Below, one piece after another: positions 1-64,000 of a stretch of DNA of 64,000 nucleotides. The DNA is from Alphaproteobacteria bacterium. Its GTDB lineage: Bacteria > Pseudomonadota > Alphaproteobacteria > JAQWUY01. The stretch is from assembly GCA_029250225.1 (NCBI GenBank), contig JAQWUY010000010.1, positions 1-64,000 on the forward strand. The letters are read 5' to 3'. Under the pieces are notes generated by a model. That model did not search any database, was not told where the DNA came from, and worked only from the letters and a program-made list of their open reading frames with translations. The position numbers and the translations under genes were made by a program. The first letter of the stretch is position 1, and each line of letters opens with the position of its first letter.

Positions 1-29
1 GTTTTAGGAAATTAAAAATTTCCTTGGAT

Positions 30-58
30 AACCCAGTGAAATAAATCACTGGGTTTTT
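30..58 (+). terminator. Intrinsic terminator at left edge
   Basis: A 10-bp perfect stem (30-39 with 46-55) closes a 6-nt A-rich loop and is followed by a short T run on the plus strand. It would end a plus-strand gene lying left of the window. Read on the minus strand, where it follows the tRNA, the stem also exists but the T tail is weak, so it may act in both directions. A second small hairpin lies just to its left. Confidence 0.6.
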
Positions 59-60
59 AG

Positions 61-136
61 TGGTAGGGGATGAGAGACTTGAACTCCCGACCAAGGCATT
101 ATGAGTGCCCTGCTCTAACCACTGAGCTAATCCCCC
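61..136 (-). tRNA. tRNA-Ile2 (anticodon CAU), downstream of rpoD
   Basis: The reverse strand folds into a complete 76-nt cloverleaf with encoded CCA. The acceptor stem has five G-C pairs and a terminal G-U; the anticodon loop is CTCATAA. A CAU anticodon could mean elongator Met, but the anticodon arm and the following TTGGTC closely resemble E. coli tRNA-Ile2 (ileX), whose C34 becomes lysidine so that it reads AUA. In E. coli ileX also lies next to rpoD, which supports the call. The mature 5' end lies only 3 nt after the rpoD stop codon, so this tRNA is probably cut out of the dnaG-rpoD transcript. Confidence 0.88.
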
Positions 137-139
137 CTG

Positions 140-2119
140 TTATCCTTCTAAAAAGTTTTTAATCTTTCTAGAACGAGTTGGATGCTTTAACTTCCTTAAA
201 GCTTTGGCTTCAATTTGTCGAATTCTCTCACGAGTAACTTCAAATTTCTGCCCTACTTCTTCTAAGGTATGGTCTTGGCTCATACTGATACCAAAACGCA
301 TTCTTAGAACCCTTTCTTCCCTAGGGGTAAGAGAGGATAATATCCTAGTAACCGTTTCCCTTAGACTGTTTTGAACAGCATATTCCAATGGTGAAATAGC
401 GTTCGTGTCTTCTATGAAATCACCTAGTGAAGAATCGTCTTCGTCACCGACTGGAGTTTCTAGTGAAACTGGCTCTTTGGCTATTTTTTGTACTTTTAAT
501 ACTTTTTCTATTGGCATGTCAAGCTTTTCTGACAATTCTTCTGGAGTTGGTTCACGACCGAACTCACTTGTCATTTGACGAGACACACGCATAAACTTGT
601 TAATCGTCTCTATCATATGGACTGGGATACGGATTGTGCGGGCTTGGTCAGCGATAGAACGCGTGATAGCCTGCCTAATCCACCAAGTAGCATAGGTAGA
701 AAATTTATAACCGCGACGATATTCAAATTTATCAACGGCTTTCATTAATCCAATATTTCCTTCTTGGATTAAATCAAGGAATTGCAAGCCACGATTTAAA
801 TATTTCTTGGCTATTGAAATTACCAGTCGTAGATTCGCTTCAACCATTTCAGATTTAGCACGAGATGCTTGTTTTTCACCTAGTTGCACCACTTTTACAA
901 TACGGCGGAATTCAAAAACTGGCATTCCTGCTTGTTCAGCGATTAAATTAGATTGTTCTTGTAATTTTTTAACAACTTCTACTTCTTTTTTTGTGAAATC
1001 TTTCCAATTGCTGTTAATTTTTGAAACACTAGAAATCCAAGTATCAGACAATTCTTGACCTAGGTATTGTTCCAAGAATTCTTCACGGCTAACACCGTAT
1101 GATATAACTAGTCGTAACAACTGGCCATCTATCGAGCTTAATTTTTTATTAACAAGATAAAGATTTTCAACTAACTGGACAATTTTACTAGGGTTAAATA
1201 CTAGTGATGATAATTCGCCAACTAGTTCCGCCTTAATCTTGTTATAAGAATTCATTGTAGCAGTAGAAGGCTGTTTATTGTTTGAAATATCTTCTATGCG
1301 CTTTGCTTGAACCTTTTTCATTTTTTTGTATGTTCGGCCGATTCTAGTGAAAGCGGATAATATTTCGTCTTTGTATTCTTCTTCTATCGTAAGGGGTGCA
1401 TCTTCGCGCTCATTTTCAGATTCTTGATTTTCTTCGGAATCTTCTGACTCTTCTTCGTCTTTGGTTTCTTTTTTATCAGTTAAACCGTCGGTTTCAAGTT
1501 CAGAATCTTCGACACTGCTATCGTTATCTTGTTCTTCCACAGGTTGGATATCTTCGATATTTTCATCATCATCTTCTATTGGGAATTCCGGTTCTTCACC
1601 GTACATTGCTTCTATGTCTATGATGTCGCGAAGCAAAATAGTTTCGCTTTCAAGTTGGTCGTGCCATTCTGTGATTGCTTTCATTGTCATTGGGCTTTCA
1701 CACAATGCATCAATCATTTTATTTTTACCGGCTTCAATTCGTTTTGCAATTGCAACTTCACCTTCACGAGATAATAATTCAACTGTTCCCATATCTCGTA
1801 AGTACATTCGTACAGGGTCTTCGAAAGATTTAGTATCTGTGTTGGCTAAGTTACCACCAGATTTTACAATTTCAATTTTTTCGCTAGTATCCAATTCTGC
1901 AACAGCTTCTTGAACACTTATTCCTATTTCGCTAAGGGTATTAGTTATATCATCTAATAATTCGGTGGTTAAATCATTTTTACCTATTGATTCTCTTATC
2001 TCTTCGACTGTAACAAAACCTTCTTTATTACCTTTTGCAATAAGGTTTTTTACTTCTGCTGTTTTTTCAGCAAAAACATCATCTTGTTTTTTCAAGTCTG
2101 TTTCGTTGTTATTAGACAA
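140..2119 (-). CDS. rpoD: RNA polymerase primary sigma factor RpoD (sigma-70)
   Basis: This 659-residue protein is the housekeeping sigma factor that directs RNA polymerase to -35/-10 promoters. Visible parts are region 1.2 (about residues 100-130, [11 protein letters not shown]), a long acidic non-conserved insert (about 180-245), region 2 with the core-binding and -10-reading helices (about 425-505, including [13 protein letters not shown]), region 3, and the region 4 helix-turn-helix (about 595-650, including [17 protein letters not shown]). The start appears to be TTG at 2119, with AAGGA about 10 nt upstream and no nearby ATG. It follows dnaG on the same strand by 92 nt, the usual macromolecular-synthesis order, and a tRNA gene follows its stop after 3 nt. 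Length and domains are normal for alphaproteobacteria. Confidence 0.97.
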
Positions 2120-2211
2120 ATTTAAAGAATCCTTTCAAGCACCATATATAAGAACAAACAAATACACGAATCACCAACAAAAATCAAGTAATATTTATTC
2201 AAATTAATTAA

Positions 2212-4005
2212 TTATTCATTATGGGTATAAATTAATCTAGTAGATAATTTAGCCTCTGCTTCTATCTGCTCAACATCTTCTTTACCTTCTAGTAATGATT
2301 GCCTAATGCGTTCTTGATAAACTTGTTCTTCTAGCTTAGCAACAAACACATCAATCATATGTAATAATAGCTCACGGCAACTATCAGGTTTTAAATTAGG
2401 TATAGTTGGTTTTGCAATTTGATATATTTTTTCATTAAGTATTTGATTAAGTTCGTTTTCAAAACCTAGTTTATATAGCTTATTTTTTAAAGTTTCTGAG
2501 CAAACTTCGTTATTTGATAAAATATTACAAATTTTACTGAATAAATTTAAATAATTATTATCAAAAAAATTAAAGAGTTTTTCTTCTAAGTCGTGAAATA
2601 TTTCCGGATAATTTATAATTCCAGCTAGCATAACTTTTTGCTGTGTAGCGGGTAATTTAACATTGTTCATTACATTTGCACCTAGTGGCTTTAAATATTT
2701 GTCTTTATAGCCTGATTTTTTAAAATTACCTTTTCTTTTTTTGTGGTTTTCCCAAATTAAATTATTAAACCAAGATCGATAATTTGACGATATATTTTTA
2801 TCAGCAATTGAAAAAGAGATATCAGTAAAATGCTTTTCTAATTTCGCGAGTTGTTCCGGTGTGTTAACTGATATTTTAGCATTTCCTAAACTCCATAAAT
2901 AATCAGGCAAAGATACACTTTTATTTAGTATTCTTTTCATTTCACCGGCGCCTTGATTTTGAATTATATCATCAGGGTCACAACCATCAGGCATAAAGGC
3001 AATCTCAACCGATTTACCAGCACTTAAAATTGGTAGTATTCTTTCCGTTGAGCGGGTAGCGGCTTTTTGTCCGGCTTCATCACCATCAAAACACAAAACT
3101 GGTAGATCGACAGATTTCCAAACTTGCATAATGTGTTTTTCAGTGAGTGCTGTTCCCAACGGGGCAACAGAATATGAAAAACCGGCTTGTGTAAGGGAAA
3201 TAACATCCATATATCCTTCGCAAACTATCATTTTGCCAGCTTCGTATGATGATTTACGAGCATTTTTTAAATTATACAGGCTATTACTTTTATCAAAAAG
3301 TGGAGTTTCAGGTGAATTTATATATTTTCCAACCCCTTTTGCTTTACTATCGCCCATAAATCTACCGCCGAAGGCTATTACTTTGCCCCTTACATCTGTG
3401 ATTGGGAACATTAAGCGATCGCGAAAGAAAGAATATAAACCATTATCGCCTTTACGAGCAAGGCCTGCTGATATTATGGCATCTTCGGGTACATTACATT
3501 TTTTTAAATAATCTATCAATCCCATTTGTTCATCAGAATAACCCAATCTAAAATCCATAATCATTTCTTGATTAATTTTTCTAGATTTTATATATTCGAG
3601 GGCTTTTTTACCATTATTAGAAAATAATTGTTTTTGAAAATATTGACACGCAAGTTCACATACTTCGTATAATCCAATTCGCTGTTGTTGCTTTTGTTTT
3701 TCCTGTACACTTTGGACGGGCATTTGCATTCCCGCTTCATTAGCTAAAATTTGTACAGACTCTATGAAGCTAACGCCTTCGGTTTTCATTAAAAAGCTAA
3801 ATAAATCGCCGTGTTCACCACAACCAAAACAATGGTAGAATTCTTTTTCATCGGAAACATTAAACGAAGGAGTTTTTTCATTGTGAAATGGACATAATCC
3901 CAGATAACGATTGCCTTTTCTTTGCAATTTTACCTTGCGTCCAACAACATCAGAAACATTTAATCTTGTTTTTAAATCGTCTATAAATTTTGAATCAAAT
4001 CCCAT
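2212..4005 (-). CDS. dnaG: DNA primase DnaG
   Basis: DnaG makes the RNA primers for replication and works with the replicative helicase at the fork. The N-terminal CHC2 zinc ribbon is complete (CPFHNEKTPSF, then FYHCFGCG). The catalytic core has the TOPRIM motifs CEGYMDV and CFDGDEAGQ, and the C-terminal part would bind DnaB. I chose the ATG at 4005 (MGFDSKF, 597 residues), which has GGAA about 9 nt upstream; a TTG at 4017 would add four residues but has no better ribosome site. It is the first gene of a dnaG-rpoD-tRNA unit on the minus strand. Nothing unusual is visible. Confidence 0.96.
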   Translation of the reverse strand: MGFDSKFIDDLKTRLNVSDVVGRKVKLQRKGNRYLGLCPFHNEKTPSFNVSDEKEFYHCFGCGEHGDLFSFLMKTEGVSFIESVQILANEAGMQMPVQSVQEKQKQQQRIGLYEVCELACQYFQKQLFSNNGKKALEYIKSRKINQEMIMDFRLGYSDEQMGLIDYLKKCNVPEDAIISAGLARKGDNGLYSFFRDRLMFPITDVRGKVIAFGGRFMGDSKAKGVGKYINSPETPLFDKSNSLYNLKNARKSSYEAGKMIVCEGYMDVISLTQAGFSYSVAPLGTALTEKHIMQVWKSVDLPVLCFDGDEAGQKAATRSTERILPILSAGKSVEIAFMPDGCDPDDIIQNQGAGEMKRILNKSVSLPDYLWSLGNAKISVNTPEQLAKLEKHFTDISFSIADKNISSNYRSWFNNLIWENHKKRKGNFKKSGYKDKYLKPLGANVMNNVKLPATQQKVMLAGIINYPEIFHDLEEKLFNFFDNNYLNLFSKICNILSNNEVCSETLKNKLYKLGFENELNQILNEKIYQIAKPTIPNLKPDSCRELLLHMIDVFVAKLEEQVYQERIRQSLLEGKEDVEQIEAEAKLSTRLIYTHNE

Positions 4006-4066
4006 ACTGTATTCCAATAAAATATTTATATTTTTATATCACACAATACATAAAAATGGTATATAA

Positions 4067-4096
4067 AAAAAAGCCCCTGTCAAGCAAGGGCTTTTT
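4067..4096 (-). terminator. Intrinsic terminator after cbtA
   Basis: On the minus strand an AAGCCC-type stem with a short loop is followed by a run of about eight T. It lies 16 nt past the cbtA stop codon and ends the cobalamin-regulated cbtBA transcript before dnaG. Confidence 0.8.
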
Positions 4097-4111
4097 AATT
4101 TAAAAAATTGA

Positions 4112-4777
4112 TTAATCTTTACTAAACATAGGAATTAACATTCCAATTAAAATCCACATTATCATAGATATACTAAGAGAAATACTAACAAAATGAGCTG
4201 ATAATTCCGGTGGAACTGGTCCAATGTAAGCTTCTGGATGTGGTGAGCCAATAATATGGGGGAATGCTATCAAAAACACACCTATAAAAATATTAATTAA
4301 TTTTTCTTTGAATGCCAAATTCCATAAACCAAAAATAGTCAATAAAACAGTTAAAAACCACCAACCTTGACGGCCGTATACGGTATCAGCACCAGAACCT
4401 GGTAATTCAGGTGGTAAACCAAAAGACGGCGCCAAAATAAATGCCATAAATGCAAATATTCCCCAAACTGCGCCTTGTTTAACTGTAATGTTCGTATTCC
4501 TTAGTTGAATTCCGGCTGATAAAATCAATCCAAAACCGATACAGGTTAATATTGTTGCAACAACAGTGTTTGCTATTACAGGAATACTGCGCATTTGTGC
4601 AACAATATCAGACACTTTTACAAAAGGTACGCCGTTGTTAGCAAAAACAATTTGCCCTGTTTCAAATAATTCAGACTTTGCTATAATTGGTACAGCAAAT
4701 AATAATTGTAAAATAACGGTAACGATACCTGCTACTAATCCGGCAAATACACCAGATCTAATAATATTCATTAACAT
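4112..4777 (-). CDS. cbtA: Cobalt transporter subunit CbtA
   Basis: This 221-residue membrane protein resembles CbtA, the larger part of the CbtAB cobalt uptake system that supplies cobalt for vitamin B12 synthesis. The N-terminus (MNIIRSGVFAGLVAGIVTVILQ) is a typical first transmembrane segment, and five to six hydrophobic helices follow across the length. The family hallmark stretch FGLPPELPG is present in the middle, with PHxxGxPHPE near the C-terminal third. It lies 15 nt downstream of cbtB, and both follow a cobalamin riboswitch, which is the usual arrangement. The start could be MLM or MN two codons later. Uptake of cobalt is inferred from family and context. Confidence 0.88.
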   Translation of the reverse strand: MLMNIIRSGVFAGLVAGIVTVILQLLFAVPIIAKSELFETGQIVFANNGVPFVKVSDIVAQMRSIPVIANTVVATILTCIGFGLILSAGIQLRNTNITVKQGAVWGIFAFMAFILAPSFGLPPELPGSGADTVYGRQGWWFLTVLLTIFGLWNLAFKEKLINIFIGVFLIAFPHIIGSPHPEAYIGPVPPELSAHFVSISLSISMIMWILIGMLIPMFSKD

Positions 4778-4792
4778 AATAAAGCTCCTTAT

Positions 4793-4957
4793 TTAGTGGC
4801 AAGGAAACCCAATTGCATGTCTTGTATCGTGTGCGGCATCGTGTATTTGATGCGGTTGTGCAAAACCTACGCCGTACAAGAATAAACTACCTAGCGCAAG
4901 TGCAAATGTTATAGCTAGTATTCTTTCAGAAATTAAACTTTGTGTGATTGTTTTCAT
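4793..4957 (-). CDS. cbtB: Cobalt transporter subunit CbtB (54 aa)
   Basis: This small gene encodes 54 residues: one transmembrane segment (about residues 12-33) and a histidine-rich tail (QPHQIHDAAHDTRHAIGFPCH). One membrane helix plus a C-terminal His-rich metal site ending in PCH is the CbtB pattern. AAGGAG lies about 7 nt before the ATG at 4957. The gene is directly downstream of a cobalamin riboswitch and 15 nt upstream of cbtA. The His-rich end probably binds Co(II) on its way into CbtA. Confidence 0.9.
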   Translation of the reverse strand: MKTITQSLISERILAITFALALGSLFLYGVGFAQPHQIHDAAHDTRHAIGFPCH

Positions 4958-5004
4958 AATTTTCTCCTTTTTTTCACTTCACCCGAATGTTATTAAGTCT
5001 AAAT

Positions 5005-5145
5005 CTTATAAGGCAGGTAATCTGGCTAATGCAAATTTGCAGTACAGTTGTGGGGACAGCTACAGCTAAAGTCCTATTTATAGTAAACCCTCCGTATTCC
5101 CTATTAATTGCCGTGGCATTCCACTAGGCAAACCTAACAAGTGAT
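5005..5145 (-). promoter_or_regulatory. Cobalamin (B12) riboswitch upstream of cbtBA
   Basis: On the minus strand the conserved pieces occur in the right order: GGGAA followed by GGAGGG, CTGTCCCCACAACTGTA, and AGCCAGATTACCTGCC (the B12 box, near 5012-5030). These are hallmarks of the cobalamin aptamer. About 50 nt separate it from the cbtB start, with AAGGAG as ribosome site. With B12 bound it is expected to switch off cbtBA. Edges are approximate. Confidence 0.9.
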
Positions 5146-5204
5146 TAAAACACTAACATAAAATAATTATCAATTCACGAACAAAAATATTTTTTTGTTG
5201 GGTA

Positions 5205-6143
5205 TTAATTGTTCTCGATACAATCCCATATATTAGATTCAATTTTCAAGTTATATAATTTATTACATTCTTGAATACAGGTTGGGCTAGTGACATTAAT
5301 TTCTGTTAAATAATCACCGATTACATCAATTCCAACAAATAGTAATCCTTTTTCTTTTAAATAAGGGGCTATTGTTGAACATATTAGTTTGTCATTTTCG
5401 CTTAAAGATGCCTTTTCGTGTTTTCCCCCAATATGTAAGTTGGCACGAGCTTCACCATCAGCTGGAACTCTGTTAATACATGCCTTGGGTTCGCCATTTA
5501 CAAGGATAATTCTTTTATCCCCATTCCTTACCTGAGGTAAATATTTTTGCACAATGATTGGTTCGCGATTTTTTTCAAAAAACATTGATAATAAAGATGA
5601 TATATTGTCATCGTTTTCTTTGATATGGAAAACTCCATCTCCGCCATTACCGTACAAAGGTTTAATTATTATTTCTTTGTGCTTGGCTCTAAATTCTTTT
5701 ACCATATTTGGCGTTCTAGTAATCATTGTTGGTGCGCAAATATCTTGGTAGTATGTGGTTAATAATTTTTCAGGAGCATTGCGAATAGCACTAGGGTTAT
5801 TAAATATTTTAACTTTATCTTTTACTAAATCTAACAGGTGCGTATTTGTAATGTAACTCATATCAAATGGTGGATCTTGGCGAATCCATATCACATCTAA
5901 ATCATCAAGTTTTACAATTTCAGGCTTTTCCAGCCATTTATAATGATTGCCAACTTCGTATTTTAAATCTAATCTTCGCATATTTGCAAATACATTGCCG
6001 TCTTCGTAGTATAAATCATCTACACCGTAGTGATATAATTCATAACCACGATTAATTGCTTCTAGGGCTAATATAAAACTTGAATCAGATTTTATATTAA
6101 TACTTTCGATAGCATCCATTTGTAATGCGCATTTTTTTGTCAT
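5205..6143 (-). CDS. gshB: Glutathione synthetase
   Basis: This 312-residue protein joins gamma-glutamylcysteine and glycine with ATP. It shows the prokaryotic GshB pattern: N-terminal MDAIESINIKSDSSF with LALEAINRGYEL, the central WIRQDPPFDMSY motif, the ATP-grasp elements PLYGNGGDGVF and QKYLPQVRNGDKRI, and ADGEARANLHIGG. The C-terminal INVTSPTCIQE is the metal/ATP site. I chose the ATG at 6143 because AGGA lies 8 nt upstream; a longer reading frame from 6182 has no ribosome site. It ends the rsmI-yraN-gshB run, a common alphaproteobacterial order, 53 nt past yraN. Confidence 0.95.
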   Translation of the reverse strand: MTKKCALQMDAIESINIKSDSSFILALEAINRGYELYHYGVDDLYYEDGNVFANMRRLDLKYEVGNHYKWLEKPEIVKLDDLDVIWIRQDPPFDMSYITNTHLLDLVKDKVKIFNNPSAIRNAPEKLLTTYYQDICAPTMITRTPNMVKEFRAKHKEIIIKPLYGNGGDGVFHIKENDDNISSLLSMFFEKNREPIIVQKYLPQVRNGDKRIILVNGEPKACINRVPADGEARANLHIGGKHEKASLSENDKLICSTIAPYLKEKGLLFVGIDVIGDYLTEINVTSPTCIQECNKLYNLKIESNIWDCIENN

Positions 6144-6196
6144 TCTAATATTCCTAGTTTTTATGAATGGTAAATATACCATATTTTACAATAAAA

Positions 6197-6568
6197 TTAC
6201 ATTTCTTGCCAAGCATTTTTAATGTGTTTTATATTAAATCCACTTATTAAAACAGCATCAAAACGAATTTTTTCGGTTTTATATTCTCGCATAATCCACT
6301 TTGCCGAATTAATCAATCTTTTTTGTTGATTGTTAGATATACTGTACATAGCTGATTCATTATTTTTTCTATATTTCACCTCAACTATTACAAAAACTTC
6401 CTTTTTTTTGGTTAATATGTCAATTTCACCAATAGGTATTTTATATCGCCATTTTATTATGCGGTAGCCTTTAAATATTAAATATATACAAGTTAATATT
6501 TCTGCAAATAATCCTATTTTATAATTACGATTTGAATTATTTTTTGGCAATTTCAACAACCCTTGCAT
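6197..6568 (-). CDS. YraN/UPF0102 family endonuclease-like protein
   Basis: This is a member of the YraN (UPF0102) family, small proteins with a PD-(D/E)xK nuclease-like fold often found beside rsmI. The motif is visible as GEIDIL followed by FVIVEVKYR, giving the D...ExK set. The ATG at 6568 gives 123 residues; the frame is open to a TTG at 6610. Either start overlaps the end of rsmI (by 32 or 74 nt), suggesting coupled translation. In E. coli the neighbouring genes are rsmI, lpoA and yraN, matched here. The cellular role is not settled for the family. Confidence 0.85.
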   Translation of the reverse strand: MQGLLKLPKNNSNRNYKIGLFAEILTCIYLIFKGYRIIKWRYKIPIGEIDILTKKKEVFVIVEVKYRKNNESAMYSISNNQQKRLINSAKWIMREYKTEKIRFDAVLISGFNIKHIKNAWQEM

Positions 6569-7364
6569 ATATTTTACTTTTAGGAATACCTGTTTCAAGG
6601 GCAACTGCAACTGCTGTATCTTTTACTGACATATTTTCTAGTGATTTAATTATCATATTGTCAATTTCGGTATCTGTGAATTCAACACTAGATATATTAA
6701 TTAGCAAAACAAATTCGCCTTTTTCAGGAATATCATTAGTTTCTATTTCAGATACATTACCGCGGATAAACTGTTCAAATTTTTTTGTTAACTCTCGACC
6801 AATTGCGATATTAGCATTAGGCTGATTTTTTTTAATTTCATTAATAGTATTTCTTATGCGCTTCGGACTTTCGAAATATAAAACTGTTCCCATATTACTA
6901 TTTAATGATTTTAATTCATTTTGCAGAGCTATTTTTTTATTTGGTAAAAAACCTTTGAATGTAAATACATCGGTTGGTAACCCTGCTCCCATTATTGCGG
7001 TTATAGTAGATGAAGCACCCGGAATAGGAATAACTTTAAATTCTTGTTGGCAAATATATTCAACCAGTTTGTATCCAGGGTCATTAACAAGCGGTGAACC
7101 AGCATCGGATATTAATGCCACGGATTTACCGTTTTTCAATTCTTGTAAAATCTTGGGGCGCATCTTTTCACCGTTGTGGTCGTGATAACTAATTACTTTT
7201 GTTTTAATATCGTAATGCTTTAAAAGTTTTGAAGAATTTCTTGTATCTTCGCAAGCTATAATATCAACATTGTTTAATATTGATACAGCACGATATGTAA
7301 TATCCGCTAAATTACCAATTGGTGTTGCCACTATATATAAAGCATTTTCAATTTCATTATGCAT
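6537..7364 (-). CDS. rsmI: 16S rRNA (cytidine-1402-2'-O)-methyltransferase RsmI
   Basis: RsmI methylates the ribose of C1402 in the decoding centre of 16S rRNA. The 275-residue protein has the tetrapyrrole-methylase fold: LYIVATPIGNLADITYRAVSIL at the N-terminus, IACEDTR, the glycine-rich SDAGSPLVNDPGYKLV, and IPGASSTITAIMGAGLP. The C-terminal helical part (VKDTAVAVALETG) is family-typical. It starts a minus-strand group with yraN and gshB and is divergent from an lpoA-like gene with only 50 nt between starts. Confidence 0.95.
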   Translation of the reverse strand: MHNEIENALYIVATPIGNLADITYRAVSILNNVDIIACEDTRNSSKLLKHYDIKTKVISYHDHNGEKMRPKILQELKNGKSVALISDAGSPLVNDPGYKLVEYICQQEFKVIPIPGASSTITAIMGAGLPTDVFTFKGFLPNKKIALQNELKSLNSNMGTVLYFESPKRIRNTINEIKKNQPNANIAIGRELTKKFEQFIRGNVSEIETNDIPEKGEFVLLINISSVEFTDTEIDNMIIKSLENMSVKDTAVAVALETGIPKSKIYARVVEIAKK

Positions 7365-7414
7365 TTAATTACTCTTTTCTTTACATATTTTTTAATTGCA
7401 ATTACTATAAGTAT

Positions 7415-8539
7415 ATGAACAATAAACTTATAAATAAAATTATTAAACCATTATACACTATTGTAATCATATTACATATGTTTTTTTTCAGCTATGCACA
7501 AGCAAACCAACAAAAAAATATTGTTGGAGTTTTATTGCCAACCACAGGGCAAAACCAAGGAATTGGTAATGTAATCAAAAAGTCTGTGATAATGGCTACA
7601 TATAAATTTGCACCAACAAATGTTGTTGTAAAGTTTTATGACACAAAAAGTACAAAATCCGGTACGGTAGAGGCATATTCGCAAGCTTTAAAAGACAATG
7701 TAAAAATTATAGTCGGGCCAATTTCTAGCAAAAATACAGATATAATACGCTCTAATCAAACATATGGAATACCTATTTTATCATTATCAAACAATACAGA
7801 TTCAGCTAGTAGCGGTATATTTACAACTGGATACAGTCCACAATCACAAGGGGCTGGAATAGTAAGGATTATTGAATATTTACAAAGAGAGCGAGTAATT
7901 GCAATTATTCCTAGAAATACATTCGGTTCTTTAATTGAATCCGGATTATCACAAGCACAATGGGGAATAATTACAAATGTTTATTATTATGATCCAAATA
8001 AATATAATTACTCTGATTTAGTTAAAACAATTGTTGAAGACCGTGAATATTATAATTATGACGCTATACTATTGCCCGATAGTAATCCAAAAAACATAAA
8101 AATATTATCATCTCAACTATCTTATTATGATGCTTTTAATATAATTGAAAAAGAAAAAGACAAAAAAATATTTCTTATTGGTGGTTTAGGTTGGGATAAA
8201 ATTGGTGAAACCCACAAAGAACCAGGATTATTAAACGGTTATTACCTTGCCCACCCAAAATCGCAAAAGAGCGAAGAATTTAATCAAGAATATAAAAAAT
8301 TATATGGGTTTATTCCACCTTACATTGCAAATCTTGCATACGATATGACCGCACTTGCCATTATTTCAGCAACCGCACCTAATCCACAAAAAAAATTGAT
8401 GCAAGAGCAAGGATATAAAGGAATATCAGGCACTTTCAAAATGTCGAGTTATGGTAATGTAGAACGAATTTATGACATAAAAAAAGTCTTCCGCGATAGA
8501 ACCAAAAAAATATTACAAGTAAAAACCAATAGTCGTTAA
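7415..8539 (+). CDS. Penicillin-binding protein activator-like periplasmic protein (LpoA-like)
   Basis: A 374-residue exported protein with a periplasmic-binding-protein type I fold, related to the LpoA C-terminal domain and the leucine-binding family (VGVLLPTTGQNQGIGNVIKKS, then IVGPISSKNT and IPILSLSNN). The N-terminus (about residues 10-31) is a hydrophobic signal peptide. I see no lipobox cysteine, so it may be soluble or membrane-tethered rather than a lipoprotein. I chose the ATG at 7415; an upstream in-frame start at 7319 would lie inside rsmI. LpoA-type proteins stimulate penicillin-binding proteins, and the gene sits opposite rsmI-yraN as in many proteobacteria. The role is inferred from fold and position. 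Confidence 0.78.
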   Translation: MNNKLINKIIKPLYTIVIILHMFFFSYAQANQQKNIVGVLLPTTGQNQGIGNVIKKSVIMATYKFAPTNVVVKFYDTKSTKSGTVEAYSQALKDNVKIIVGPISSKNTDIIRSNQTYGIPILSLSNNTDSASSGIFTTGYSPQSQGAGIVRIIEYLQRERVIAIIPRNTFGSLIESGLSQAQWGIITNVYYYDPNKYNYSDLVKTIVEDREYYNYDAILLPDSNPKNIKILSSQLSYYDAFNIIEKEKDKKIFLIGGLGWDKIGETHKEPGLLNGYYLAHPKSQKSEEFNQEYKKLYGFIPPYIANLAYDMTALAIISATAPNPQKKLMQEQGYKGISGTFKMSSYGNVERIYDIKKVFRDRTKKILQVKTNSR

Positions 8540-8619
8540 TATAGTTATTGATAAATAGCTAAAAATCTTATAGTATCGCGCACATAATAAATTAACAAAA
8601 AAATATAAGGAATTTTATT

Positions 8620-9291
8620 ATGGATAATATGGATAATGTTTTCACAACAGTAGCTATTCAAATTGTAATAATGGCAATTACATACCTCGTTTTCAAAAGA
8701 TATATCGAAAAATACAAGTACAATAGATCAATATCATTAAATAAAAATAATCTTTTCAACGAAAAGAAAATTCTTGTCTGTGAAGGTATATGGGAAAGAA
8801 TAGTAGATTTAGAAATAGAATTATCCGGATTTCTTTGTCCTTGTAAATCAATACCAAATTTTAAAGAATTATCAGATGAGAAAATTAGAAAAACATTAAA
8901 ATCAGATAATTTTTCTGCAAAAGATACTGAATATCTTTTGAAATCTAATGATAAAGAGAAAGTATATTCTGATCATAAATATGTAGAAGAATTAAATTCA
9001 ATTATGAATAAATTGCACGATTTTATAAGTTTCTATAACAAGAAGAAAATATTTTTACTACCAACATATAAAAATAAAATAAGCAAATTAATCACTAGTA
9101 CCGCTGATATAACAGCATCATTACAAGATAAATCAACAATAAAAAATCGCGATAATGATATAACTCAAAAAAAATGTAAAGAAGATATAAAATTAAGTAA
9201 GTTAGAGATAAAAGAACTGGAAAAATCAATAAAAGTTCTAATCAAAGAAATTGAAGAAATAACACAACAAAAACTATTCCCAAGTCATTAA
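8620..9291 (+). CDS. Hypothetical single-pass membrane protein with coiled coil
   Basis: I do not recognise this 223-residue protein. It has one probable transmembrane segment near the N-terminus (about residues 9-25, TVAIQIVIMAITYLVFK), then a lysine-rich, mostly helical cytoplasmic part. Residues about 180-220 look like a coiled coil (KLEIKELEKSIKVLIKEIEEI). A ribosome site AAGGA lies 11 nt before the ATG. It stands between the lpoA-like gene and convergent hemW, whose stop is 11 nt away. No catalytic motif is seen. Confidence 0.6.
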   Translation: MDNMDNVFTTVAIQIVIMAITYLVFKRYIEKYKYNRSISLNKNNLFNEKKILVCEGIWERIVDLEIELSGFLCPCKSIPNFKELSDEKIRKTLKSDNFSAKDTEYLLKSNDKEKVYSDHKYVEELNSIMNKLHDFISFYNKKKIFLLPTYKNKISKLITSTADITASLQDKSTIKNRDNDITQKKCKEDIKLSKLEIKELEKSIKVLIKEIEEITQQKLFPSH

Positions 9292-9302
9292 AAATAATAA
9301 TA

Positions 9303-10442
9303 TTAATTCAATATATAGCTAAGGACACTATTTAAAGTTAGTCTGCCTTTTTGTGTTGTTTTTAATCTTTCTTGGAATTCAATCAATCCTTTGTCTATGG
9401 CTACTTTTAATCTTTCCATATCTAGCACATATTCAAATCCGGCGCCTGTTATTGATTTTATTTTTTGTTCTGACACACCTTCTTTTAATCTTAATCCCAT
9501 TAAAATAGTTTCAATAGCTTGTTCTTTTTTATCAATGATATCATTTTCAAAATATGAGCTATCTTTCAACCATTTTTCAGGGTTGCTATGGCAAGCTGTA
9601 CCATATTTATTACCGTTTATATCGGTAATACGACCGTGTGCCCCTGCCCCGATACCTATGTAATCATCATAACCCCAATAAAGTTTATTATGCTTGCTTT
9701 CATCACCGGAAATAGAATAATTAGAAACCTCGTAAGCATCATAACCAAGTTCAGATAAATAATTATTTGTAAATACATACATATCAGCGGACAATTCATC
9801 GTTAGGCATAATTATTTCACCTTTATCAAAACGACGCTTAAACACTGTTCCATCTTCAATTGTAAGTTGGTATAAAGATATATGGCCACCTATATTTTTA
9901 ACTGCTTGTAAAAGTTCTAGGCGCCATTGTTCAATTGTTTGATTAGGACGACAATATATCATATCAAATGACCATCTAGAAAAATGTTTTTGAGCAATTT
10001 CAACTGCTTGTAAAGCTTCGGCTGAATTATGTTCTCGCCCTAAATATTGTAATGCATCATCGTTTAAAGATTGCACCCCCAAGGAAACACGATTTACACC
10101 GGCAATTTTAAAATCATTAAATTTCTTGCTTTCCACGGAAGTAGGGTTTGCTTCAAGAGTTATTTCAATATCGTTTGTAAATCCGAATAATTCATTAGCT
10201 TTATCAATTATTTTTTCTACCATTATTGCCGGCATTAATGATGGTGTCCCACCGCCAAAAAATATACTTGTTAATGGTTTGGGATTTATTCTAGTTGCGG
10301 TTTTTTCTAGGTCTCGCATATATGCATCTGTATATTGTTCTACATCAATAGGATTCTTGCGAACATGAGAATTAAAGTCACAATACGGACATTTTTTTTT
10401 ACAAAATGGGTAATGAACATATAGTCCAAGTTTATTATGCAA
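9303..10442 (-). CDS. hemW: Heme chaperone HemW (radical SAM)
   Basis: HemW is a radical-SAM protein related to oxygen-independent coproporphyrinogen oxidase and is thought to deliver heme to respiratory enzymes. The CxxxCxxC cluster site is present (YPFCKKKCPYCDFN, about residues 14-22), then the SAM-binding FFGGGTPSLM. The HemN-type C-terminal domain follows (IGIGAGAHGR, LMGLRLKEGV). The likely start is TTG at 10442, overlapping the rdgB stop by 8 nt; no in-frame ATG precedes the cluster motif. It is last in the polA-rph-rdgB-hemW run. The three closely spaced cysteines plus this length (379 residues) favour HemW over true HemN. Confidence 0.92.
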   Translation of the reverse strand: MHNKLGLYVHYPFCKKKCPYCDFNSHVRKNPIDVEQYTDAYMRDLEKTATRINPKPLTSIFFGGGTPSLMPAIMVEKIIDKANELFGFTNDIEITLEANPTSVESKKFNDFKIAGVNRVSLGVQSLNDDALQYLGREHNSAEALQAVEIAQKHFSRWSFDMIYCRPNQTIEQWRLELLQAVKNIGGHISLYQLTIEDGTVFKRRFDKGEIIMPNDELSADMYVFTNNYLSELGYDAYEVSNYSISGDESKHNKLYWGYDDYIGIGAGAHGRITDINGNKYGTACHSNPEKWLKDSSYFENDIIDKKEQAIETILMGLRLKEGVSEQKIKSITGAGFEYVLDMERLKVAIDKGLIEFQERLKTTQKGRLTLNSVLSYILN

Positions 10443-11034
10443 AACAAAATTCTTTCATTTTTCTAAATGCATCGCTACGATGACTAATCAAATGTTTTTG
10501 TTGCGGTTCCATTTCACCAAAGGTAATATCATAACCATCGGGAATAAATATTGGATCATAACCAAATCCCTTGTTTCCTCTGGGTGGGAAGGTAAGTTGA
10601 CCGTGGACTTCACCCCTAAAAACTAATTCTTGTTTAGTAATAGGATTTACAATAGCCAAACAACAAACAAAAAAAGCTGACATATCAGTTACTTTCCTGT
10701 CATTTAATTCGTCATTAATTCTTTGTATTGCTAGGTTAAAATCTTTCTTAGCACCTGCGTATCTTGCCGAATAAATACCTGGTTTATTATCTAGCCCGAC
10801 TACACATAAACCACTATCATCAGCAAGTGATACTTTAGTGCTTGCCTTTGCACTATGCCTTGCTTTTAATAATGCATTATCTTCGAATGTAAGCCCATCT
10901 TCCACAGGTTCACAAATGTTATAATCGCTTGCAATTGAAACGATACAACCGTATGGTTTAACGAGCGAAGATATTTCAGGGATTTTACCCTTGTTATGCG
11001 TTGCAATAACTATTTCAGTATTATTCAATTGCAT
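10435..11034 (-). CDS. rdgB: XTP/dITP pyrophosphatase (RdgB/HAM1)
   Basis: This house-cleaning enzyme hydrolyses dITP, XTP and ITP to monophosphates, keeping deaminated purines out of DNA. The 199-residue protein has the family signatures: IATHNKGK at the N-terminus, ADDSGLCV, PGIYSARYAG, GNKGFGYDPIF and SHRSDAFRKM. It overlaps rph by 14 nt and hemW by 8 nt, pointing to coupled translation. Confidence 0.96.
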   Translation of the reverse strand: MQLNNTEIVIATHNKGKIPEISSLVKPYGCIVSIASDYNICEPVEDGLTFEDNALLKARHSAKASTKVSLADDSGLCVVGLDNKPGIYSARYAGAKKDFNLAIQRINDELNDRKVTDMSAFFVCCLAIVNPITKQELVFRGEVHGQLTFPPRGNKGFGYDPIFIPDGYDITFGEMEPQQKHLISHRSDAFRKMKEFCFA

Positions 11035-11731
11035 ATTTTAATGCCTGTTTCTGAATTTGAATTATCTCTTCACACCCTTTTCGAGCTAAACTAAATAACT
11101 CATTAAATTTTTCCGGAGCAAAAGAATATTTCTCTGCCGTTGTTTGAATTTCAACAATATTACCGCTTTGTGTTAATACAAAATTTGCATCAACTTCTGC
11201 CGATGAATCTTGTTCGTAATCCAAATCTAGTACACATTTACCATCAACAACCCCACAAGAAATTGCAGATAGGTTATCAACTATAAATTCTTTACTAACA
11301 ATAGCATTTTTCAGCATATATTTTTGTACTAACATCAAAGCAACCCAAGCACCGGTAATACTAGCCGTTCTTGTCCCGCCATCTGCTTGAATAACATCGC
11401 AATCTATTCTAACTTGATTTTCACCCATTTTTTCAAAATCAACAACAGACCTTAATGACCTGCCTATTAATCTTTGTATTTCTTGGGTTCGTCCAGATTC
11501 AGCACTTTTTTTACGATTCATTCTTTCGTGTGTTGAACGGGGTAACATTCCATATTCAGCCGTGACCCAACCAGTCCCAGTCCCCCTTAAAAAAGGCGGA
11601 ACTCTTGTTTCAACAGTTGCATTACAAAGTACAGTGGTATTACCAAATTTAATTAAGCAAGAACCCTCCGCATACGGTGTATAATCAGTTATAATTTCAA
11701 TTTTGCGAAGTTCGTTATTTTTTCTTGTCAT
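11021..11731 (-). CDS. rph: Ribonuclease PH
   Basis: RNase PH is a phosphate-dependent 3'-5' exonuclease that trims tRNA precursors. The 236-residue protein is full length for the family and shows RGTGTGWVTAEYGMLPRSTHERM, GRSLRSVVDF and the active-site region IDCDVIQADGGTRTASITGA. It lies 27 nt after polA and overlaps rdgB. The rph-rdgB-hemW order is typical of alphaproteobacteria. Confidence 0.96.
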   Translation of the reverse strand: MTRKNNELRKIEIITDYTPYAEGSCLIKFGNTTVLCNATVETRVPPFLRGTGTGWVTAEYGMLPRSTHERMNRKKSAESGRTQEIQRLIGRSLRSVVDFEKMGENQVRIDCDVIQADGGTRTASITGAWVALMLVQKYMLKNAIVSKEFIVDNLSAISCGVVDGKCVLDLDYEQDSSAEVDANFVLTQSGNIVEIQTTAEKYSFAPEKFNELFSLARKGCEEIIQIQKQALKYAIE

Positions 11732-11758
11732 ATTATTACTTTCCTATTTTTTTTATTA

Positions 11759-14578
11759 TTATTTCCAAACTTTATTAATGCTAGAATCAACGACTAGTGG
11801 AACTGATAAATACAACCAATCTGTATGAGAATTTTCCATTATAGTTTTAATTTTATCTTGATAATTTTCAACTTTATCTTCATCAACTTCAAATATTAAT
11901 TCATCGTGAACTTGTAATAATAATTTTATATCTTCCTTGTTATGGATTTCGTTGTAAATTTTTATCATTGCATTTTTAATTATATCTGCGGAAGTTCCCT
12001 GTATAGGTGAATTAATCGCTTGACGGTGTGCGTGTCCCCTTAGAGCTGAGTTATTACTGCTTGCATCAGGTAAATGAATCTTTCGCCCGAATATTGTTTC
12101 TACATAGCCTTTTTCATCTGAATATTGTTTTGTATTTTCCATATACATACGAATACCTGGAAATGCCTTGAAATAACTATCTATAAAATCTTTTGCCTGA
12201 GTCCTTGAACATCCTGCTTGTCTTGCTAGTCCGTAGGGCGAAACGCCATATATAATGCCAAAATTTATTACTTTTGCCCTTCTACGCATATCACTATCAA
12301 CTTCATCAATGCCGAACATAGATTTAGCTGTTGAAGTATGAATATCACCGCCATCATTAAAAATTTTTATCATTTCTTCATCGCCTGATATATGTGCAAC
12401 TAGTCTAAGTTCGATTTGACTATAATCTAGGCTTAAAAATACTTTGCCTTTATCAGCAACGAAACATTCGCGAATTTTTTTACCATCAATACCTTTTACC
12501 GGAATGTTTTGTAAATTAGGATCTGATGATGACAACCTGCCTGTTGTTGTACCCGCCATATTAAAAGAAGTATGGACTCGATTTGTTTTTAAACTGATTT
12601 GATTTTGTAATGCATCAGTATAAGTTGATTTTAATTTTGAGTACTGGCGATATCTTAGTATATCTTCGATAATTGGATCTTCATCATAAATTGATTCCAA
12701 AACATCAGAACTAGTAGAATATCCACCCAATTTAGTTTTTTTACCGCCACTAATTCCCATTTTTTCAAATAATAATTCAGATAATTGTTTAGGACTTGCC
12801 ACATTAAAATCATCCATACCGTGTTTTATTGCAATATCCAAGACTTTTTGTTTTGTCGTCTCAATTTTTTTACCAAATTCTTTTGATAATAAAATAAGTT
12901 TTTCCCTGTCAACTTTTATACCTGAATTTTCCATATTAGCAATTACAGGTATTAAAGGACGCTCCAAATTTTCATAAACTGAAACAACAGAATTAACAAC
13001 TATTTGATTTTTTAATAATTTGTGTAGCCTTAATGTTATATCTGCATCTTCGCAAGCATAATCAGTTGCTTTTTCTATGTCAGCTTGTGAAAATAGTATT
13101 TGTTTTTTACCTTTACCGCAAACATCTTCGAATTTTATACAATCGTGATCAAGGTAGCGTTTAGCCAAATCATTCATATTATGTTTTGCACGCCCACTGT
13201 CAACACAACAAGATAACAACATTGTATCGTCAAAAGGCTTTATATCTAAGCCTATTTTTTTAAGTATTGAAATGTCATATTTAATATTTTGTCCAACTTT
13301 TAAAATACTGCTATCCAACAAAATTGGTTTTAATATTTCCACTACTTTATCAACTGGAATCTGTTCAAATGATTGAACATCATCTTGAACTGGTTCAGTA
13401 AACAAATCATCTTGTTCTAAATTTTCACCGCTCGAATGATTTATTGGTATGTAACAAGCTTTACCATATTCATAAGACATTGAAATTCCAACAATATCGG
13501 AATCTACTATGTGTAATCCCGTTGTTTCCGTGTCAATAGAAAGTATACCAGCTGTTTTTACGCCTGAAAGCCATTTTGTAAGTTCATCAGTAGTATGAAT
13601 TGAAACATATTTGGTTTTTACTTTATCAAAAACAGAATTAGTTAAATTTATTTTTTCTTTTAAATTTTTAGATTCATTTTTATCTTGTGAGTCTTTTACT
13701 TCTTCATCTTTTATTAATTCAGTATCTGAATCTAATTTTGATAATAATCTTTTAAAGTTATTTTCTAGTAAAAATTCTTTTAATTCAGATTTATCATATT
13801 TTTTACGAGTAAAGTGTTCTAGCCCAACTTCGATTGGAACATCATTTTTTAATGTAACTAGTTTTTTTGACATTCGAGCATCATCAGCATAATCAATTAA
13901 ATTTTGACGGCGTTTATTTTGTTTAATTGTGTGAGCATTTGCTAACAAATTTTCTAAGTCACCAAATTCTTCTATCAATTGTGAAGCTGTTTTTATACCT
14001 ATTCCAGCTACACCAGGAATATTATCAGAACTATCACCTGCTAAGGATTGTACATCAACAACTTGTTCTGGATAAACACCGAATTTTTCAAATACTCTTT
14101 CACGATCAATGGTAATATTTTTCATTGCATCGAACATAGTAATATTATCATTAACTAATTGCATTAAATCTTTATCTGATGAAATTATACTAACCTCAGC
14201 CCCCATATCATCAGCCATTTTCGCATATGTAGCTATTAAATCGTCAGCTTCATAATTATCCATTTCAACCATAGGGATATTGTACGCCTTACAAGCTTGC
14301 CTTATAAGTTTAAACTGTGGGATTAAATTTTCAGGTGCATCATCGCGATTTGCCTTGTAAGCGGGATATATTTCGTTTCTGAAATTGCGTCTTGCTTTAT
14401 CAAAAATAACGGCGACTAAATCAGCGTCTGTTTGGTTTATCAATTTATTTATCATTGTACAAAAACCATAAACAGCATTTGTTGGTGTCCCATCTTCGCG
14501 GTTCATTAATGGATAACCATAATAAGCACGAAAAATAAATCCTGAACCATCAATGAGGTATAAATGTTTTGGTTGCAT
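11759..14578 (-). CDS. polA: DNA polymerase I
   Basis: A 939-residue DNA polymerase I with all three activities apparent. The N-terminal 5' nuclease has IDGSGFIFRAYYG and DNYEADDLIATYA (about residues 9-260). The 3'-5' proofreading domain keeps its acidic residues (ILSIDTETTGLH near residue 350). The polymerase domain has motif A (LSLDYSQIELRL), motif B (RRAKVINFGIIYG) and motif C (QVHDELIFE). A variable linker rich in Lys and Asp lies near residues 285-320. It works in Okazaki fragment maturation and repair. It starts the minus-strand group ending with hemW. Confidence 0.97.
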   Translation of the reverse strand: MQPKHLYLIDGSGFIFRAYYGYPLMNREDGTPTNAVYGFCTMINKLINQTDADLVAVIFDKARRNFRNEIYPAYKANRDDAPENLIPQFKLIRQACKAYNIPMVEMDNYEADDLIATYAKMADDMGAEVSIISSDKDLMQLVNDNITMFDAMKNITIDRERVFEKFGVYPEQVVDVQSLAGDSSDNIPGVAGIGIKTASQLIEEFGDLENLLANAHTIKQNKRRQNLIDYADDARMSKKLVTLKNDVPIEVGLEHFTRKKYDKSELKEFLLENNFKRLLSKLDSDTELIKDEEVKDSQDKNESKNLKEKINLTNSVFDKVKTKYVSIHTTDELTKWLSGVKTAGILSIDTETTGLHIVDSDIVGISMSYEYGKACYIPINHSSGENLEQDDLFTEPVQDDVQSFEQIPVDKVVEILKPILLDSSILKVGQNIKYDISILKKIGLDIKPFDDTMLLSCCVDSGRAKHNMNDLAKRYLDHDCIKFEDVCGKGKKQILFSQADIEKATDYACEDADITLRLHKLLKNQIVVNSVVSVYENLERPLIPVIANMENSGIKVDREKLILLSKEFGKKIETTKQKVLDIAIKHGMDDFNVASPKQLSELLFEKMGISGGKKTKLGGYSTSSDVLESIYDEDPIIEDILRYRQYSKLKSTYTDALQNQISLKTNRVHTSFNMAGTTTGRLSSSDPNLQNIPVKGIDGKKIRECFVADKGKVFLSLDYSQIELRLVAHISGDEEMIKIFNDGGDIHTSTAKSMFGIDEVDSDMRRRAKVINFGIIYGVSPYGLARQAGCSRTQAKDFIDSYFKAFPGIRMYMENTKQYSDEKGYVETIFGRKIHLPDASSNNSALRGHAHRQAINSPIQGTSADIIKNAMIKIYNEIHNKEDIKLLLQVHDELIFEVDEDKVENYQDKIKTIMENSHTDWLYLSVPLVVDSSINKVWK

Positions 14579-14728
14579 ATGTAAAATCCCACTAGCTTCT
14601 TTAAAATATTACTTTTGTTAATTATAAAATAAGGTACTATAAATTTAAAATTTATGCTATATTTAACTAGTAAAAAAGATATTTTTTATATATATTGCGG
14701 TTAAATAATTTTATTAGGTGATATTTTA

Positions 14729-15658
14729 ATGACAAATATAAAAAATGCAATAGAAATAACGAATATAAAAAAGTATTTCAAATCAGGCTCTGAATATAAT
14801 AAAAAAGCTTTAAAAGGTTTCGATTTAAATATTCCAAAGGGCTGTATGTTTGGTTTGCTTGGCCCAAATGGTGCCGGCAAATCAACCCTAATCAACATAT
14901 TATGTGGATTAACAATAAAAACATCAGGAAATGTAAAAATATGGGGTATAGATATTGACGATGACCACAGAAATGCAAAAAATGCAATTGGTATCGTTCC
15001 GCAAGAATTTGTTACTGACCCATTTTTTGACCCTATGGAATTGTTAGAAATGCACGCTGGTTTATATGGAATAAAAAAACAAAACCGCAAAACCGAAGAA
15101 ATTTTAAAATTAGTTGGTTTATGGGAACAACGACACGCCTATCCACGACAGTTATCCGGTGGTATGAAACGCCGTTTATTAATTGCAAAAGCAATGGTGC
15201 ATCAACCACCTATTTTAGTGCTAGATGAACCAACAGCTGGTGTTGATATCGAACTAAGAAAACAATTGTGGGATAATATAAGACAATTGAATAAAATGGG
15301 TACGACTGTTATACTTACCACACACTACCTAGAAGAAGCACAGGAATTATGTGATTATATCGCAGTAATAGATGACGGTGATTTAATAAAAACAGGTAAT
15401 GTAAAAGAATTATTAAAAAATGAAAACCAAAAAACTATAACCGTCAGTTTGGATAAAAAATTTGACAAAAAACACATTCCAAACTATACAGACCTGATTT
15501 CAGTAAAAAATAATATAATTGAACTATCATTTAAACCTACTGAAACTAACATAGGAAATGTTTTAACTGAATTAAATAATTCAAATTATAATATACAAGA
15601 TATATCAACACAAGAAACAAAACTAGAAGATTTGTTTTTACAACTTACAAATGGGTAA
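14729..15658 (+). CDS. ABC transporter ATP-binding protein (orphan, YadG/CcmA-like)
   Basis: A 309-residue ATPase of the multidrug/drug-resistance ABC type. Walker A (GPNGAGKST, near residue 47), the Q-loop (GIVPQEF), the signature LSGGMKRRL, Walker B (ILVLDEPTAGVD) and the H-loop (TTHYLEEA) are intact. The C-terminal 80 residues form the regulatory tail common in this group. The usual partner, an ABC-2 type permease, is not beside it in this window, so the transported compound and the membrane partner are unknown. It is followed by a small gene after 3 nt. Confidence 0.88.
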   Translation: MTNIKNAIEITNIKKYFKSGSEYNKKALKGFDLNIPKGCMFGLLGPNGAGKSTLINILCGLTIKTSGNVKIWGIDIDDDHRNAKNAIGIVPQEFVTDPFFDPMELLEMHAGLYGIKKQNRKTEEILKLVGLWEQRHAYPRQLSGGMKRRLLIAKAMVHQPPILVLDEPTAGVDIELRKQLWDNIRQLNKMGTTVILTTHYLEEAQELCDYIAVIDDGDLIKTGNVKELLKNENQKTITVSLDKKFDKKHIPNYTDLISVKNNIIELSFKPTETNIGNVLTELNNSNYNIQDISTQETKLEDLFLQLTNG

Positions 15659-15661
15659 AAA

Positions 15662-16018
15662 ATGAAAAAAGAAATAGATATTTGGCAATTTGTTCGCATT
15701 ATGGTTGAAGCTGAAACCAATAAAGAAGGAAAAATATTACTTGATAACTTTGGTGATGCTTGGAATGAAGTAGATGCAAAATTAACCGAATTAGCGGACA
15801 CTGATATGCAAGCATATGCAAATATGATGATGTCGCAAAACATAGTACTAGAAACAAATAAAAAAATTAATGAAGCAATGGTTAGTATAATCAGTTCTGT
15901 TATTGAAAAATTAACTAATCAACTAGATAATATTGATACTGAATCTGATGAATTAGCACAAGACCTAGCATTTGAAATACAAGGTCTAGAACAATTAGTT
16001 GACGAGTTATTAAACTAA
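15662..16018 (+). CDS. Hypothetical acidic helical protein (118 aa)
   Basis: I do not recognise this protein. It is 118 residues, acidic, almost entirely helical by eye, with no signal peptide, membrane segment, cysteine or catalytic motif. It starts 3 nt after the ABC ATPase stop and abuts the following SpoU methyltransferase, so it is probably co-transcribed with both. No function is proposed. Confidence 0.7.
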   Translation: MKKEIDIWQFVRIMVEAETNKEGKILLDNFGDAWNEVDAKLTELADTDMQAYANMMMSQNIVLETNKKINEAMVSIISSVIEKLTNQLDNIDTESDELAQDLAFEIQGLEQLVDELLN

Positions 16019-16594
16019 ATGGAAAAAACAATGTATCCTTATAATAAAACTGGATTTTTTGCAATTGGGGTTGAAGGTGTTTCAAAACCAAGAAATGCTG
16101 GTGCCATATTTCGTACAGCCCACGCATTTAATTCAGATTTTGTTTTTACTGTAAACTCAAAGATAGATATTAAATCTATGTATTCAACGGATACTTCAAA
16201 AACATTTAAAAGTGTTCCGTATTACGATTATGAAACTCCACAAGAAATATCAGTTCCAAAAAACTGTGCAATTGTCGGGGTTGAATTATGTGATGAAGCT
16301 GTTGTCTTGCCCGAATTTTGCCACCCTATGCGATGTGCTTACATATTTGGGCCCGAACGAGGCAGTTTATCAAAAGAAACACAAGAAAAATGTGATTATA
16401 TGGTTAAAATTCCAACTAAATTCTGTATTAATGTTTCAACAGCAGTTGCAATTACAATATATGACCGTATACAATCATTGCATAAATGGTGCCGTCGCCC
16501 CTTAACACCTAGTGGTAAACCAGAAAAAAACAAACCTCATGTTTCTGGTGGCCCTGTAATTCGTCGTGGGAATAATAAAGGTTATGATTTTTAA
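16019..16594 (+). CDS. TrmH/SpoU-family RNA 2'-O-methyltransferase
   Basis: A 191-residue SPOUT-class methyltransferase. Motif 1 is GVEGVSKPRNAGAIFRTAHAF, motif 2 is AYIFGPERGSLS, and motif 3 is IPTKFCINVSTAVAITIYD, which together form the trefoil-knot SAM site. The basic C-terminal tail (RRPLTPSGKPEKNKP) may contact RNA. The substrate cannot be read from sequence; this subgroup is distinct from TrmL and RlmB. An ATG at 16031 has a nearer GGA ribosome site and is an alternative start. The gene abuts the upstream 118-residue gene and overlaps the following exported protein. Confidence 0.88.
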   Translation: MEKTMYPYNKTGFFAIGVEGVSKPRNAGAIFRTAHAFNSDFVFTVNSKIDIKSMYSTDTSKTFKSVPYYDYETPQEISVPKNCAIVGVELCDEAVVLPEFCHPMRCAYIFGPERGSLSKETQEKCDYMVKIPTKFCINVSTAVAITIYDRIQSLHKWCRRPLTPSGKPEKNKPHVSGGPVIRRGNNKGYDF

Positions 16595-17078
16595 AAAATT
16601 TTTTATAGTTGTTATTTCGTTATTTATATTTAATCCTGTCTTTGCTCTTGACAAGGACTTGGGTGTAAGTAAAAGATTCAATATGCATATGTATAAACAA
16701 GATGAACAAACAATATGTAATTTGTATTCATCACCTATTACACAATCAACGCCGTATCGCGGTAAAAATGTGAAATTGCATATTACAAATCGTCCACAAA
16801 AAAATCATCGTCATAAATTATCAATTAATATGGGAACTAATGTTAATACAAAAAAACCAATGCTGGTAATGATTGATAATAAAAAATATACTTTTTTCGC
16901 CCATAAAAATTTTATATTCCCATACAATAAAGATGAAAAAAGAATTATAAGAGATATGCGTCGTGCCCGTAAATTAGTAATCAAAATATATGATAATAAC
17001 GACAAATTAATAACTGATGAATATTCATTATATGGACTTATTCAAGCAATCTCTGTCATAGATAGGGCTTGCAGATGA
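16584..17078 (+). CDS. Exported IalB-like protein
   Basis: This 164-residue protein starts with a clear signal peptide (MIFKKFFIVVISLFIFNPVFA). The mature part resembles the invasion-associated locus B (IalB) family in layout: an early cysteine (TICNLYSS), a run of beta-strand-like segments, and the C-terminal DEYSLYGLIQAISVIDRAC ending in a second cysteine. The likeness is clear at the end and weak in the middle. IalB proteins are periplasmic or outer-membrane associated in alphaproteobacteria and often lie beside rlmN, as here. The start overlaps the SpoU gene, and the stop overlaps the rlmN ATG. Not proof of invasiveness. Confidence 0.65.
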   Translation: MIFKKFFIVVISLFIFNPVFALDKDLGVSKRFNMHMYKQDEQTICNLYSSPITQSTPYRGKNVKLHITNRPQKNHRHKLSINMGTNVNTKKPMLVMIDNKKYTFFAHKNFIFPYNKDEKRIIRDMRRARKLVIKIYDNNDKLITDEYSLYGLIQAISVIDRACR

Positions 17079-18196
17079 GCAACAAACAATTAAATGATTT
17101 TATGCCTGGTGGCAATATGACCGATAACAAAAAAAACTTTATTGGTATGGATATTGAACAAATAAAGCAAGAAATGGTAATGATAGGTGAAAAACCTTTT
17201 CGCGCTAAGCAAATATATCTTTGGATATATTCAAAAGGTGCAAAATCAATAGATGATATGACAGATTTATCAAAATCATTGAGAGAAAAATTACATCGTA
17301 ATTATTGTGTATCAAGGCCGTATATTACAAACCATCAAGTTTCAAAAGATGGAACACAAAAATGGTTACTTAAATACAAAGATGGCAACGAAGCAGAAAT
17401 GGTATTTATTCCCGAATATGATCGCGGTACATTATGTGTATCATCACAAGTTGGTTGCACATTAACCTGTAAGTTTTGTCATACAGGAACACAAAAACTA
17501 GTCCGTAATCTAGAAATATCAGAAATAACAGGACAAGTAATAATTGCCCGCGATATGCTCGAAGGGTGGCAATTAAACGGTGAGAAGAGAAAACTTACAA
17601 ACATAGTATTTATGGGTATGGGTGAGCCTTTGTACAACACCGATAATATTATTTCATCTTTAAAAATTCTTACCGATAAAAACGGGATTGCAATTTCAAA
17701 AAGAAAAATAACTGTTTCAACTAGTGGTGTTGCCGATCAACTTGAAAGATTAGGCAGTGAAACTAATGCCTCATTAGCAATTTCATTACACGCACCAGAT
17801 GATGAAACACGCACAAAAATTATGCCAATAAATAAAAAATACAACTTAGATATTTTAATGGATATTTGTCGTAAATATCCTGAAATTTCTAATACAAATC
17901 GTATTACTTGGGAATATGTAATGTTAAAAGGCGTGAATGATACAAATGAGCACGCAAAACTACTAGCTAAATTAATAAAGGGAATTCCATCAAAAGTTAA
18001 TTTAATTCCTTTTAATCCTTGGGATAATAGCCCTTATGAATGTTCTGAACCAGAACAAATACAAAATTTTGCTAAAATATTATTAAAAAATAAAATACCG
18101 GCTCCTATTCGTAAAACAAGGGGTGAAGATATTATGGCGGCTTGTGGACAATTAAAATCAGAATCTGAACGCATCGGTAAATGGCAAAAGAAGTAA
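17075..18196 (+). CDS. rlmN: 23S rRNA/tRNA adenine-C2 methyltransferase RlmN
   Basis: RlmN is a dual-specificity radical-SAM enzyme that methylates C2 of A2503 in 23S rRNA and A37 in some tRNAs. The radical-SAM site is SQVGCTLTCKFCHTGT; the catalytic cysteine region is near the C-terminus (IMAACGQL). PFRAKQIYLWIYSKG and VFMGMGEPLYN are family signatures. The ATG at 17075 overlaps the upstream stop as ATGA, with AGGG about 8 nt upstream; a TTG at 17069 is also open. 373 residues is normal. Confidence 0.96.
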   Translation: MSNKQLNDFMPGGNMTDNKKNFIGMDIEQIKQEMVMIGEKPFRAKQIYLWIYSKGAKSIDDMTDLSKSLREKLHRNYCVSRPYITNHQVSKDGTQKWLLKYKDGNEAEMVFIPEYDRGTLCVSSQVGCTLTCKFCHTGTQKLVRNLEISEITGQVIIARDMLEGWQLNGEKRKLTNIVFMGMGEPLYNTDNIISSLKILTDKNGIAISKRKITVSTSGVADQLERLGSETNASLAISLHAPDDETRTKIMPINKKYNLDILMDICRKYPEISNTNRITWEYVMLKGVNDTNEHAKLLAKLIKGIPSKVNLIPFNPWDNSPYECSEPEQIQNFAKILLKNKIPAPIRKTRGEDIMAACGQLKSESERIGKWQKK

Positions 18197-19983
18197 TTTT
18201 TTATATGAAAGATGTATCGGCTGGATACACGAATGAACCTCTATTCAAACAAGTAAATATATTGTTGCATCGTGGTGATTGCTTTACATTAGTCGGCAAA
18301 AATGGAACTGGTAAATCAAGTTTATTTAATGTAATAGACAAAACCCTTGAAATAGAAAATGGCGAAATATTCCGTTTAGAGCCTCTAACCGTTACCCGCC
18401 TCGACCAAGATCCAAAAAATCCTAAAAAATCCATAACAGCATTACAATACGCTATGTCAATCGGAGATATGGAAAAATATAAAGTTGTCTCGTTATTAAA
18501 GGAATTAGGAATTAATCCTGAAATGGAAGCTTCCACAATGTCAGGTGGACAAATTCGCAAAACCTCGCTAGCTGGTGTAATTGCGTGTCAACCTGATATT
18601 TTATTGTTAGATGAACCAACAAACCACCTTGATTTAAATGCAATTGAGTGGTTAGAAAAAGAAATTAAATCGTTTAATGGTGCGGTAGTTGTAATATCCC
18701 ACGATCGTAGATTTTTAAGCAATGTATCAAATGGTGTATTCTGGCTAGAAGACCAAAGCGTAAAAATTTTAAATAAATCTTTTAAATATTTCGAACAATG
18801 GCAAGACGATGTATACGAACAAGAACAAAAAAAGTTTAATAAGTTACAACAACATATTAAACAAGAAGAAAGATATGCCCTGCGCGGTGTAACAGCAAGG
18901 CGAAAACGCAACCAAGCAAGATTGGAACGATTAAGTAGGCTTAGGCAAGAAAGAAAAAATAGAAAAAATCCACAACAAGCAACAATAATTGCAAGTGACA
19001 ATAAATCGGCTTCAAAAATGATATTTGAAACAAAAAATATCTCGAAAAAGTTTGGGGATACTGTAATATGCCAAGATTTTTCATTGCGAGTTTTAAAAGG
19101 CGATACTATCGGTATTGTTGGTGGAAATGGAACTGGTAAATCAACATTACTTAAATTATTGTTAAAACAAATCAATCCCGATAGCGGACAAATTCGCAAA
19201 GCAAAGCATCTTGAAATTGCCTATTTTGATCAATACCGCGAACAACTTGATCCAAAACTTACACCATTTGAATTACTAGGCAATGGTGGGCAATACATTA
19301 ATGTAAACGGCAAAGATATTCATATAGTTGGTTATTTAAAAAGATTTTTATTTACCTATGATGAAATTAAATCAAAAATCTCAACCCTATCAGGTGGACA
19401 AAAAAATAGATTATTACTAGCAAAAATATTGGCAAAACAATCTGATGTAATGATACTAGATGAACCAACAAATGATTTAGATATGGATACACTTGATGTA
19501 TTGGAAGATATGCTAGCCTCTTATAATGGTACATTGATAATAGTATCTCACGATCGTGATTTTGTTGGTAGATTATGCTCCGCACTGCTTGTGATGCAAG
19601 GCGGTGGAAAAATTACTGAAATAATTGGGGATTGGGATGATTACATTAGGCAACAAAAAAATGGAAATAGTGTAAAAAAACCATCTGCATTAAAAAAAGA
19701 AAAGGTAGAGTTATCTAGACCAGAACCATTACCGGCAAATGAAAAAAATCAAAAACTATCGCCAAAAGAACAACACGCATTAAAGAACTTGCCTTTGCAA
19801 ATTGACGAACTGAATAAAAATATTGATAAAATGAAAAAAATACTCCAAAATCAAAAATTATATACACAAGATGCTGAAACATTTAGTGCTGTTGCAAATG
19901 CACTTGCTACATCACAAGATACACTTAGTATTTTAGAAGAACAGTGGTTAAAATTGACAATTAAATCAGAACAGATGAAATGA
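18181..19983 (+). CDS. ABC-F family ATPase (Uup-like)
   Basis: A 600-residue protein with two ABC ATPase domains and no membrane segments, so it belongs to the ABC-F group acting on ribosomes or nucleic acids. Walker A motifs are GKNGTGKSS and GGNGTGKST, signatures are MSGGQIRKT and LSGGQKNRL, and Walker B motifs are ILLLDEPTNHLD and VMILDEPTNDLD. The arginine-rich linker between domains (about 235-270) and a C-terminal coiled coil (about 515-600, LPLQIDELNKNIDKMKK) match Uup. The start overlaps rlmN by 16 nt; Met-9 is an alternative. Confidence 0.88.
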   Translation: MAKEVIFYMKDVSAGYTNEPLFKQVNILLHRGDCFTLVGKNGTGKSSLFNVIDKTLEIENGEIFRLEPLTVTRLDQDPKNPKKSITALQYAMSIGDMEKYKVVSLLKELGINPEMEASTMSGGQIRKTSLAGVIACQPDILLLDEPTNHLDLNAIEWLEKEIKSFNGAVVVISHDRRFLSNVSNGVFWLEDQSVKILNKSFKYFEQWQDDVYEQEQKKFNKLQQHIKQEERYALRGVTARRKRNQARLERLSRLRQERKNRKNPQQATIIASDNKSASKMIFETKNISKKFGDTVICQDFSLRVLKGDTIGIVGGNGTGKSTLLKLLLKQINPDSGQIRKAKHLEIAYFDQYREQLDPKLTPFELLGNGGQYINVNGKDIHIVGYLKRFLFTYDEIKSKISTLSGGQKNRLLLAKILAKQSDVMILDEPTNDLDMDTLDVLEDMLASYNGTLIIVSHDRDFVGRLCSALLVMQGGGKITEIIGDWDDYIRQQKNGNSVKKPSALKKEKVELSRPEPLPANEKNQKLSPKEQHALKNLPLQIDELNKNIDKMKKILQNQKLYTQDAETFSAVANALATSQDTLSILEEQWLKLTIKSEQMK

Positions 19984-21338
19984 AATATACTAACACGAAC
20001 TTTATCAAACTAACATTTCCCCCTGTGCTTTTACAATTGATTGAGTTCGGCTCAATGTTTATTGATTCAGCTATGATTGGAAACTACGATCCTATTAGTT
20101 TTGGTGCAACTTCTCTGTCGGGAATGATTTTCTATTTTATATTTACATTATTTTTTGGAATTATGATGATGATTGGACCATTAATTGGTCAAGCAAGGGG
20201 TGCTAATAATAATGAATTAATCGCTAAAAATGTTAGCAGTGGTATTTGGATTGGTATAATATTTGCGATTATTTTATTCATTATATTTTCATATATAGTG
20301 GAAATAGTAGCTATATTTAATTTTTCTGATGACATAATAACTGTAATGCGAGATTTTATTGCGGGGAAAAAATACAGTGTATTAATATTTGTTGCAATGC
20401 CATTTAGATATTTTTTAGTTAACCAAGGAATATTTAGACAAATTATATTTTTAAGTATGATGGTATTTCCATTAAATATATTATTTAATTATGTATTTAT
20501 ATACGGTTATGGATTTATACCTGAAATGGGAATCTACGGAGCTGGAATTGCCACATCTATTTCTGTTATTATAAGCAGTGTATTATTATGCATATTTGCA
20601 AGTAATTATGCACAAAAGCAAGGTATAAAAATTTATCATAAATTTTTTAAGATAGATTTTCAAATATTTAAAAGAATATTAAAATATGGAATACCTACCG
20701 GTATTGCCCTAGGTCTTGAAACATTATTATTTACAACATCAAATATTTATGTAGCATACTTTGATAAATATTCAATTTCAGCATTTGCTGTTACATTTCA
20801 AATCTGGAATATATGTTATGCTATTGTACTTGGTTTTTCCGAAGGTGTGGCAATTTTAGTCGCTAAGTCAGCGGGCGAAAAAAACATAAATGATATTATT
20901 CAAATCATAAAACAAGCTGTTATTAAAATGGCAATTATATTGTTGTTATTGTGCTTATGGTATTATTATACATCAAATTATATATTCGAATTTATGCTAG
21001 ATACTAATAACTCTGCTTATCCAATGATAGTTAAAATTGCCGATGATTTAAAATATTTAATTATAGTTGCAATAATGGTTGAATGCACAGTACACTTACC
21101 AACAAAGCTACTACAAAGTATAAATGATACTAAATATATTCCAATAGCACAATTCATAGGATATATATTAATAGGTGTAAGTAGTGGATATATATTATGT
21201 TTTATATATGATTTTAAAAACGAAGGTATTTATATATCTATGATTTTAGGTATAATTACAACTTCGCTAATTTTAATTACAAGAATAATATATTCACTAA
21301 ACAAAAAACGAATATTTAAATATGTGGAAACAAAATGA
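19980..21338 (+). CDS. MATE-family efflux transporter
   Basis: A 452-residue integral membrane protein with about twelve hydrophobic helices in two similar halves, typical of MATE cation-coupled exporters. The N-terminal LPPVLLQ-like helix, the MIGPLIGQARGANN loop and the corresponding AILVAKSAGEKN loop in the second half mark the family. It overlaps the ABC-F stop by 4 nt and the amidase start by 4 nt. The substrate is unknown. Confidence 0.88.
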   Translation: MKYTNTNFIKLTFPPVLLQLIEFGSMFIDSAMIGNYDPISFGATSLSGMIFYFIFTLFFGIMMMIGPLIGQARGANNNELIAKNVSSGIWIGIIFAIILFIIFSYIVEIVAIFNFSDDIITVMRDFIAGKKYSVLIFVAMPFRYFLVNQGIFRQIIFLSMMVFPLNILFNYVFIYGYGFIPEMGIYGAGIATSISVIISSVLLCIFASNYAQKQGIKIYHKFFKIDFQIFKRILKYGIPTGIALGLETLLFTTSNIYVAYFDKYSISAFAVTFQIWNICYAIVLGFSEGVAILVAKSAGEKNINDIIQIIKQAVIKMAIILLLLCLWYYYTSNYIFEFMLDTNNSAYPMIVKIADDLKYLIIVAIMVECTVHLPTKLLQSINDTKYIPIAQFIGYILIGVSSGYILCFIYDFKNEGIYISMILGIITTSLILITRIIYSLNKKRIFKYVETK

Positions 21339-22006
21339 TAAACTTTATAGAAAAACCAAGTCCAAGTTACAACAGTCGTGGAAATTTTAAAATTGATAAA
21401 ATAATAATTCATTATACAGATATGCCATCTTGTGAAGCATCATTAGATCGTATGTGTGATAAAAAAAATGAAGTTTCAGCACATTACTTAATCGATACCG
21501 ACGGCACAATATACCATCTAGTAAACGAACAAGACCGAGCTTGGCACGCAGGTGTTGCATTATGGCAAGGCGACGATAATATAAATTCAACTAGCATAGG
21601 TATTGAACTAGAAAACAAAGGGCAACGATACGGATATGAAGATTTTCCAAATATACAAATAAATGCATTAATTGAATTAATCAAAGATATTAAAACAAGA
21701 TACAAAATTGCAAAACAAAATATATTGGGGCACAGCGATGTTGCTCCGGATCGTAAAATTGACCCAGATTATAAATTTCCTTGGAAAAAATTAGCTGAAC
21801 AGAATTTATGTATCGATCCAAAACCAACACATACAGACATAGATTTATTAGATTTGTTAGAAATGATAGGATATGATTTATCAAATACACAAAATGCCAT
21901 AAAAGCATTTCAACGACGATATCGCCCTAACAAAATTGATGGTATAGGTGATGATGAATGCACAGAACTTGCTATGGGAATTATACTAGAAACAGAGAAA
22001 ATATAG
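21335..22006 (+). CDS. N-acetylmuramoyl-L-alanine amidase (amidase_2 plus peptidoglycan-binding domain)
   Basis: A 223-residue amidase cutting between MurNAc and the stem peptide. The zinc site of the amidase_2 fold is visible: His26 in IIIHYTDM, the region NEQDRAWHAGVA, and GHSDVAPDRKIDPDYKFPW, which gives the second histidine and catalytic residues. A short C-terminal peptidoglycan-binding repeat follows (NAIKAFQRRYRPNKIDG). No signal peptide is evident, so it may act in the cytoplasm like AmpD, recycling muropeptides; an AmpG permease gene lies 2.8 kb away. Confidence 0.88.
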   Translation: MINFIEKPSPSYNSRGNFKIDKIIIHYTDMPSCEASLDRMCDKKNEVSAHYLIDTDGTIYHLVNEQDRAWHAGVALWQGDDNINSTSIGIELENKGQRYGYEDFPNIQINALIELIKDIKTRYKIAKQNILGHSDVAPDRKIDPDYKFPWKKLAEQNLCIDPKPTHTDIDLLDLLEMIGYDLSNTQNAIKAFQRRYRPNKIDGIGDDECTELAMGIILETEKI

Positions 22007-22022
22007 AATAAGATTTACTTTA

Positions 22023-23198
22023 TTAAATTTTTTCAATTTGTTTTGCATATAATAGGCAATCTTGTTTTTTCGGCTTGAAATTATTTGTAACCCACCACGC
22101 TTCAACTGCTTTTAATAAAGAGCCTAATTTTGCACCTTTTGGAACACCCAACTCAATTAAATCATTACCAGTAATTGGAAACTTTTGTTTTATGAAGTCA
22201 GTTCTTTGTGCAACAATTTTATAAAGTTTTTCATTTTTTAACAAGCTTGCCGATAAAACGATATGATAATCATAATAATATAAAAACTTATCTAGCATTT
22301 GTGGCGTAAATGTACGGTCTTTATATACTTTAAAAATATTTTGTATTGATTTTTTTTCTTTATTAGATAATTTCCAAACATTACAAATCGTTATAGCTGT
22401 GTCGTAGTTTCCATCACTAAGTGCAATAATTTTTGCGATATAATCATTGCTACTAGTCAATAATTTATTAAATAACGGTAATTCTGATTTTATAGGCATT
22501 GGAATTATTGATTGTAATATTCCTGTGTCTCGCATTTTATAAATTATACTTGTATTAAAGTTTTTAGATTGTAATATTTTAATCATCTCTTGCGATATTC
22601 TTTCAAAAGATAAATTTTTAATTAATGAGGAATTGTTTTTACATACCAAATATGTTTCTTCATCAATCTTAAATTCTGTTATAACAGCAAACCTAAATAA
22701 TCTTAGTATACGCAGTGCATCTTCTTTTATTCGTTTTTCTGCACTTCCTACAAATACTATTTTTTTGTTTTTCAAATCATCTAAACCATTATGATAATCA
22801 TATAATTTTCCGTCTTTATCAGCGTATATCGCATTAATCGTAAAATCTCGGCGAATACTATCTTCTTGCCAGTTATGCGTATACTCAACAACCGCTTTTC
22901 TACCATCTGTGGAAATATCTTTTCTCAGAGAAGTTATTTCAAATAAACTTTTATTTACTTTTACCGTAATTGTGCCAAAATCTATGCCCGTAGGAATTAC
23001 TTTTAATCCATCATCTTTAAAAATATTAGTAGCCTTATCCGGTAATATGTTGATTGATAAATCAATATCATTAACAGGTTCTTTTAATAAAATATTTCTT
23101 ATTGCACCGCCAACAATCCTTATTTCAGCATTATTTTTTGAAGCGATATCAAATAATATTTGTAAATCTTTATTTTTTGGTATTTTTATTTTATTCAT
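22023..23198 (-). CDS. cca: CCA tRNA nucleotidyltransferase
   Basis: A class II nucleotidyltransferase of 391 residues that adds or repairs the 3' CCA of tRNAs. The head domain has RIVGGAIRNILL and NDIDLSIN (the metal-binding D-x-D), then RRDFTINAIYAD and EDALRILRLFRFA. The C-terminal domain is the alphaproteobacterial type ending in GAKLGSLLKAVEAWW. Start overlaps the DUF1285 gene by 8 nt. Poly(A) polymerase is a related alternative, but the motif set and context favour CCA addition. Confidence 0.92.
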   Translation of the reverse strand: MNKIKIPKNKDLQILFDIASKNNAEIRIVGGAIRNILLKEPVNDIDLSINILPDKATNIFKDDGLKVIPTGIDFGTITVKVNKSLFEITSLRKDISTDGRKAVVEYTHNWQEDSIRRDFTINAIYADKDGKLYDYHNGLDDLKNKKIVFVGSAEKRIKEDALRILRLFRFAVITEFKIDEETYLVCKNNSSLIKNLSFERISQEMIKILQSKNFNTSIIYKMRDTGILQSIIPMPIKSELPLFNKLLTSSNDYIAKIIALSDGNYDTAITICNVWKLSNKEKKSIQNIFKVYKDRTFTPQMLDKFLYYYDYHIVLSASLLKNEKLYKIVAQRTDFIKQKFPITGNDLIELGVPKGAKLGSLLKAVEAWWVTNNFKPKKQDCLLYAKQIEKI

Positions 23199-23733
23199 TT
23201 ATTTTTCCCAAAGAAAATGATTCACCTTGTGATTTTATAACTAATTCATCGCCAACTAAATTAGCCTCGTTACACAATTGATAAAACACATTTCTATTTA
23301 ATCTTGCATGCAATCCATCACGAATATATACATACGGATTTGGCTCTTTCGTTTTTTTATCTGTTTCGACCCATATTTTATTATCAGAACCAGCAGTTAT
23401 CCACCAATCAAGAGTCGTTCTAAATTGTATAACTTGCCTATCAGTACCAGCATTTTTAATATCCATTTCCACAACAAAAAAAGGAGCATCTTCTACTTCT
23501 ATCTTGCCCTTTTCATTGGGTGTAACAAGCCAATACCCTTGCTCATCTTTTTGTAAAGCAACTGCGAACAATTGGCATAGTTTTTTTCGCCCAACCGGAG
23601 TACCCTTGTAAAACCAAGAGCCATCTTTCTTAATGACAAAATCAAACGAACCGCAACTATCAGGCCATTCAAAACCTGATAGTCCAGTCCCCTTTTCCAT
23701 CATTTCTTTAAGATCAGGCCTTGTCAAATTCAA
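23191..23733 (-). CDS. DUF1285 family protein
   Basis: A 180-residue cytoplasmic protein that matches the DUF1285 pattern: SCGSFDFVIKKDGSWFYKGTPVGR at the N-terminus, then VTPNEKGKIEVEDAPFFVVEM. The biochemical role of the family is unknown. It overlaps the PfkB kinase gene by 20 nt and cca by 8 nt; DUF1285 next to cca is a recurrent alphaproteobacterial arrangement. Confidence 0.85.
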   Translation of the reverse strand: MNLTRPDLKEMMEKGTGLSGFEWPDSCGSFDFVIKKDGSWFYKGTPVGRKKLCQLFAVALQKDEQGYWLVTPNEKGKIEVEDAPFFVVEMDIKNAGTDRQVIQFRTTLDWWITAGSDNKIWVETDKKTKEPNPYVYIRDGLHARLNRNVFYQLCNEANLVGDELVIKSQGESFSLGKINE

Positions 23734-24703
23734 TGTCCTTTATTAAATCTTTTGGATCTACCAATAATCTAGCCCCCATATGACTAATAACACTAGATGC
23801 TAGTCTTATACCAATTTCAAGACAATTATTAATACTGTATCCTTGTGATAATCCGTATAAAAATCCACCCGCGAATTGGTCACCTGCACCCGTTGTATCA
23901 ACAACATTTACAACCTTAGCATCAGCACTATACACTTGGTTATTTACACAACAAACAGCGCCTTTTTCACCTTTTGTAATTACTGCTGTATCAACAAATT
24001 TATTAATATTGTTAATACAATAATCTATGTCATCGTTTTGCATTAAATGCTTTATTTCTTCTTCATTGGCAAATAATATATCGACTTTATTTTTTACAAA
24101 ATCAAATAATTCAATTCTGTGTCTTTCCACAACAAATATATCAGATAATGTAAAAGCAATTTTTGTATTACTTGCTTTTAATGTAGTTCCTAATTTATCA
24201 AAACAATTCCTAGCATTATCAGAATCAAATAAATAACCCTCTAAATATATTATTTTTGCGTGTTCTAAATTATCAAAATCTAAATCTTTATCACTTAGTT
24301 CAACTGATGCGCCCAAATACGTTGCCATTGTTCTTTGCCCGTCTGGTGATACGATAACAGTACAATTACCAGATGGTGTTTGTGATTTATCACGTCCCAA
24401 AAAGTCGATGTTTAATTCATTCATATTTTTAACGAATGATTCACCCATTGTATCGTTACCAACACGGCCAATAAAAGCTGATTTACCACCCAACGCAGAA
24501 AATCCAGTCATTGAATTTGCAACTGAGCCACCACCTTTGATTTCAGTATCTACTAGTTTTTCAAAAATGTTTTTAGCAATTTGTGAATCAACAAGAGCCA
24601 TTGTCCCTTTTTCTAAATTATTCTCGGAAATAATTTCTTCTTCACATTTACCTAAACAATCCACCAATGCATTGCCTATTCCTAATAAATCATACTTCAT
24701 CAT
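23714..24703 (-). CDS. PfkB-family carbohydrate/nucleoside kinase (adenosine kinase-like)
   Basis: A ribokinase-fold kinase of 329 residues. The substrate-side motif GGSVANSMTGFSALGG and the catalytic C-terminal signature VDTTGAGDQFAGGFLYG, with the base aspartate, are intact. Length and the N-terminal GIGNALVDCLG resemble alphaproteobacterial adenosine kinases, so purine salvage is the best guess; ribokinase or fructokinase activity cannot be excluded. First gene of a three-gene minus-strand unit with DUF1285 and cca. Confidence 0.85.
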   Translation of the reverse strand: MMKYDLLGIGNALVDCLGKCEEEIISENNLEKGTMALVDSQIAKNIFEKLVDTEIKGGGSVANSMTGFSALGGKSAFIGRVGNDTMGESFVKNMNELNIDFLGRDKSQTPSGNCTVIVSPDGQRTMATYLGASVELSDKDLDFDNLEHAKIIYLEGYLFDSDNARNCFDKLGTTLKASNTKIAFTLSDIFVVERHRIELFDFVKNKVDILFANEEEIKHLMQNDDIDYCINNINKFVDTAVITKGEKGAVCCVNNQVYSADAKVVNVVDTTGAGDQFAGGFLYGLSQGYSINNCLEIGIRLASSVISHMGARLLVDPKDLIKDIEFDKA

Positions 24704-24801
24704 AAACCCTCTCGTTTTTACTTGATTTTTAAATGATAATATAATTATTATATTAAAAATTATTAAAGATAAACAATTAAATAATAATAAGGGAAAATAT
24801 T

Positions 24802-26085
24802 ATGTCTTTAAGTGCAAAAATCGAACAGATAATGTTAAAACCTAGAATATTAGTTATGTTAGTTCTAGGATTTTCAGCAGGTATTCCACTATTAATGGTT
24901 TTTTCTACGCTATCAGCTTGGTTAAAAGAAGCAGGCGTATCAAGGGCAGAAATAGGTTTCGCTAGTTGGGTGGGGCTTGCATATGGTTTCAAATATATAT
25001 GGTCACCGTTGGTTGATAAACTAAAAATTCCATATCTTACAAATTTACTAGGTCGCCGTCGTTCGTGGATGTTAATTTCCCAAATTGGTGTGATTATAGG
25101 GATAGTGGGTATGGCACATTCAGACCCTAAATACACATTAACTTATTCTATTATATTTGCTGTGGTTTTATCTTTTTGTTCGGCAACACAAGACATTGTA
25201 ATTGATGCATTTCGTATTGATAGCGGTGAACAAGACGAACAAGCAATTATGGCTGCCCTTTATGTTTATGGATACAGAGCGGCAATGTTATTAAGTGGTG
25301 CAGGTGTTTTATACCTTTCCGATACTGGGGCTGGTTATGATTATGAAGCTTGGAGAGCAGCATATACATATATGGCAATAACAATTTTACCGTGTACAAT
25401 GTTTGTATTGTTTTTTTTAAAAGAACCAAAAATAGAAATAAAAGAATACGAAAATATAAATGATTTTATTAATCAAGCATTTATTGAACCTTTCGCTGAT
25501 TTCTTTGAAAGATACGGTAGAAATTTCTTAATATTACTTGGAATTGCAATAACATTCCGTATCAGTGACATATTAATGTCAGTTATGGCAAACCCTTTTT
25601 ATTTAGAAATGGGTTTTACTAAAACAGAAATAGCATTTGCTGTAAAAACATTTGGTTTTTGGATGACAATTATTGGCCTTGGTGTCGGTGGTTTATTATT
25701 ATCATTAGTAGGAATGCGTAATACTTTAATATTTATCGCTTTATTAGCGGCAGGTTCAAATCTATTATTTTCTGTAATTAGTGTGATAGGAAATAATTTA
25801 AGTTTTCTTGTGTTTACTATTATGTTTGATAACCTAGCATCAGGTATGGCAGGAACTGTTTTTATTGCCTTTCTATCATCAATTGTAAACAAAGAGTACT
25901 CCGCAACTCAATATGCCCTATTATCATCACTTATTATTTTAATCCCAAAATTTATTGCTGGTTATTCAGGAGTTATCGTTGATAATATTGGTTATTTTTG
26001 GTTCTGGATATCTACTGCACTAGCCGGAATACCAGCTATAATATTAATTATTATGGGCTCAAAATTACTAAATATTAATAAATAA
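24802..26085 (+). CDS. ampG: AmpG-type muropeptide permease (MFS)
   Basis: A 427-residue major-facilitator protein with about twelve helices. The N-terminus (LMLVLGFSAGIPLLMVFSTLSAWLKEAGVSRAEIG) and the following SWVGLAYGFKYIWSPLVD are typical of AmpG, which imports GlcNAc-anhydroMurNAc peptides for wall recycling. LGRRRSWM is the conserved loop between helices 2 and 3. The gene stands alone, with AAGGGAAA before the start. Confidence 0.88.
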   Translation: MSLSAKIEQIMLKPRILVMLVLGFSAGIPLLMVFSTLSAWLKEAGVSRAEIGFASWVGLAYGFKYIWSPLVDKLKIPYLTNLLGRRRSWMLISQIGVIIGIVGMAHSDPKYTLTYSIIFAVVLSFCSATQDIVIDAFRIDSGEQDEQAIMAALYVYGYRAAMLLSGAGVLYLSDTGAGYDYEAWRAAYTYMAITILPCTMFVLFFLKEPKIEIKEYENINDFINQAFIEPFADFFERYGRNFLILLGIAITFRISDILMSVMANPFYLEMGFTKTEIAFAVKTFGFWMTIIGLGVGGLLLSLVGMRNTLIFIALLAAGSNLLFSVISVIGNNLSFLVFTIMFDNLASGMAGTVFIAFLSSIVNKEYSATQYALLSSLIILIPKFIAGYSGVIVDNIGYFWFWISTALAGIPAIILIIMGSKLLNINK

Positions 26086-26153
26086 TTGAAAAGTAAAATT
26101 TAATCTGTTATAAGAAATAAAAATAAAATCTTAATTTATAAAGGGTGAACAAA

Positions 26154-26678
26154 ATGAATCTTGATAAAATATCCGCAGGTCGTGATATACCTAATGATTT
26201 AAATGTAATAATTGAAATTCCAGAAGGTAGTAATGTAAAATACGAAATCGAAAAAGAAAGCGGTGCCGTAGTGGTTGACCGTTTCGTTGCAATGCCAATG
26301 TATTATCCTGCAAACTACGGATTTATCAATGAAACACTAGCTGATGATGGTGACCCAACAGATGTACTAGTAATAACTCCTCAACCAATTGCGCCAGGTT
26401 CAGTTATTCGTTGTCGTCCAATCGGTATCCTTAATATGGAAGATGAAAGCGGTATTGATGAAAAAGTTATCGCTGTTCCACATACAAAAGTATGTAAAAT
26501 ATATGACAATATAAAAGAAATGGAAGACTTGCCAAAACTATTAGTTGACCAAATTAAAGCTTTCTTTGAAACTTACAAAAACCTAGAAGATGACAAATGG
26601 GTTAAAGTTACTGGTTGGGAAAACTCAGAGTCTGCAAAACAAAAAATTAAAAGACACGCCAAACAATATAAAGGCTAA
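26154..26678 (+). CDS. ppa: Inorganic pyrophosphatase
   Basis: A soluble family I pyrophosphatase of 174 residues that drives biosynthesis by hydrolysing PPi. The signature [10 protein letters not shown] with its metal-binding aspartates and the surrounding [10 protein letters not shown] and [11 protein letters not shown] are complete. I chose the ATG at 26154, which has AAGGG 9 nt upstream; an in-frame GTG at 26145 is less likely. A strong terminator follows. Confidence 0.96.
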
Positions 26679-26695
26679 TTTTTAATATCAAACCC

Positions 26696-26730
26696 AAAAA
26701 CCCCATAATTTAATTTATGGGGTTTTTTTT
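26696..26730 (+). terminator. Intrinsic terminator after ppa
   Basis: A CCCCATAA/TTATGGGG stem with a short AT loop is followed by eight T. It ends the ppa transcript and isolates it from the phage-derived lysis genes that follow. Confidence 0.88.
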
Positions 26731-26770
26731 ATTACCTATAAACAATTAATATAAAAAAGTTATTTTTTTG

Positions 26771-26799
26771 TTGACAAGATAAGAATAATATCCTATTTA
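26771..26799 (+). promoter_or_regulatory. Promoter of lysis cassette with shared 18-bp box
   Basis: TTGACA (26771-26776) and TATTTA (26794-26799) are separated by 17 nt, a near-ideal sigma-70 layout. Between and over the -10 lies ATAAGAATAATATCCTAT (26779-26796). The same box with one change (17 of 18) occurs on the minus strand at 37984-38001 before the capsid gene. The box keeps its sequence although its distance from the -35 differs by 2 nt, so it may be a binding site in its own right. Start of transcription would be near 26806. Confidence 0.72.
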
Positions 26800-26809
26800 T
26801 ATAAACAAT

Positions 26810-26860
26810 AAACACCACAAGTGTATTCAAAATATGGATTCACTTAGTGGTGTTTTTTTT
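26810..26860 (+). terminator. Leader terminator/attenuator before lysis cassette
   Basis: Starting about 4 nt after the expected transcription start, AAACACCAC and GTG (26810-26823) pair with CAC and GTGGTGTTT (26841-26855), with a small AA/TTA bulged section, and T continues to 26860. As an intrinsic terminator it would end transcription after about 55 nt, 56 nt before the first lysis gene. A separate terminator already closes ppa, so this one appears to act on its own promoter: an attenuator, or a very short RNA gene. Confidence 0.75.
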
Positions 26861-26916
26861 ATTTCAAAAAAATTAACAAGTCAAATAGCCTTAACTAACT
26901 AAGGAAGGAATAATTA

Positions 26917-27240
26917 ATGCAAATATTTAATGGAAATATAACATTTGGCACAGATGTAATAACGTGGATAGTATTTATTGAAATACCGATCTTTATTGCA
27001 TTTATGACATACATAATAAAACAAAAAGAGACAATGAATAAGAATATAGATTTAGTAAAAATAAATATGGAAAAAAGATATCGTTATTTAAATGAAAAGA
27101 TAAATAATTATAAATTGGAAGTAGCAAAAAAATACGCTTCGGTTTCATATTTAAAAGACGTAGAAAATCGCTTAACCAATCATTTAATTCGTATAGAAGA
27201 AAAACTAGATAATAAATTAACGAGGTTAGAAAATGAGTAA
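26917..27240 (+). CDS. Phage-type membrane-anchored coiled-coil protein of the lysis cassette
   Basis: This 107-residue protein has an N-terminal segment NITFGTDVITWIVF leading into a transmembrane helix (about residues 12-34), then a charged coiled coil with KLEVAKKYASVSYLKDVENRLTNHL. Proteins with this pattern (membrane helix, then YAS-x-x-YLKDVE-x-RL) accompany endolysin genes in alphaproteobacterial prophages; the recognition is from memory of the pattern, not a search. It overlaps the hydrolase gene by 8 nt. It may be a holin partner or spanin-like protein. A good ribosome site (AAGGAAGGAA) precedes the ATG, partly inside a small CCTTA/TAAGG hairpin. Confidence 0.7.
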   Translation: MQIFNGNITFGTDVITWIVFIEIPIFIAFMTYIIKQKETMNKNIDLVKINMEKRYRYLNEKINNYKLEVAKKYASVSYLKDVENRLTNHLIRIEEKLDNKLTRLENE

Positions 27241-27694
27241 TTTGGATTTATTTATGAAACAAGTTTCTGATAACGAAGAACAACAAAATCATATCGATAT
27301 TATGGCACGAACGATATGGGGTGAAGCAAGAGGCGAAGGATTAAAAGGTATGGAAGCTGTTGGTTTTGTCATAATGAATAGATATAAAATATCGAAAATT
27401 AAAGGTAAATTTTGGTGGGGTAATAACATTAGTGAAATATGTAAAAAGCCTTATCAATTTTCTTGTTGGAATAAAAAAGATGTAAATTACGAAAAATTAA
27501 TTAATTTAACAACTGATGATAAATTATTTACAACAGCAAAAAGAATCGCATCAAAACTAGTTCGTCTTAATAATAATCGTGATATAACAAATTGTGCTGA
27601 CCATTATCATACATTTAATACGAGACCGAATTGGCTTGATGTTGATAAAGTAGTTGCAAATATTGGCAATCATATTTTTTACAAACTATCATAA
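27233..27694 (+). CDS. SleB-type cell wall hydrolase (phage-like endolysin)
   Basis: A 153-residue hydrolase_2/SleB-family protein that would cut glycan strands of peptidoglycan. The core MARTIWGEARGEGLKGMEAVGFVIMNR contains the proposed catalytic glutamate, followed by CKKPYQFSCWN and the C-terminal NCADHYHTFNTRPNW. There is no signal peptide, so export would need a holin; a holin gene follows 17 nt later. GAGG lies 7 nt before the ATG inside the upstream gene. Unlike spore SleB it lacks a peptidoglycan-binding domain, as phage and gene-transfer-agent versions do. Confidence 0.88.
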   Translation: MSNLDLFMKQVSDNEEQQNHIDIMARTIWGEARGEGLKGMEAVGFVIMNRYKISKIKGKFWWGNNISEICKKPYQFSCWNKKDVNYEKLINLTTDDKLFTTAKRIASKLVRLNNNRDITNCADHYHTFNTRPNWLDVDKVVANIGNHIFYKLS

Positions 27695-27711
27695 ACTAGG
27701 GAAAACAAACA

Positions 27712-28158
27712 ATGCTTACAAATATATTGTTAAAAACAGGTTTCCCTATATTAATTGATATAGTTAAAAACACTCTATTAAAAAGTAATGATGAAATAGC
27801 ACAATCTGCGGGTAAACAATTAGATAAAATAACTAAATTACCAACAAATAAAGAATTATTACAATCAATAACAGAAATTGAAAAACGAGATAGTGAAAAA
27901 ATAGGGCAAATAAATACATCACTTCGAACTGAGGTATTATCGCAAGATAAATATGTAAGGCGAATGAGACCTACATTTGGCTATATAATGGCTATTTCTT
28001 GGTTTATACAAATGACAATAATAGCAATATCTGTAATTACTAACCCGCAAATATCAGGGGAAATAATTAGTTCTTTTGCAGAACTTAGTGTTATGTGGTC
28101 GGTTGGATTATCTGTGCTAGGTGTTTATGTTTATAAACGAAGTGGCGAAAAAAAATAA
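27712..28158 (+). CDS. Holin of the three-TM gene-transfer-release type
   Basis: A 148-residue protein with an amphipathic N-terminal half and two to three membrane helices in the second half (about 88-110, 118-142). The stretch INTSLRTEVLSQDKYVRRMRPTFGYIMAISW, with the D-x-YVRR-x-RP core, and the ending GLSVLGVYVYKRS match the family described as holin of 3TMs for gene transfer release (PF11351), named after the Rhodobacter gene transfer agent. It would form pores that release the SleB-type hydrolase. It is the last gene of the cassette. No terminator separates it from pyrD, 37 nt away. Confidence 0.82.
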   Translation: MLTNILLKTGFPILIDIVKNTLLKSNDEIAQSAGKQLDKITKLPTNKELLQSITEIEKRDSEKIGQINTSLRTEVLSQDKYVRRMRPTFGYIMAISWFIQMTIIAISVITNPQISGEIISSFAELSVMWSVGLSVLGVYVYKRSGEKK

Positions 28159-28195
28159 TACTATTAAATAAAAAAATGTGGTATAGAATTAAGCT

Positions 28196-29251
28196 ATGAA
28201 TATAAATAACATTGCACTAAATTTTTTAAAATTAATAACCCCTGAAACTGCTCATAACATTACAATTAAAATGTTAAAAAACGGTATATATTTTAAACCT
28301 TTTTACAAAGACGACAAAATATTAAAAACCGAGCTTTGGGGCAAGAAATTTCCAAATCCAGTTGGTTTATCAGCAGGATTTGATAAAAATGGTGAATGTT
28401 ATAATGCTATGCTAGATTTAGGAATGGGGTTTTGTGAAATTGGTTCCGTAACCCCATTGCCACAACAAGGCAACCCTAAACCACGATTATTTAGATTGCC
28501 AAAAGACGGCGCAGTAATAAATAGGTTTGGATTTAACAATCTAGGCATTGATTATGTATATGAACAATTAAAAAAACCGCGTCGTGGAATTGTAGGAATA
28601 AACCTAGGTAAAAACAAGACCACTGCTGACCCAATAATTGATTTCGTCAAAGGTTGTAAAAAATTATCACCCTTAGCAGATTACTTAGTTATAAATGTTT
28701 CATCACCCAATACACCTGGGTTAAGAACATTACAAGGACAAAAAGAATTAACTGATATATTATCAAATGTTCAAAAAACAAGGGATAAAGAGTGTGGTAA
28801 AAATCCACCACCACTATTAGTAAAAATTGCTCCTGATTTAAATGAACAAGATTTAAATGATATTGCACAAGTTGCGAAAAAATTAAAAATTGATGGTATT
28901 ATTATCTCTAATACCACACTAGATAGACCAAATAATTTACATCATAAAGATACTCTTAATGAAGCCGGTGGTTTATCGGGGAAACCTCTATTTAAAAAAT
29001 CTACTGAAATGCTTGCAAAAATGTATAAACTCACTGACGGGAAAATTCCTTTAATAGGTGTTGGTGGAATATCATCAGGAGAAGAAGCATACGAAAAAAT
29101 ATGTAATGGTGCTTCACTAGTCCAACTCTATTCAGCACTTGTTTATGGTGGTGCTGGATTAATAACAGATATCAAAAAAGATTTAGTAAAAATATTAAAG
29201 CAAAATGGATTTGAAAATATTAGTCAAGCTGTTGGAAGTAAAGTAAAATGA
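28196..29251 (+). CDS. pyrD: Dihydroorotate dehydrogenase (quinone), class 2
   Basis: PyrD oxidises dihydroorotate to orotate in pyrimidine synthesis, passing electrons to quinone. The 351-residue protein has the class 2 N-terminal membrane-contacting helix (about 1-40), NPVGLSAGFDKN, GSVTPLPQQGNPKPRLFRL, the catalytic serine region VINVSSPNTPGLR and the FMN motifs LIGVGGISSGEEAYEKI. It stands 37 nt after the holin and overlaps the following HAD gene by 4 nt. It is ordinary in itself but is embedded between phage-derived sets. Confidence 0.95.
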   Translation: MNINNIALNFLKLITPETAHNITIKMLKNGIYFKPFYKDDKILKTELWGKKFPNPVGLSAGFDKNGECYNAMLDLGMGFCEIGSVTPLPQQGNPKPRLFRLPKDGAVINRFGFNNLGIDYVYEQLKKPRRGIVGINLGKNKTTADPIIDFVKGCKKLSPLADYLVINVSSPNTPGLRTLQGQKELTDILSNVQKTRDKECGKNPPPLLVKIAPDLNEQDLNDIAQVAKKLKIDGIIISNTTLDRPNNLHHKDTLNEAGGLSGKPLFKKSTEMLAKMYKLTDGKIPLIGVGGISSGEEAYEKICNGASLVQLYSALVYGGAGLITDIKKDLVKILKQNGFENISQAVGSKVK

Positions 29252-30060
29252 TAATAAATAATATATCTGAAATAATCCAAAAATATGATACTTTCATACT
29301 CGATCAATGGGGTGTGTTACACAATGGTGGAAATGCATTTGAGCACGCTGTTGAAACACTAAATTTATTAAAAGAAAATAACAAAAAAGTTGTTATATTA
29401 TCTAATTCAGGCAAACAAAAACACAACAGTTATATTAGGTTGTCTGAATCTGGAATAAATCGTGATTTATACCTTGATGTAATGACATCAGGCGAACATA
29501 TGTTACATAATTTTAAAAATGGTATGTTTGACAAATTAGGAAAAAACCCAACTTTTTATGATTGGGATAATGATTTTACGATTATGGAAATTTTAGGTTT
29601 TAAAAACACTGACATTAATACATCTGATTTCATATTATGTTGTGGCGTAGAAAGAGGAGATGCAGAAAAATATATTGAAGATTTAAAAATTGCAAAAGCA
29701 AGAAATCTTGAATTAATCGTTTCTAATCCAGACATAGTAGCAATGAATAAACAAGGCAAATTAAAAGATTGCCCTGGTGCCATTGCGAAATTGTATAAAG
29801 AAATGGGTGGAAAAGTTCATTGGTTTGGAAAACCACAACCAGAAATTTACGAATTATGTTATAAAATGGCTAATGGTTGGAATAATGCTGTTGCTGTTGG
29901 TGATAGCCTTGAACACGATATAAAAGGCGCAATAAAAGCAAATATAGATTCCGTATTTATTACAAGTGGAATACACAAGGAACAAATATCAAAAACAAAT
30001 CTTGATAATGCAATCAAAAAATACGGTCAAAAACCAACATACTCACTAGAATGGTTTTAA
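29248..30060 (+). CDS. HAD-superfamily class IIA hydrolase (alphaproteobacterial NagD-like)
   Basis: A 270-residue phosphatase-like protein of the subgroup largely confined to alphaproteobacteria. Motif I is FILDQWGVLHNG: the nucleophile Asp is kept and the usual second Asp is Trp, as in this subgroup. Motif II is VILSNSGK, and the C-terminal motif is VAVGDSLEHDIKGA. The substrate is unknown. It overlaps pyrD by 4 nt and converges on plsC with 19 nt between, where no terminator is seen. Confidence 0.88.
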   Translation: MIINNISEIIQKYDTFILDQWGVLHNGGNAFEHAVETLNLLKENNKKVVILSNSGKQKHNSYIRLSESGINRDLYLDVMTSGEHMLHNFKNGMFDKLGKNPTFYDWDNDFTIMEILGFKNTDINTSDFILCCGVERGDAEKYIEDLKIAKARNLELIVSNPDIVAMNKQGKLKDCPGAIAKLYKEMGGKVHWFGKPQPEIYELCYKMANGWNNAVAVGDSLEHDIKGAIKANIDSVFITSGIHKEQISKTNLDNAIKKYGQKPTYSLEWF

Positions 30061-30079
30061 AATTTTAATTTAATATATT

Positions 30080-30790
30080 TTATGGTTTTTTAGCTAATCT
30101 ATTACTAGCTGTTTCAATATCTTGTTGTAGTTTTTTCATAAATTGCTCTTTGCTTAAACCTGGTTTTATCTCAGGCAAAAACTCCATTGTGACACGACCT
30201 TTTTTGCCATTCCACAATCCTCTATTCCAATATAAACCTGTATTTAATGCAACTGGTACAACAGGTATATTTAATTCACTATATAATATGTAAACACCCT
30301 GTTTATATGCAGGTTCTGAACCTAATGGGCGACGAGTCCCTTCTGGGAAAATAGATAGAACACAATCTCTTTCATATATTTTTTTTGACTCTTGAATCAT
30401 TTTTATAACTGAATCACGCCCCTTCGAACGATCAATTGGAACCATTCCTGAACGCCAAAAATATAATCCAAGAATTGGTATATACATCAATGTTTTTTTC
30501 ATTATCCAAACACTATTTTGTATAACAGCAGCAAACCAAAATGCTTCATAAGTTGATTGATGTTTTAATACATATATAACTGGATGTTTTGCAATATTTT
30601 CAGTACCAATAATACGGCGTTTAAATCCGAATATAAAATCATTAACATTCACAAATATAATACAATAAATACTGCATATTTTACGCACATATTTCTTCGG
30701 CAAGAATAAAACCCAAAACATAAAAATTAAAAACGCAAAAATAGTTAATGCGAACATAAAGTAATATAAGGATATTTTAAATATTTTCAT
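30080..30790 (-). CDS. plsC: 1-acyl-sn-glycerol-3-phosphate acyltransferase
   Basis: This 236-residue membrane-associated enzyme makes phosphatidic acid. It has an N-terminal membrane helix, the acyltransferase motif KHQSTYEAFWF (the alphaproteobacterial form of HX4D/E), and FPEGTRRPLG. It begins 21 nt downstream of the terminase stop on the same strand with no terminator between, so transcripts of the phage-derived set may run into it. Confidence 0.92.
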   Translation of the reverse strand: MKIFKISLYYFMFALTIFAFLIFMFWVLFLPKKYVRKICSIYCIIFVNVNDFIFGFKRRIIGTENIAKHPVIYVLKHQSTYEAFWFAAVIQNSVWIMKKTLMYIPILGLYFWRSGMVPIDRSKGRDSVIKMIQESKKIYERDCVLSIFPEGTRRPLGSEPAYKQGVYILYSELNIPVVPVALNTGLYWNRGLWNGKKGRVTMEFLPEIKPGLSKEQFMKKLQQDIETASNRLAKKP

Positions 30791-30811
30791 AAAGTTATTT
30801 TTACCACAATA

Positions 30812-32299
30812 TTACAAAACTGTAAAATCATTTTGTGCTTTTGTTGGTTCGACTCCCCTATTCCACTTTGCTAATGTTTTACCGTTATAAGAACGGTTAA
30901 ATCGCGTAGGTTCAAAATTTAAGCAATGAGAAACAGCATCTATCATATCATCTTTATTATTTTTTTCTGTTGGTTTAAAATCGCTTAGTTGTTCTAAAAA
31001 CCCAGTTTTTATAATTTTTTTATTTATATACAAATGTTGAGCATCTAAAACACTATCAAATGCTGACATTATTCGATTATTTTTTATTTGTTTAGATGTA
31101 AAGGGAAGCACTGAAAGTTTTATATTTTTATTATCAAGTATTGATTTTAATAATTCTGGTAAAAATTTTCCCACTCCATTACTTTCTAAATTTATGCTAG
31201 GTAAATAATTCCTTGTCGCAAAATCAATTACACTCAAACATTGCGAACGAGCAGGATCAATATTAGAGTATTTATTAACATCTATTTTTTCTAAATCTTG
31301 TAAATAATATTTACCATCATCACCTGTAAATACACACGCAATAACACTATCATCCCCACCAATGCTTCCATAAGATGGATCCCAAGAAGCAGAAACTGAA
31401 TTCATTTTTACTCCATTAATGGATAATACAAATTTATTATTTTGATAAGATATCTCAATATTTCCATCGTATATTTTCACTTGTGATGAATTTAATCTAG
31501 ACTCACTCGGATTCACACATTGTAATTGCATTTGTGAATTAAACTTTTCTTCTCCATGTCTAATTTTTAATAATTTTATTTCTTTTTCCGAAAATCGTTC
31601 TGCCCAAGACGATTTACCTTTTTCATTTATTATAGGTATTTCAAGGCGATTAAAACCATATAAAAACGGTGATATGTCACCTATTTTATCTTTGCGATAT
31701 ATAGAATAATAATTATGAGGTGTGCCAACATATAACTGCATTCCATTAGGAACTAGAATATAGTCAACTTCTCCTAATCTCTGCCTTAAACTTTCTCTCT
31801 TTGAAGCAGTTGCAGAAGTATTTGGAACTTCTACATCATCACATATTATTATATCTGCTCTACTTCCCGTAATATTTCCAAGTATTCCTTCGGCTGTCAT
31901 TGAAGGGTCTCGTAATTCCATATCACGATTTACAGTAAAACAATTGCCCGCCCATTGTTCTGCTTTTTTAGGCTTTAAGTTTTTAGTTAATTCGTGTCTT
32001 TCAATAATTCTTTTTACAGTTCGCACCATTTTTCTTGCTAAGTCGCTTTCCGCAGATATAACCATAATTCTAATACTGGGATTTAAATATAATACCCAAG
32101 CGCAAAACAATCCAACCATAGTCGATTTACCTGCTCCACGAAATGCCATAAGTAGTGCTTTTTCATTCCCATCTATCCAACTTTTATGTAAAAAAGAAAT
32201 AATTTTTTTATGAATATTTGGGGTAATAAAGTTTTGATTTTTATTCCACATTTCAACAAATTGTAAAAAATTTTTTTGATCTGGTAAAAAATTCCGCAT
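30812..32299 (-). CDS. Phage terminase large subunit (DNA packaging ATPase/nuclease)
   Basis: A 495-residue TerL that would pump DNA into a capsid and cut it. The ATPase has Walker A (MAFRGAGKST, near residue 53), Walker B (DIIICDDVE), and a coupling region near YVGTPHNYYSIY. The C-terminal RNase H-like nuclease keeps its acidic residues: SWDPSYGSIGGDDSV, NLESNGVG and KDDMIDAVSH. So both activities look intact, which argues against simple decay. AAAGGG lies 5 nt before the ATG. It is last in the minus-strand set, as gene 19 is in T7. No small terminase is beside it. Confidence 0.9.
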   Translation of the reverse strand: MRNFLPDQKNFLQFVEMWNKNQNFITPNIHKKIISFLHKSWIDGNEKALLMAFRGAGKSTMVGLFCAWVLYLNPSIRIMVISAESDLARKMVRTVKRIIERHELTKNLKPKKAEQWAGNCFTVNRDMELRDPSMTAEGILGNITGSRADIIICDDVEVPNTSATASKRESLRQRLGEVDYILVPNGMQLYVGTPHNYYSIYRKDKIGDISPFLYGFNRLEIPIINEKGKSSWAERFSEKEIKLLKIRHGEEKFNSQMQLQCVNPSESRLNSSQVKIYDGNIEISYQNNKFVLSINGVKMNSVSASWDPSYGSIGGDDSVIACVFTGDDGKYYLQDLEKIDVNKYSNIDPARSQCLSVIDFATRNYLPSINLESNGVGKFLPELLKSILDNKNIKLSVLPFTSKQIKNNRIMSAFDSVLDAQHLYINKKIIKTGFLEQLSDFKPTEKNNKDDMIDAVSHCLNFEPTRFNRSYNGKTLAKWNRGVEPTKAQNDFTVL

Positions 32300-32330
32300 T
32301 TATGCCCTTTCTTATTATTTATGAGTTTCA

Positions 32331-32363
32331 ATATTTGTAGGCGAAAAAATCACCTACAAATAT
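32331..32363 (-). other. Perfect 11-bp hairpin between fibre-associated gene and terminase
   Basis: ATATTTGTAGG (32331-32341) is exactly complementary to 32353-32363, with an inner GA/TC pair and an A/T-rich loop. On the minus strand it lies 31 nt before the terminase ATG. No T run follows, so it is not a standard terminator; it may be an mRNA processing or stability element. Confidence 0.5.
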
Positions 32364-32375
32364 ATTCTCTAACAA

Positions 32376-32669
32376 TTATGATTTAGGATATTTATTTTTT
32401 ATTTCTATTATTTTATCTTTCCATTTAGTCGTACCGTTAACTAAATCATGATAAATCAAATCTAGTTGTTCTGATATTTCAGGATATTCAGCTTGTCTTT
32501 CTTCTATGTAATTTATTTCTGTTATAGGTTTGACAATTTTACCGTTTTTTATTGTATCTCCTATATTGGCATCAGCTAAATAACCAACTGCCGAAATACC
32601 TCCTTGGACTTCACCAACCACAATATTTTCAACTATATTATTTTTAATAATTAAATATTTATCACTCAT
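32376..32669 (-). CDS. Small phage tail-fibre-associated protein
   Basis: A 97-residue protein whose C-terminal half (RQAEYPEISEQLDLIYHD, then GTTKWKDKI and IKNKYPK) matches a motif common in small proteins encoded after tail-fibre genes in many phages (YPxIxxQLDxxxxD...W...I..IKxxYPK). The N-terminal half (YLIIKNNIVENIVVGE) is short and beta-like. Role in fibre assembly is inferred from position. Its ATG overlaps the fibre stop (TAATG). Confidence 0.7.
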   Translation of the reverse strand: MSDKYLIIKNNIVENIVVGEVQGGISAVGYLADANIGDTIKNGKIVKPITEINYIEERQAEYPEISEQLDLIYHDLVNGTTKWKDKIIEIKNKYPKS

Positions 32670-34030
32670 TATACATAATCAACTTCTATATATCCATTTG
32701 AACCCGTATTGCCGTTGAAACCATATCCCAGATGACCATTATCATCTTTTCCTGCTAAACCACCAGCACCTACTATATAATCAAATACATCACCCGATGA
32801 TAATACTTTTATAGCTTTAACTAAACCACCGTTTCTACCGTCTTGAGCGTATTTAAAATCATGTGATCCACCACCAGCACCATTACCGCCACCGCCGGCT
32901 ATAACCATTCCTCCAGAACCAGAAGCTCCTGTTTGACCAGCTGTATCATTTTCATATGCTCCTTTACCACCTCGACCACCATAAGCAGTAATGTGTAAAG
33001 AATAGATTGATGTATTGCCACCTCGACCACCGTGATTTCTTCTTTGTCTTTTCCAGCCGTGACCACCACCGCCGCCGCCGCCGGCAAGTTTAAATAAAAC
33101 TTTTCCAGCAGGTAATTCTATATGATTTTTATTACTAGGCATCGTTCCGGTTGTTGATGATGATTGATCTGCTAACGACCAAACATTCGAAGGATTAATA
33201 TTGTTAGGTAGTGAACCATCTGTATTTCGCACAAAAAACTTACCACTTTTTTGAGTAAATATTGATGTAGGTAAAGCTCCGCTTATACCCGAAATATCTG
33301 CTTTATTTTTAAAATCTTCATTAGAGACATTTGATAAATTTTTTCCTGCATAAATTTCATTCATTTCATCAACTAAGCCAGAAACCAACAATTTACTTTT
33401 AAAATCTTCATTAGAGACATTTGATAAATTTTTTCCTGCATAAATTTCATTCATTTCATTGTATTTAGTTTCTAATATTCTACGATTTCGCGTTGTAATA
33501 TCAGCATTATTTTTAGCATCGATAGAAAATCTCTCGGCCTGTAAAGTAGATTGAGATAAATCTTTATAAATTTTTGTTCTACCTAAACTATCAAAACCAA
33601 GTATACTATTTGATCGTTTTTTTGCAGTTGGTAAAATCATATTCATATCATCATCTGATAAAGGTGTACGAATACTATCCTTAGAATATCTACCTACTTG
33701 TTGTAATAACATTATAATTCTATCAAATTCTTCATTAATTACACTGGCACGAAAATCCTCGTTTTCTCTGAATATAGTTTGACGATTATAAGTCATATGA
33801 CGATAAATCGTAATACGAGTTCCAACACTAAGTGGTTGTGATAAATCAATATGTCCGCCAATTGTTTCTTTTAATATTGTGACTGTATAATTATTAAGCT
33901 CAATACCATCTGATGTAATAACTTTAATATCTTGTTTATTTAAAACAGGAAAATTAAACTCAAACCTTGTTTTTTGCTCATCACCATCATTAATAGTATA
34001 ATTTACTCTTGGGTTTAATCTTGATGTCAT
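32669..34030 (-). CDS. T7-like tail fibre with glycine-rich receptor-binding end
   Basis: A 453-residue fibre. The N-terminal 120 residues (NPRVNYTINDGDEQKTRFEFNF, then TIYRHMTYNRQTIF) match the T7 gp17 N-terminal domain that joins fibre to tail. The middle (about 120-230) is helical and holds a duplicated segment (MNEIYAGKNLSNVSNEDFK twice, 30 residues apart). The C-terminal 140 residues are very glycine-rich (AGGGGGGGHG, GGRGGKGAY, VGAGGLAG, GNTGSNGYIEVDYV), like glycine-rich adhesin tips. This end would decide which cells are recognised. The DNA holds a 63-bp perfect repeat and a GGC triplet run. Confidence 0.88.
   Translation of the reverse strand: MTSRLNPRVNYTINDGDEQKTRFEFNFPVLNKQDIKVITSDGIELNNYTVTILKETIGGHIDLSQPLSVGTRITIYRHMTYNRQTIFRENEDFRASVINEEFDRIIMLLQQVGRYSKDSIRTPLSDDDMNMILPTAKKRSNSILGFDSLGRTKIYKDLSQSTLQAERFSIDAKNNADITTRNRRILETKYNEMNEIYAGKNLSNVSNEDFKSKLLVSGLVDEMNEIYAGKNLSNVSNEDFKNKADISGISGALPTSIFTQKSGKFFVRNTDGSLPNNINPSNVWSLADQSSSTTGTMPSNKNHIELPAGKVLFKLAGGGGGGGHGWKRQRRNHGGRGGNTSIYSLHITAYGGRGGKGAYENDTAGQTGASGSGGMVIAGGGGNGAGGGSHDFKYAQDGRNGGLVKAIKVLSSGDVFDYIVGAGGLAGKDDNGHLGYGFNGNTGSNGYIEVDYV
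33307..33369. repeat. 63-bp direct repeat, copy nearer the fibre C-terminus
   Basis: Identical over 63 bp to 33397-33459. The repeat period is 90 bp, which is in frame (30 codons). It encodes the second MNEIYAGKNLSNVSNEDF copy in the tail fibre. Confidence 0.95.
33397..33459. repeat. 63-bp direct repeat, copy nearer the fibre N-terminus
   Basis: Partner of 33307-33369, identical over 63 bp. Perfect DNA identity, not only protein identity, points to a recent or actively maintained duplication. Recombination between copies would remove or add 30 residues without shifting the frame. Confidence 0.95.
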
Positions 34031-34362
34031 TATTTACCATCACTCATTTTTTTTACAGTTTTAGCGAATAAATTAATTCTATTTAATATATTACCGCCAC
34101 TACCTGCTCGATTGTAAAAAGGTTGTTTTATAAATTTATTTATTTTACCTAATTGCCTATTATAGGTTCTGCCTGTGTAACCATCGGCATATTGCCTAGC
34201 ACGGCGAAAGGCAAGATTTCGCCTAACTTCTTGTTTTTGTTCTCTATATTTTTTTTCATTTAATATATTTTGTTTTTTTATTTCTCTATCATTTCGATCT
34301 TCTTGCCTATCCATTTCATCATATTGAAGTGCAAGTGTTATCATTGGTAATGCTTCTGCCAT
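34030..34362 (-). CDS. Small basic protein of the structural set (internal virion protein candidate)
   Basis: I do not recognise this 110-residue basic protein by motif. It has an acidic then strongly basic helical N-terminal half (EMDRQEDRNDREIKKQN, then EQKQEVRRNLAFRRARQ) and no membrane segment. It lies between the gp12-like and fibre genes, where T7-like phages place internal core proteins, and its stop abuts the fibre start. It may be a short internal virion protein or what is left of that block. Confidence 0.6.
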   Translation of the reverse strand: MAEALPMITLALQYDEMDRQEDRNDREIKKQNILNEKKYREQKQEVRRNLAFRRARQYADGYTGRTYNRQLGKINKFIKQPFYNRAGSGGNILNRINLFAKTVKKMSDGK

Positions 34363-34412
34363 TTTTTAATTCCTTTCTATTAAATTATTTAAAAAATCTA
34401 TATATTATTTCT

Positions 34413-36050
34413 TTAATTAATCGAAACATCTGTTTTAATTGATAATATTGTAATTGGTAATGGACTATCACCTGATATATTCCACAAACTATCGCTACTA
34501 TAATTTTGCCAACCTAGTATACTGATTGATTTATCACCGCTAAACAAAGAAATTGGTTTATTTAAAATTCCCTGTCCGAATTTTTGAAAAGATAATGTAT
34601 TTGTTCTACCGCCAACCTCAATTTTTAATGATGCAGTATTCTTTAATCGGATTGTAATATTGCGAATTCTTATTTTTCTGCCTGTTTGTTCACTAGATAA
34701 AGGTAATGATTTAATTGTATGTTTATATTTATAACCCAAGAATATTTTGTTAGCTTTATTATTTAAATCAATGATTCCATTATTAACTACAACTTCTTTG
34801 TGTAAAATATTATCAGCAACTAACATTGCTTTTTTACCATTAAAGGTATCAAAACCACTAAATTGAAAAGCTGGTTCTTCTGTTTTTTTTATAATACAGC
34901 AATCCATTAATACCTCTTTTGAAAAAACCTCTAAGAAATATTGCTCTGCTCTTTTCACAACAGTGTAAATGTAATCTTTATTAGTTCCAACACTTATATA
35001 TTGTCCATCTGTTTCATATGATGACCACGCTGAAACACCTTCAACATAATCATTATTTAAAACAGCCATAGTTCCATCTTTTTTGACACAAAATAACCTA
35101 TTATGTTTGAAACTAAATGCAATATCAGTAATATCTTTTGTCAAATGCTTTGATATCGATACAATTGGACAAGCCTTATAATTTAAAGACATATTTTCGT
35201 TTTGTTTAAAAGAATAAATATTATTACAATCTGAATTTACAAATAAAACTTCATCTTTTGTATCAACTACATTAATATTTGAATTTCTTGGTGAACCTAT
35301 CGTAGTATATTTTTTCGCTAAAATTTTATTTGGCGTTATTGGGCTACCCTCAATAATCCATTCACCAGAATTTGTAAATAATATTAAATAAGAACTACAA
35401 TACAAATTAGATATAAAATCATTACCCGTTGATAATAATTTAATATCTATTCCTTCATCATCTAAACTTTCTCCTAACGAAAAATCACTTTCTGAACCAG
35501 ATCTAGAAAACCATATACGATTAGGATGCTCCTTTGTACCAGCAATAACTATACGACCTTGGAAAAAACCTATAGTTTTTGGATAACCACTTGAAGAATT
35601 AAATAAATTATCTTCAAATCCTGAAAAATTAGTATCTTCTATGGAAAAAATATTATCTTGATAAGATATTCTTTTTATTGGATAATCACCAGAACAAATC
35701 CATAATGAATTATTGTTTTCACTAAAAAATAAATTTTTCAATTTTGATTTAGGAAAAGGAGTAATAAGTTGCGTTATTTTACTTTTCCCCTTGTATATAT
35801 CAACTTTTCTATCGTGAAAAACAGCCAAATAATCATCTTCTTGTACAGAAAAATTAATTAATCTTGCCTCGGTTGGTAATTCACCCAATAAAACAGAACC
35901 ACTTCTTCTAATTACACCACCTGTATTTAAAACATTAACATTTATTAATTTACTTGCTCCATTATTATAAGTTTCTAAATCACCACGGCCATATAAATCA
36001 GATGTTACTTCACCGCTGGTAAATGATGTTTTTAAAATTATTTGTTTCAT
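34413..36050 (-). CDS. Podovirus tail nozzle/stabilisation protein (T7 gp12-like)
   Basis: A 545-residue beta-rich protein beginning KTSFTSGEVTSDLYGRGDLETYNNGASKLINVN, followed by TGGVIRRSG, a start typical of podovirus head-stabilisation or tail tubular B proteins (SxGExSPxLxGRxDLxxYxxGxxxxxNxxxxxxGGxxRRPG). The middle holds YPKTIGFFQGRIVIAGTKEHPNRIWFSRSG, another hallmark, and GEWIIEGSPITP. It would form the tail nozzle below the gp11-like adaptor. Start overlaps the upstream gene by 4 nt. Full length, no disruption. Confidence 0.87.
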   Translation of the reverse strand: MKQIILKTSFTSGEVTSDLYGRGDLETYNNGASKLINVNVLNTGGVIRRSGSVLLGELPTEARLINFSVQEDDYLAVFHDRKVDIYKGKSKITQLITPFPKSKLKNLFFSENNNSLWICSGDYPIKRISYQDNIFSIEDTNFSGFEDNLFNSSSGYPKTIGFFQGRIVIAGTKEHPNRIWFSRSGSESDFSLGESLDDEGIDIKLLSTGNDFISNLYCSSYLILFTNSGEWIIEGSPITPNKILAKKYTTIGSPRNSNINVVDTKDEVLFVNSDCNNIYSFKQNENMSLNYKACPIVSISKHLTKDITDIAFSFKHNRLFCVKKDGTMAVLNNDYVEGVSAWSSYETDGQYISVGTNKDYIYTVVKRAEQYFLEVFSKEVLMDCCIIKKTEEPAFQFSGFDTFNGKKAMLVADNILHKEVVVNNGIIDLNNKANKIFLGYKYKHTIKSLPLSSEQTGRKIRIRNITIRLKNTASLKIEVGGRTNTLSFQKFGQGILNKPISLFSGDKSISILGWQNYSSDSLWNISGDSPLPITILSIKTDVSIN

Positions 36051-36592
36051 AATCTAACATCCGTTAAAATATTGAAATCAAGATTGGTATTCATTTCCTG
36101 AGATGCATCAACAAGTCTAGCTTGCTTGAATTCATTTTCATATCTTCTAAATAAAAATTCTGTTCTTGTTGTACTATCTGTTAAAGGCAAACATATTTCA
36201 GCACATATTCTAAAAACTAATACATTGTCAAAATAAGGCGGGAAATTTTCTTCCTCTGGACGGAAAATATAATCGACTTCAATATTTTGTGTTGTTGTAA
36301 TTAAAATATTATTATGTATTTGGTATTGATTAGCATTTACTTTTAATATTCTTAGACAATCTGCTGGCAATGAAAAATTATATAACCCTTTATCATCAAC
36401 ATTTAATAATTGTAATCTTTTTGTTTTTATTGCAAATCGCCATTGATACGATGATAATAATCCATCGCGTATACCATCATAACTTTCTTTTAGAACCATT
36501 GCCTCAGATGTATTTTCATTAAATCCTTGGATTGGTGTTACACCTATACTTACTAAAGCACGATTTACTAAATCAATTTTATTTTTTGCCAT
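36047..36592 (-). CDS. Podovirus tail adaptor (T7 gp11-like tail tubular protein A)
   Basis: A 181-residue head-to-tail adaptor: NKIDLVNRALVSIGVTPIQGFNENTSEAMVLKESYDGIRDGLLSSYQWRFA is the typical gp11-like start (N-x-AL-x-x-LG...A...Y...RD-x-LLxxxxWxFA). The FSLPADCLRIL and IEVDYIFRP segments also fit. I chose the ATG at 36592 (MAKNK), which gives 6 nt to AAGGA; an ATG one codon earlier is possible. It follows a strong terminator after the decoration gene, just as T7 gene 11 follows the T-phi terminator. Confidence 0.86.
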   Translation of the reverse strand: MAKNKIDLVNRALVSIGVTPIQGFNENTSEAMVLKESYDGIRDGLLSSYQWRFAIKTKRLQLLNVDDKGLYNFSLPADCLRILKVNANQYQIHNNILITTTQNIEVDYIFRPEEENFPPYFDNVLVFRICAEICLPLTDSTTRTEFLFRRYENEFKQARLVDASQEMNTNLDFNILTDVRL

Positions 36593-36605
36593 CATTATTC
36601 CTTTC

Positions 36606-36635
36606 AAAAAAAAGCCCCCGAATGATTACGGGGGC
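36606..36635 (-). terminator. Strong terminator between decoration protein and gp11-like gene
   Basis: A seven-pair all-GC stem (36614-36620 with 36629-36635) with an 8-nt loop is followed on the minus strand by eight T. It lies 25 nt past the decoration stop and before the tail genes. In a genome this AT-rich such a stem stands out. It would give high capsid and decoration output and lower tail and terminase output by readthrough. Confidence 0.92.
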
Positions 36636-36660
36636 AAGTTTATTAATAATTAATGTATAA

Positions 36661-36918
36661 TTAATCTGTGTCAGATACCGGCAATGCAAGCGGATCTTTA
36701 GTATCAACAACACCATTATCATTTGTTGCAACAGATACAAAACCAACTTTATCAAGTGCTGAAACAATAATCATATCACCTACACGAAGCATTTCATTAG
36801 CACTGTTTAGGTAACCTTGTGTATCAACATCATCAATATTATCAGTTGTTTTTAAATGCCATAATGTAAAACCATTTGCATATGCTAATACTGATAAATC
36901 TGTAATTTTAAACGCCAT
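36661..36918 (-). CDS. Phage head decoration/stabilisation protein
   Basis: An 85-residue protein beginning MAFKITDLSVLAYANGFTLWHLKT, then YLNSANEMLRVGDMIIVSA. This compact beta-rich pattern is found next to capsid genes in alphaproteobacterial prophages; I recognise the pattern but cannot assign a family name with certainty. It follows the capsid gene by 11 nt, has a good AGGAGG site, and is followed by a terminator. Role as capsid surface or head-stabilising protein is inferred. Confidence 0.72.
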   Translation of the reverse strand: MAFKITDLSVLAYANGFTLWHLKTTDNIDDVDTQGYLNSANEMLRVGDMIIVSALDKVGFVSVATNDNGVVDTKDPLALPVSDTD

Positions 36919-36929
36919 ATTTTACCTCC

Positions 36930-37769
36930 TTACTCTGCACATTCCATTTTAACAATACCATCGGTATCAATCACACCGGCACCTTGGCTCATCATATTAT
37001 TGATAAAGAAAGATGCACGGTCACCGTGCCACGAAACATCAGTTTTTACATTACTACCTGATGCATGAGCAATAGAATTCTTGTGATACCAGTAACATTG
37101 TCTTGCTCCACTCTTAAGTGTTAAACCACTGTGTGGCAACCATAATGTTCCTAACCACCTTTTAGCTTGCGTTGTCTTCCAAGGTAAATCTTCTTTCCCA
37201 ATGTATTCAGAATTTGCAAATTCTTTTATTTCCATTAGATCAGACCACTGCTTCCAACCAACAATCGCATACCTTTCACCATCATCAGCAACATCTTTTT
37301 CGCCTAATTTTTCAAATGCTGATAATACTTTTTGTTTTGTTAAACCTTCTGATGATTTATATCCTGTTTTATTTACAGTAGTTGTATCAATCGATGCATT
37401 ACTATCAAGTGCATTAATTATAAGTTCATCAGTTTTACGACCTAATGCATATGCACCCGCATTTGCAACTACCCTTTTTTCATCGTGGTTTATTTTTAAT
37501 TCATCTAATTTATCTAACCAATCACCTGCATAGTAATCATACAAAGATATTTCAATCGGTGTATGATTAATATTCATTACTGGAACTTGTCCATTACGAG
37601 ATTTAATCCCCGCAGAACCCTTGCCAACGGCTTGAAAAGTTGTTGATGAACCTCTTACATTATTACGCGTGCGAACTGTTGTTCTTAGTTTAGAACCTGT
37701 GCGTTGATACGCCTGATGTACTTCTGCTTCAAAAGAGCGAATAAACGATAATTCAAGATTTTTACTCAT
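36930..37769 (-). CDS. Phage major capsid protein
   Basis: A 279-residue protein first in the structural operon. Features include an N-terminal FIRSFEAEVHQAYQRTGSKLRTTVRTRNNV, a segment FQAVGKGSAGIKSRNGQVPVMNINHTPIEISLYDYYAGDWLDKLDELKINHDEKRVVANAGAYALGRKTDELIINAL (E-loop to spine-helix like), and an A-domain-like C-terminal end (SWHGDRASFFINNMMSQGAGVIDTDGI). This layout is that of small HK97-fold capsids of podoviruses from alphaproteobacteria. No protease or scaffold gene adjoins it. AAAGGA lies 8 nt before the ATG. The first-gene position and downstream terminator fit high expression. Confidence 0.82.
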   Translation of the reverse strand: MSKNLELSFIRSFEAEVHQAYQRTGSKLRTTVRTRNNVRGSSTTFQAVGKGSAGIKSRNGQVPVMNINHTPIEISLYDYYAGDWLDKLDELKINHDEKRVVANAGAYALGRKTDELIINALDSNASIDTTTVNKTGYKSSEGLTKQKVLSAFEKLGEKDVADDGERYAIVGWKQWSDLMEIKEFANSEYIGKEDLPWKTTQAKRWLGTLWLPHSGLTLKSGARQCYWYHKNSIAHASGSNVKTDVSWHGDRASFFINNMMSQGAGVIDTDGIVKMECAE

Positions 37770-37830
37770 TTCTTAAATCCTTTCTTAATTATTATAATTC
37801 TTAGAGAATAAATATTTTGATTACCCAAAT

Positions 37831-37859
37831 AAAAAAACACCCAGTAAAAATGGATGTTT
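37831..37859 (-). terminator. Leader terminator/attenuator before capsid gene
   Basis: On the minus strand AAACATCCA pairs with TGGGTGTTT (one G-T wobble) around a 7-nt loop, followed by more T. It lies 61 nt before the capsid ATG and about 113 nt after the presumed transcription start. On the plus strand the wobble becomes a C-A mismatch and no T run follows, so it is directed at capsid transcription. Its end, GGGTGTTTTTTTATTT, resembles the lysis leader terminator GTGGTGTTTTTTTTATTT. Confidence 0.72.
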
Positions 37860-37978
37860 AAAAAAGGTCAATAATATTTATGTAAAGACTATGGGCTGTA
37901 AAAGTTATCCATAAAAAACATTTAAATGATTAAAATATAATATATTTTAGATACACCTTCTGCATGTTTTCAAAATAT

Positions 37979-38007
37979 GTTATATAGGATTTTATTCTTA
38001 TTGTCAA
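37979..38007 (-). promoter_or_regulatory. Promoter of capsid operon with shared 18-bp box
   Basis: Minus-strand TTGACA (38002-38007) and TATAAC (37979-37984) are 17 nt apart. Right after the -35 comes ATAAGAATAAAATCCTAT (37984-38001), 17 of 18 bases identical to the box in the lysis promoter at 26779-26796. The transcript would carry a leader of about 200 nt with a terminator hairpin before the capsid ATG. Confidence 0.72.
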
Positions 38008-38015
38008 TAGAAAAG

Positions 38016-38324
38016 TTAATCTTTGCGGTAAAAATATCTCTTCTGATGAAAAAATACTCTATGGAATAATCGTATTGAAATTATTGCCATAAACAAATAA
38101 TAAATATTATATTCATATATGTAAGGACTTATAATTAATGATTTTTCTTGCGCAACTAGAATATTTGTTCCATCAATTATTAAATAGATAAATACAAATA
38201 ATAAAAAATTTAAAAATGAATTATTTGTTAAGAAAGATTCATTCTTAAATGCACCTGCAAATAAAAGAGAGTAAAATAAAGAAGTACTTAAATACCAAAA
38301 GTTTTGTTGTAAAAATTCAACCAT
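38016..38324 (-). CDS. Hypothetical small membrane protein next to capsid promoter
   Basis: I do not recognise this 102-residue protein. It has three likely transmembrane segments (about residues 8-25, 35-52 and 70-85) and a basic tail (HRVFFHQKRYFYRKD). It ends 8 nt before the capsid promoter -35 on the same strand, so it could belong to the phage-derived element (for example a second holin-like protein) or be an unrelated gene. There is no strong ribosome site in view. Confidence 0.5.
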   Translation of the reverse strand: MVEFLQQNFWYLSTSLFYSLLFAGAFKNESFLTNNSFLNFLLFVFIYLIIDGTNILVAQEKSLIISPYIYEYNIYYLFMAIISIRLFHRVFFHQKRYFYRKD

Positions 38325-38410
38325 AATAATTTCTCAAAGCTATATTAATACAACCAAGAATAGCATTTATATAATAATATGTCAAACCGGCATAAAGACA
38401 CTTTATAGTC

Positions 38411-38439
38411 TTGACTTAAATAAATAAAAACCTTATGCT
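38411..38439 (+). promoter_or_regulatory. Probable nadABC promoter
   Basis: TTGACT and TATGCT are 17 nt apart, 37 nt before the nadA ATG. A small palindrome AAGAC-N8-GTCTT (38395-38412) overlaps the -35 and could be an operator; no regulator is identified. Confidence 0.55.
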
Positions 38440-38475
38440 TATCTTTAAGTTTTTAGTTTTAGTTCTACAATCATA

Positions 38476-39465
38476 ATGGCTGAAAAGTTGGCAACACAAA
38501 TCAAATCACAATATCTATATGACAAAGTAAAAGATGTGTATTCCCTTGACGATTGGGAGTATATGGAACCTTTGATTGCTAGAATTAACCAATTAAAAAA
38601 AGAAAAAAATGCTGTAATATTGGCACACAACTATATGACACCTGATATATATCATTGTGTCTCTGATATTGTTGGTGATAGCCTTGCCCTTGCCATCGAA
38701 GCAAAAAAAGTTGAATCTGATATAATAGTAATGGCCGGTGTTCATTTTATGGCGGAAACATCAAAAATTTTAAGTCCAGAGAAAAAAGTTCTTATACCTG
38801 ATGATAAGGCTGGTTGTTCACTTGCCTCTTCTATAACCGGTGCTGATGTTCGTAAACTTAAACAACTTTATCCGGGGCGTCCTGTAATTACATATGTAAA
38901 CACAACAGCAGATGTAAAAGCGGAAACTGATATTTGCTGTACATCTGGTAATGTAGAAAAAATAGTTAGATCACTGGGTGTTGATGAAGTTATATTAATT
39001 CCTGATAAATACCTAGCTGGAAATGTTGAAAAAGCAACAGGCATCAGATGTATTACTTGGGATGATGGTTCTTGTGAAGTACACGAATTATTTACAGTTG
39101 ATGAAATGAAAACACTACGAAAAAGTGACCCTGATTTAAAAATAATTGCTCATCCGGAATGCCCAAAAGAAGTGGTAGCAGAAGCTGATTTTGCCGGTTC
39201 AACAGCGGGTATGATTAATTATGTTGTTGATAATCAACCCGAAAAAGTTGCACTAATTACAGAATGTTCAATGAGCCACAATATCGCAAAACAAGCCCCT
39301 AATACAAAATTTATGGGAATGTGTCGTATGTGCCCACATATGAAAAAAATAACGCTAGAAAATATAGTTAAATGCCTAGAACAAGAAACCATCGAAGTAT
39401 ACCTTGATGATGAAATAATTCAAAAAGCATATGGTTCAGTACAAAGAATGCTTGAAAGAAGCTAA
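38476..39465 (+). CDS. nadA: Quinolinate synthase NadA
   Basis: NadA condenses iminoaspartate with dihydroxyacetone phosphate to quinolinate using an oxygen-sensitive [4Fe-4S] cluster. The 329-residue protein shows AVILAHNYMTPDIYHCVSDIVGDSL, MAGVHFMAETSKIL, and the three cluster cysteines in DDKAGCSLASS, DICCTSGN and the C-terminal MCRMCPHMKK region. It is first in nadA-nadB-nadC on the plus strand and shares its last base with the nadB start. Confidence 0.96.
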   Translation: MAEKLATQIKSQYLYDKVKDVYSLDDWEYMEPLIARINQLKKEKNAVILAHNYMTPDIYHCVSDIVGDSLALAIEAKKVESDIIVMAGVHFMAETSKILSPEKKVLIPDDKAGCSLASSITGADVRKLKQLYPGRPVITYVNTTADVKAETDICCTSGNVEKIVRSLGVDEVILIPDKYLAGNVEKATGIRCITWDDGSCEVHELFTVDEMKTLRKSDPDLKIIAHPECPKEVVAEADFAGSTAGMINYVVDNQPEKVALITECSMSHNIAKQAPNTKFMGMCRMCPHMKKITLENIVKCLEQETIEVYLDDEIIQKAYGSVQRMLERS

Positions 39466-40943
39466 TGAATAATATTGAGTGCGATATAGTTATTGTTGGA
39501 ACCGGCATTGCTGGATTGAGTTGTGCATTAGGTTTTCAAGACAATACAAAAATAATTATAATATCAAATAATAACCCAGGAAAAAGTGGCTCAACTAGAT
39601 TTGCTCAAGGCGGAATAGCTTTTTCTGAAAATGACGGTGAATCAACAAAAGCACATATATACGATACTATTAATGCAGGTTCTGGTATGTGTGATAAAAC
39701 AGCTGTCCACCACTTTATCGAACAATCTAATAAAACAATAAAATGGCTAGAAAAACAAGGAGTGAACTTCGACAAGAGAGAAGACGGAACCATACAAAAA
39801 GGACTCGAAGGTGGTCATTCTGAAAATCGTATCGCGCACATAGGCGGTGATGCTACCGGAATCGGAATCATAAATGCTTTATTTGAAAAAATATCTAGCA
39901 AAGATAATATATCGTTTATTAAAGGTGAATTATCAGCATTATTAACAGATGATAATAATACTGTTTGTGGAATTGAAGCAGAAGGCTTTACAATAAAATC
40001 GTCATCTGTAATTTTTGCAACAGGTGGTGGTTGCGGAATATTCGGCGATAGAACCGCACCTGAGCAACCTTTATCTGCTTTTGAGTTAGCATTACAAGCA
40101 GGTACAAAAGCAACAGATATGGAATTTTTCCAATACCACCCAACCGCACTTGATTTACCACTTGAAGTAACGGTGCAAATTCCAAGACTTCCACTTATAA
40201 CCGAAGCAATTCGTGGTGCAGGTGCATTATTAAAAGTTGGAAAAAATCTAATGCAAATTAACCACGAAATGGGTTCACTTGCACCCAGAGATGTGGTAAG
40301 TCGTGCTGTTTTTGAAAATCGTCAACAAGGAAAAAGAGTGTATTTAGACACATCTAGTATACAAAATTTTTCATCAATATTTCCAACTATCGCAAATATA
40401 TGCAAACAGTATGATATCGATTATAACAAAATCCCAATCCGAACCGCGGTGCATTATCAAATAGGTGGCATAAAAACAGATGTAAATGGTAGAACTTGTG
40501 TTGACGGATTATATGTAATTGGCGAAGCATCATCAACCGGTCTACACGGAGCAAATCGCTTAGCATCGAATTCTTTACTAGAAGCCTCAATTATGGGTAA
40601 AACTTGTGCTGAAACGATACAAAAATCAAATATTCGTGGTGGAATAATAAAAAGACGAATTATAAGTAAAAAAGATTCAACACAATCTACCGTAAGGGAT
40701 ATAAACAATCGCTCGCTAGGAATAATTCGCAATCACGATACACTAAAAGATGCAATAATAACATTATCAACATTACCACAAACACCTAATGTAATAGCTA
40801 GTTTAATGTCTAATTTATTCGCATTAAGGCGAACTGAAAGCGTAGGTTCGCATTATAGAAGTGATTACCTAGAAACAAAAAGAATGCCACGACAACATAT
40901 GAACTTAGATGAATTCAAAGAAGAAATAAGACAGGTTATTTAA
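39465..40943 (+). CDS. nadB: L-aspartate oxidase NadB
   Basis: NadB is an FAD enzyme that makes iminoaspartate for NadA. The 492-residue protein begins with the dinucleotide-binding CDIVIVGTGIAGLSCAL, then STRFAQGGIA, the flavin-domain EFFQYHPTAL, and RGAGALLKVG. The catalytic region PRDVVSRAVF and HYQIGGIKTD with GLHGANRLASNSLLE identifies aspartate oxidase rather than fumarate reductase. It starts at the last base of nadA and is followed by nadC after one base. Confidence 0.96.
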   Translation: MNNIECDIVIVGTGIAGLSCALGFQDNTKIIIISNNNPGKSGSTRFAQGGIAFSENDGESTKAHIYDTINAGSGMCDKTAVHHFIEQSNKTIKWLEKQGVNFDKREDGTIQKGLEGGHSENRIAHIGGDATGIGIINALFEKISSKDNISFIKGELSALLTDDNNTVCGIEAEGFTIKSSSVIFATGGGCGIFGDRTAPEQPLSAFELALQAGTKATDMEFFQYHPTALDLPLEVTVQIPRLPLITEAIRGAGALLKVGKNLMQINHEMGSLAPRDVVSRAVFENRQQGKRVYLDTSSIQNFSSIFPTIANICKQYDIDYNKIPIRTAVHYQIGGIKTDVNGRTCVDGLYVIGEASSTGLHGANRLASNSLLEASIMGKTCAETIQKSNIRGGIIKRRIISKKDSTQSTVRDINNRSLGIIRNHDTLKDAIITLSTLPQTPNVIASLMSNLFALRRTESVGSHYRSDYLETKRMPRQHMNLDEFKEEIRQVI

Positions 40944-40944
40944 A

Positions 40945-41763
40945 ATGAATATCACAGAAATAGTAAAATCAGCCATACAGGAAGATATAAAAGATATAGG
41001 CGATATTACCGCAAATAGCTTACTTCCTGAAAATCACAAATCACAAGCTAGAATTTTTGCAAAACAAAATGGTGTTTGTGCTGGAATAAAGTACGCAGTT
41101 GAAACATTAAAGCAATTTAATTTAGATTTTACTGTTAATAAAAATGATGGCGATATATTAAACATTGGTGATACTATAATTACAATATCAGGAACAACAA
41201 GAAATATATTAACCACTGAACGAACAATACTTAATTTTATAGGTCATTTATCAGGGGTTGCAACTACAACAAACAAGGCTGTAAAAATCGCAAAACCGCA
41301 CAATGTAATTATTGCCTGTACTCGCAAAACAACCCCTGGGTTACGAGATGCTGAAAAATATGCTGTAAAATCAGGCGGAGGTGATACACATCGCTTTGGT
41401 TTATACGATGCGGTAATGATAAAAGACAATCATTTGCTAGCACACCCAAATATTATTGAAGCCACAAAAATTGTTCAACAAAAACAACCAAATGTTAAAA
41501 TAGAAGTAGAAGTTGATACAATACAACAGTTAGAACAAGTATTAAGTGTAAATCCAGATGTTATATTACTAGATAATATGAAACCAGAAATAGTAAAAAA
41601 ATGTGTTTCTATCAATGATACAAAAACATTACTAGAAGCATCAGGAAATATAAATTTAGATAACCTAGAACAGTATTGCAAAACTGGGGTTGATATTATA
41701 TCAATGGGCTGGTTAACACATTCTGCAAAAAATCTTGATGTGTCTTTGGAATTAACAAATTAA
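40945..41763 (+). CDS. nadC: Nicotinate-nucleotide pyrophosphorylase NadC
   Basis: NadC turns quinolinate and PRPP into nicotinate mononucleotide, completing the three-step de novo branch encoded here. The 272-residue protein has EDIKDIGDITANSL, TERTILNFIGHLSGVAT, CTRKTTPGLRDAEKYAVKSGGGDTHRFGLYDAVMIKDNH and the C-terminal LDNMKPE and ISMGWLTHS. Normal length. Confidence 0.97.
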   Translation: MNITEIVKSAIQEDIKDIGDITANSLLPENHKSQARIFAKQNGVCAGIKYAVETLKQFNLDFTVNKNDGDILNIGDTIITISGTTRNILTTERTILNFIGHLSGVATTTNKAVKIAKPHNVIIACTRKTTPGLRDAEKYAVKSGGGDTHRFGLYDAVMIKDNHLLAHPNIIEATKIVQQKQPNVKIEVEVDTIQQLEQVLSVNPDVILLDNMKPEIVKKCVSINDTKTLLEASGNINLDNLEQYCKTGVDIISMGWLTHSAKNLDVSLELTN

Positions 41764-41825
41764 TATTTTAAATTTTATAAACAATTTTTATTGAAAAATA
41801 ACCTTTTTTTTAGTAGTTTATCGCT

Positions 41826-43628
41826 ATGACTGATTTATCTCTTATTCGCAACTTTTCGATTGTTGCACACATTGACCACGGAAAATCCACATTAGCCGAT
41901 CGACTTATTCAAATTTGTGGCGGATTATCCGAACGCGAAATGTCTGGGCAAGTTCTCGATAGTATGGATTTGGAACGCGAACGCGGTATTACAATTAAGG
42001 CTCAAACTTGCCGATTATTATACAAAGCGAAAGATGGTAAACAATACACTTTAAACCTTATTGACACACCAGGGCATGTGGATTTTTCATACGAAGTTTC
42101 TCGCTCCCTATCAGCCTGCGAAGGTGCATTGTTAATTGTTGATGCCTCACAAGGTGTAGAAGCTCAAACCCTAGCAAATGTATATTTAGCAATTGAAGCT
42201 GATTTAGATTTATTCCCAGTACTAAACAAAATTGATTTACCCGCTGCTGAACCAGAACGCATAAAACAACAAATAGAAGATGTAATCGGCATAGATACTG
42301 AAAATGCTATCGCAATATCTGCAAAAACTGGCGTTGGGATAGAAGAAACCCTAGAATCAATTGTGACACAGTTACCTCCCCCTGTTGGTAACATAGATTC
42401 TGAATTACAAGCTTTATTAGTAGATAGTTGGTATGATTCTTATCTAGGGGTTGTGATTTTAGTTCGCATAAAAAACGGTGTATTAAAAAAAGGTGACAAA
42501 ATAAGAATGATGTCCACAGGTGCATCTTATCCTGTTGACCGTGTGGGGATTATGACACCAAAAGGTGTTATGGTTAATAAATTATCGGCCGGTGAAATTG
42601 GTTTTATTACTGCATCAATAAAATCTGTAAAAGATTGTAATGTGGGTGATACAATTACCTTAGATCGTAAACCTTGCACAGAAATGCTAGATGGATTTCA
42701 ACCATCTGTACCTGTTGTTTTCTGTGGATTATTCCCAACTGACCAAGGACAATTTGAATTATTAAGAGATAGCTTAGAAAAACTATCTTTAAACGATTCA
42801 TCTTTCCATTTTGAACAAGAAGGCTCAGCTGCTTTGGGGCTTGGTTTCCGTTGTGGATTTTTGGGAATGTTGCACCTAGAAATTATTCAAGAGCGCCTAA
42901 GCCGTGAATTTGACCTAGATTTAATTACAACGGCTCCATCTGTAGTATATAAATTTGAATTAACAAATGGGGGAAAAATGGAAATACACAATCCAGTTGA
43001 TTTCCCAGATGTATCATCGATAAAGGTAATTGAAGAGCCTTGGATTAAAGCAACAATTATGGTTCCTGATGAATATTTAGGTTCAGTATTAACACTATGC
43101 ACAGATAAACGCGGGCGTCAAATTAACTTAACATATGTCGGTTCAAGGGCGATGGTAGTTTATTCATTACCACTTAATGAAGTTGTATTTGATTTTTACG
43201 ACAAATTAAAATCAGCAACAAAAGGATATGCATCATTTGATTATGAACAAACCGGATACGAAGAAGGTAAGTTGGTAAGAGTACAAATTCTTGTAAATGG
43301 TGAAAGTGTTGATTCCTTATCAATGATTGTTCACGAAACACAAGCTGAATACCGAGGTCGTCGTATGTGCGAAAGATTAAAAGACTTAATTCCAAGACAT
43401 CTGTTTAAAATACCGATTCAAGCAGCAATTGGTGGAAAAATTATTGCTCGTGAAACTATTGCAGCAATGCGAAAAGATGTAACAGCAAAATGTTATGGTG
43501 GTGATGTAAGCAGAAAGCGTAAACTTCTAGATAAGCAAAAAGAAGGTAAAAAACGAATGCGCCAATTTGCTAATGTTGATATTCCACAATCTGTGTTCCT
43601 TGATGCATTAAAAATGGACGATGAATAA
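41826..43628 (+). CDS. lepA: Elongation factor 4 (LepA)
   Basis: LepA is a ribosome-bound GTPase that resembles EF-G. The 600-residue protein has G1 [10 protein letters not shown]3 DTPGHVDF, G4 NKIDLP, and the LepA-specific C-terminal domain ([36 protein letters not shown]). It stands between nadC and a convergent glycosyltransferase and is complete. Confidence 0.97.
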
Positions 43629-43665
43629 ACATAAATTTTCAATAAATTAATTGTTTATCATTATA

Positions 43666-44460
43666 TTATTTTTTGATTTTATGTAGTTTTTTAGTTTTAT
43701 AATTTATCATAAAATTTAAAAAGAAATTAGATTTAATCATCAACATTCTACAAAATTTACTAAATTTTAATTTATTACTTTTTATATATATATTATAATC
43801 AACTCCTATTTCACTATCAACATCCTGCAAACCTACAATATTTGGAAATATGACATATAAATTATGACCACTAACAATTATATCACCTGTAATCATATCA
43901 GCAACATAACAAACCTTAGGTGAATTTAAATCAATCATCTTTTGCGCACCTTGCTTTGTGATATAATATGCATGTGCGCCACCTGATGAAGCATAACTCT
44001 TACCCATCCTGCAAGTAGTATTATTAACTTTAAAAGGTAGTTTTTTTAACATTAACCAAGAAAAAAACTTCTGTGTCCTTAAAAATTTGCGACAGACTGA
44101 CCCTAGTAAAATAATATCTACATTTTTAGGCTTAAAGTTTTTATATGTATTTAAAAATAATTCAATATTTTCATCAATAAAAACATCATCTTCAAAAACT
44201 AACATTTCTGGTATATTTTCGCTTACCATTTTCTGATACAAAGCTTTATGGCTTAATGCACATCCTACCTGTGCTCTGGTAAGCTTAAAAGCAAGTTGTT
44301 TTGCCTTGTTGTCATCATACAAATCTTTTATTTGTGAATCTGATAATTTTCTACCATCAACAGCATCAAAAAATTCAAAATCAATACTATATTTCTCAAA
44401 ATTCTTAACAATATTTTTCCTACGCATGGAATTAGGTATACTTACAACATAAATCTTCAT
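43666..44460 (-). CDS. Glycosyltransferase family 25 (LPS-type)
   Basis: A 264-residue GT25 enzyme beginning IYVVSIPNSMRRKNIVKNF, followed by FFDAVDGRKLS, QVGCALSHKALYQKMVSENIPEMLVFEDDVFI (the metal-binding DD-x region) and ASSGGAHAYYITKQGAQKM. Such enzymes add galactose or similar sugars to lipooligosaccharide or capsule. No other polysaccharide genes are adjacent, so the acceptor is unknown. Basic C-terminal tail. Confidence 0.88.
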   Translation of the reverse strand: MKIYVVSIPNSMRRKNIVKNFEKYSIDFEFFDAVDGRKLSDSQIKDLYDDNKAKQLAFKLTRAQVGCALSHKALYQKMVSENIPEMLVFEDDVFIDENIELFLNTYKNFKPKNVDIILLGSVCRKFLRTQKFFSWLMLKKLPFKVNNTTCRMGKSYASSGGAHAYYITKQGAQKMIDLNSPKVCYVADMITGDIIVSGHNLYVIFPNIVGLQDVDSEIGVDYNIYIKSNKLKFSKFCRMLMIKSNFFLNFMINYKTKKLHKIKK

Positions 44461-44538
44461 AACTTAAATTATATAAATTAATAAAAATATAATGTCAACA
44501 TTATAATGTCAAAATATAATATCATTATTTTTAAAATC

Positions 44539-44567
44539 TTGACTATTTTTAAAAAAAATATTATAAA
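44539..44567 (+). promoter_or_regulatory. rnpB promoter
   Basis: TTGACT (44539-44544) and TATAAA (44562-44567) with a 17-nt spacer lie 6 nt before the 5' strand of the RNase P RNA P1 helix. Confidence 0.75.
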
Positions 44568-44573
44568 AACTCC

Positions 44574-44932
44574 ATAGGTAGCGGTGCAATTACATTGTTA
44601 TGGGGGAAATCCCTTACAATGAGGAAAGTCCGGGCTGTCCAACAAACGATACCAGTTAACGGCTGGCGGGGGTAACCCTAGGGAAAGTGGCACAGAAAGC
44701 AAACCACCTTGATTTATCAAGGTAAGGGTGAAAGGGTGTGGTAAGAGCACACCGCGTTGTTAGTAATAACAATGGCAGGCTAAACCCTATTGACAGCAAC
44801 GCCTAAGGTCAGTATATGTGGGGGTGTTGGCGAAACATATACACATTGACTACGGGGGCAAGAGGTAAACAGTGATGTTTATCCCAGATGAATGATTGCG
44901 TAATAACAGAATCCGGCTTACAAGCTACCTAT
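44574..44932 (+). ncRNA. rnpB: RNase P RNA (class A)
   Basis: This is the catalytic RNA of RNase P, which makes tRNA 5' ends. Conserved parts appear in order: GAGGAAAGTCCGGGCT, CAGAAAGCAAACC, GGTAAGGGTGAAAGGGTG, GTAAGAGCACACCG and AGAATCCGGCTTAC. The ends were set by P1 pairing of ATAGGTAG (44574-44581) with CTACCTAT (44925-44932). Size, about 359 nt, is normal for bacteria. The 3' end overlaps the stop codon of the convergent thiE gene. Confidence 0.96.
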
Positions 44933-45546
44933 TTCTTATTATATAAATTTTTAAAATTGATAGCTGTTTCAGTTATATCTTGGGTTTCAAATAAACCACT
45001 TATAACTGCTATGCCATCACTACCATTATCAATTAAAGCTTTGGCATTATTTAATGTAATGCCCCCTATTGCCACACAAGGAATTAATATTTTATCACGC
45101 AATGCTTTAAACCCATCAACACCTATTGGTTTGCCGGCGTTTGATTTTGTACCTGTTTCGTAAACCGCTCCGATACCGACATAATCAACCACTGAAACAT
45201 CTAGATTTTTTAATTCTTGCATATTACCAACAGATAAACCAATGATTGCTGAATTACCTAAATAATCCCTAGCTGATTTTGCTTTCATATCGTTTTGTCC
45301 TAAATGAACACCATCAGCATCAACGGTTTTTGCTACATCGACAGCATCGTTTATTATTAGTGGGATATTATGTGGGGTAATGATTTCTTGTAATGAACCT
45401 GCTTGTTTTATCATATCAAGTGTTTCAATATTTTTTGGGCGGTATTGTAATACATCAATCCCGCCGGCAACAGCTTTTTCAACTTTGTCGAGCATAGTTT
45501 GTGTATCCCACCTATAATCTGTGATTGCGTAGAGATTGTATCGCAT
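44929..45546 (-). CDS. thiE: Thiamine-phosphate synthase ThiE
   Basis: ThiE joins hydroxymethylpyrimidine diphosphate and thiazole phosphate to thiamine phosphate. The 205-residue TIM-barrel protein has YAITDYRW, VLQYRPKN, LIINDAVDVAKTVDADGVHLGQNDM, IGLSVGN, YVGIGAVYETGTKSNA and CVAIGGITLNNA. I chose the ATG at 45546, preceded by GGAGAAATA inside the end of tenA; the frame extends to 45573. It is the last gene of the TPP-riboswitch operon. Confidence 0.94.
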   Translation of the reverse strand: MRYNLYAITDYRWDTQTMLDKVEKAVAGGIDVLQYRPKNIETLDMIKQAGSLQEIITPHNIPLIINDAVDVAKTVDADGVHLGQNDMKAKSARDYLGNSAIIGLSVGNMQELKNLDVSVVDYVGIGAVYETGTKSNAGKPIGVDGFKALRDKILIPCVAIGGITLNNAKALIDNGSDGIAVISGLFETQDITETAINFKNLYNKK

Positions 45547-45548
45547 TA

Positions 45549-46205
45549 TTATTTCTCCATTCCCATATCCCAAAAGCCGATTTCGAGTTCTGTTGCTTTT
45601 TTAAATATATGTTTTTGTTTTTCAATTTCATCTTGACTTATACCATCATAAACTTTTGACATAAAGCTTTTAAATTCTTCGCCTTTTTGTATAAATTCAT
45701 TACTACAATAAACATCAATCCACGATTTATAAGGATTATTTTCTTTGTTTGTATTCTTGTCAGTAATAATTCTTTTGCCAATTTCTGCATAACCAATGGC
45801 ACAAGGGGCAAGAGCTGTTATCATATCTATGTAAGAACCATTTTTACCAAAATCTATTACATAATCAGTGTATGCTTTATTATTTGTGTGTTGTTTTGTT
45901 GCGAAAACTTGTTCTTTTGATATATTCCAATCAGCACAATATGATATATGCAGTTCAATTTCACCATCTAATAAATCTCGTAAATTTTTATAGGCAAATT
46001 CCCTTTCGCTAATATTTTTTGCATTATGCACAGCATACTCCCAAGCTTTTGAATATTCCATTAAAAAAAGGTAATCTTGGCATAAATAATGTTGAAAATT
46101 CTTAATGGGTAGTGTTCCTAATTTTAATTTTTCAACAAATTCGTGGTTTGTGTATTCATACCATTGCTTAGCACAATTATTCATTAATATTTCGAAATTA
46201 ATCAT
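45549..46205 (-). CDS. tenA: TenA aminopyrimidine aminohydrolase (thiaminase II family)
   Basis: TenA hydrolyses amino groups of degraded thiamine pyrimidine to give hydroxymethylpyrimidine for reuse. The 218-residue all-helical protein keeps the catalytic cysteine in ITALAPCAIGYAEIG, the early aspartate/tyrosine region FQHYLCQDYLFLMEY, and a C-terminal glutamate (ATELEIGFWDMG). With ThiY-type uptake genes next to it, pyrimidine salvage is the likely role rather than thiamine breakdown. Confidence 0.93.
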   Translation of the reverse strand: MINFEILMNNCAKQWYEYTNHEFVEKLKLGTLPIKNFQHYLCQDYLFLMEYSKAWEYAVHNAKNISEREFAYKNLRDLLDGEIELHISYCADWNISKEQVFATKQHTNNKAYTDYVIDFGKNGSYIDMITALAPCAIGYAEIGKRIITDKNTNKENNPYKSWIDVYCSNEFIQKGEEFKSFMSKVYDGISQDEIEKQKHIFKKATELEIGFWDMGMEK

Positions 46206-46257
46206 TTTAAATCCATTTTAACAATTTTTTTATTATATTGTATATTTATCAATTAAC

Positions 46258-47199
46258 CTACTGTTTAAGTGGATTAATTGTATAAGTATCAATTGGGGGC
46301 AATTTTTTATCGACAAGTTTATTATCGTATAAAAATTCAGCATTTTTTTTATATATTTCCTTGTTTAAATATGCAGTATCATCGGCAAGTAAAGGATAGG
46401 TTAAATCCCAAATTTGTTTGTTTAATTTATTATCTAGAGTATCTAGTTTATATTTCTTAAATTCATTCCAAGCTTTTTCAGGATTATTTTTAATATAAAG
46501 GACTGCTTTTTGAATTGAACGAACTATTTTTTTAGTTGTATTTGAACTAGCATTTGTTTTATTTGTGATTAATATTAATTCTTCGTAATTAGGTAAACCA
46601 TTTTCTTCTGGATAAAATGCTTTGCCCTCAATCCCATATTTCCTTAATTCAGGTATATTAAAGTTTCTAGGCCCACCAACAACCGCATCAACTTTTTTTG
46701 TAACTAATGATTGAGAAATCTGCCAATTAATATTAACCAATTCAACATCATCTAAGGTTAGGCCGTTGTATTCCAACATTGTTTTAATCATAGCTTCACT
46801 AACTCCACCACTAATGGGAAAACCTATTTTTTTACCTTTTAAATCTACTATTTTGTTAATACCGTTCCCCTCTATGGTCATCATTGTATTAAGGGGTTGT
46901 CCAACAATTGTCCCAACTCTAACATTTTTAAATCCTAAAACAGATTGCATTTGCAGTGAATTTTGATAATGTACTGCATAATCAATTTTACCTAATGAAA
47001 CTAATTTAGGTGGTAGTGCAGGATCGGACGGTTCTATAAAATTAACATCTAGCCCTTGTTCTTTAAAATATCCCTTTTGTTTTGCGATTATCAGGCTTGC
47101 GTGGTCTGGGTTTACAAACCATTCGAGCATAAAAACAACTTTTTTGGCATATACATCATTAAAAAATAATAAGCTTAATAATATTATAATTTTCCTCAT
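46258..47199 (-). CDS. thiY: ThiY-like substrate-binding protein for thiamine pyrimidine precursor
   Basis: A 313-residue periplasmic binding protein of the NMT1/THI5-like family. An N-terminal signal peptide (MRKIIILLSLLFFNDVYA) precedes VFMLEWFVNPDHASLIIAKQKGYFKEQGLDVNFIEPSDPALPPKLV, the family hallmark for binding formyl-aminopyrimidine. It is followed upstream by its permease and ATPase. The ligand is inferred from family and from tenA, thiD and thiE in the same operon. Confidence 0.9.
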   Translation of the reverse strand: MRKIIILLSLLFFNDVYAKKVVFMLEWFVNPDHASLIIAKQKGYFKEQGLDVNFIEPSDPALPPKLVSLGKIDYAVHYQNSLQMQSVLGFKNVRVGTIVGQPLNTMMTIEGNGINKIVDLKGKKIGFPISGGVSEAMIKTMLEYNGLTLDDVELVNINWQISQSLVTKKVDAVVGGPRNFNIPELRKYGIEGKAFYPEENGLPNYEELILITNKTNASSNTTKKIVRSIQKAVLYIKNNPEKAWNEFKKYKLDTLDNKLNKQIWDLTYPLLADDTAYLNKEIYKKNAEFLYDNKLVDKKLPPIDTYTINPLKQ

Positions 47200-47970
47200 T
47201 TAACATTTCTTTCTTAAATCGTCATTATCCCAATGAATAGTTTTTCGTACTAACCAATCAACAAAATAATAAAGAAACAATGACATAACAACCAAAACAA
47301 CCAAAGCACCGAACATATCATCAGTTTGCATTCTTGCATTAGAATATAACATACGATAACCAAGTCCAGCAGAAGCACCAACCCACTCACCGACTATTGC
47401 ACTAATTGGAGCAAAAGCAGCTGCCACCCTTAATCCAGAACCTAGCGCAGGTAATGCCGATCGACATCTTACTTTAAATAAAGTAGTAATATTATTAGCA
47501 CCCATAGTTTTTGCAATATCTAAGTAACCCTTTTTTGTTTGTCTTAATCCATCATAAAATGCTGTGGTAACTGGAAAAAATATAATTATCGTAGACATTA
47601 CAACTTTTGGAGCAAGATCAAAGCCAAGCCATAACACTAATATAGGAGCAATTGCATAAATAGGTATAGCTTGACTTACAACAAGCATAGGTAACATAAC
47701 ACTACGAAAACTTTTAAAGATTTGTAATAACAAGCCATTGATTATGCCTAATAAAGAACCAAATATCATTCCTAAAATAATTTCTATTCCTGTTATTTTT
47801 GCATCTTGGAATAAAATAGAATATTTATTTACTAATACATCGCCCACTAAAATAGGTGATGGTAGTAAAAACTCAGGTATTTTAAAAAATACAACTAAGC
47901 CTTGCCAAAAAATTAGAAAAATTAAAATTCCCCAAAATATTTTTACTAATTTTAACATATTATTATACAT
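47200..47970 (-). CDS. thiX: ThiX-like ABC permease
   Basis: A 256-residue inner-membrane permease with about six helices. The SsuC/TauC-type EAA loop is FYDGLRQTKKGYLDIAKTMGANNITTLFKVRCRSALPALGSGLR, and the C-terminal IVGEWVGASAGLGYRM is typical. It abuts thiY and overlaps thiZ by 8 nt. Confidence 0.9.
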   Translation of the reverse strand: MYNNMLKLVKIFWGILIFLIFWQGLVVFFKIPEFLLPSPILVGDVLVNKYSILFQDAKITGIEIILGMIFGSLLGIINGLLLQIFKSFRSVMLPMLVVSQAIPIYAIAPILVLWLGFDLAPKVVMSTIIIFFPVTTAFYDGLRQTKKGYLDIAKTMGANNITTLFKVRCRSALPALGSGLRVAAAFAPISAIVGEWVGASAGLGYRMLYSNARMQTDDMFGALVVLVVMSLFLYYFVDWLVRKTIHWDNDDLRKKC

Positions 47971-48676
47971 ATGATTTCTCTAACATTTGCCATAATTTTT
48001 TACTAGCTTGAATTGTTTCATCACTATTAAAATTTCTGGGGGCTGGTTGTTTTAAAGATACACCTTTTTTTAAATATGGTGCTTCACCTATCATAACAAA
48101 AACTTCATCGCTAAGGCGTGTACTTTCCATCACATCGTGAGTTACCATTACAACAGTTTTATCAGTTAACATTTCATAAAATAAATTTTGGCAATCTCTT
48201 TTCGTCATTGCATCTAGTGCTGAAAAAGGTTCGTCCATTAATATCAAATCTGCATCTATCATCAAAGTTCGAACTAATGCAACTCTTTGTTTTTGCCCAC
48301 CGGATAATTGATTTGGGTATTGGTTTAATTTATTTCTTATACCGACTTTATTTAATAATCTTTTTGCTTTATTTATTTCATCTGTTGTAGGTTTTTTATT
48401 TTTTAGTGTAATCGGTAACAAGATATTATCAAGAACATTAAGCCAAGGATACAATAAATCTTCTTGTCCCATCCAAGCCACCTTAAAATTATTGTTTACG
48501 ATACCTGTGATATGACCAAAATTATCAAGTCCTGCTATGATACGAATTAATGTTGATTTTCCAACTCCACTTTCACCAAGTATTGAAACCCAAGAACCTT
48601 TTTTAAATGGCAAAGAAATATCTTTAAACAAAAACTTACCATTATGTTTAAGGCTTACATTTTTTAACATTACCAA
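47963..48676 (-). CDS. thiZ: ThiZ-like ABC ATPase
   Basis: A 237-residue ATPase that powers the ThiXYZ importer. Walker A is LGESGVGKSTLIR, the signature is LSGGQKQRVALVR, Walker B is LILMDEPFSALDAMT, and the H-loop is MVTHDVMES. It overlaps thiD by 7 nt and thiX by 8 nt. Confidence 0.92.
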   Translation of the reverse strand: MVMLKNVSLKHNGKFLFKDISLPFKKGSWVSILGESGVGKSTLIRIIAGLDNFGHITGIVNNNFKVAWMGQEDLLYPWLNVLDNILLPITLKNKKPTTDEINKAKRLLNKVGIRNKLNQYPNQLSGGQKQRVALVRTLMIDADLILMDEPFSALDAMTKRDCQNLFYEMLTDKTVVMVTHDVMESTRLSDEVFVMIGEAPYLKKGVSLKQPAPRNFNSDETIQASKKLWQMLEKSYV

Positions 48677-49476
48677 ACCTTGTAAAAATGATTTATTGGA
48701 CCGGAACCTGAACCTATATCAAGTTCATCAGACCTTGCAACAGCACCAGCAATATAATTTTTTGCATTTTGCACTGATGTTTTAATATCGTTTCCTTTCG
48801 CAACAAAACTAGCAATAGCCGAAGACATAGAACAACCCGTACCGTGGGTGTTTTTAGTATTAATTCGTGGAGAAGTCATAGAAATTATATCACTTCCATC
48901 GTAATATAAATCGTGTAATACATCACCTTGCATATGTCCACCTTTTAATAAAACAGATTTTGCTCCCAACTTTAATAATTCAACACAATAATCTTCCATA
49001 TCTTGTAAATTAGGTTGAGTTGTTTTATTTAAAAGAACCATTGCCTCAGGTATATTCGGAGTAATAATATCAGAAGAAGGAATAAGACGCTGTTTTAAAG
49101 CATCAACTCCTTCCTCATTTAATAATTTACAACCAGACTTAGAAATCATAACCGGATCAAGTACAATATTTTTAGCCCCTAGTGATCTTAGAGCCGATGC
49201 AACCGCAAATGTTAATTCAGGTGTTCCTAACATTCCTATTTTAACCGCATCAATATCTAAGTCATCGTAAACTGTTTCAATTTGCTCAATAACAAATTCA
49301 GGCGAAACAGGAAATATAGAACGAACTTCACGAGTATTTTGTGCTGTTAATGCTGTGATAACTGATGCACCATATACACCAAGTGCAGACATTACTTTTA
49401 AATCGGCTTGTATACCGGCGCCACCGCCACTATCAGAACCAGCAATAGTTAAGCACACAGGTATTTTTTGTTTCAT
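48670..49476 (-). CDS. thiD: Hydroxymethylpyrimidine (phosphate) kinase ThiD
   Basis: ThiD phosphorylates HMP and HMP phosphate. Motifs: CLTIAGSDSGGGAGIQADLKVM, GVYGASVITALTAQNT, VLDPVMISKSG, and the C-terminal NTHGTGCSMSSAIASF. I set the start at the ATG at 49476 (MKQKIPV): a longer frame from 49515 would begin inside the TPP riboswitch. First gene of the thiamine salvage operon. Confidence 0.95.
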   Translation of the reverse strand: MKQKIPVCLTIAGSDSGGGAGIQADLKVMSALGVYGASVITALTAQNTREVRSIFPVSPEFVIEQIETVYDDLDIDAVKIGMLGTPELTFAVASALRSLGAKNIVLDPVMISKSGCKLLNEEGVDALKQRLIPSSDIITPNIPEAMVLLNKTTQPNLQDMEDYCVELLKLGAKSVLLKGGHMQGDVLHDLYYDGSDIISMTSPRINTKNTHGTGCSMSSAIASFVAKGNDIKTSVQNAKNYIAGAVARSDELDIGSGSGPINHFYKVW

Positions 49477-49482
49477 ATTACC

Positions 49483-49570
49483 ATTCCCTTCGTAAGTATT
49501 AACTAACAGGTTCAACGGGTAAGGAATAAAATAAAATCATCCTATCTCAACAAATATGTACCCCGATGGA
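49483..49570 (-). promoter_or_regulatory. TPP riboswitch controlling thiD-thiZ-thiX-thiY-tenA-thiE
   Basis: On the minus strand: ATCGGGGTAC, then TGAGATAGG, ACCCGTTGAACCTG, TAATACTTACGAAGGGAA. These are the conserved pieces of the thiamine pyrophosphate aptamer in order. The final GGGAA lies about 10 nt before the thiD ATG, so the ribosome site lies in or beside the aptamer's 3' strand, suggesting control of translation. Confidence 0.93.
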
Positions 49571-49642
49571 ATTAAAATTATGCTATACAAAAAAGAAAAT
49601 TAAGTAAAGACTTTTTTTGAAATTAATTGTATAAAATAAATT

Positions 49643-50854
49643 ATGGATAAAATTCAAAAATACGATGTTCAAATAGTTGGTGGCGGTCTTGCAGGATTAA
49701 GTTTAGCTCTTGCACTTGGTAAAAATAATATAAAAACTCTGTTGATTGACAACCTAGAAGATCCAAACAAAACAAATAAAACAGATGGTCGCACAACTGC
49801 ACTTATGGAAAGTTCCGTAAACTACCTAGATAACTTAGGCATTTGGAAAAATATAAAACAAAATTCTTGTAAAATTTCTTGTATGCGAATTATAAATATT
49901 GTACCACCTAATAAAATATCAGACGAAGTTATATTTGAATCCAATAAAATTGGTATTAATGCACTAGCTTATAATATTGATAATCATATTTTAAGAACTG
50001 AACTTTGTAATGAAATTAGTAAATTTAAATCTATTAAACATTTATTTAATTCGAAATGTAAAAATGCTATACAAAAAAATGACGGTTGGGTTGTTAATAC
50101 TGATAAAGGCAAATACAGTGCTAAGTTAACAATTGGTGCCGATGGTCGCAGTTCAACAATTCGCAAATGTGCAGGAATTAATTTTAAAAAGAAAGATTAC
50201 AATCAATCAGCTATCGTATTTAATATAAATCACACACAAAATACTAATAACACATCAACAGAATTTATGTATCCAGAAGGTGCATTTACATTTGTACCGA
50301 TGGGGAAAAATAAATCAGCCATCGTATGGGTTGAACAAACAGACCAAGTAAACAAACTTATATTAAATAACAAATTGTTAAAACAAAAATTTATTCAAAA
50401 ATCACAAAAAATGTTCGGAGAAATTGAAATACTTACAAAACCAAAATCATTTCCTCTAAGCAAAATAATTGCCGAAACTAATATATCCGACAAATTATGT
50501 TTAATAGGTGAAGCTCATCACGGCATAACACCTGTTGCAGCACAAGGACTTAACTTATCTCTGAGAGATAGCGCCATACTAGCTGAATTAATAATAAAAA
50601 ACAAAGATGATGATTTTAACAAAATATTAATATCATATAATAAAAAAAGATTAAAAGACATCAAAACAAGAATTATCGGAACAGATATATTTCATAATTT
50701 TTCAAGATTTTCAAATCCTATATCAATAGGAATAAAATCAATAGCTACAAATATATTAAATCGAATGCCACAAGCAAAGAACCAACTAATGAAATTGGGG
50801 TTGTCATTTCCTGATGGGTTGCCAAATATGATGAGAAAAAACAATAAAATATAA
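49643..50854 (+). CDS. UbiH/UbiF/VisC-family FAD-dependent hydroxylase
   Basis: A 403-residue flavin monooxygenase likely acting in ubiquinone ring hydroxylation. It has the N-terminal QIVGGGLAGLSLALAL, DGRTTALMESSVNYL, TIGADGRSSTIRKCAGI and the second FAD motif LIGEAHHGITPVAAQGLNLSLRD. The family has several members with different ring positions (UbiH, UbiF, UbiI, UbiL), and sequence alone does not fix which. It stands alone on the plus strand; no other ubi gene is nearby. Confidence 0.87.
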   Translation: MDKIQKYDVQIVGGGLAGLSLALALGKNNIKTLLIDNLEDPNKTNKTDGRTTALMESSVNYLDNLGIWKNIKQNSCKISCMRIINIVPPNKISDEVIFESNKIGINALAYNIDNHILRTELCNEISKFKSIKHLFNSKCKNAIQKNDGWVVNTDKGKYSAKLTIGADGRSSTIRKCAGINFKKKDYNQSAIVFNINHTQNTNNTSTEFMYPEGAFTFVPMGKNKSAIVWVEQTDQVNKLILNNKLLKQKFIQKSQKMFGEIEILTKPKSFPLSKIIAETNISDKLCLIGEAHHGITPVAAQGLNLSLRDSAILAELIIKNKDDDFNKILISYNKKRLKDIKTRIIGTDIFHNFSRFSNPISIGIKSIATNILNRMPQAKNQLMKLGLSFPDGLPNMMRKNNKI

Positions 50855-50879
50855 AAAAAAGGGCAGTATTACCGCCCTA
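50853..50879 (-). terminator. Intrinsic terminator after the basic secreted protein
   Basis: On the minus strand an AGGGC/GCCCT stem with a 9-nt loop (50860-50878) precedes eight T. It ends the gene at 50904-51278 and overlaps the stop of the convergent UbiH-type gene. Confidence 0.85.
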
Positions 50880-50903
50880 AAGTTACAGGAGAGTTTAAAA
50901 GTA

Positions 50904-51278
50904 TTAATATCCACCACCTTTTCCGCCACTGCGACCGCCTTTACTGCGACCACCACTACGGCCACTTTTCTTGCCACCACTTGACTTAGATGACTTCATT
51001 CGACTGTTTTGACGGGGTTTTTTAGGTGATTTATTTTCATCTGTTTTAAAGACAGGAGCTTTTGATTTTTTCTTCTCCATGTCTTTTTCAACAGCAAGTT
51101 TATCTTTACTTAACTTGCTATCTTTACTTGCATCTAATCCACCGAAATTAGATTTTGAAACTTTATTATTGCCAATTACTAAATTTAAATTTCCAATTTT
51201 TTTGGAATTTTTTTCTTGAGCATAAGAAGGTAAAGTAATTGATGTTACTAATAATATAATAGTTAATAATTTATTCAT
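50904..51278 (-). CDS. Secreted, strongly basic Gly/Ser/Lys-rich small protein
   Basis: I do not recognise this 124-residue protein. It begins with a signal peptide (MNKLLTIILLVTSITLPSYA, cut before QEKN). The mature part is lysine-rich, and its last 35 residues are repeats of Gly, Ser, Arg and Lys (SGGKKSGRSGGRSKGGRSGGKGGGY). Such a disordered cationic end could bind nucleic acid, phosphate-rich polymers or the cell surface; this is a guess. It has its own terminator. Confidence 0.65.
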   Translation of the reverse strand: MNKLLTIILLVTSITLPSYAQEKNSKKIGNLNLVIGNNKVSKSNFGGLDASKDSKLSKDKLAVEKDMEKKKSKAPVFKTDENKSPKKPRQNSRMKSSKSSGGKKSGRSGGRSKGGRSGGKGGGY

Positions 51279-51434
51279 AATGCTCCCTATTTTTTATTTT
51301 TTAATCTAACATCATTTCTGATTATTACACTATCTTAAATAAAAAATCAACACTTAAAGTATAATATTTTTAATTAAATTACAACCATAAGTATTATCAC
51401 ATATATTATATTGTTAATTTGTAATCTTTTTTTC

Positions 51435-51463
51435 TTGATAAAAAATTAAGTATTATTTAGAAT
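51435..51463 (+). promoter_or_regulatory. Promoter of the HNH nuclease gene, likely leaderless
   Basis: TTGATA (51435-51440) and TAGAAT (51458-51463) are 17 nt apart. The expected transcription start falls at or next to the ATG at 51471, and there is no ribosome site before it, so the mRNA may be leaderless. Confidence 0.5.
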
Positions 51464-51470
51464 AATTTTT

Positions 51471-52664
51471 ATGGATATCTCAGAAGTTGTAAAAAAATCA
51501 AAAACGAACCAGTTTTTATTAGGTTTATTGTTTGGAAATATTAAACATTCAAATAATTCTAATGAGTTTTACGTTTATTCAAAATATAAAAATAATTCTG
51601 TTATATTATCAAAACGAGAAATGACTGATTCCGAAAAAAAGTTAACACATACTTCATTAGAACAAAAAACAGAACTTACTTGGCTTTCGAAAAGCAATAA
51701 AAAACAATTAATCCCATCAGACATTAAAAATTACAATCATTTATTTGTATTTAAAAACTCTAACAATCTAACATATATCAATATTTACAATGAACTTTTA
51801 ACTAATGTTAGATCTCTCGATATTGATATAAAAGAATTTTTTGCCGGTTTTTTTTCTTGTCGAGCTTCAATAGACAAAAGTAGCAAATCAATCACCATTG
51901 ATTACTGGTATGACTCTGATTATGAGCTAGAAACCAAAACCAGAGCATTATTAAATTCACTTCCTTTAAGTGATATATCAGCTGTATTTCCTATTAATTT
52001 TAGGGAGCTTCAGAAAGATCAGATAGAAGGAGCAAATAGAGAAACTCAATTTAGAATGAAAGCAAATTGGTTTTTTAACAAGTCGTATTTAATAAATCCA
52101 TACAAACAAGAATGCCTAAAAAAAATAGCAAATAATATGGGTGATTTTAAACCAAGTAATACAATCCCAGATTTATTAAGTAGGGTAAAAAGGTTTTCAG
52201 AAATAATTTATTCTCAAAATAAATTAAGTGAAGAAGATATAGAAAAATACAGATCAAATATAGGCTTAGATCCCGATTCAAATATTGAAAATATAAGAGA
52301 TAAAAAACTCATTAATCTTGCTTGGGGTATATTACCTGATAAATGTGCTGGGTGTAATGAAAAATATCAAATAACGGATAGAACTTTTCCAAGTAAGACG
52401 AGAGACGGGAGATATTATTTAGAAATACATCATATAATATCTCTCGGTGACAACAAGGAATTAGATACTGAATTTAATTTGTCAAAATTATGTCCTGCTT
52501 GCCATACATCATTAAGGAAGGGAAGAGCAAGCGAAGAATATCAGAAAGAAGTTATCAGCAATATATTAAATTACTCTGAAACAGACACCGAATCAATTAA
52601 ATGTTATTTAGACATTTCAGATAATGAACAAGTTATTAAATCTATTCAACAAAGATTACTATAA
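51471..52664 (+). CDS. HNH-family restriction endonuclease candidate
   Basis: A 397-residue protein with a C-terminal HNH (beta-beta-alpha metal) nuclease: a first zinc pair CAGC, the catalytic core YYLEIHHIISLGDN, then LSKLCPACHTSLRKG with the second zinc pair and last histidine. The N-terminal 290 residues are unlike the usual small HNH proteins; near residue 125, KEFFAGFFSCRASID resembles a LAGLIDADG helix with its catalytic acid replaced, so it may hold a DNA-reading domain. It is tail-to-tail with two methyltransferase genes (6-nt overlap), which makes a type II restriction role likely. Target unknown. Confidence 0.78.
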   Translation: MDISEVVKKSKTNQFLLGLLFGNIKHSNNSNEFYVYSKYKNNSVILSKREMTDSEKKLTHTSLEQKTELTWLSKSNKKQLIPSDIKNYNHLFVFKNSNNLTYINIYNELLTNVRSLDIDIKEFFAGFFSCRASIDKSSKSITIDYWYDSDYELETKTRALLNSLPLSDISAVFPINFRELQKDQIEGANRETQFRMKANWFFNKSYLINPYKQECLKKIANNMGDFKPSNTIPDLLSRVKRFSEIIYSQNKLSEEDIEKYRSNIGLDPDSNIENIRDKKLINLAWGILPDKCAGCNEKYQITDRTFPSKTRDGRYYLEIHHIISLGDNKELDTEFNLSKLCPACHTSLRKGRASEEYQKEVISNILNYSETDTESIKCYLDISDNEQVIKSIQQRLL

Positions 52665-53375
52665 AATCATACGAGATTTAGCTATGTCAAAATATTTTTT
52701 ATCTTTTTCAATTCCAATAAAATTTCTACCTAATTTCTGACAGGCAACACCAGTCGTGCCACTACCCATAAAACAATCTAATACAGTTTCGCCTTTATTA
52801 GTATGTATTTTTATAATTTCTTGCATTATTTTCAAACTTTTTTGAGTTGGATGTTCTGTTCTTTCTATCCCTGACACAATTGAAGATTGGAAAAAACTTC
52901 TTAAATATGGTTTGTTACTTGGTCTATTGAATACCCACTTTGAATTCTTATTGACTCCCCATATAGCAAATTCCATATCTTGAACATAACGACGATCTCT
53001 ATTTCTTGGCATAGGGTTAGACTTTTGCCAAACCAAAATATCTTTAATCTCAATATTATTGAGTTCCAATCTTTCAATTATATAACTTAAATTTCTATAA
53101 GAATTGAAAATTATAATACTTCCATTAGGTGATAATAAACTTATATATTTATCGATCCAACTAAGTAAATCAAAATTCTTGTCCCATTCACCAAAGTCAA
53201 CTCCGTGTCTATCAGCAGAATACATTGTATTGAAATTATTATCTTTTGATATATTATAGGGCGGATCTGTTATTATATGATCCACAGTAATACTGTCATT
53301 TTGTAGATTATCAAAAATCTTGTAAGAATCTCCACAATAAATATTGATATTATAATTTAAGAAATTTTCTTGCAA
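52659..53375 (-). CDS. DNA N6-adenine/N4-cytosine methyltransferase (beta class)
   Basis: A 238-residue methyltransferase with catalytic motif IV TDPPYNIS near the N-terminus, a target-recognition middle, PTQKSLKIMQEIIK, and the SAM motif FMGSGTTGVACQKLGRNFIGIE near the C-terminus. The order IV-TRD-X-I is the beta class. DPPY usually means adenine but can be cytosine N4. It overlaps the C5-methyltransferase gene by 26 nt. Confidence 0.92.
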   Translation of the reverse strand: MQENFLNYNINIYCGDSYKIFDNLQNDSITVDHIITDPPYNISKDNNFNTMYSADRHGVDFGEWDKNFDLLSWIDKYISLLSPNGSIIIFNSYRNLSYIIERLELNNIEIKDILVWQKSNPMPRNRDRRYVQDMEFAIWGVNKNSKWVFNRPSNKPYLRSFFQSSIVSGIERTEHPTQKSLKIMQEIIKIHTNKGETVLDCFMGSGTTGVACQKLGRNFIGIEKDKKYFDIAKSRMIL

Positions 53376-54414
53376 TTTCTTCTCCTATTGCTTTTGATAA
53401 TAATGGCGGAACGGCATTTCCAATTTGTTTACAAATTTCTGTTTTTTTACCATAAAAAATAAAGCTATCATTAAAACTTTGTATTCTAGCAGCCTCGCGC
53501 ATAGTTATAGATCTGTTTAAAAATGGATGAGAGTTTTTACCATTTGATGGTGTGTCAAATCTTGTATCAATAGTTGGAGAAGGTTTATCCCACTCTAATC
53601 TACCCCAAGTAGTCGAAAATTTTTGTTTTCCGTGCATTTCAATTGGTAAAAACTCTTTTCCTTTTTCGGGAGGAATCATAGATAATTTTTCTAATGCTAC
53701 ATTAGAGTGATTAGTTGCAATGTGATTATATAAATATTCACTGTCTTTTAATTGTTCTTGATATTTTGAACTAGTTTCTTTTTTATAATCTTGCTTAAAC
53801 TCACCTTCACCTGATTTTAAAAAAGCTAAATCGTATATTGCATCTTTCACAGTTTTAATTTCTTTAATTTTATTAGGTGAAATTTTATCTATTTTTTTCT
53901 TAGTTACAATTATTATTGCTCTATATCTATTTTGTGGAACACCAAAATCGACAGCATTAAAGACATCATATTGAATATTGTAACCTAATTTCTTACATTT
54001 CCTCTCTATTTGGGAAATAAAAAAACCATCTGAACTAGTTAGTAACTCTTTAACATTTTCAATCACAAAAATTTCAGGAGATATTTTTTCTACAAAATTA
54101 AAATACTCCATAAAAAGGTAGTTTCTTTCATCTTCTAACCCTCTTTTTTTTCCTTTTAAGCTAAAACCTTGGCAAGGTGGCCCTCCAATAATCATATTTA
54201 TTTTATTTTCTTTTGCTAATTCAATTATGCTATTAAATTGTTTTTTATTTTTAACATCAGCTTCTATTGTATATGAATCTGGAAAATTAGTGGCAAAAGT
54301 TTTTAGCGCATCAGTATTAAAATCAACACCTATTTTAGTTTCAAATTGTTTTACAGATTCAAAACCATATGACATACCTCCGCAACCACAAAATAAGTCT
54401 AATATCTTAAACAT
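53350..54414 (-). CDS. DNA C5-cytosine methyltransferase
   Basis: A 354-residue enzyme with all main motifs: I DLFCGCGGMSYGF, IV GGPPCQGFS (catalytic Cys), VI FVIENVKEL, VIII QNRYRAII, IX AARIQSF, X QIGNAVPP. I chose the ATG at 54414 (MFKILD), preceded by GGGA, 6 nt away; the longer frame to 54510 would cover the promoter. There is no N-terminal HTH extension of the kind some autoregulating C5 methylases have. It is first in a two-gene methylase operon. Confidence 0.95.
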   Translation of the reverse strand: MFKILDLFCGCGGMSYGFESVKQFETKIGVDFNTDALKTFATNFPDSYTIEADVKNKKQFNSIIELAKENKINMIIGGPPCQGFSLKGKKRGLEDERNYLFMEYFNFVEKISPEIFVIENVKELLTSSDGFFISQIERKCKKLGYNIQYDVFNAVDFGVPQNRYRAIIIVTKKKIDKISPNKIKEIKTVKDAIYDLAFLKSGEGEFKQDYKKETSSKYQEQLKDSEYLYNHIATNHSNVALEKLSMIPPEKGKEFLPIEMHGKQKFSTTWGRLEWDKPSPTIDTRFDTPSNGKNSHPFLNRSITMREAARIQSFNDSFIFYGKKTEICKQIGNAVPPLLSKAIGEEIARKFLKL

Positions 54415-54464
54415 TCTAATTCCCATAATACTATTTATAGCACAATATACTATTAGAAATAAAG

Positions 54465-54510
54465 TATCAAAATAAATTATGTATTTATTTTGATAATATA
54501 ATTCTGTCAA
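54465..54510 (-). promoter_or_regulatory. Methylase operon promoter with overlapping 12-bp palindrome operator
   Basis: Minus-strand TTGACA (54505-54510) and TAAATA (54482-54487) are 17 nt apart. A perfect inverted repeat, TATCAAAATAAA and TTTATTTTGATA (54465-54476 and 54484-54495, 7-nt spacer), covers the -10 and the likely start. This geometry fits a repressor site. The repressor is not apparent in the window. Confidence 0.62.
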
Positions 54511-54540
54511 TAAAAAATAATTTTAATTACTATAAAATCA

Positions 54541-54589
54541 AGATAATGTGAACGAAGACTAGATATAACTAGGCGAGCAAACATTATCT
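54541..54589. repeat. Nested palindrome between pnp and the restriction-modification island
   Basis: AGATAATGT (54541-54549) pairs with 54581-54589, and inside it CTAG-ATATAA-CTAG (59-72) forms a second hairpin. Read on the minus strand it lies 20 nt past pnp and is followed by a moderately T-rich stretch, so it may be the pnp terminator. An island-boundary site is an alternative. Confidence 0.4.
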
Positions 54590-54608
54590 CGATAATATTC
54601 AATTAAAA

Positions 54609-56714
54609 TTATTTTTCTTTACCTGTTTTTTGGTCAACAGCTTTCATAGATAATTTAACTTTACCGCGTTCGAAACCAATACATTTTACGAAAACTTCAT
54701 CGCCTTCTCTTACAACATCAGTTGTGTTTTCTGTACGAGAATTTTGTAATTCAGAAATATGTACTAAGCCATCACTATTAGGTAAGAAATTAACAAATGC
54801 ACCAAAATCCATACATTTAACAACTTTACCTTTATAAATAGCGCCTACTTCTGGTTCAGCAACTATATCTTCAACCCAACTACGAGCTTTCTTCAATGAA
54901 TTACCATCAACAGCTGAAATACGAATTGTACCATCTTCTTCAATATCGATTTTTGCACCTGTTGTTTCAGTAATCTCACGAATTACCTTACCACCAGAAC
55001 CAATTACTTCACGAATTTTATCGACTTTAATTTTGAATGTTTCCATTTTTGGTGCATAATCTGATACTTCTGTGCTAGCCGTTGAAATTGTTTTTTCCAT
55101 TTCACCCAATATATGATTACGACCATCTTTTGCTTGTTCAAGAGCTGTTTTCATAATATCGAATGTTATAGATGTAATTTTGATATCCATTTGTAATGCA
55201 GTAATACCATCTTTTGTACCAGCTACTTTAAAGTCCATATCACCTAAGTGGTCTTCATCGCCCATAATATCAGATAATACAGCAAAATCATCACCTTCTT
55301 TAATCAATCCCATAGCAATACCGGCACAAGGTTGTTTCAATGGAACACCTGCATCCATTAATGACATAGATGAACCACAAACCGAAGCCATAGAAGAAGA
55401 ACCATTAGATTCAGTTATTTCAGATACTACACGAATAGTATAAGGGAAATCTTCTTTGTTTGGCATTAATGGATTAATTGCACGCCACGCTAGTTTACCG
55501 TGACCAATTTCACGACGACCTGTTGAACCCATTCTACCAACTTCACCAACAGAATAAGGCGGGAAATTGTAATGTAACATAAATGCTTCTTTTGCTAAAC
55601 CGTCAAGACTATCAACCATTTGCTCATCAACAGAAGTTCCAAGTGTTGCAACAACTAAAGCTTGAGTTTCTCCGCGGGTAAACAAAGAAGAACCGTGTGT
55701 ACGCTTTAACAAGCCCGTTTCTGTTTCTATTTGACGAACATCTGATAAACCGCGTCCATCAATTCGTTTTGATGTAGATAATATGTTACCGCGAACAATA
55801 TCTGCTTCTATTTTTTTAAGCATTCCACCAACTTTTACGAAGCTAATTTCTTCACCGAATTTTTCTTCAATTGCTGTAATTGCATTTTCTTTTGCTAAAC
55901 TAATTGCAGAAACTCTTTCTTGTTTACTAACTATTTTGTATGCTTTTTCTAAGTCAGCTTTTACAATTTTTTCTAGTTCAGCTTTTACATCTGCTTCCCA
56001 AGATTCAGATTCTGGTAATTCCCATTTTTCTTTTGATGCTTCTTTGGCAAAATCGTTAATTAAATCAATAATATCTTGATATGCTTTTGCTCCAAATTCA
56101 ACTGCACCTAACATAATTTCTTCTGATAGTTGAGATGCTTCAGATTCAACCATCAAAACACCTTCTTTTGTACCTGCTACGACTAAGTCAAGGTCAAGTC
56201 CCGCAATTTCTTTCATTGCTGGGTTAAGTATGTAATCACCGCCTTTGTAGCCAACCCTAGCACATCCAACCGGTCCCATAAATGGAACACCAGAAATAGA
56301 AAGGGCTGCCGATACACCAATCATAGCTGTAACATCAGATTCATTTTCTAAATCGTGCTCAATAACTGTTGCAACAACTTGTGTTTCATTTTTGAACTTT
56401 TCACCAAACAACGGGCGAATTGGTCTATCAATTAATCTTGAAATTAATGTTTCTCTTTCAGTTGGTCTTGCTTCGCGACGGAAAAATCCACCTGGTATTT
56501 TACCAGATGCATAGTATTTTTCCTGATAATTAACAGTTAGTGGAAAAAAATCAACATCTGGATTTGCAGTCTTTGCAGATGTTGCATTACACATAACAGT
56601 AGTTCCACCATAAGTAACAATAACTGAACCACCAGCTTGACGGGCGATTTTACCAGTTTCAATTGTTAATGTTTTACCACCCCATTCAATAGATTTTTTT
56701 ACAATATTAAACAT
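54609..56714 (-). CDS. pnp: Polynucleotide phosphorylase
   Basis: PNPase is the phosphate-dependent 3'-5' exonuclease of RNA decay. The 701-residue protein has two RNase PH-like halves ([22 protein letters not shown] and [31 protein letters not shown]), then KH ([15 protein letters not shown]) and S1 ([20 protein letters not shown]) domains. I chose the ATG at 56714 (MFNIVKK) with AGGA upstream; the frame to 56759 has no ribosome site. It follows rpsO, as in most bacteria. Confidence 0.97.
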
Positions 56715-56879
56715 ATTTTTTTTATTCCTTTTTTGTCTTGTCGCAGAATCCATTTCCACGATTTTTTTCTAATCTTTAATCCTATTATAGATTTCCAAAT
56801 GATAGATACCACAAAACAACAAAAAAAGCCAATTTAAAAACAATAAGTTTCAATATTATTTATGGATTATAATAAATGA

Positions 56880-56922
56880 AAAATTAAACCCAATGAAATA
56901 TAAAAAATCATTGGGTTTAAAA
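56880..56922 (-). terminator. Intrinsic terminator between rpsO and pnp
   Basis: A 13-bp perfect stem TTAAACCCAATGA/TCATTGGGTTTAA with an A/T loop is followed on the minus strand by AATTTTTC. It lies 22 nt past rpsO and may also be an RNase processing site. Confidence 0.75.
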
Positions 56923-56944
56923 GTTAGTAGATTTAAATCAAATC

Positions 56945-57214
56945 TTATCGGCGTAAACCTAATTTTTTGATTAAATCTTGGTAACGAGTTTCAGATTTCT
57001 TTTTAAGATAACCTAATAAACTACGGCGTTGACCTACCATAGATAATAATCCACGACGAGAGTGGAAATCTTTGTGGTTTTCTTTCATATGTTCTGTAAT
57101 TGCATTAATTCGATGCGTTAAGATAGCAACTTGTACTTCTGGTGAACCAGTATCATTTTCTGCTTTACCAAATTCTTTAACAATTTCAGCCTTTTTTTCT
57201 GTTGTAATAGACAT
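56945..57214 (-). CDS. rpsO: 30S ribosomal protein S15
   Basis: The 89-residue S15 protein, an early 16S rRNA binder, shows [39 protein letters not shown] and the C-terminal IKKLGLRR. It follows truB by 1 nt in the rimP-to-rpsO group. Normal. Confidence 0.98.
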
Positions 57215-57215
57215 T

Positions 57216-58148
57216 TCAATTTTCCTTTTTCAGTACCGGTTTATTAAATACCCTTACTGGTTTTAACATTCCATCAACAACACGACCAAATCCGTATATG
57301 TGTGTAGTTGTTGAAATTACTAACAAATCATAGTTAGCATATTCAGCAAGGTGCGAACCACCAAAAGATTGTCCAGATTGAAACTTTCCAGCCTTCTTGT
57401 CCGCGACAGTCAACACCGGGATACCGTCCAGCGAAGACTCTATTGATAATACTAAATCATCAATTTCAGTGTATTTATGCGTTATTTCTTGGAATTTTGC
57501 AAGCGTTAATGCATTTTTTAAGTCATAAACACCAACGCGAGTTCTGCGAAGTGAAGTCAAATAACCAACACTACCTAGTGATTTTGCGATATCTGCACCA
57601 AGAGTACGAACATAAGTTCCCTTGCCACAAATTACCTTGAAAACCGCTGATTTGCTTGATTCCCACTCTATAAACTGTAAATCTTTTATTAAAACTTTTC
57701 GTTCTGGGATATCGAAATCTTGACCTTGTCTTGCCAAATCATAGGCTCTTTTACCATCGATTTTTATAGCACTGTATGCAGGTGGAATCTGAGTTATTTC
57801 GCCAATAAATCTTGGTAATATGTCTAAAATCTGCTGTTTTGTTGGAATCATATCACTGGTTTGTGTGACTATTCCTTCTGTATCCAAGGTATCTGTTGTT
57901 TTTCCAAATTCAAGTGTAAAAACATATTCTTTTTCCGCATCTTGAATAAATTGTATTGTTTTAGTACCAAGTCCCAAAGCAATAGGTAAAATACCGCTAG
58001 CAAACGGGTCAAGAGTGCCGGCGTGTCCAACTTTTTGTGCATTTAATGACTTTTTGACTTTTGAAACAACAGGAGTTGAGCCTATACCCACAGGTTTATC
58101 TATTATTACCCAACCATCGATGGCAACAACTTTTGTATTTTTACCCAT
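57216..58148 (-). CDS. truB: tRNA pseudouridine-55 synthase TruB
   Basis: TruB isomerises U55 in the T loop of tRNAs. The 310-residue protein has [14 protein letters not shown], the catalytic aspartate in [19 protein letters not shown], and RDYDLARQG-like [29 protein letters not shown] is also intact. It stands 5 nt after rbfA. Confidence 0.96.
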
Positions 58149-58153
58149 TGGTA

Positions 58154-58534
58154 TTAATCTTCACGGTTTTTAGTTTTATTTAACAAATGAGTTATTTCTT
58201 GGGCATAATCAAAAGATTTATCTAGCTTAAAAACAATTTTTGGATGAACTCGTAAATCAATAGTTTTTGCTACATAATGTTTAAATTGATTGGCATTACG
58301 ATTTAATGCGAATATTATTCTTTCGCCATCATCTTGACCTAATGCTATTGCATAAACAACAGCATTACGCAAATCAGGCGATATAGAAACTTCTGTAACA
58401 GAAACTACAATACCCTTTAAATCATCATCATACAAATCACCACGAAAAATCATATCACTAATTGCTTGGCGAACTTGTTCACCTACTCTTAGTTGGCGTT
58501 GCGATGGTGGTTTTCCAGCTCTATTTTTTGTCAT
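58154..58534 (-). CDS. rbfA: Ribosome-binding factor A
   Basis: RbfA helps 16S rRNA maturation and 30S assembly. The 126-residue KH-type protein shows RQLRVGEQVRQAISDMIFRGD and VSVTEVSISPDLRNAVVYA with LRVHPKIVFKLDKSFDYA. It lies 4 nt from infB and 5 nt from truB. Confidence 0.95.
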   Translation of the reverse strand: MTKNRAGKPPSQRQLRVGEQVRQAISDMIFRGDLYDDDLKGIVVSVTEVSISPDLRNAVVYAIALGQDDGERIIFALNRNANQFKHYVAKTIDLRVHPKIVFKLDKSFDYAQEITHLLNKTKNRED

Positions 58535-58538
58535 TTAA

Positions 58539-60947
58539 TTATATTTGTCGTTGTTTTTCAACTTTTTCAAAGCATTCAACAACATCACCTTCTTTAATAT
58601 CGTCATAATTTTCAAACATCATACCACATTCGTAATTTTGTTTTACTTCTTTGGCATCATTTTTTTCACGTTTTAATTGTTTTAATGAACCTTCGTAAAT
58701 AACAACATCATCTCGTAACAAGCGAACACCAGCCCCTCGTTTTACGATACCACTATTTACATAACAACCGGCAATATTACCAAGTTTTGTTACTTTAAAT
58801 ACTTGGCGAATTTCAGCATAACCTATCAAGTTTTCACTAATTTCTGGTGCTAACATACCACTAAGCATTTGTTTTACATCATCAATCAAATCATAAATAA
58901 TTGAATAATATCTTAAATCTTGATTATTCTTTTCAGCTAAATCACGAGCCTGAGAATTAGCACGAACATTAAAACCAAATATCAAGCCATTCATTGATGA
59001 AGCCAAACTAACATCTGACTCTGTTATACCACCTGTACCTGAATGAACAACATTTACTTTTATTTCATCATTATCAAATTTTGAAACCGAGCTTTTTATT
59101 GCTTCAACCGAACCTTGAGTATCAGCCTTAATAATAATTGGCAATTCTTTGATTTGACCTTGCTTGATTTGAGCAAATATATCGTCTATTGAACCTTTAC
59201 TAGCAGAAACAATATTTTTTTCTTCTAGTTCTTTTTTAATACGATATTCTGTAATTTGTCTAGCCTGTGCTTCATTTTCAACAACAACAAATTCATCACC
59301 TGCTTGCGGTGCACCGTTCCAACCAAGTACCTCTACTGGTAAAGATGGGCCTGCATCTTTTTGGTTTTTACCTTTATCATTGATAATAGATCTAACACGA
59401 CCCCACTGTGTACCGGCAACAAAAATTTGTCCATTTCTTAATGTACCTTTTTGAATTAAAACAGTTGCAACAGAACCACGACCTTTTTCCATTTTTGCTT
59501 CCACAATGTGTCCGCGAGGATTTGCATTTGGATTTGCTTTTAATTCCAATAAATCAGATTGTAACAAGATAGCTTCTTCTAACTTATCAAGGTTTTTACG
59601 AAGTTTTGCTGACACTTCAACTGCCAACACTTCACCACCGAAATGTTCAGTTTGCACACTGTGTTCTAATAGTTGTGTTTGGACTTTTTGTGCATCTGCT
59701 CCTTCTACATCAATTTTATTGATTGCTACAATAATAGGAACATTTGCAGCTTGTGCGTGATTAATTGCCTCTATCGTTTGTGGCATAATACCATCATTGG
59801 CGGCAACAACAAGTACAACTATATCAGTAACATTCGCACCCCTTTGACGCATTTGCGTAAATGCTTCGTGACCTGGTGTATCCAAGAAAGAAATTGAACG
59901 CCCATTCGATAGTGTAACATTATAGGCACCTATGTGTTGAGTAATTCCACCAGCTTCACCACTCACAACATCAGTTTCCCTTAGTGCATCAAGTAATGAA
60001 GTTTTACCGTGGTCAACATGACCCATAATTGTTACAACTGGCGCACGAGTTTCTAGTGTTTCAGGTGCATCATTTTCATCACTTATCAAAATATCTTCTA
60101 CATCACTTTCAGAAACGCGTGTAAATTTATGTCCGAATTCACTAACGATTAATTCAGCAGTATCAGCATCAATTTGTTGGATTGAATTTGCCATAATTCC
60201 CAATTTCATTAATTCTTTAATTACATCAGCTGTTCTTTCAGCCATTCTGTTAGCTAAATCACCGACTGTAATAGTTTCAGGAATAACAACTTCGCGAACA
60301 ATTTTTTCTTTGCTCATTAATGCCTCACGAGCTTTAATTTTTTCTTTTTCACGGCGACGACGTACACTTGCAAGTGATGGACCCGCTGGTGTATCAAAAT
60401 TTTCATCTGATTCAGTTAGTGCATCAGCAACTGTAAACTTAGTTTTTTGACGGCGTTCTGGTTCACCTTTTCTAGCTTTTTTCGGAGCTTTGAATTTTTC
60501 TTTTTCCTTTTCAACGCTATCTTTGGTGTTTTTAACAACAGGATTTACAACAGGCGGTGAAACATTATTGCTTTCAGCCGGTTTATCTGATGATGTTTTT
60601 TGTTCAACAGATTTTTTAACTGTTTCTGTTTCTTTTTGACGGCGTTCTGCCATTTCTTTGCGTTTATCTGCTTCTTCTTTAAGCCTTGTTTGTTCTTGTG
60701 AACGGATTACAGCATCTTCCGCATCTTTTCTTAATTTTTTAGAAACATCACCTGCATTTTCTAATATTTTCATTTTTCTTTTAATATCAGAATTATTTTT
60801 TTTATCTTCGTTTCCAGTATTTTTGATCGGAGATGTTTTTTTAACACCCAATCCGCCAATAGTTATAGGTTTTTTGGCAATAGGTTTGCCACCTATTGTC
60901 CTACCACCTATTGACAATGGTTTTTTTATATTTTTATCATCACTCAT
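58539..60947 (-). CDS. infB: Translation initiation factor IF-2
   Basis: IF-2 is the GTPase that brings initiator tRNA to the ribosome. The 802-residue protein has a long charged N-terminal part rich in Lys and Glu (about 1-200), GTPase motifs G1 IMGHVDHGKTSL, G3 DTPGHEAF and G4 NKIDVEGA, and the C-terminal domains including ADTQGSVEAI and the final GMMFENYDDIKEGDVVECFE. The ATG at 60947 overlaps the ylxR stop as TAATG and gives GGAG-7 nt spacing, better than the ATG two codons earlier. Confidence 0.97.
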   Translation of the reverse strand: MSDDKNIKKPLSIGGRTIGGKPIAKKPITIGGLGVKKTSPIKNTGNEDKKNNSDIKRKMKILENAGDVSKKLRKDAEDAVIRSQEQTRLKEEADKRKEMAERRQKETETVKKSVEQKTSSDKPAESNNVSPPVVNPVVKNTKDSVEKEKEKFKAPKKARKGEPERRQKTKFTVADALTESDENFDTPAGPSLASVRRRREKEKIKAREALMSKEKIVREVVIPETITVGDLANRMAERTADVIKELMKLGIMANSIQQIDADTAELIVSEFGHKFTRVSESDVEDILISDENDAPETLETRAPVVTIMGHVDHGKTSLLDALRETDVVSGEAGGITQHIGAYNVTLSNGRSISFLDTPGHEAFTQMRQRGANVTDIVVLVVAANDGIMPQTIEAINHAQAANVPIIVAINKIDVEGADAQKVQTQLLEHSVQTEHFGGEVLAVEVSAKLRKNLDKLEEAILLQSDLLELKANPNANPRGHIVEAKMEKGRGSVATVLIQKGTLRNGQIFVAGTQWGRVRSIINDKGKNQKDAGPSLPVEVLGWNGAPQAGDEFVVVENEAQARQITEYRIKKELEEKNIVSASKGSIDDIFAQIKQGQIKELPIIIKADTQGSVEAIKSSVSKFDNDEIKVNVVHSGTGGITESDVSLASSMNGLIFGFNVRANSQARDLAEKNNQDLRYYSIIYDLIDDVKQMLSGMLAPEISENLIGYAEIRQVFKVTKLGNIAGCYVNSGIVKRGAGVRLLRDDVVIYEGSLKQLKREKNDAKEVKQNYECGMMFENYDDIKEGDVVECFEKVEKQRQI

Positions 60948-61531
60948 TAACATTCTCCATCAAAGTACATTTTTAATCTTATCATCTCTATATTTAGTAT
61001 ATCTGATATACCACACTTTTTTATTCCTGCATAGGTGACATTTTCACTAGCAAAAACTTTGTTTAATTCCTGTTTTTTCAAAAAAGTGTAAAATGGTAAT
61101 TCAAACATTCTACACATACCAGAAATTTTATTTTTCCCATCACTGTCATCACTAGCACAAATAACCAAAGCGCATTTTTGTGACTTTAATAGTTCTTTTA
61201 CCTTCTCAAAACCATTTATTGCCATACCTGAACGCCTTGCCAAGGAAATTATTTCAAAAATTCTTTTTCTTAACATAACTTCACAGGTATTTACCAAGTC
61301 TTGTTTTACAACAACCGATTTCTTAGCCGACTTAGAAAAAATATTCTTTTCGACAGCTTGTGTAATTAATTCTTTGTTACAATCAACCCACATTCCTCGA
61401 CCTGGTAAATTTCCCTTTATATCAACAACAACATTATTATTAGGGTCAACAACAAACCTAATCATATGTTTTTTAAGTTTAATATTACGACTTACAATAC
61501 AACAGCGTTTTAATTCCTCTGTTTTTTTCAT
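60947..61531 (-). CDS. ylxR: YlxR (DUF448) protein fused to an L7Ae-like domain
   Basis: A 194-residue RNA-binding protein. Residues 1-90 are YlxR (RCCIVSRNIKLKKHMIRFV, GNLPGRGMWVDCNKE). Residues about 95-190 resemble an L7Ae-type domain (ISLARRSGMAINGFEKVKELLKSQKCALVICASDDSDG). This fusion is the standard alphaproteobacterial form between nusA and infB. The exact role is unclear; one idea is regulation through RNase P or ribosome assembly. Confidence 0.9.
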   Translation of the reverse strand: MKKTEELKRCCIVSRNIKLKKHMIRFVVDPNNNVVVDIKGNLPGRGMWVDCNKELITQAVEKNIFSKSAKKSVVVKQDLVNTCEVMLRKRIFEIISLARRSGMAINGFEKVKELLKSQKCALVICASDDSDGKNKISGMCRMFELPFYTFLKKQELNKVFASENVTYAGIKKCGISDILNIEMIRLKMYFDGEC

Positions 61532-61569
61532 ATTTTTTCCTAAATAATAATATTTAGTTAGAACATAAA

Positions 61570-63096
61570 CTATTCTTCGCCTTGCTCGTCCTCGTCAAAC
61601 CAACCAGCACTTTGTCTTGCTTGCAATATAATATTAGCAGATTCATCTTCTGTAATACCTAGTTCAGCCAAGAACTCAGTAAGTTCATCTGATGATAAGT
61701 CAGCTAAATCATCTAGTGTTTTAATATCATTTTCTGCTAGCTTAACAATAGCAATACCGCCACCTAAGAAATCAACAAGATCTTGCTCAACATTTAATTC
61801 ATTAATTGTTTTTTCAACTTGTTTAGTTTCATTTTCTATGTGTTTTTTAGCATTTTCTTGTAACGATTTAGCTGTTGCTTCATTAATGCCTTCTATTTCC
61901 ATTAATTCTTCAACTGTTATTACAGCAAATTCTTCGACAGAAGTGAAACCTTCTTTTACTAATAATAAAGCCATAACATCGTCAACACCAAGTATAGTTT
62001 TAAATATTTCAGAACGAACCTTATATTTTTCTTCATTACGCTTTTGAGATTCTTGCTCGGTAATAAGATCTAGATCCATTTTCAACATTTTACTTGCCAA
62101 ACGAACATTTTGCCCACGGCGTCCAATAGCTAATGATAATTGACTTTCATCTACAACTACTTCTACTTTTTCACTAGCATCATCAATAATTACCTGTGAA
62201 ACTTGTGCTGGTTGTAAAGCTTTTTTCACCAACGATTCAGTAGCTTCAGTGTATTCAATAATATCAATTTTTTCACCTATTAATTCTGATACTACTTGTT
62301 GAACTCTCGAACCACGCATACCAACACACGAACCAACAGGATCCATTCCAGCTTCATTTGCTCGCACACAAATTTTAGCACGACTTCCTGGGTCTCTTGC
62401 AACAGATAATATTTCTATTGCTCCTTCTTCTATTTCAGGAACTTCTTGACGGAATAAAGCCACCAAAAATTCTGGATGCGTTCTAGATACAAAAATCTGC
62501 GGGCCTCTTTGTTCACGGCGAACATCATATAAATATGCACGCACATTATCACCACGGCGTAGGTTTTCTCGTCCTATGCTTTCATCACGAGTCATAACAG
62601 CCTCTGCCATACCTAAGTCTATAGTAATATTATTATATTCAACTCGCTTAACCGTACCTGAAACAATTTCACCTACACGGTCTTTGTAATCATTGTATTG
62701 CTTATCTCGCTCTGCATCACGGACTTTTTGTACGATTACTTGTTTTGCTGTTTGTGCTGCAATTCTTCCGAATTCAATTGGTGGTAATTCATCAATAATG
62801 AATTCACCAACATTTAAATTAGGGTGTGAAACTTTTGCACCTGCAAGAGTAATTTGTGTCATATCATTTTCTATGTCATCTTCGGTAGCAACAATTTCCG
62901 TATATCTTGCTAGGTCAACATAACCATTTTCACGATTAATTTTTGCACGAATATCAAATTCTAACCCGTACTTAGATGTTGCTGCCCTTTGAATTGCTGA
63001 TTCAAGAGCCTCTATGACTTGTGATACTTCAATACCTTTTTCACGAGCAACTGTACTAGCTATCGTAAGCATATCTGTGCGATTTGAATGTTCCAT
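61570..63096 (-). CDS. nusA: Transcription termination/antitermination factor NusA
   Basis: NusA binds RNA polymerase and nascent RNA. The 508-residue protein has the N-terminal domain, an S1 domain (GEIVSGTVKRVEYNNITIDLG), KH domains (DPVGSCVGMRGSRVQQVVSEL and SLAIGRRGQNVRLA), and two C-terminal acidic repeats. The ATG at 63096 has AGGAG 6 nt upstream; TTG at 63102 is an alternative. A NusA-type factor would be the kind needed at the leader terminators noted at 26.8 and 37.8 kb. Confidence 0.97.
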   Translation of the reverse strand: MEHSNRTDMLTIASTVAREKGIEVSQVIEALESAIQRAATSKYGLEFDIRAKINRENGYVDLARYTEIVATEDDIENDMTQITLAGAKVSHPNLNVGEFIIDELPPIEFGRIAAQTAKQVIVQKVRDAERDKQYNDYKDRVGEIVSGTVKRVEYNNITIDLGMAEAVMTRDESIGRENLRRGDNVRAYLYDVRREQRGPQIFVSRTHPEFLVALFRQEVPEIEEGAIEILSVARDPGSRAKICVRANEAGMDPVGSCVGMRGSRVQQVVSELIGEKIDIIEYTEATESLVKKALQPAQVSQVIIDDASEKVEVVVDESQLSLAIGRRGQNVRLASKMLKMDLDLITEQESQKRNEEKYKVRSEIFKTILGVDDVMALLLVKEGFTSVEEFAVITVEELMEIEGINEATAKSLQENAKKHIENETKQVEKTINELNVEQDLVDFLGGGIAIVKLAENDIKTLDDLADLSSDELTEFLAELGITEDESANIILQARQSAGWFDEDEQGEE

Positions 63097-63123
63097 TTTC
63101 AACTCCTTTTAGTTTTTATACTA

Positions 63124-63630
63124 CTATTTATTTATAGCTTCTACTTCTTGGCTACAAAATTTAATTAATTCATCAGTTAGAATAAGTTTTGCGAAAAATA
63201 TGTTATTAAAATCAATATTTTCACTATTATTATCAACAACTAATGTAATTACATCATTATCAATTCCTTCAATAATTCCACGATAACGACGGCGACCTGT
63301 TTCAGTTTGTGTTTTTAATTCAACTTTAACCTCAAAACCAACAAATTTTTCCCAATCTTGGTGACGAACCAAAGGGCGGTCAATACCTGGTGTTGATACT
63401 TCCAAGTTATAAGCTGTTTGAATAGGATCTTCAACATCTAAAATTGCTGAAATGCTACGCGATGCATTTTCACAATCATTTACATCAACCGGAGTCCCAT
63501 CTAAGCGATCAACCATTATTTGTAAAACCTTGTCATCACCACCCATAATACGGATACTTACAACCCACAAACCAATGTCAGTAAGGGTTGGCGATATTAA
63601 GTTTTTTATTTTTTCATTAATTGTACTCAT
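63124..63630 (-). CDS. rimP: Ribosome maturation factor RimP
   Basis: RimP helps mature the 30S subunit. The 168-residue protein shows IGLWVVSIRIMGGDDKVLQIMVDR, DVNDCENASRSISAILDVEDPI and YNLEVSTPGIDRPLVRHQDWEKFVG. I set the start at ATG 63630 (MSTINEK), with GAG about 6 nt upstream; a frame up to 63684 is not supported. First gene of the nusA-infB operon. Confidence 0.95.
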   Translation of the reverse strand: MSTINEKIKNLISPTLTDIGLWVVSIRIMGGDDKVLQIMVDRLDGTPVDVNDCENASRSISAILDVEDPIQTAYNLEVSTPGIDRPLVRHQDWEKFVGFEVKVELKTQTETGRRRYRGIIEGIDNDVITLVVDNNSENIDFNNIFFAKLILTDELIKFCSQEVEAINK

Positions 63631-63699
63631 CATTATCTCACTAAAAAAGGCGGATTTGAGAACAAATCCACCCTTAAAATTCATTATTAAGTTGATAAA

Positions 63700-63728
63700 A
63701 TATTAATATAATTCTAGTATAAAGTCAA
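63700..63728 (-). promoter_or_regulatory. Promoter of the rimP-nusA-infB operon
   Basis: Minus-strand TTGACT (63723-63728) and TAATAT (63700-63705), 17 nt apart, lie about 70 nt before rimP. The divergent photolyase gene begins 28 nt to the right of the -35. Confidence 0.6.
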
Positions 63729-63755
63729 GGGAATATATAATATAAGTGGAATAAA

Positions 63756-64000
63756 ATGACAAAAAGTATAATTTGGTTTAGAAACGATTTAAGAATAAAA
63801 GATAACCCTGCTTTGCACGATGCAGTGAAAAATGGGGAAATATTAGCTATATATATCTATGATAGTAATGAATCCATAGGCCAAGCATCTAAATATTGGT
63901 TACATAACTCCTTAAAATCGTTAAATAAGGATTTGAATAATAAATTAAATGTTTATTCAGGTAAGCCCTTACAAATATTAAATAAATTAATTAAAAAATT
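63756..64000 (+). CDS. Deoxyribodipyrimidine photolyase (5' part, cut by window edge)
   Basis: Only the first 81 codons are present. The start MTKSIIWFRNDLRIKDNPALHDAV is the photolyase/cryptochrome N-terminal domain (WFRNDLR-x-DNPAL), followed by LAIYIYD and YWLHNSLKSLNKDL. The enzyme uses light and FAD to split pyrimidine dimers. It suggests a sunlit habitat. The rest lies beyond the window. Confidence 0.9.
   Translation, partial: MTKSIIWFRNDLRIKDNPALHDAVKNGEILAIYIYDSNESIGQASKYWLHNSLKSLNKDLNNKLNVYSGKPLQILNKLIKK

What the first reader, a model, noticed from the sequence alone, without database searches (positions are those of the whole stretch)
26771..38007. A dispersed, T7-like phage-derived element among housekeeping genes: candidate podovirus-type gene transfer agent
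Two intact gene sets, lysis (26917-28158, plus strand) and structural/packaging (30812-37769, minus strand), lie on either side of pyrD, a HAD hydrolase and plsC. All frames are open, and the terminase keeps ATPase and nuclease residues. There is no integrase, repressor or replication gene. It is established that the Rhodobacter agent is split over several loci, with lysis genes apart from the main cluster, and is derived from a siphovirus-like phage. Here the structural proteins are T7-like. If functional, this would be a different kind of gene transfer agent. A prophage broken up by rearrangement is the main alternative.
Basis: partly seen in the sequence, partly recalled or inferred. Interest (0 to 1): 0.92.

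Follow-up and report, generated by a model that had tools for sequence, protein, structure and literature searches.

The report
Podovirus-derived gene transfer agent, scattered genes
This bacterium carries, scattered over four places in its small genome, all the main parts of a short-tailed phage particle that its relatives have inherited at one fixed chromosomal spot for a very long time, which makes it very probably a domesticated DNA-delivery particle (a gene transfer agent) of a kind not recognised before in this bacterial class.

Summary
The window holds intact lysis genes (26917-28158) and T7-like packaging and structural genes (30812-37769). Portal and scaffold are missing there, but lie intact and single-copy on two other contigs of the same genome, so one virion gene set is spread over four loci. 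Relatives in Azospirillum, Niveispirillum, Elioraea and others keep the set as one cluster at one place: S24 regulator - portal - scaffold - capsid - tail - terminase - lysis - pyrD (pyrD adjacent in 25 of 33 testable loci). The window's lysis genes still abut pyrD, marking the ancestral site. The genes track host genes (Mantel r 0.73-0.98), separate from true phages with 100/96 support, and are under strong purifying selection (median dN/dS 0.05-0.23; capsid pN/pS 0.012 between two strains of the window's own species). Only the tail-fibre tip diversifies. The genome has no tyrosine integrase. In 385 alphaproteobacteria, 57 hold this capsid and none of those hold the RcGTA marker. Best explanation: an ancient podovirus-derived gene transfer agent, distinct from the Rhodobacter and Bartonella types. 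A PBSX-like killer particle is the main rival.

The parts
26917..27240 (+). spanin-like membrane protein (i-spanin/Rz candidate)
   Evidence: phrog_29007 2e-24, phrog_9841 Rz-like spanin 0.015; family found in 36 genome loci, between TerL and endolysin in most
27233..27694 (+). endolysin, cell-wall hydrolase (Hydrolase_2)
   Evidence: PF07486 1.3e-17, phrog_938 1.2e-21
27712..28158 (+). holin, 3-TM family named for gene-transfer release
   Evidence: PF11351 GTA_holin_3TM 2.1e-9
28196..29251 (+). pyrD, host gene that marks the ancestral place of the cluster
   Evidence: directly downstream of the lysis genes here and of the cluster in 25 of 33 testable relatives
30812..32299 (-). large terminase (T7-like DNA-packaging ATPase/nuclease)
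   Evidence: phrog_38 5e-78; motifs intact; pN/pS 0.05 to a second strain
32376..32669 (-). small phage-family protein next to the fibre gene, function unknown
   Evidence: phrog_9114 9e-16
32669..34030 (-). tail fibre: conserved virion-attachment N-terminus, variable glycine-rich tip
   Evidence: phrog_1640 2e-17 on residues 8-114; 1 amino-acid change in residues 1-158 and 28 in 159-454 between strains
34030..34362 (-). small protein in the position of an internal virion protein
   Evidence: same position as L006:13638-14111, which matches phrog_418 internal virion protein at 1e-4; itself no family match
34413..36050 (-). tail tube protein B (T7 gp12-like)
   Evidence: phrog_376 1.9e-101; pN/pS 0.054
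36047..36607 (-). tail tube protein A (T7 gp11-like)
   Evidence: phrog_394 4e-41
36661..36918 (-). conserved small capsid-associated protein
   Evidence: phrog_18004 8.5e-16; next to the capsid gene in 70 genome loci
36930..37769 (-). major capsid protein (Phage_capsid_2)
   Evidence: PF19821 3.7e-77; pN/pS 0.012
38016..38324 (-). 102-aa membrane-like ORF beside the cluster; membership unknown
   Evidence: open and conserved in the second strain, pN/pS 0.058; no family match. Parts outside the window: G000:C5:5484-6182 S24 regulator(-), then 97 aa, 131 aa, portal 7118-8587(+) (PF12236 4.6e-72) and 78 aa; G000:C11 about 61286-62056(-) scaffold (PF05396 2.8e-8)

Best explanation
It is a podovirus-derived gene transfer agent. 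A short-tailed (T7-like) phage was fixed in the chromosome of an ancestor of the Rhodospirillales-type alphaproteobacteria between lysK/an S24 regulator and pyrD, is without replication and integration genes, and has since been inherited with the chromosome. Shown: the gene set (portal, scaffold, capsid, tail tubes, fibre, large terminase, spanin, endolysin, holin) is present, intact, single-copy for the parts tested and under purifying selection; in relatives it is one cluster ending at pyrD, and in this 1.2 Mb genome it is spread over four places without a broken gene. Inferred: under a host signal (perhaps through the RogA-like S24 regulator) a few cells make small short-tailed heads, the terminase fills them with host DNA pieces without choosing the phage genes, holin, endolysin and spanin lyse the cell, and the fibre tip binds related cells, which take up the DNA with ComEC-type machinery and recombine it.
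For: Virion set complete but dispersed. Same order and place in relatives. Lysis genes still at pyrD in the window. Capsid tree splits phages from chromosomal copies 100/96. Co-variation with pyrD/lysK/S24 r 0.73-0.98, p 0.001. Median dN/dS 0.05-0.23 in Azospirillum and Thalassospira, as in pyrD. Within the window's species pN/pS 0.012 (capsid), 0.05 (TerL). Fibre tip variable, stem fixed. Independent splits with intact halves 130-315 kb apart in Azospirillum. Kept in genomes of 0.9-1.5 Mb; portal present in 56 of 57 capsid-bearing genomes. No tyrosine integrase or HK97 capsid in the genome. ComEC present. No overlap with the RcGTA marker in 385 genomes.
Against: No particle, packaged DNA or transfer was observed or could be. 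No small terminase subunit was identified. T7-type terminases in phages cut at specific sites, whereas GTA packaging needs low specificity (PMC7947584 argues for a headful ancestor for RcGTA). Some genomes show decay: internal stops in the portal of G135, G281 and G359 and in the capsid of G200 and G015, and no portal in G205. The catalytic serine motif of the S24 regulator is lost in the window genome's copy.
Confidence: 0.78

Rival explanations
1. A domesticated phage particle kept as a weapon (PBSX-like): it packages host DNA or nothing, does not deliver it, and kills related cells through the variable fibre.
For: The fibre tip diversifies while the virion core is fixed, as expected for target choice in a killer as well as in a GTA. 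Lysis genes are kept.
Against: Terminase, portal, scaffold and capsid all remain under strong purifying selection. A tail-only weapon would not need them, and no immunity or toxin gene was seen as part of the conserved cluster.
Confidence: 0.1
2. A single prophage broken up by rearrangement and decaying; the conservation reflects shared ancestry only.
For: Genes are scattered in this genome, and a few other genomes carry internal stops or lack the portal.
Against: dN/dS far below 1 in the window's species and in three clades; no stops in the window set; retention in 0.9-1.5 Mb genomes; several lineages split the cluster and kept every part examined.
Confidence: 0.04
3. Structural and lysis genes kept for another host function, such as programmed lysis that releases DNA or public goods, with the capsid incidental.
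For: The lysis trio is at the ancestral place and is retained.
Against: The strongest constraint is on capsid, TerL and tail tube, not on lysis genes.
Confidence: 0.05
4. A functional temperate or lytic podovirus that lives in these hosts.
For: Real phages with a 43% identical capsid exist (Pelagibacter phage Hodr).
Against: Phages form a separate capsid clade; no integrase, polymerase or helicase was found in the chromosomal clusters examined, and in the window's genome the genes are not contiguous.
Confidence: 0.03

Closest known systems
FpGTA of Faecalibacterium prausnitzii (PMC12946183, 2026)
   Same: Podovirus-like GTA-like element; two separate operons (structural/packaging and fibre/lysis) about 125 kb apart; no replication genes; particles with DNA of about 9 kb and random host fragments of 8.4-8.9 kb were shown there.
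   Different: Bacillota, not Alphaproteobacteria. Here a pyrD-anchored, lineage-wide cluster with T7-type portal (PF12236), scaffold (PF05396) and Phage_capsid_2. Sequence homology to FpGTA was not tested. No particles shown here.
RcGTA / Rhodogtaviriformidae and RcGTA-like elements (Rhodobacter, Caulobacter)
   Same: Domesticated tailed phage in Alphaproteobacteria, vertically inherited, genes partly apart; LexA-like S24 regulator (RogA) in Caulobacter (PMC9632790).
   Different: RcGTA-like elements have an HK97 capsid and GTA_TIM protein, both absent from the window's genome. They are reported in 0% of Acetobacterales, Azospirillales and Rhodospirillales (PMC6821227), the very groups that hold this element.
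BaGTA / Bartogtaviriformidae (Bartonella)
   Same: Alphaproteobacterial GTA with many genes spread beyond the main cluster.
   Different: HK97 capsid and a phage-derived replication origin nearby (PMC9662315). No HK97 capsid in the window's genome.
Pelagibacter phage Hodr and related IMG/VR phages
   Same: Homologous portal, scaffold, capsid, small protein and tail tubes in the same order.
   Different: Free phages with other terminase and fibre genes. None of the 34 phage-clade loci has the element's TerL, fibre, spanin, 97-aa gene or S24 regulator.
Azospirillum '10-kb phages' (Boyer 2008, as described in PMC3899980)
   Same: A. lipoferum particles hold random host DNA of about 10 kb and were suspected to be GTAs, and A. 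lipoferum carries this cluster (L009, L206).
   Different: Their genes were never identified; the 2012 authors pointed to RcGTA-like prophage genes. The link to this cluster is my hypothesis. I recall, unverified, that the particles were described as Siphoviridae-like, which would speak against it.

Membership tests
Gene transfer agent (general) | Complete set of tailed-phage head, packaging, tail and lysis genes in the chromosome | tested here: met
   the small terminase subunit is not identified
Gene transfer agent (general) | No genes for autonomous replication or integration | tested here: met
   window and cluster content; no PF00589 in the genome; serine integrases not searched
Gene transfer agent (general) | Vertical inheritance with the host at a fixed place | tested here: met
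Gene transfer agent (general) | Purifying selection on particle genes | tested here: met
Gene transfer agent (general) | Gene set cannot be packaged as one unit | tested here: met
   four loci on three contigs in this genome; halves 130-315 kb apart in Azospirillum
Gene transfer agent (general) | Particles contain random host DNA | not testable with these tools
   needs particle purification and sequencing
Gene transfer agent (general) | DNA is delivered to recipients | not testable with these tools
   ComEC present, only compatible
Rhodogtaviriformidae (RcGTA-like) | HK97-type capsid and GTA_TIM tail protein | tested here: not met
   PF05065 and PF13547 absent from the genome
Bartogtaviriformidae (BaGTA-like) | HK97-type capsid | tested here: not met
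Podovirus-type GTA (FpGTA-like in organisation) | T7-like portal, scaffold and tail tubes; no long-tail genes | tested here: met
   PF12236, PF05396, phrog_376, phrog_394; homology to FpGTA itself not tested
Temperate prophage | Integrase and contiguous genome at an att site | tested here: not met
RogA-type GTA regulator | HTH plus S24 domain, represses GTA activators | tested here: inconclusive
   PF00717 hit and divergent position in 30 of 42 testable loci; no RogA sequence to compare, no binding data

The most novel reading that the evidence does not exclude
A third, independent and very old GTA lineage of Alphaproteobacteria, derived from a podovirus, that fills the orders where RcGTA-like elements are missing (Azospirillales, Acetobacterales, Rhodospirillales and several reduced-genome lineages). 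It may be the source of the unexplained 10-kb DNA particles of Azospirillum lipoferum, and is itself parasitised by phage-satellite-like elements that integrate into its portal gene.
Probability: 0.6. Interest if true: 0.93.

Novelty: new variant of a known kind. Interest (0 to 1): 0.86.

Why it matters
The GTAs of Alphaproteobacteria whose genes are established have HK97-type capsids, and whole orders were thought to have none of the RcGTA type (PMC6821227, Table 3). A podovirus-type agent conserved there would mean that domestication happened again, from another phage type, in lineages without the first. It would also show that a GTA can persist after its genes are scattered. It turns a standing puzzle (which genes make the random-DNA particles of Azospirillum) into a direct experiment in cultured strains. 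It also shows that viral databases label such host loci as viruses: 47 of the 80 best IMG/VR matches fall in the chromosomal clade.

Tried and rejected
Family- and order-level searches of relatives returned only the window's own genome; class level worked. Broad all-pairs dN/dS gave 0.27-0.58 medians in high-GC genomes; I rejected these as saturated and codon-biased and used close pairs only. AlphaFold models of the two conserved leading genes gave no significant PDB match; the repeated weak hits of the 97-aa protein to the phage 21 Q antiterminator (E about 1) are a lead, not a finding. lepA next to the capsid in L087 as well as in the window neighbourhood was seen in one locus only and not used. 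A GGDEF-type gene between scaffold and capsid in the A. brasilense group is taken as an insertion, not part of the set. Decaying prophage and active phage were considered and rejected. George et al. 2022 (GTAs in reduced endosymbionts, cited in PMC11909080) could not be read; from memory it concerns RcGTA-type head genes.
Full report
Observation. The window is part of contig C38 of a 1.197 Mb, 48-contig genome estimated 100% complete; window GC is 31%. Lysis genes 26917-28158 (+) match a spanin-like family, Hydrolase_2 endolysin and GTA_holin_3TM. The minus-strand set 30812-37769 matches TerL, tail fibre, tail tubes A and B, a small capsid-associated protein and a Phage_capsid_2 major capsid protein. 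TerL keeps its ATPase and nuclease motifs. Phage genes have roughly the GC of their surroundings (lysis 27%, structural 30%, against 30-35% in the neighbouring host genes).

A T7-like head cannot form without portal and scaffold, and neither is in the window. The portal of Pelagibacter phage Hodr finds one intact homologue on contig C5. A scaffold profile finds one intact gene alone on contig C11, between unrelated host genes. They match Head-tail_con PF12236 (4.6e-72) and T7 capsid assembly PF05396 (2.8e-8). On C5 the portal is preceded by a 131-aa and a 97-aa gene and by a divergent S24 regulator, and followed by a 78-aa gene and asd. Capsid, TerL, portal and scaffold are each single-copy in the genome. 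There is no tyrosine integrase and no HK97 capsid.

Relatives. A capsid profile against one genome per species returned at least 449 relatives; the best 80, 59-67% identical over the full length, are nearly all Azospirillum, Thalassospira, Niveispirillum, Roseomonas, Elioraea, Rhodovibrio, Rhodospira, Magnetovibrio, Defluviicoccus and unnamed Rhodospirillales. Mapping the window and C5 proteins on them gives one ordered cluster: S24(-), 97 aa, 131 aa, portal, small protein, scaffold, capsid, small protein, tube A, tube B, fibre, TerL, spanin, endolysin, holin, pyrD. The divergent S24 gene is present in 30 of 42 loci where the sequence reaches far enough, and pyrD in 25 of 33; lysK lies further upstream in Elioraea, Roseomonas, Defluviicoccus and MAG 277c_12. 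L006 shows a compact cluster of about 13 kb in which no replication or integration gene was found. In the window the lysis genes still touch pyrD. So the lysis end is in the ancestral place, the capsid-to-TerL part has moved across pyrD, HAD and plsC with inversion, the regulator-to-portal part lies on C5 and the scaffold on C11. That the order of relatives is ancestral is inference, from its spread over several families.

Splitting is not unique to the window. In A. lipoferum Sp59b the regulator-portal-scaffold half and the capsid-pyrD half are about 277 kb apart on one contig, in Azospirillum TSH64 about 315 kb, in A. halopraeferens about 130 kb, all intact. G088 (1.1 Mb, 31% GC) is also dispersed. 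Repeated splitting with the parts kept argues for use in trans.

Vertical inheritance. In a careful 55-row capsid tree the phages (Hodr and IMG/VR) and the chromosomal copies are two sides of a branch with 100/96 support; a 170-row tree shows Thalassospira, Roseomonas/Elioraea and Azospirillaceae groups in keeping with taxonomy. Distances of capsid, TerL, portal, tube A and scaffold correlate with those of pyrD (r 0.85-0.98), lysK (0.81-0.92) and S24 (0.73-0.86), p 0.001 each. These markers are linked to the locus, so the taxonomic grouping is the more independent evidence.

Selection. Within the A. brasilense group, the A. lipoferum group and Thalassospira, median dN/dS of the cluster genes is 0.05-0.23, against 0.13-0.18 for pyrD. 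L086, filed as a virus in IMG/VR, is a second strain of the window's species: 97.46% identical over 7,962 bases with the same order from plsC to beyond the capsid. pN/pS is 0.012 for capsid, 0.050 TerL, 0.054 tube B, 0.073 small protein, 0.17 tube A, without stops. The fibre is the main exception (0.70), and the changes lie in the tip: 1 in residues 1-158 and 28 in 159-454. That is the pattern of a working adhesin with a fixed attachment end. Two small ORFs (32376-32669 and 34030-34362) have intermediate values of 0.45-0.50 on few changes.

Distribution. Of 385 alphaproteobacterial genomes drawn evenly, 57 hold a strong capsid match (E up to about 1e-95) and about 35 a weak, phage-like one. 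The strong group includes genomes of 0.9-1.5 Mb. Portal is found in 56 of the 57; G205 lacks it. A few carry internal stops, so decay happens in some lineages. The RcGTA marker GTA_TIM occurs in 36 of the same 385 genomes and never together with this capsid (5.3 expected; Fisher p 0.002, not corrected for relatedness). Independently, Kogay et al. 2019 (PMC6821227, Table 3) found RcGTA-like clusters in 0% of Acetobacterales, Azospirillales, Kiloniellales, Rhodospirillales and Thalassobaculales.

How it probably works. Shown: parts, place, inheritance, selection. Inferred: expression under a host regulator, assembly of short-tailed heads, non-specific filling with host DNA, lysis, binding by the variable fibre tip, uptake. 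The S24 regulator has the domain architecture of RogA, the repressor of the Caulobacter GTA (PMC9632790), whose homologues were reported in Rhodospirillales. 44 of 56 homologues keep the serine motif, but the copy in the window's genome has lost it, as RogA is said to have lost key residues. The 97-aa and 131-aa genes lead the operon in chromosomal loci and are absent or rare in the phages (0 and 5 of 34); their function is unknown. ComEC is present.

Compared with what is known. FpGTA (PMC12946183) is the only published podovirus-like GTA that I found; it is in Bacillota and was presented as the first. RcGTA and BaGTA have HK97 capsids (PMC9662315) and fail the membership test here. Azospirillum lipoferum has long been known to release particles with about 10 kb of random host DNA whose genes were not identified (PMC3899980). 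This cluster is present in A. lipoferum and is a candidate; I recall, unverified, a Siphoviridae-like description of those particles, which speaks against it. Literature searches covered open-access full texts only, so a prior description elsewhere is possible.

Verdict. The finding is real and, in comparative evidence, strong: a podovirus-derived element with the genetic hallmarks of a gene transfer agent, of ancient origin in Rhodospirillales-type Alphaproteobacteria, dispersed in this small genome. Functional proof is missing.

Noticed in passing
L226:1824-17760 (Niveispirillum MAG, G394:C60) and L227:2281-17301 (Azospirillum griseum, G390:C1): An element of about 15-16 kb is inserted at the same codon of the GTA-cluster portal gene (motif GIWQADDDG) in both genera, with a 13-bp repeat GCATCTGGCAGGC at both ends. 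In L226 it carries a tyrosine integrase, HipA-like and DnaB-like genes, HK97 portal, protease plus capsid, and TerL, like a capsid-forming phage satellite. It would inactivate the GTA while integrated.
   Followed up: partly
   Followed up: no
G000, whole genome: No PF00589 tyrosine recombinase match at all, not even XerC/XerD, in a genome rated 100% complete; all 14 control genomes have one.
   Followed up: no
L003 (MT838907.1, 'Bacteriophage sp.', human faeces): A 5-kb public 'phage' scaffold is probably a fragment of such a chromosomal cluster (portal-scaffold-capsid-tube); its capsid groups with genome G171, support 100/99.
   Followed up: partly
L086-L132 (IMG/VR): 47 of the 80 best IMG/VR matches lie in the chromosomal capsid clade; some have capsids identical to isolate chromosomes (L092 = A. 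rugosum L016, L108/L109 = Thalassospira L061) or carry host genes (pyrD in L089, lepA in L087), so they look like host loci filed as viruses.
   Followed up: partly
L006:6071-6433 (97-aa gene family): The predicted four-helix fold repeatedly hits the phage 21 Q antiterminator, but only at E about 1; its place at the head of the operon would fit a late-gene antiterminator.
   Followed up: no
G281, G135, G359 (portal); G200, G015 (capsid): Internal stops in otherwise conserved genes suggest recent loss in some lineages (or recoding in a few); G205 lacks the portal although G295 of the same genus has it.
   Followed up: no

What the first reader, a model, noticed from the sequence alone, without database searches (positions are those of the whole stretch)
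51471..54414. Three-gene restriction-modification island with two different methylase chemistries
An HNH nuclease gene faces an operon of a beta-class N6A/N4C methylase and a C5-cytosine methylase. Two methylases of different kind with one nuclease usually mean an asymmetric recognition site, each strand needing its own enzyme, as in type IIS systems such as MnlI and HphI. The set is inserted between a gene for a secreted protein and pnp.
Basis: partly seen in the sequence, partly recalled or inferred. Interest (0 to 1): 0.5.

Follow-up and report, generated by a model that had tools for sequence, protein, structure and literature searches.

The report
MnlI-like restriction system, homing-endonuclease-like reader
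Three neighbouring genes make a DNA-cutting bacterial defence enzyme and the two enzymes that mark the cell's own DNA, probably at the asymmetric site CCTC/GAGG, and the cutter appears to read DNA with a retired homing-endonuclease domain.

Summary
The adenine methylase is 59% identical to M1.HpyAVI (GAGG). Of 80 named loci kept from a scan, 35 carry the same C5+m6A pair, and 27 of those also a homologous HNH gene. Published methylomes of relatives give m5C in CCTC and m6A in GAGG. It is most likely a new member of the MnlI/HpyAVI Type IIS family; nothing was measured in this organism. New here: residues 8-228 of the endonuclease are predicted to have the double LAGLIDADG (homing endonuclease) fold. 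Two AlphaFold models agree, and a profile comparison beat 200 of 200 shuffles, though its nominal probability is only 3%. No aligned enzyme keeps a catalytic acid at either LAGLIDADG motif, while the HNH site is kept. Invariant residues lie only in the second repeat and the HNH domain. Five literature searches and passages in eight papers showed no report of this.

The parts
51471..52664 (+). Type IIS-like restriction endonuclease, 397 aa: residues 8-228 predicted LAGLIDADG-fold reader, about 274-376 HNH nuclease
51492..51824 (+). First LAGLIDADG-like repeat (about residues 8-118); catalytic-acid position is N23
51825..52154 (+). Second LAGLIDADG-like repeat (about residues 119-228); catalytic-acid position is R131; holds S133, D135, D144, N176, R178, Q181, Q193, R195, invariant in 27 of 27 sequences
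52290..52598 (+). HNH nuclease domain (about residues 274-376): C292, C295, C341, C344, E318, H320, H321, D332, N336, H345
52659..53375 (-). Beta-class N6-adenine methyltransferase (DPPY), M1.HpyAVI-like, predicted to modify GAGG
53350..54414 (-). C5-cytosine methyltransferase (PCQ, ENV, GNAVPP motifs), M2.HpyAVI-like, predicted to modify CCTC

Best explanation
A Type IIS restriction-modification system of the MnlI/HpyAVI kind. The C5 methylase marks a C in CCTC and the beta-class methylase marks the A in the complementary GAGG, so both strands of an asymmetric site are protected (inferred from relatives). The endonuclease recognises unmodified CCTC/GAGG in incoming DNA and its HNH domain cuts a few bases to one side (7/6 for MnlI; not shown here). 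Its reader is predicted to be a single-chain, two-repeat LAGLIDADG domain that has lost both catalytic acids. Because all eight invariant residues outside the HNH domain lie in the second repeat, that half probably makes most of the base contacts while the first repeat serves as scaffold (inference).
For: m6A protein: 304 bits and 59% identity to M1.HpyAVI (PDB 5hfj), whose site is GAGG (PMC5173035, PMC3936762; passages). HP0051 (M2.HpyAVI) makes m5C in CCTC, and the pair is described as highly similar to the MnlI methylase (PMC3411764, passages). The C5+m6A pair is found in 35 of the 80 loci kept (95 relatives were found there), with a homologous HNH gene in 27 of the 35. The presumed target-recognition region of the C5 methylase (residues 197-300) is 55-69% identical to each of the 35 relatives, against 38-56% for residues 1-196; it is the higher of the two in 33 of 35 and equal in L021 and L025. 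The set includes M. agalactiae 14628, M. bovis and H. cetorum; another strain of M. agalactiae, 13377, has measured m5C in CCTC and m6A in GAGG (PMC9465063). LAGLIDADG fold: two AlphaFold models (mean pLDDT 81.8 and 89.9, pTM 0.62 and 0.68). In the 50-row structure lists all 43 and all 40 rows outside the HNH domain are LAGLIDADG proteins; best Z 9.0 (PI-PfuI, rmsd 4.4, 175 residues) and 8.0 (PI-SceI, rmsd 4.7, 167). Foldseek's top hit for the second model is WhiA, E 1.6e-4. hhalign of the N-terminal alignment with 25 LAGLIDADG_3 domains scores 24.2 over 106 columns; best of 200 column shuffles 18.5. HNH domain: Z 9.4 and 10.7 to EcoKMcrA.
Against: No methylation or cleavage data for this organism. 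The sequence of MnlI itself was not available. The C5 target region is least conserved (55-56%) towards three mycoplasma rows, among them the Mycoplasmopsis rows L021 and L025, the genus with a measured site, and GAGG m6A was not detected in M. hominis (PMC10305163). CCTC/GAGG is only weakly under-represented in the window (79 found, 99.3 expected, rank 16 of 136 four-letter words). The HNH protein is only 19-32% identical to its relatives. The fold is predicted: most Z-scores lie below 8, the level under which the tool calls a match ambiguous; the structure lists re-align Foldseek's own candidates; for the window's own model no Foldseek E is below 0.001 and the best LAGLIDADG row has E 0.033; TM-scores to the LAGLIDADG rows shown stay under 0.5; the hhalign probability is only 3%; and no LAGLIDADG family is among the 25 of 36 Pfam families shown for the 27 members.
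Confidence: 0.82

Rival explanations
1. Same kind of system but with a related, different site, such as CCTTC/GAAGG (HpyAV/Hin4II type).
For: HpyAV also has an HNH endonuclease with C5 and m6A activities (PMC2816704, section 5 read).
Against: M.HpyAV's adenine part is listed as gamma class (PMC3936762), whereas this one is beta class and closest to the GAGG enzyme. The C5 target region is well conserved across the 35 pair-bearing loci.
Confidence: 0.08
2. A decayed or methylation-only remnant, as reported for H. pylori HpyAVI, in which the endonuclease no longer cuts.
For: H. pylori is said to lack a functional MnlI homologue (PMC3411764); the M. agalactiae 14628 HNH frame is only 109 aa (L021).
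Against: Here the HNH frame is full length, without stops, and keeps C292, C295, C341, C344, E318, H321, D332, N336 and H345.
Confidence: 0.06
3. The N-terminal half of the endonuclease is not homologous to LAGLIDADG proteins; the match reflects a common alpha/beta arrangement.
For: Most Z-scores (7-9 at best) lie in the zone that the tool calls ambiguous (notes); Foldseek TM-scores to LAGLIDADG rows are under 0.5 and unrelated folds follow from rank 20 on; no Pfam LAGLIDADG family among those shown; hhalign probability 3%.
Against: All non-HNH rows shown in both lists are LAGLIDADG proteins (43 of 43, 40 of 40), and the profile alignment registers the second repeat with the LAGLIDADG motif and the IGF..K end, better than 200 of 200 shuffles.
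Confidence: 0.2

Closest known systems
HpyAVI of Helicobacter pylori (HP0050 m6A GAGG, HP0051 m5C CCTC)
   Same: Beta-class m6A methylase 59% identical to HP0050 beside a C5 methylase; the H. cetorum locus L022 has the same three genes with a 409-aa HNH protein
   Different: In H. pylori the functional endonuclease is reported absent (PMC3411764); here the HNH frame is full length and the gene order is convergent
MnlI (CCTC 7/6), Moraxella nonliquefaciens
   Same: HNH Type IIS endonuclease for CCTC (PMC4081073 and a cited title in PMC2816704, passages); the HpyAVI methylases are described as highly similar to MnlI's (PMC3411764)
   Different: No sequence in hand to compare; host name recalled
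M. agalactiae 13377 J7894_00205 and M. hominis DCM3 + HNH
   Same: m5C in CCTC and m6A in GAGG in M. agalactiae 13377; an HNH gene beside the methylase in M. hominis (PMC9465063, PMC10305163; passages)
   Different: M. hominis DCM3 is one fused C5-beta protein of 592 aa; here two genes. GAGG m6A was not detected in M. hominis
HpyAV / Hin4II (CCTTC 6/5)
   Same: HNH endonuclease with C5 and m6A methylases for an asymmetric site (PMC2816704)
   Different: Adenine methylase listed as gamma class (PMC3936762); methylases fused in HpyAV
LAGLIDADG homing endonucleases (PI-PfuI, I-Tsp061I, PI-SceI, I-DmoI) and WhiA
   Same: Predicted fold of residues 8-228; WhiA is a LAGLIDADG protein used as a transcription factor (titles)
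   Different: No catalytic acid at either motif in the aligned family; joined to an HNH nuclease and encoded beside two methylases

Membership tests
MnlI/HpyAVI-type IIS R-M systems | Beta-class m6A methylase related to M1.HpyAVI | tested here: met
   59% identity, 304 bits, DPPY and FMGSG motifs
MnlI/HpyAVI-type IIS R-M systems | C5 methylase adjacent, with a conserved target-recognition region | tested here: met
   55-69% identity in residues 197-300 to 35 relatives; PCQ, ENV, GNAVPP present
MnlI/HpyAVI-type IIS R-M systems | HNH endonuclease homologous to those beside the same methylases elsewhere | tested here: met
   27 of 35 pair-bearing loci have a homologue; alignment of 27 sequences, window included
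MnlI/HpyAVI-type IIS R-M systems | Methylation of CCTC (m5C) and GAGG (m6A) | not testable with these tools
   Needs methylation calls; known only for relatives
MnlI/HpyAVI-type IIS R-M systems | Cleavage at a fixed distance outside CCTC | not testable with these tools
   Needs purified enzyme
MnlI/HpyAVI-type IIS R-M systems | Direct sequence similarity to R.MnlI | not tested
   R.MnlI sequence not in hand
HpyAV/Hin4II-type systems | Gamma-class adenine methylase | tested here: not met
   Here beta class; gamma listed for M.HpyAV in PMC3936762
LAGLIDADG homing endonucleases | Two alpha-beta-beta-alpha-beta-beta-alpha repeats | tested here: met
   Secondary structure of both models and structure lists; predicted models only, read by eye
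LAGLIDADG homing endonucleases | Sequence match to a LAGLIDADG profile | tested here: inconclusive
   No LAGLIDADG family among the 25 of 36 Pfam families shown; hhalign 24.2 against at most 18.5 in 200 shuffles, yet probability 3%
LAGLIDADG homing endonucleases | Catalytic Asp/Glu at the end of each LAGLIDADG helix | tested here: not met
   Position 23: no D or E in the 26 of 27 rows with a letter (R in 15); position 131: R 26, N 1 of 27

The most novel reading that the evidence does not exclude
The CCTC-specific HNH restriction enzymes of the MnlI/HpyAVI kind are built on a domesticated LAGLIDADG homing endonuclease: its own two active sites were abolished (Arg or other residues replace the acids), an HNH nuclease was joined at the C-terminus, and a fold that normally reads long degenerate sites was narrowed to a strict 4-bp site read mainly by its second repeat. 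No passage read here describes this recognition fold for a Type II restriction enzyme; it would be a direct evolutionary bridge from a selfish homing nuclease to host defence.
Probability: 0.66. Interest if true: 0.68.

Novelty: new member of a known kind. Interest (0 to 1): 0.5.

Why it matters
As a restriction system it is a further MnlI/HpyAVI-type member, in a lineage where it looks rare: a family search of 398 genomes of the phylum matched only the window's own genome at E 1e-10. The wider point is the reader domain. If it is confirmed as LAGLIDADG, Type IIS enzymes of this family show how a homing nuclease can become a host restriction enzyme by losing its active sites and gaining an HNH domain. 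It would also give engineers a natural example of a dead LAGLIDADG scaffold that reads four base pairs and carries a separate cutter.

Tried and rejected
Phage records and viral contigs: no relative of the HNH protein. Plasmids: two partial hits, one next to a C5 methylase. HpyAV-type membership was rejected because of the class of the adenine methylase. Site avoidance as evidence: CCTC/GAGG observed/expected 0.80, too weak to use. Tree of the concatenated methylases (36 rows): the window set has a long end branch (0.77), no well-supported partner, and does not fall with the six rows labelled Pseudomonadota; the donor cannot be named. Promoter-like sites do not exceed shuffles (21 found, mean 25.8). 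PF00961 in 299 genomes gave no LAGLIDADG sequence at E 1e-6. A first profile comparison used loci in the wrong orientation for the minus-strand matches and was replaced; one search failed on a missing file and was rerun. Eight of the 35 methylase pairs had no HNH hit at E 1e-5 (L013, L015, L019, L020, L023, L031, L032, L033); what lies beside them was not pursued. L021 was left out of the HNH alignment because its open frame there is only 109 aa. Moraxella macacae (L079) has an adenine methylase of this kind but no C5 or HNH match in the locus. The library 'viral' of fold search was not used.

Full report
Observation. The HNH gene runs 51471-52664 (+); the operon runs the other way with the C5 methylase first (54414-53350) and the adenine methylase second (53375-52659). 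The HNH and adenine-methylase genes converge with a 6-nt overlap and the two methylase genes overlap by 26 nt. Family matches are strong for both methylases and clear for the HNH domain, and a PADLOC Type II restriction-enzyme model covers the whole HNH protein. The neighbours are pnp and a small protein with a signal-peptide-like start and no family.

What the methylases are. The adenine methylase has a beta-class layout (DPPY before FMGSG) and its best solved relative is M1.HpyAVI of H. pylori (PDB 5hfj, 304 bits; 59% identity). PMC3936762 (passages) lists HP0050 as beta class for GAGG (m6A), HP0051 for CCTC (m5C), and M.HpyAV for CCTTC with a gamma-class adenine part. PMC3411764 (passages) calls the HpyAVI methylases highly similar to that of MnlI, and states that a functional MnlI endonuclease homologue is absent in H. 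pylori. At the position that PMC5173035 (passages) ties to recognition of GGAG in strain 26695 (P41), the window has N, and none of the 36 rows has P.

Relatives. A scan of genome contigs found 95 relatives of the adenine methylase and kept 80 loci. In 35 of the 80 a C5 methylase of the same kind lies directly before, or in frame with, the adenine methylase, and 27 of these 35 also have a homologous HNH gene. The two methylases are one open frame in 20 of the 35 and separate in 15. Relative to the methylases, the HNH gene is upstream and divergent in 13, upstream and co-directional in 4, downstream and co-directional in 10, and convergent in none of the 27; the window is the only convergent case seen (counted). 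Organisms include Mycoplasmopsis agalactiae and M. bovis, Helicobacter cetorum and H. saguini, Pasteurellaceae, Campylobacter, Clostridia and Saccharibacteria, as named by submitters. In the C5 enzyme I took residues 197-300 as the target-recognition region (boundaries chosen from recalled motifs). Its identity between the window and each relative is 55-69%, that of residues 1-196 is 38-56% and that of residues 301-354 is 61-72%; the target region exceeds the N-terminal part in 33 of 35 and equals it in L021 and L025, the two Mycoplasmopsis rows. A reader at least as conserved as the catalytic N-terminal part suggests that the site is shared. M. agalactiae 13377, another strain than L021, shows m5C in CCTC and m6A in GAGG (PMC9465063, passages); four of 22 M. 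hominis strains, those with the fused homologue, show CCTC m5C but no detected GAGG m6A, and an HNH gene lies alongside (PMC10305163, passages).

The endonuclease. An alignment of the window protein with 26 relatives (19-32% identity) shows two conserved blocks. The C-terminal block is an HNH domain: C292, E318, H321, D332, N336, C341, C344 and H345 in 27 of 27, C295 in 26 and H320 in 21 (N in the other 6); its best structural match is EcoKMcrA (Z 9.4; Z 10.7, rmsd 2.1). The N-terminal block, residues 8-228, is predicted as two alpha-beta-beta-alpha-beta-beta-alpha repeats (secondary structure, read by eye). Against the PDB, every row outside the HNH domain among the 50 entries shown is a LAGLIDADG protein (partly by title, partly by my knowledge of the enzyme): 43 of 43 (PI-PfuI Z 9.0, I-Tsp061I 8.6, PI-SceI 6.2-7.8, WhiA up to 7.5, I-DmoI up to 6.9) and 40 of 40 (PI-SceI up to 8.0, PI-PfuI 7.9, WhiA up to 7.2). 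These lists re-align Foldseek's own candidates. In Foldseek itself the best LAGLIDADG row for the window model has E 0.033; for the second model it is WhiA at E 1.6e-4, with unrelated folds from rank 20 (E 0.23) on; TM-scores to the LAGLIDADG rows shown stay under 0.5. The hhalign probability itself is only 3%, and no Pfam LAGLIDADG family was among the 25 of 36 families shown, so the fold rests on the agreement of these lines.

What is lost and what is kept. At the place of the catalytic acid (five residues after the motif's Gly) the alignment has R in 15, other non-acidic residues in 11 and a gap in 1 of 27 (repeat 1, position 23), and R in 26 and N in 1 of 27 (repeat 2, position 131). Invariant residues number 0 in repeat 1, 8 in repeat 2 (S133, D135, D144, N176, R178, Q181, Q193, R195), 0 in the linker and 8 in the HNH domain. 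The simplest mechanism is that the LAGLIDADG domain only reads DNA, mainly through repeat 2, and the HNH domain cuts. Shown: sequence conservation and loss of acids. Predicted: fold. Inferred: which half reads the site, the site itself and the cut distance.

Literature. Five searches concerned LAGLIDADG: with MnlI and restriction endonuclease (0 papers); with Type IIS, recognition domain and HNH (4 papers); with restriction enzymes, Type II restriction and evolution; with restriction-modification and AlphaFold; with REase. These listings hold 24 different papers. I saw the passages containing LAGLIDADG in seven (PMC11997821, PMC11855218, PMC1564403, PMC551604, PMC8845596, PMC3009677, PMC11279042) and passages on restriction enzymes in an eighth (PMC3943268); the other 16 I saw as listings only. 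None of these passages describes a LAGLIDADG recognition domain in a Type II restriction enzyme. The review PMC4081073 has no occurrence of LAGLIDADG. Most subscription papers, including those on MnlI, are not held, so this is no proof of novelty.

Host. The genome (1.2 Mb, 48 contigs) has 4 matches to PF01555 and 5 to PF00145, the window's two included, so other methylases are present. The family profile of the endonuclease was found, at E 1e-10, in 1 of 398 genomes of the phylum, the window's own. The tree of the methylases gives no supported partner for the window set.

Noticed in passing
window 1-64000: Palindromes ACGT (7 found, 84 expected), CATG (16, 161 expected), GATC (65, 188 expected) and GGCC (25, 61 expected) are strongly under-represented, as if other restriction systems act or acted in this genome; PF01555 and PF00145 have nine matches genome-wide, two of them the genes described here.
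   Followed up: partly
L021:6933-8714 and L025:6804-8708: M. agalactiae 14628 and M. bovis 8790 carry the C5 and beta-class adenine methylases as one open frame. If strain 13377 is alike, this may explain why PMC9465063 found no separate enzyme for GAGG m6A there and assigned both marks to one methylase.
   Followed up: partly
L022:5708-8690: Helicobacter cetorum keeps a 409-aa HNH endonuclease frame directly before the HpyAVI-type methylases, whereas a functional one is reported absent in H. pylori (PMC3411764).
   Followed up: no
L119:6960-9348: Lactiplantibacillus plantarum plasmid pLY7801 carries an HNH protein of this family (37% identity over 54% of the query) followed by a C5 methylase, with a PemK/MazF-type pair on the same plasmid.
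   Followed up: no
50904-51278: Small protein with a signal-peptide-like start and a Gly/Ser/Lys/Arg-rich tail and no match in Pfam, NCBIfam or PHROGs at E 0.01.
   Followed up: no
54516-54608: By eye, the stretch between pnp and the C5 gene is bounded by AT-rich inverted copies (aataattttaatt / aattaaaattatt); the terminator scan did not report it.
   Followed up: no
L021:5664-5993: The HNH gene of M. agalactiae 14628 shows only a 109-aa open frame around the match, suggesting decay in that strain.
   Followed up: no
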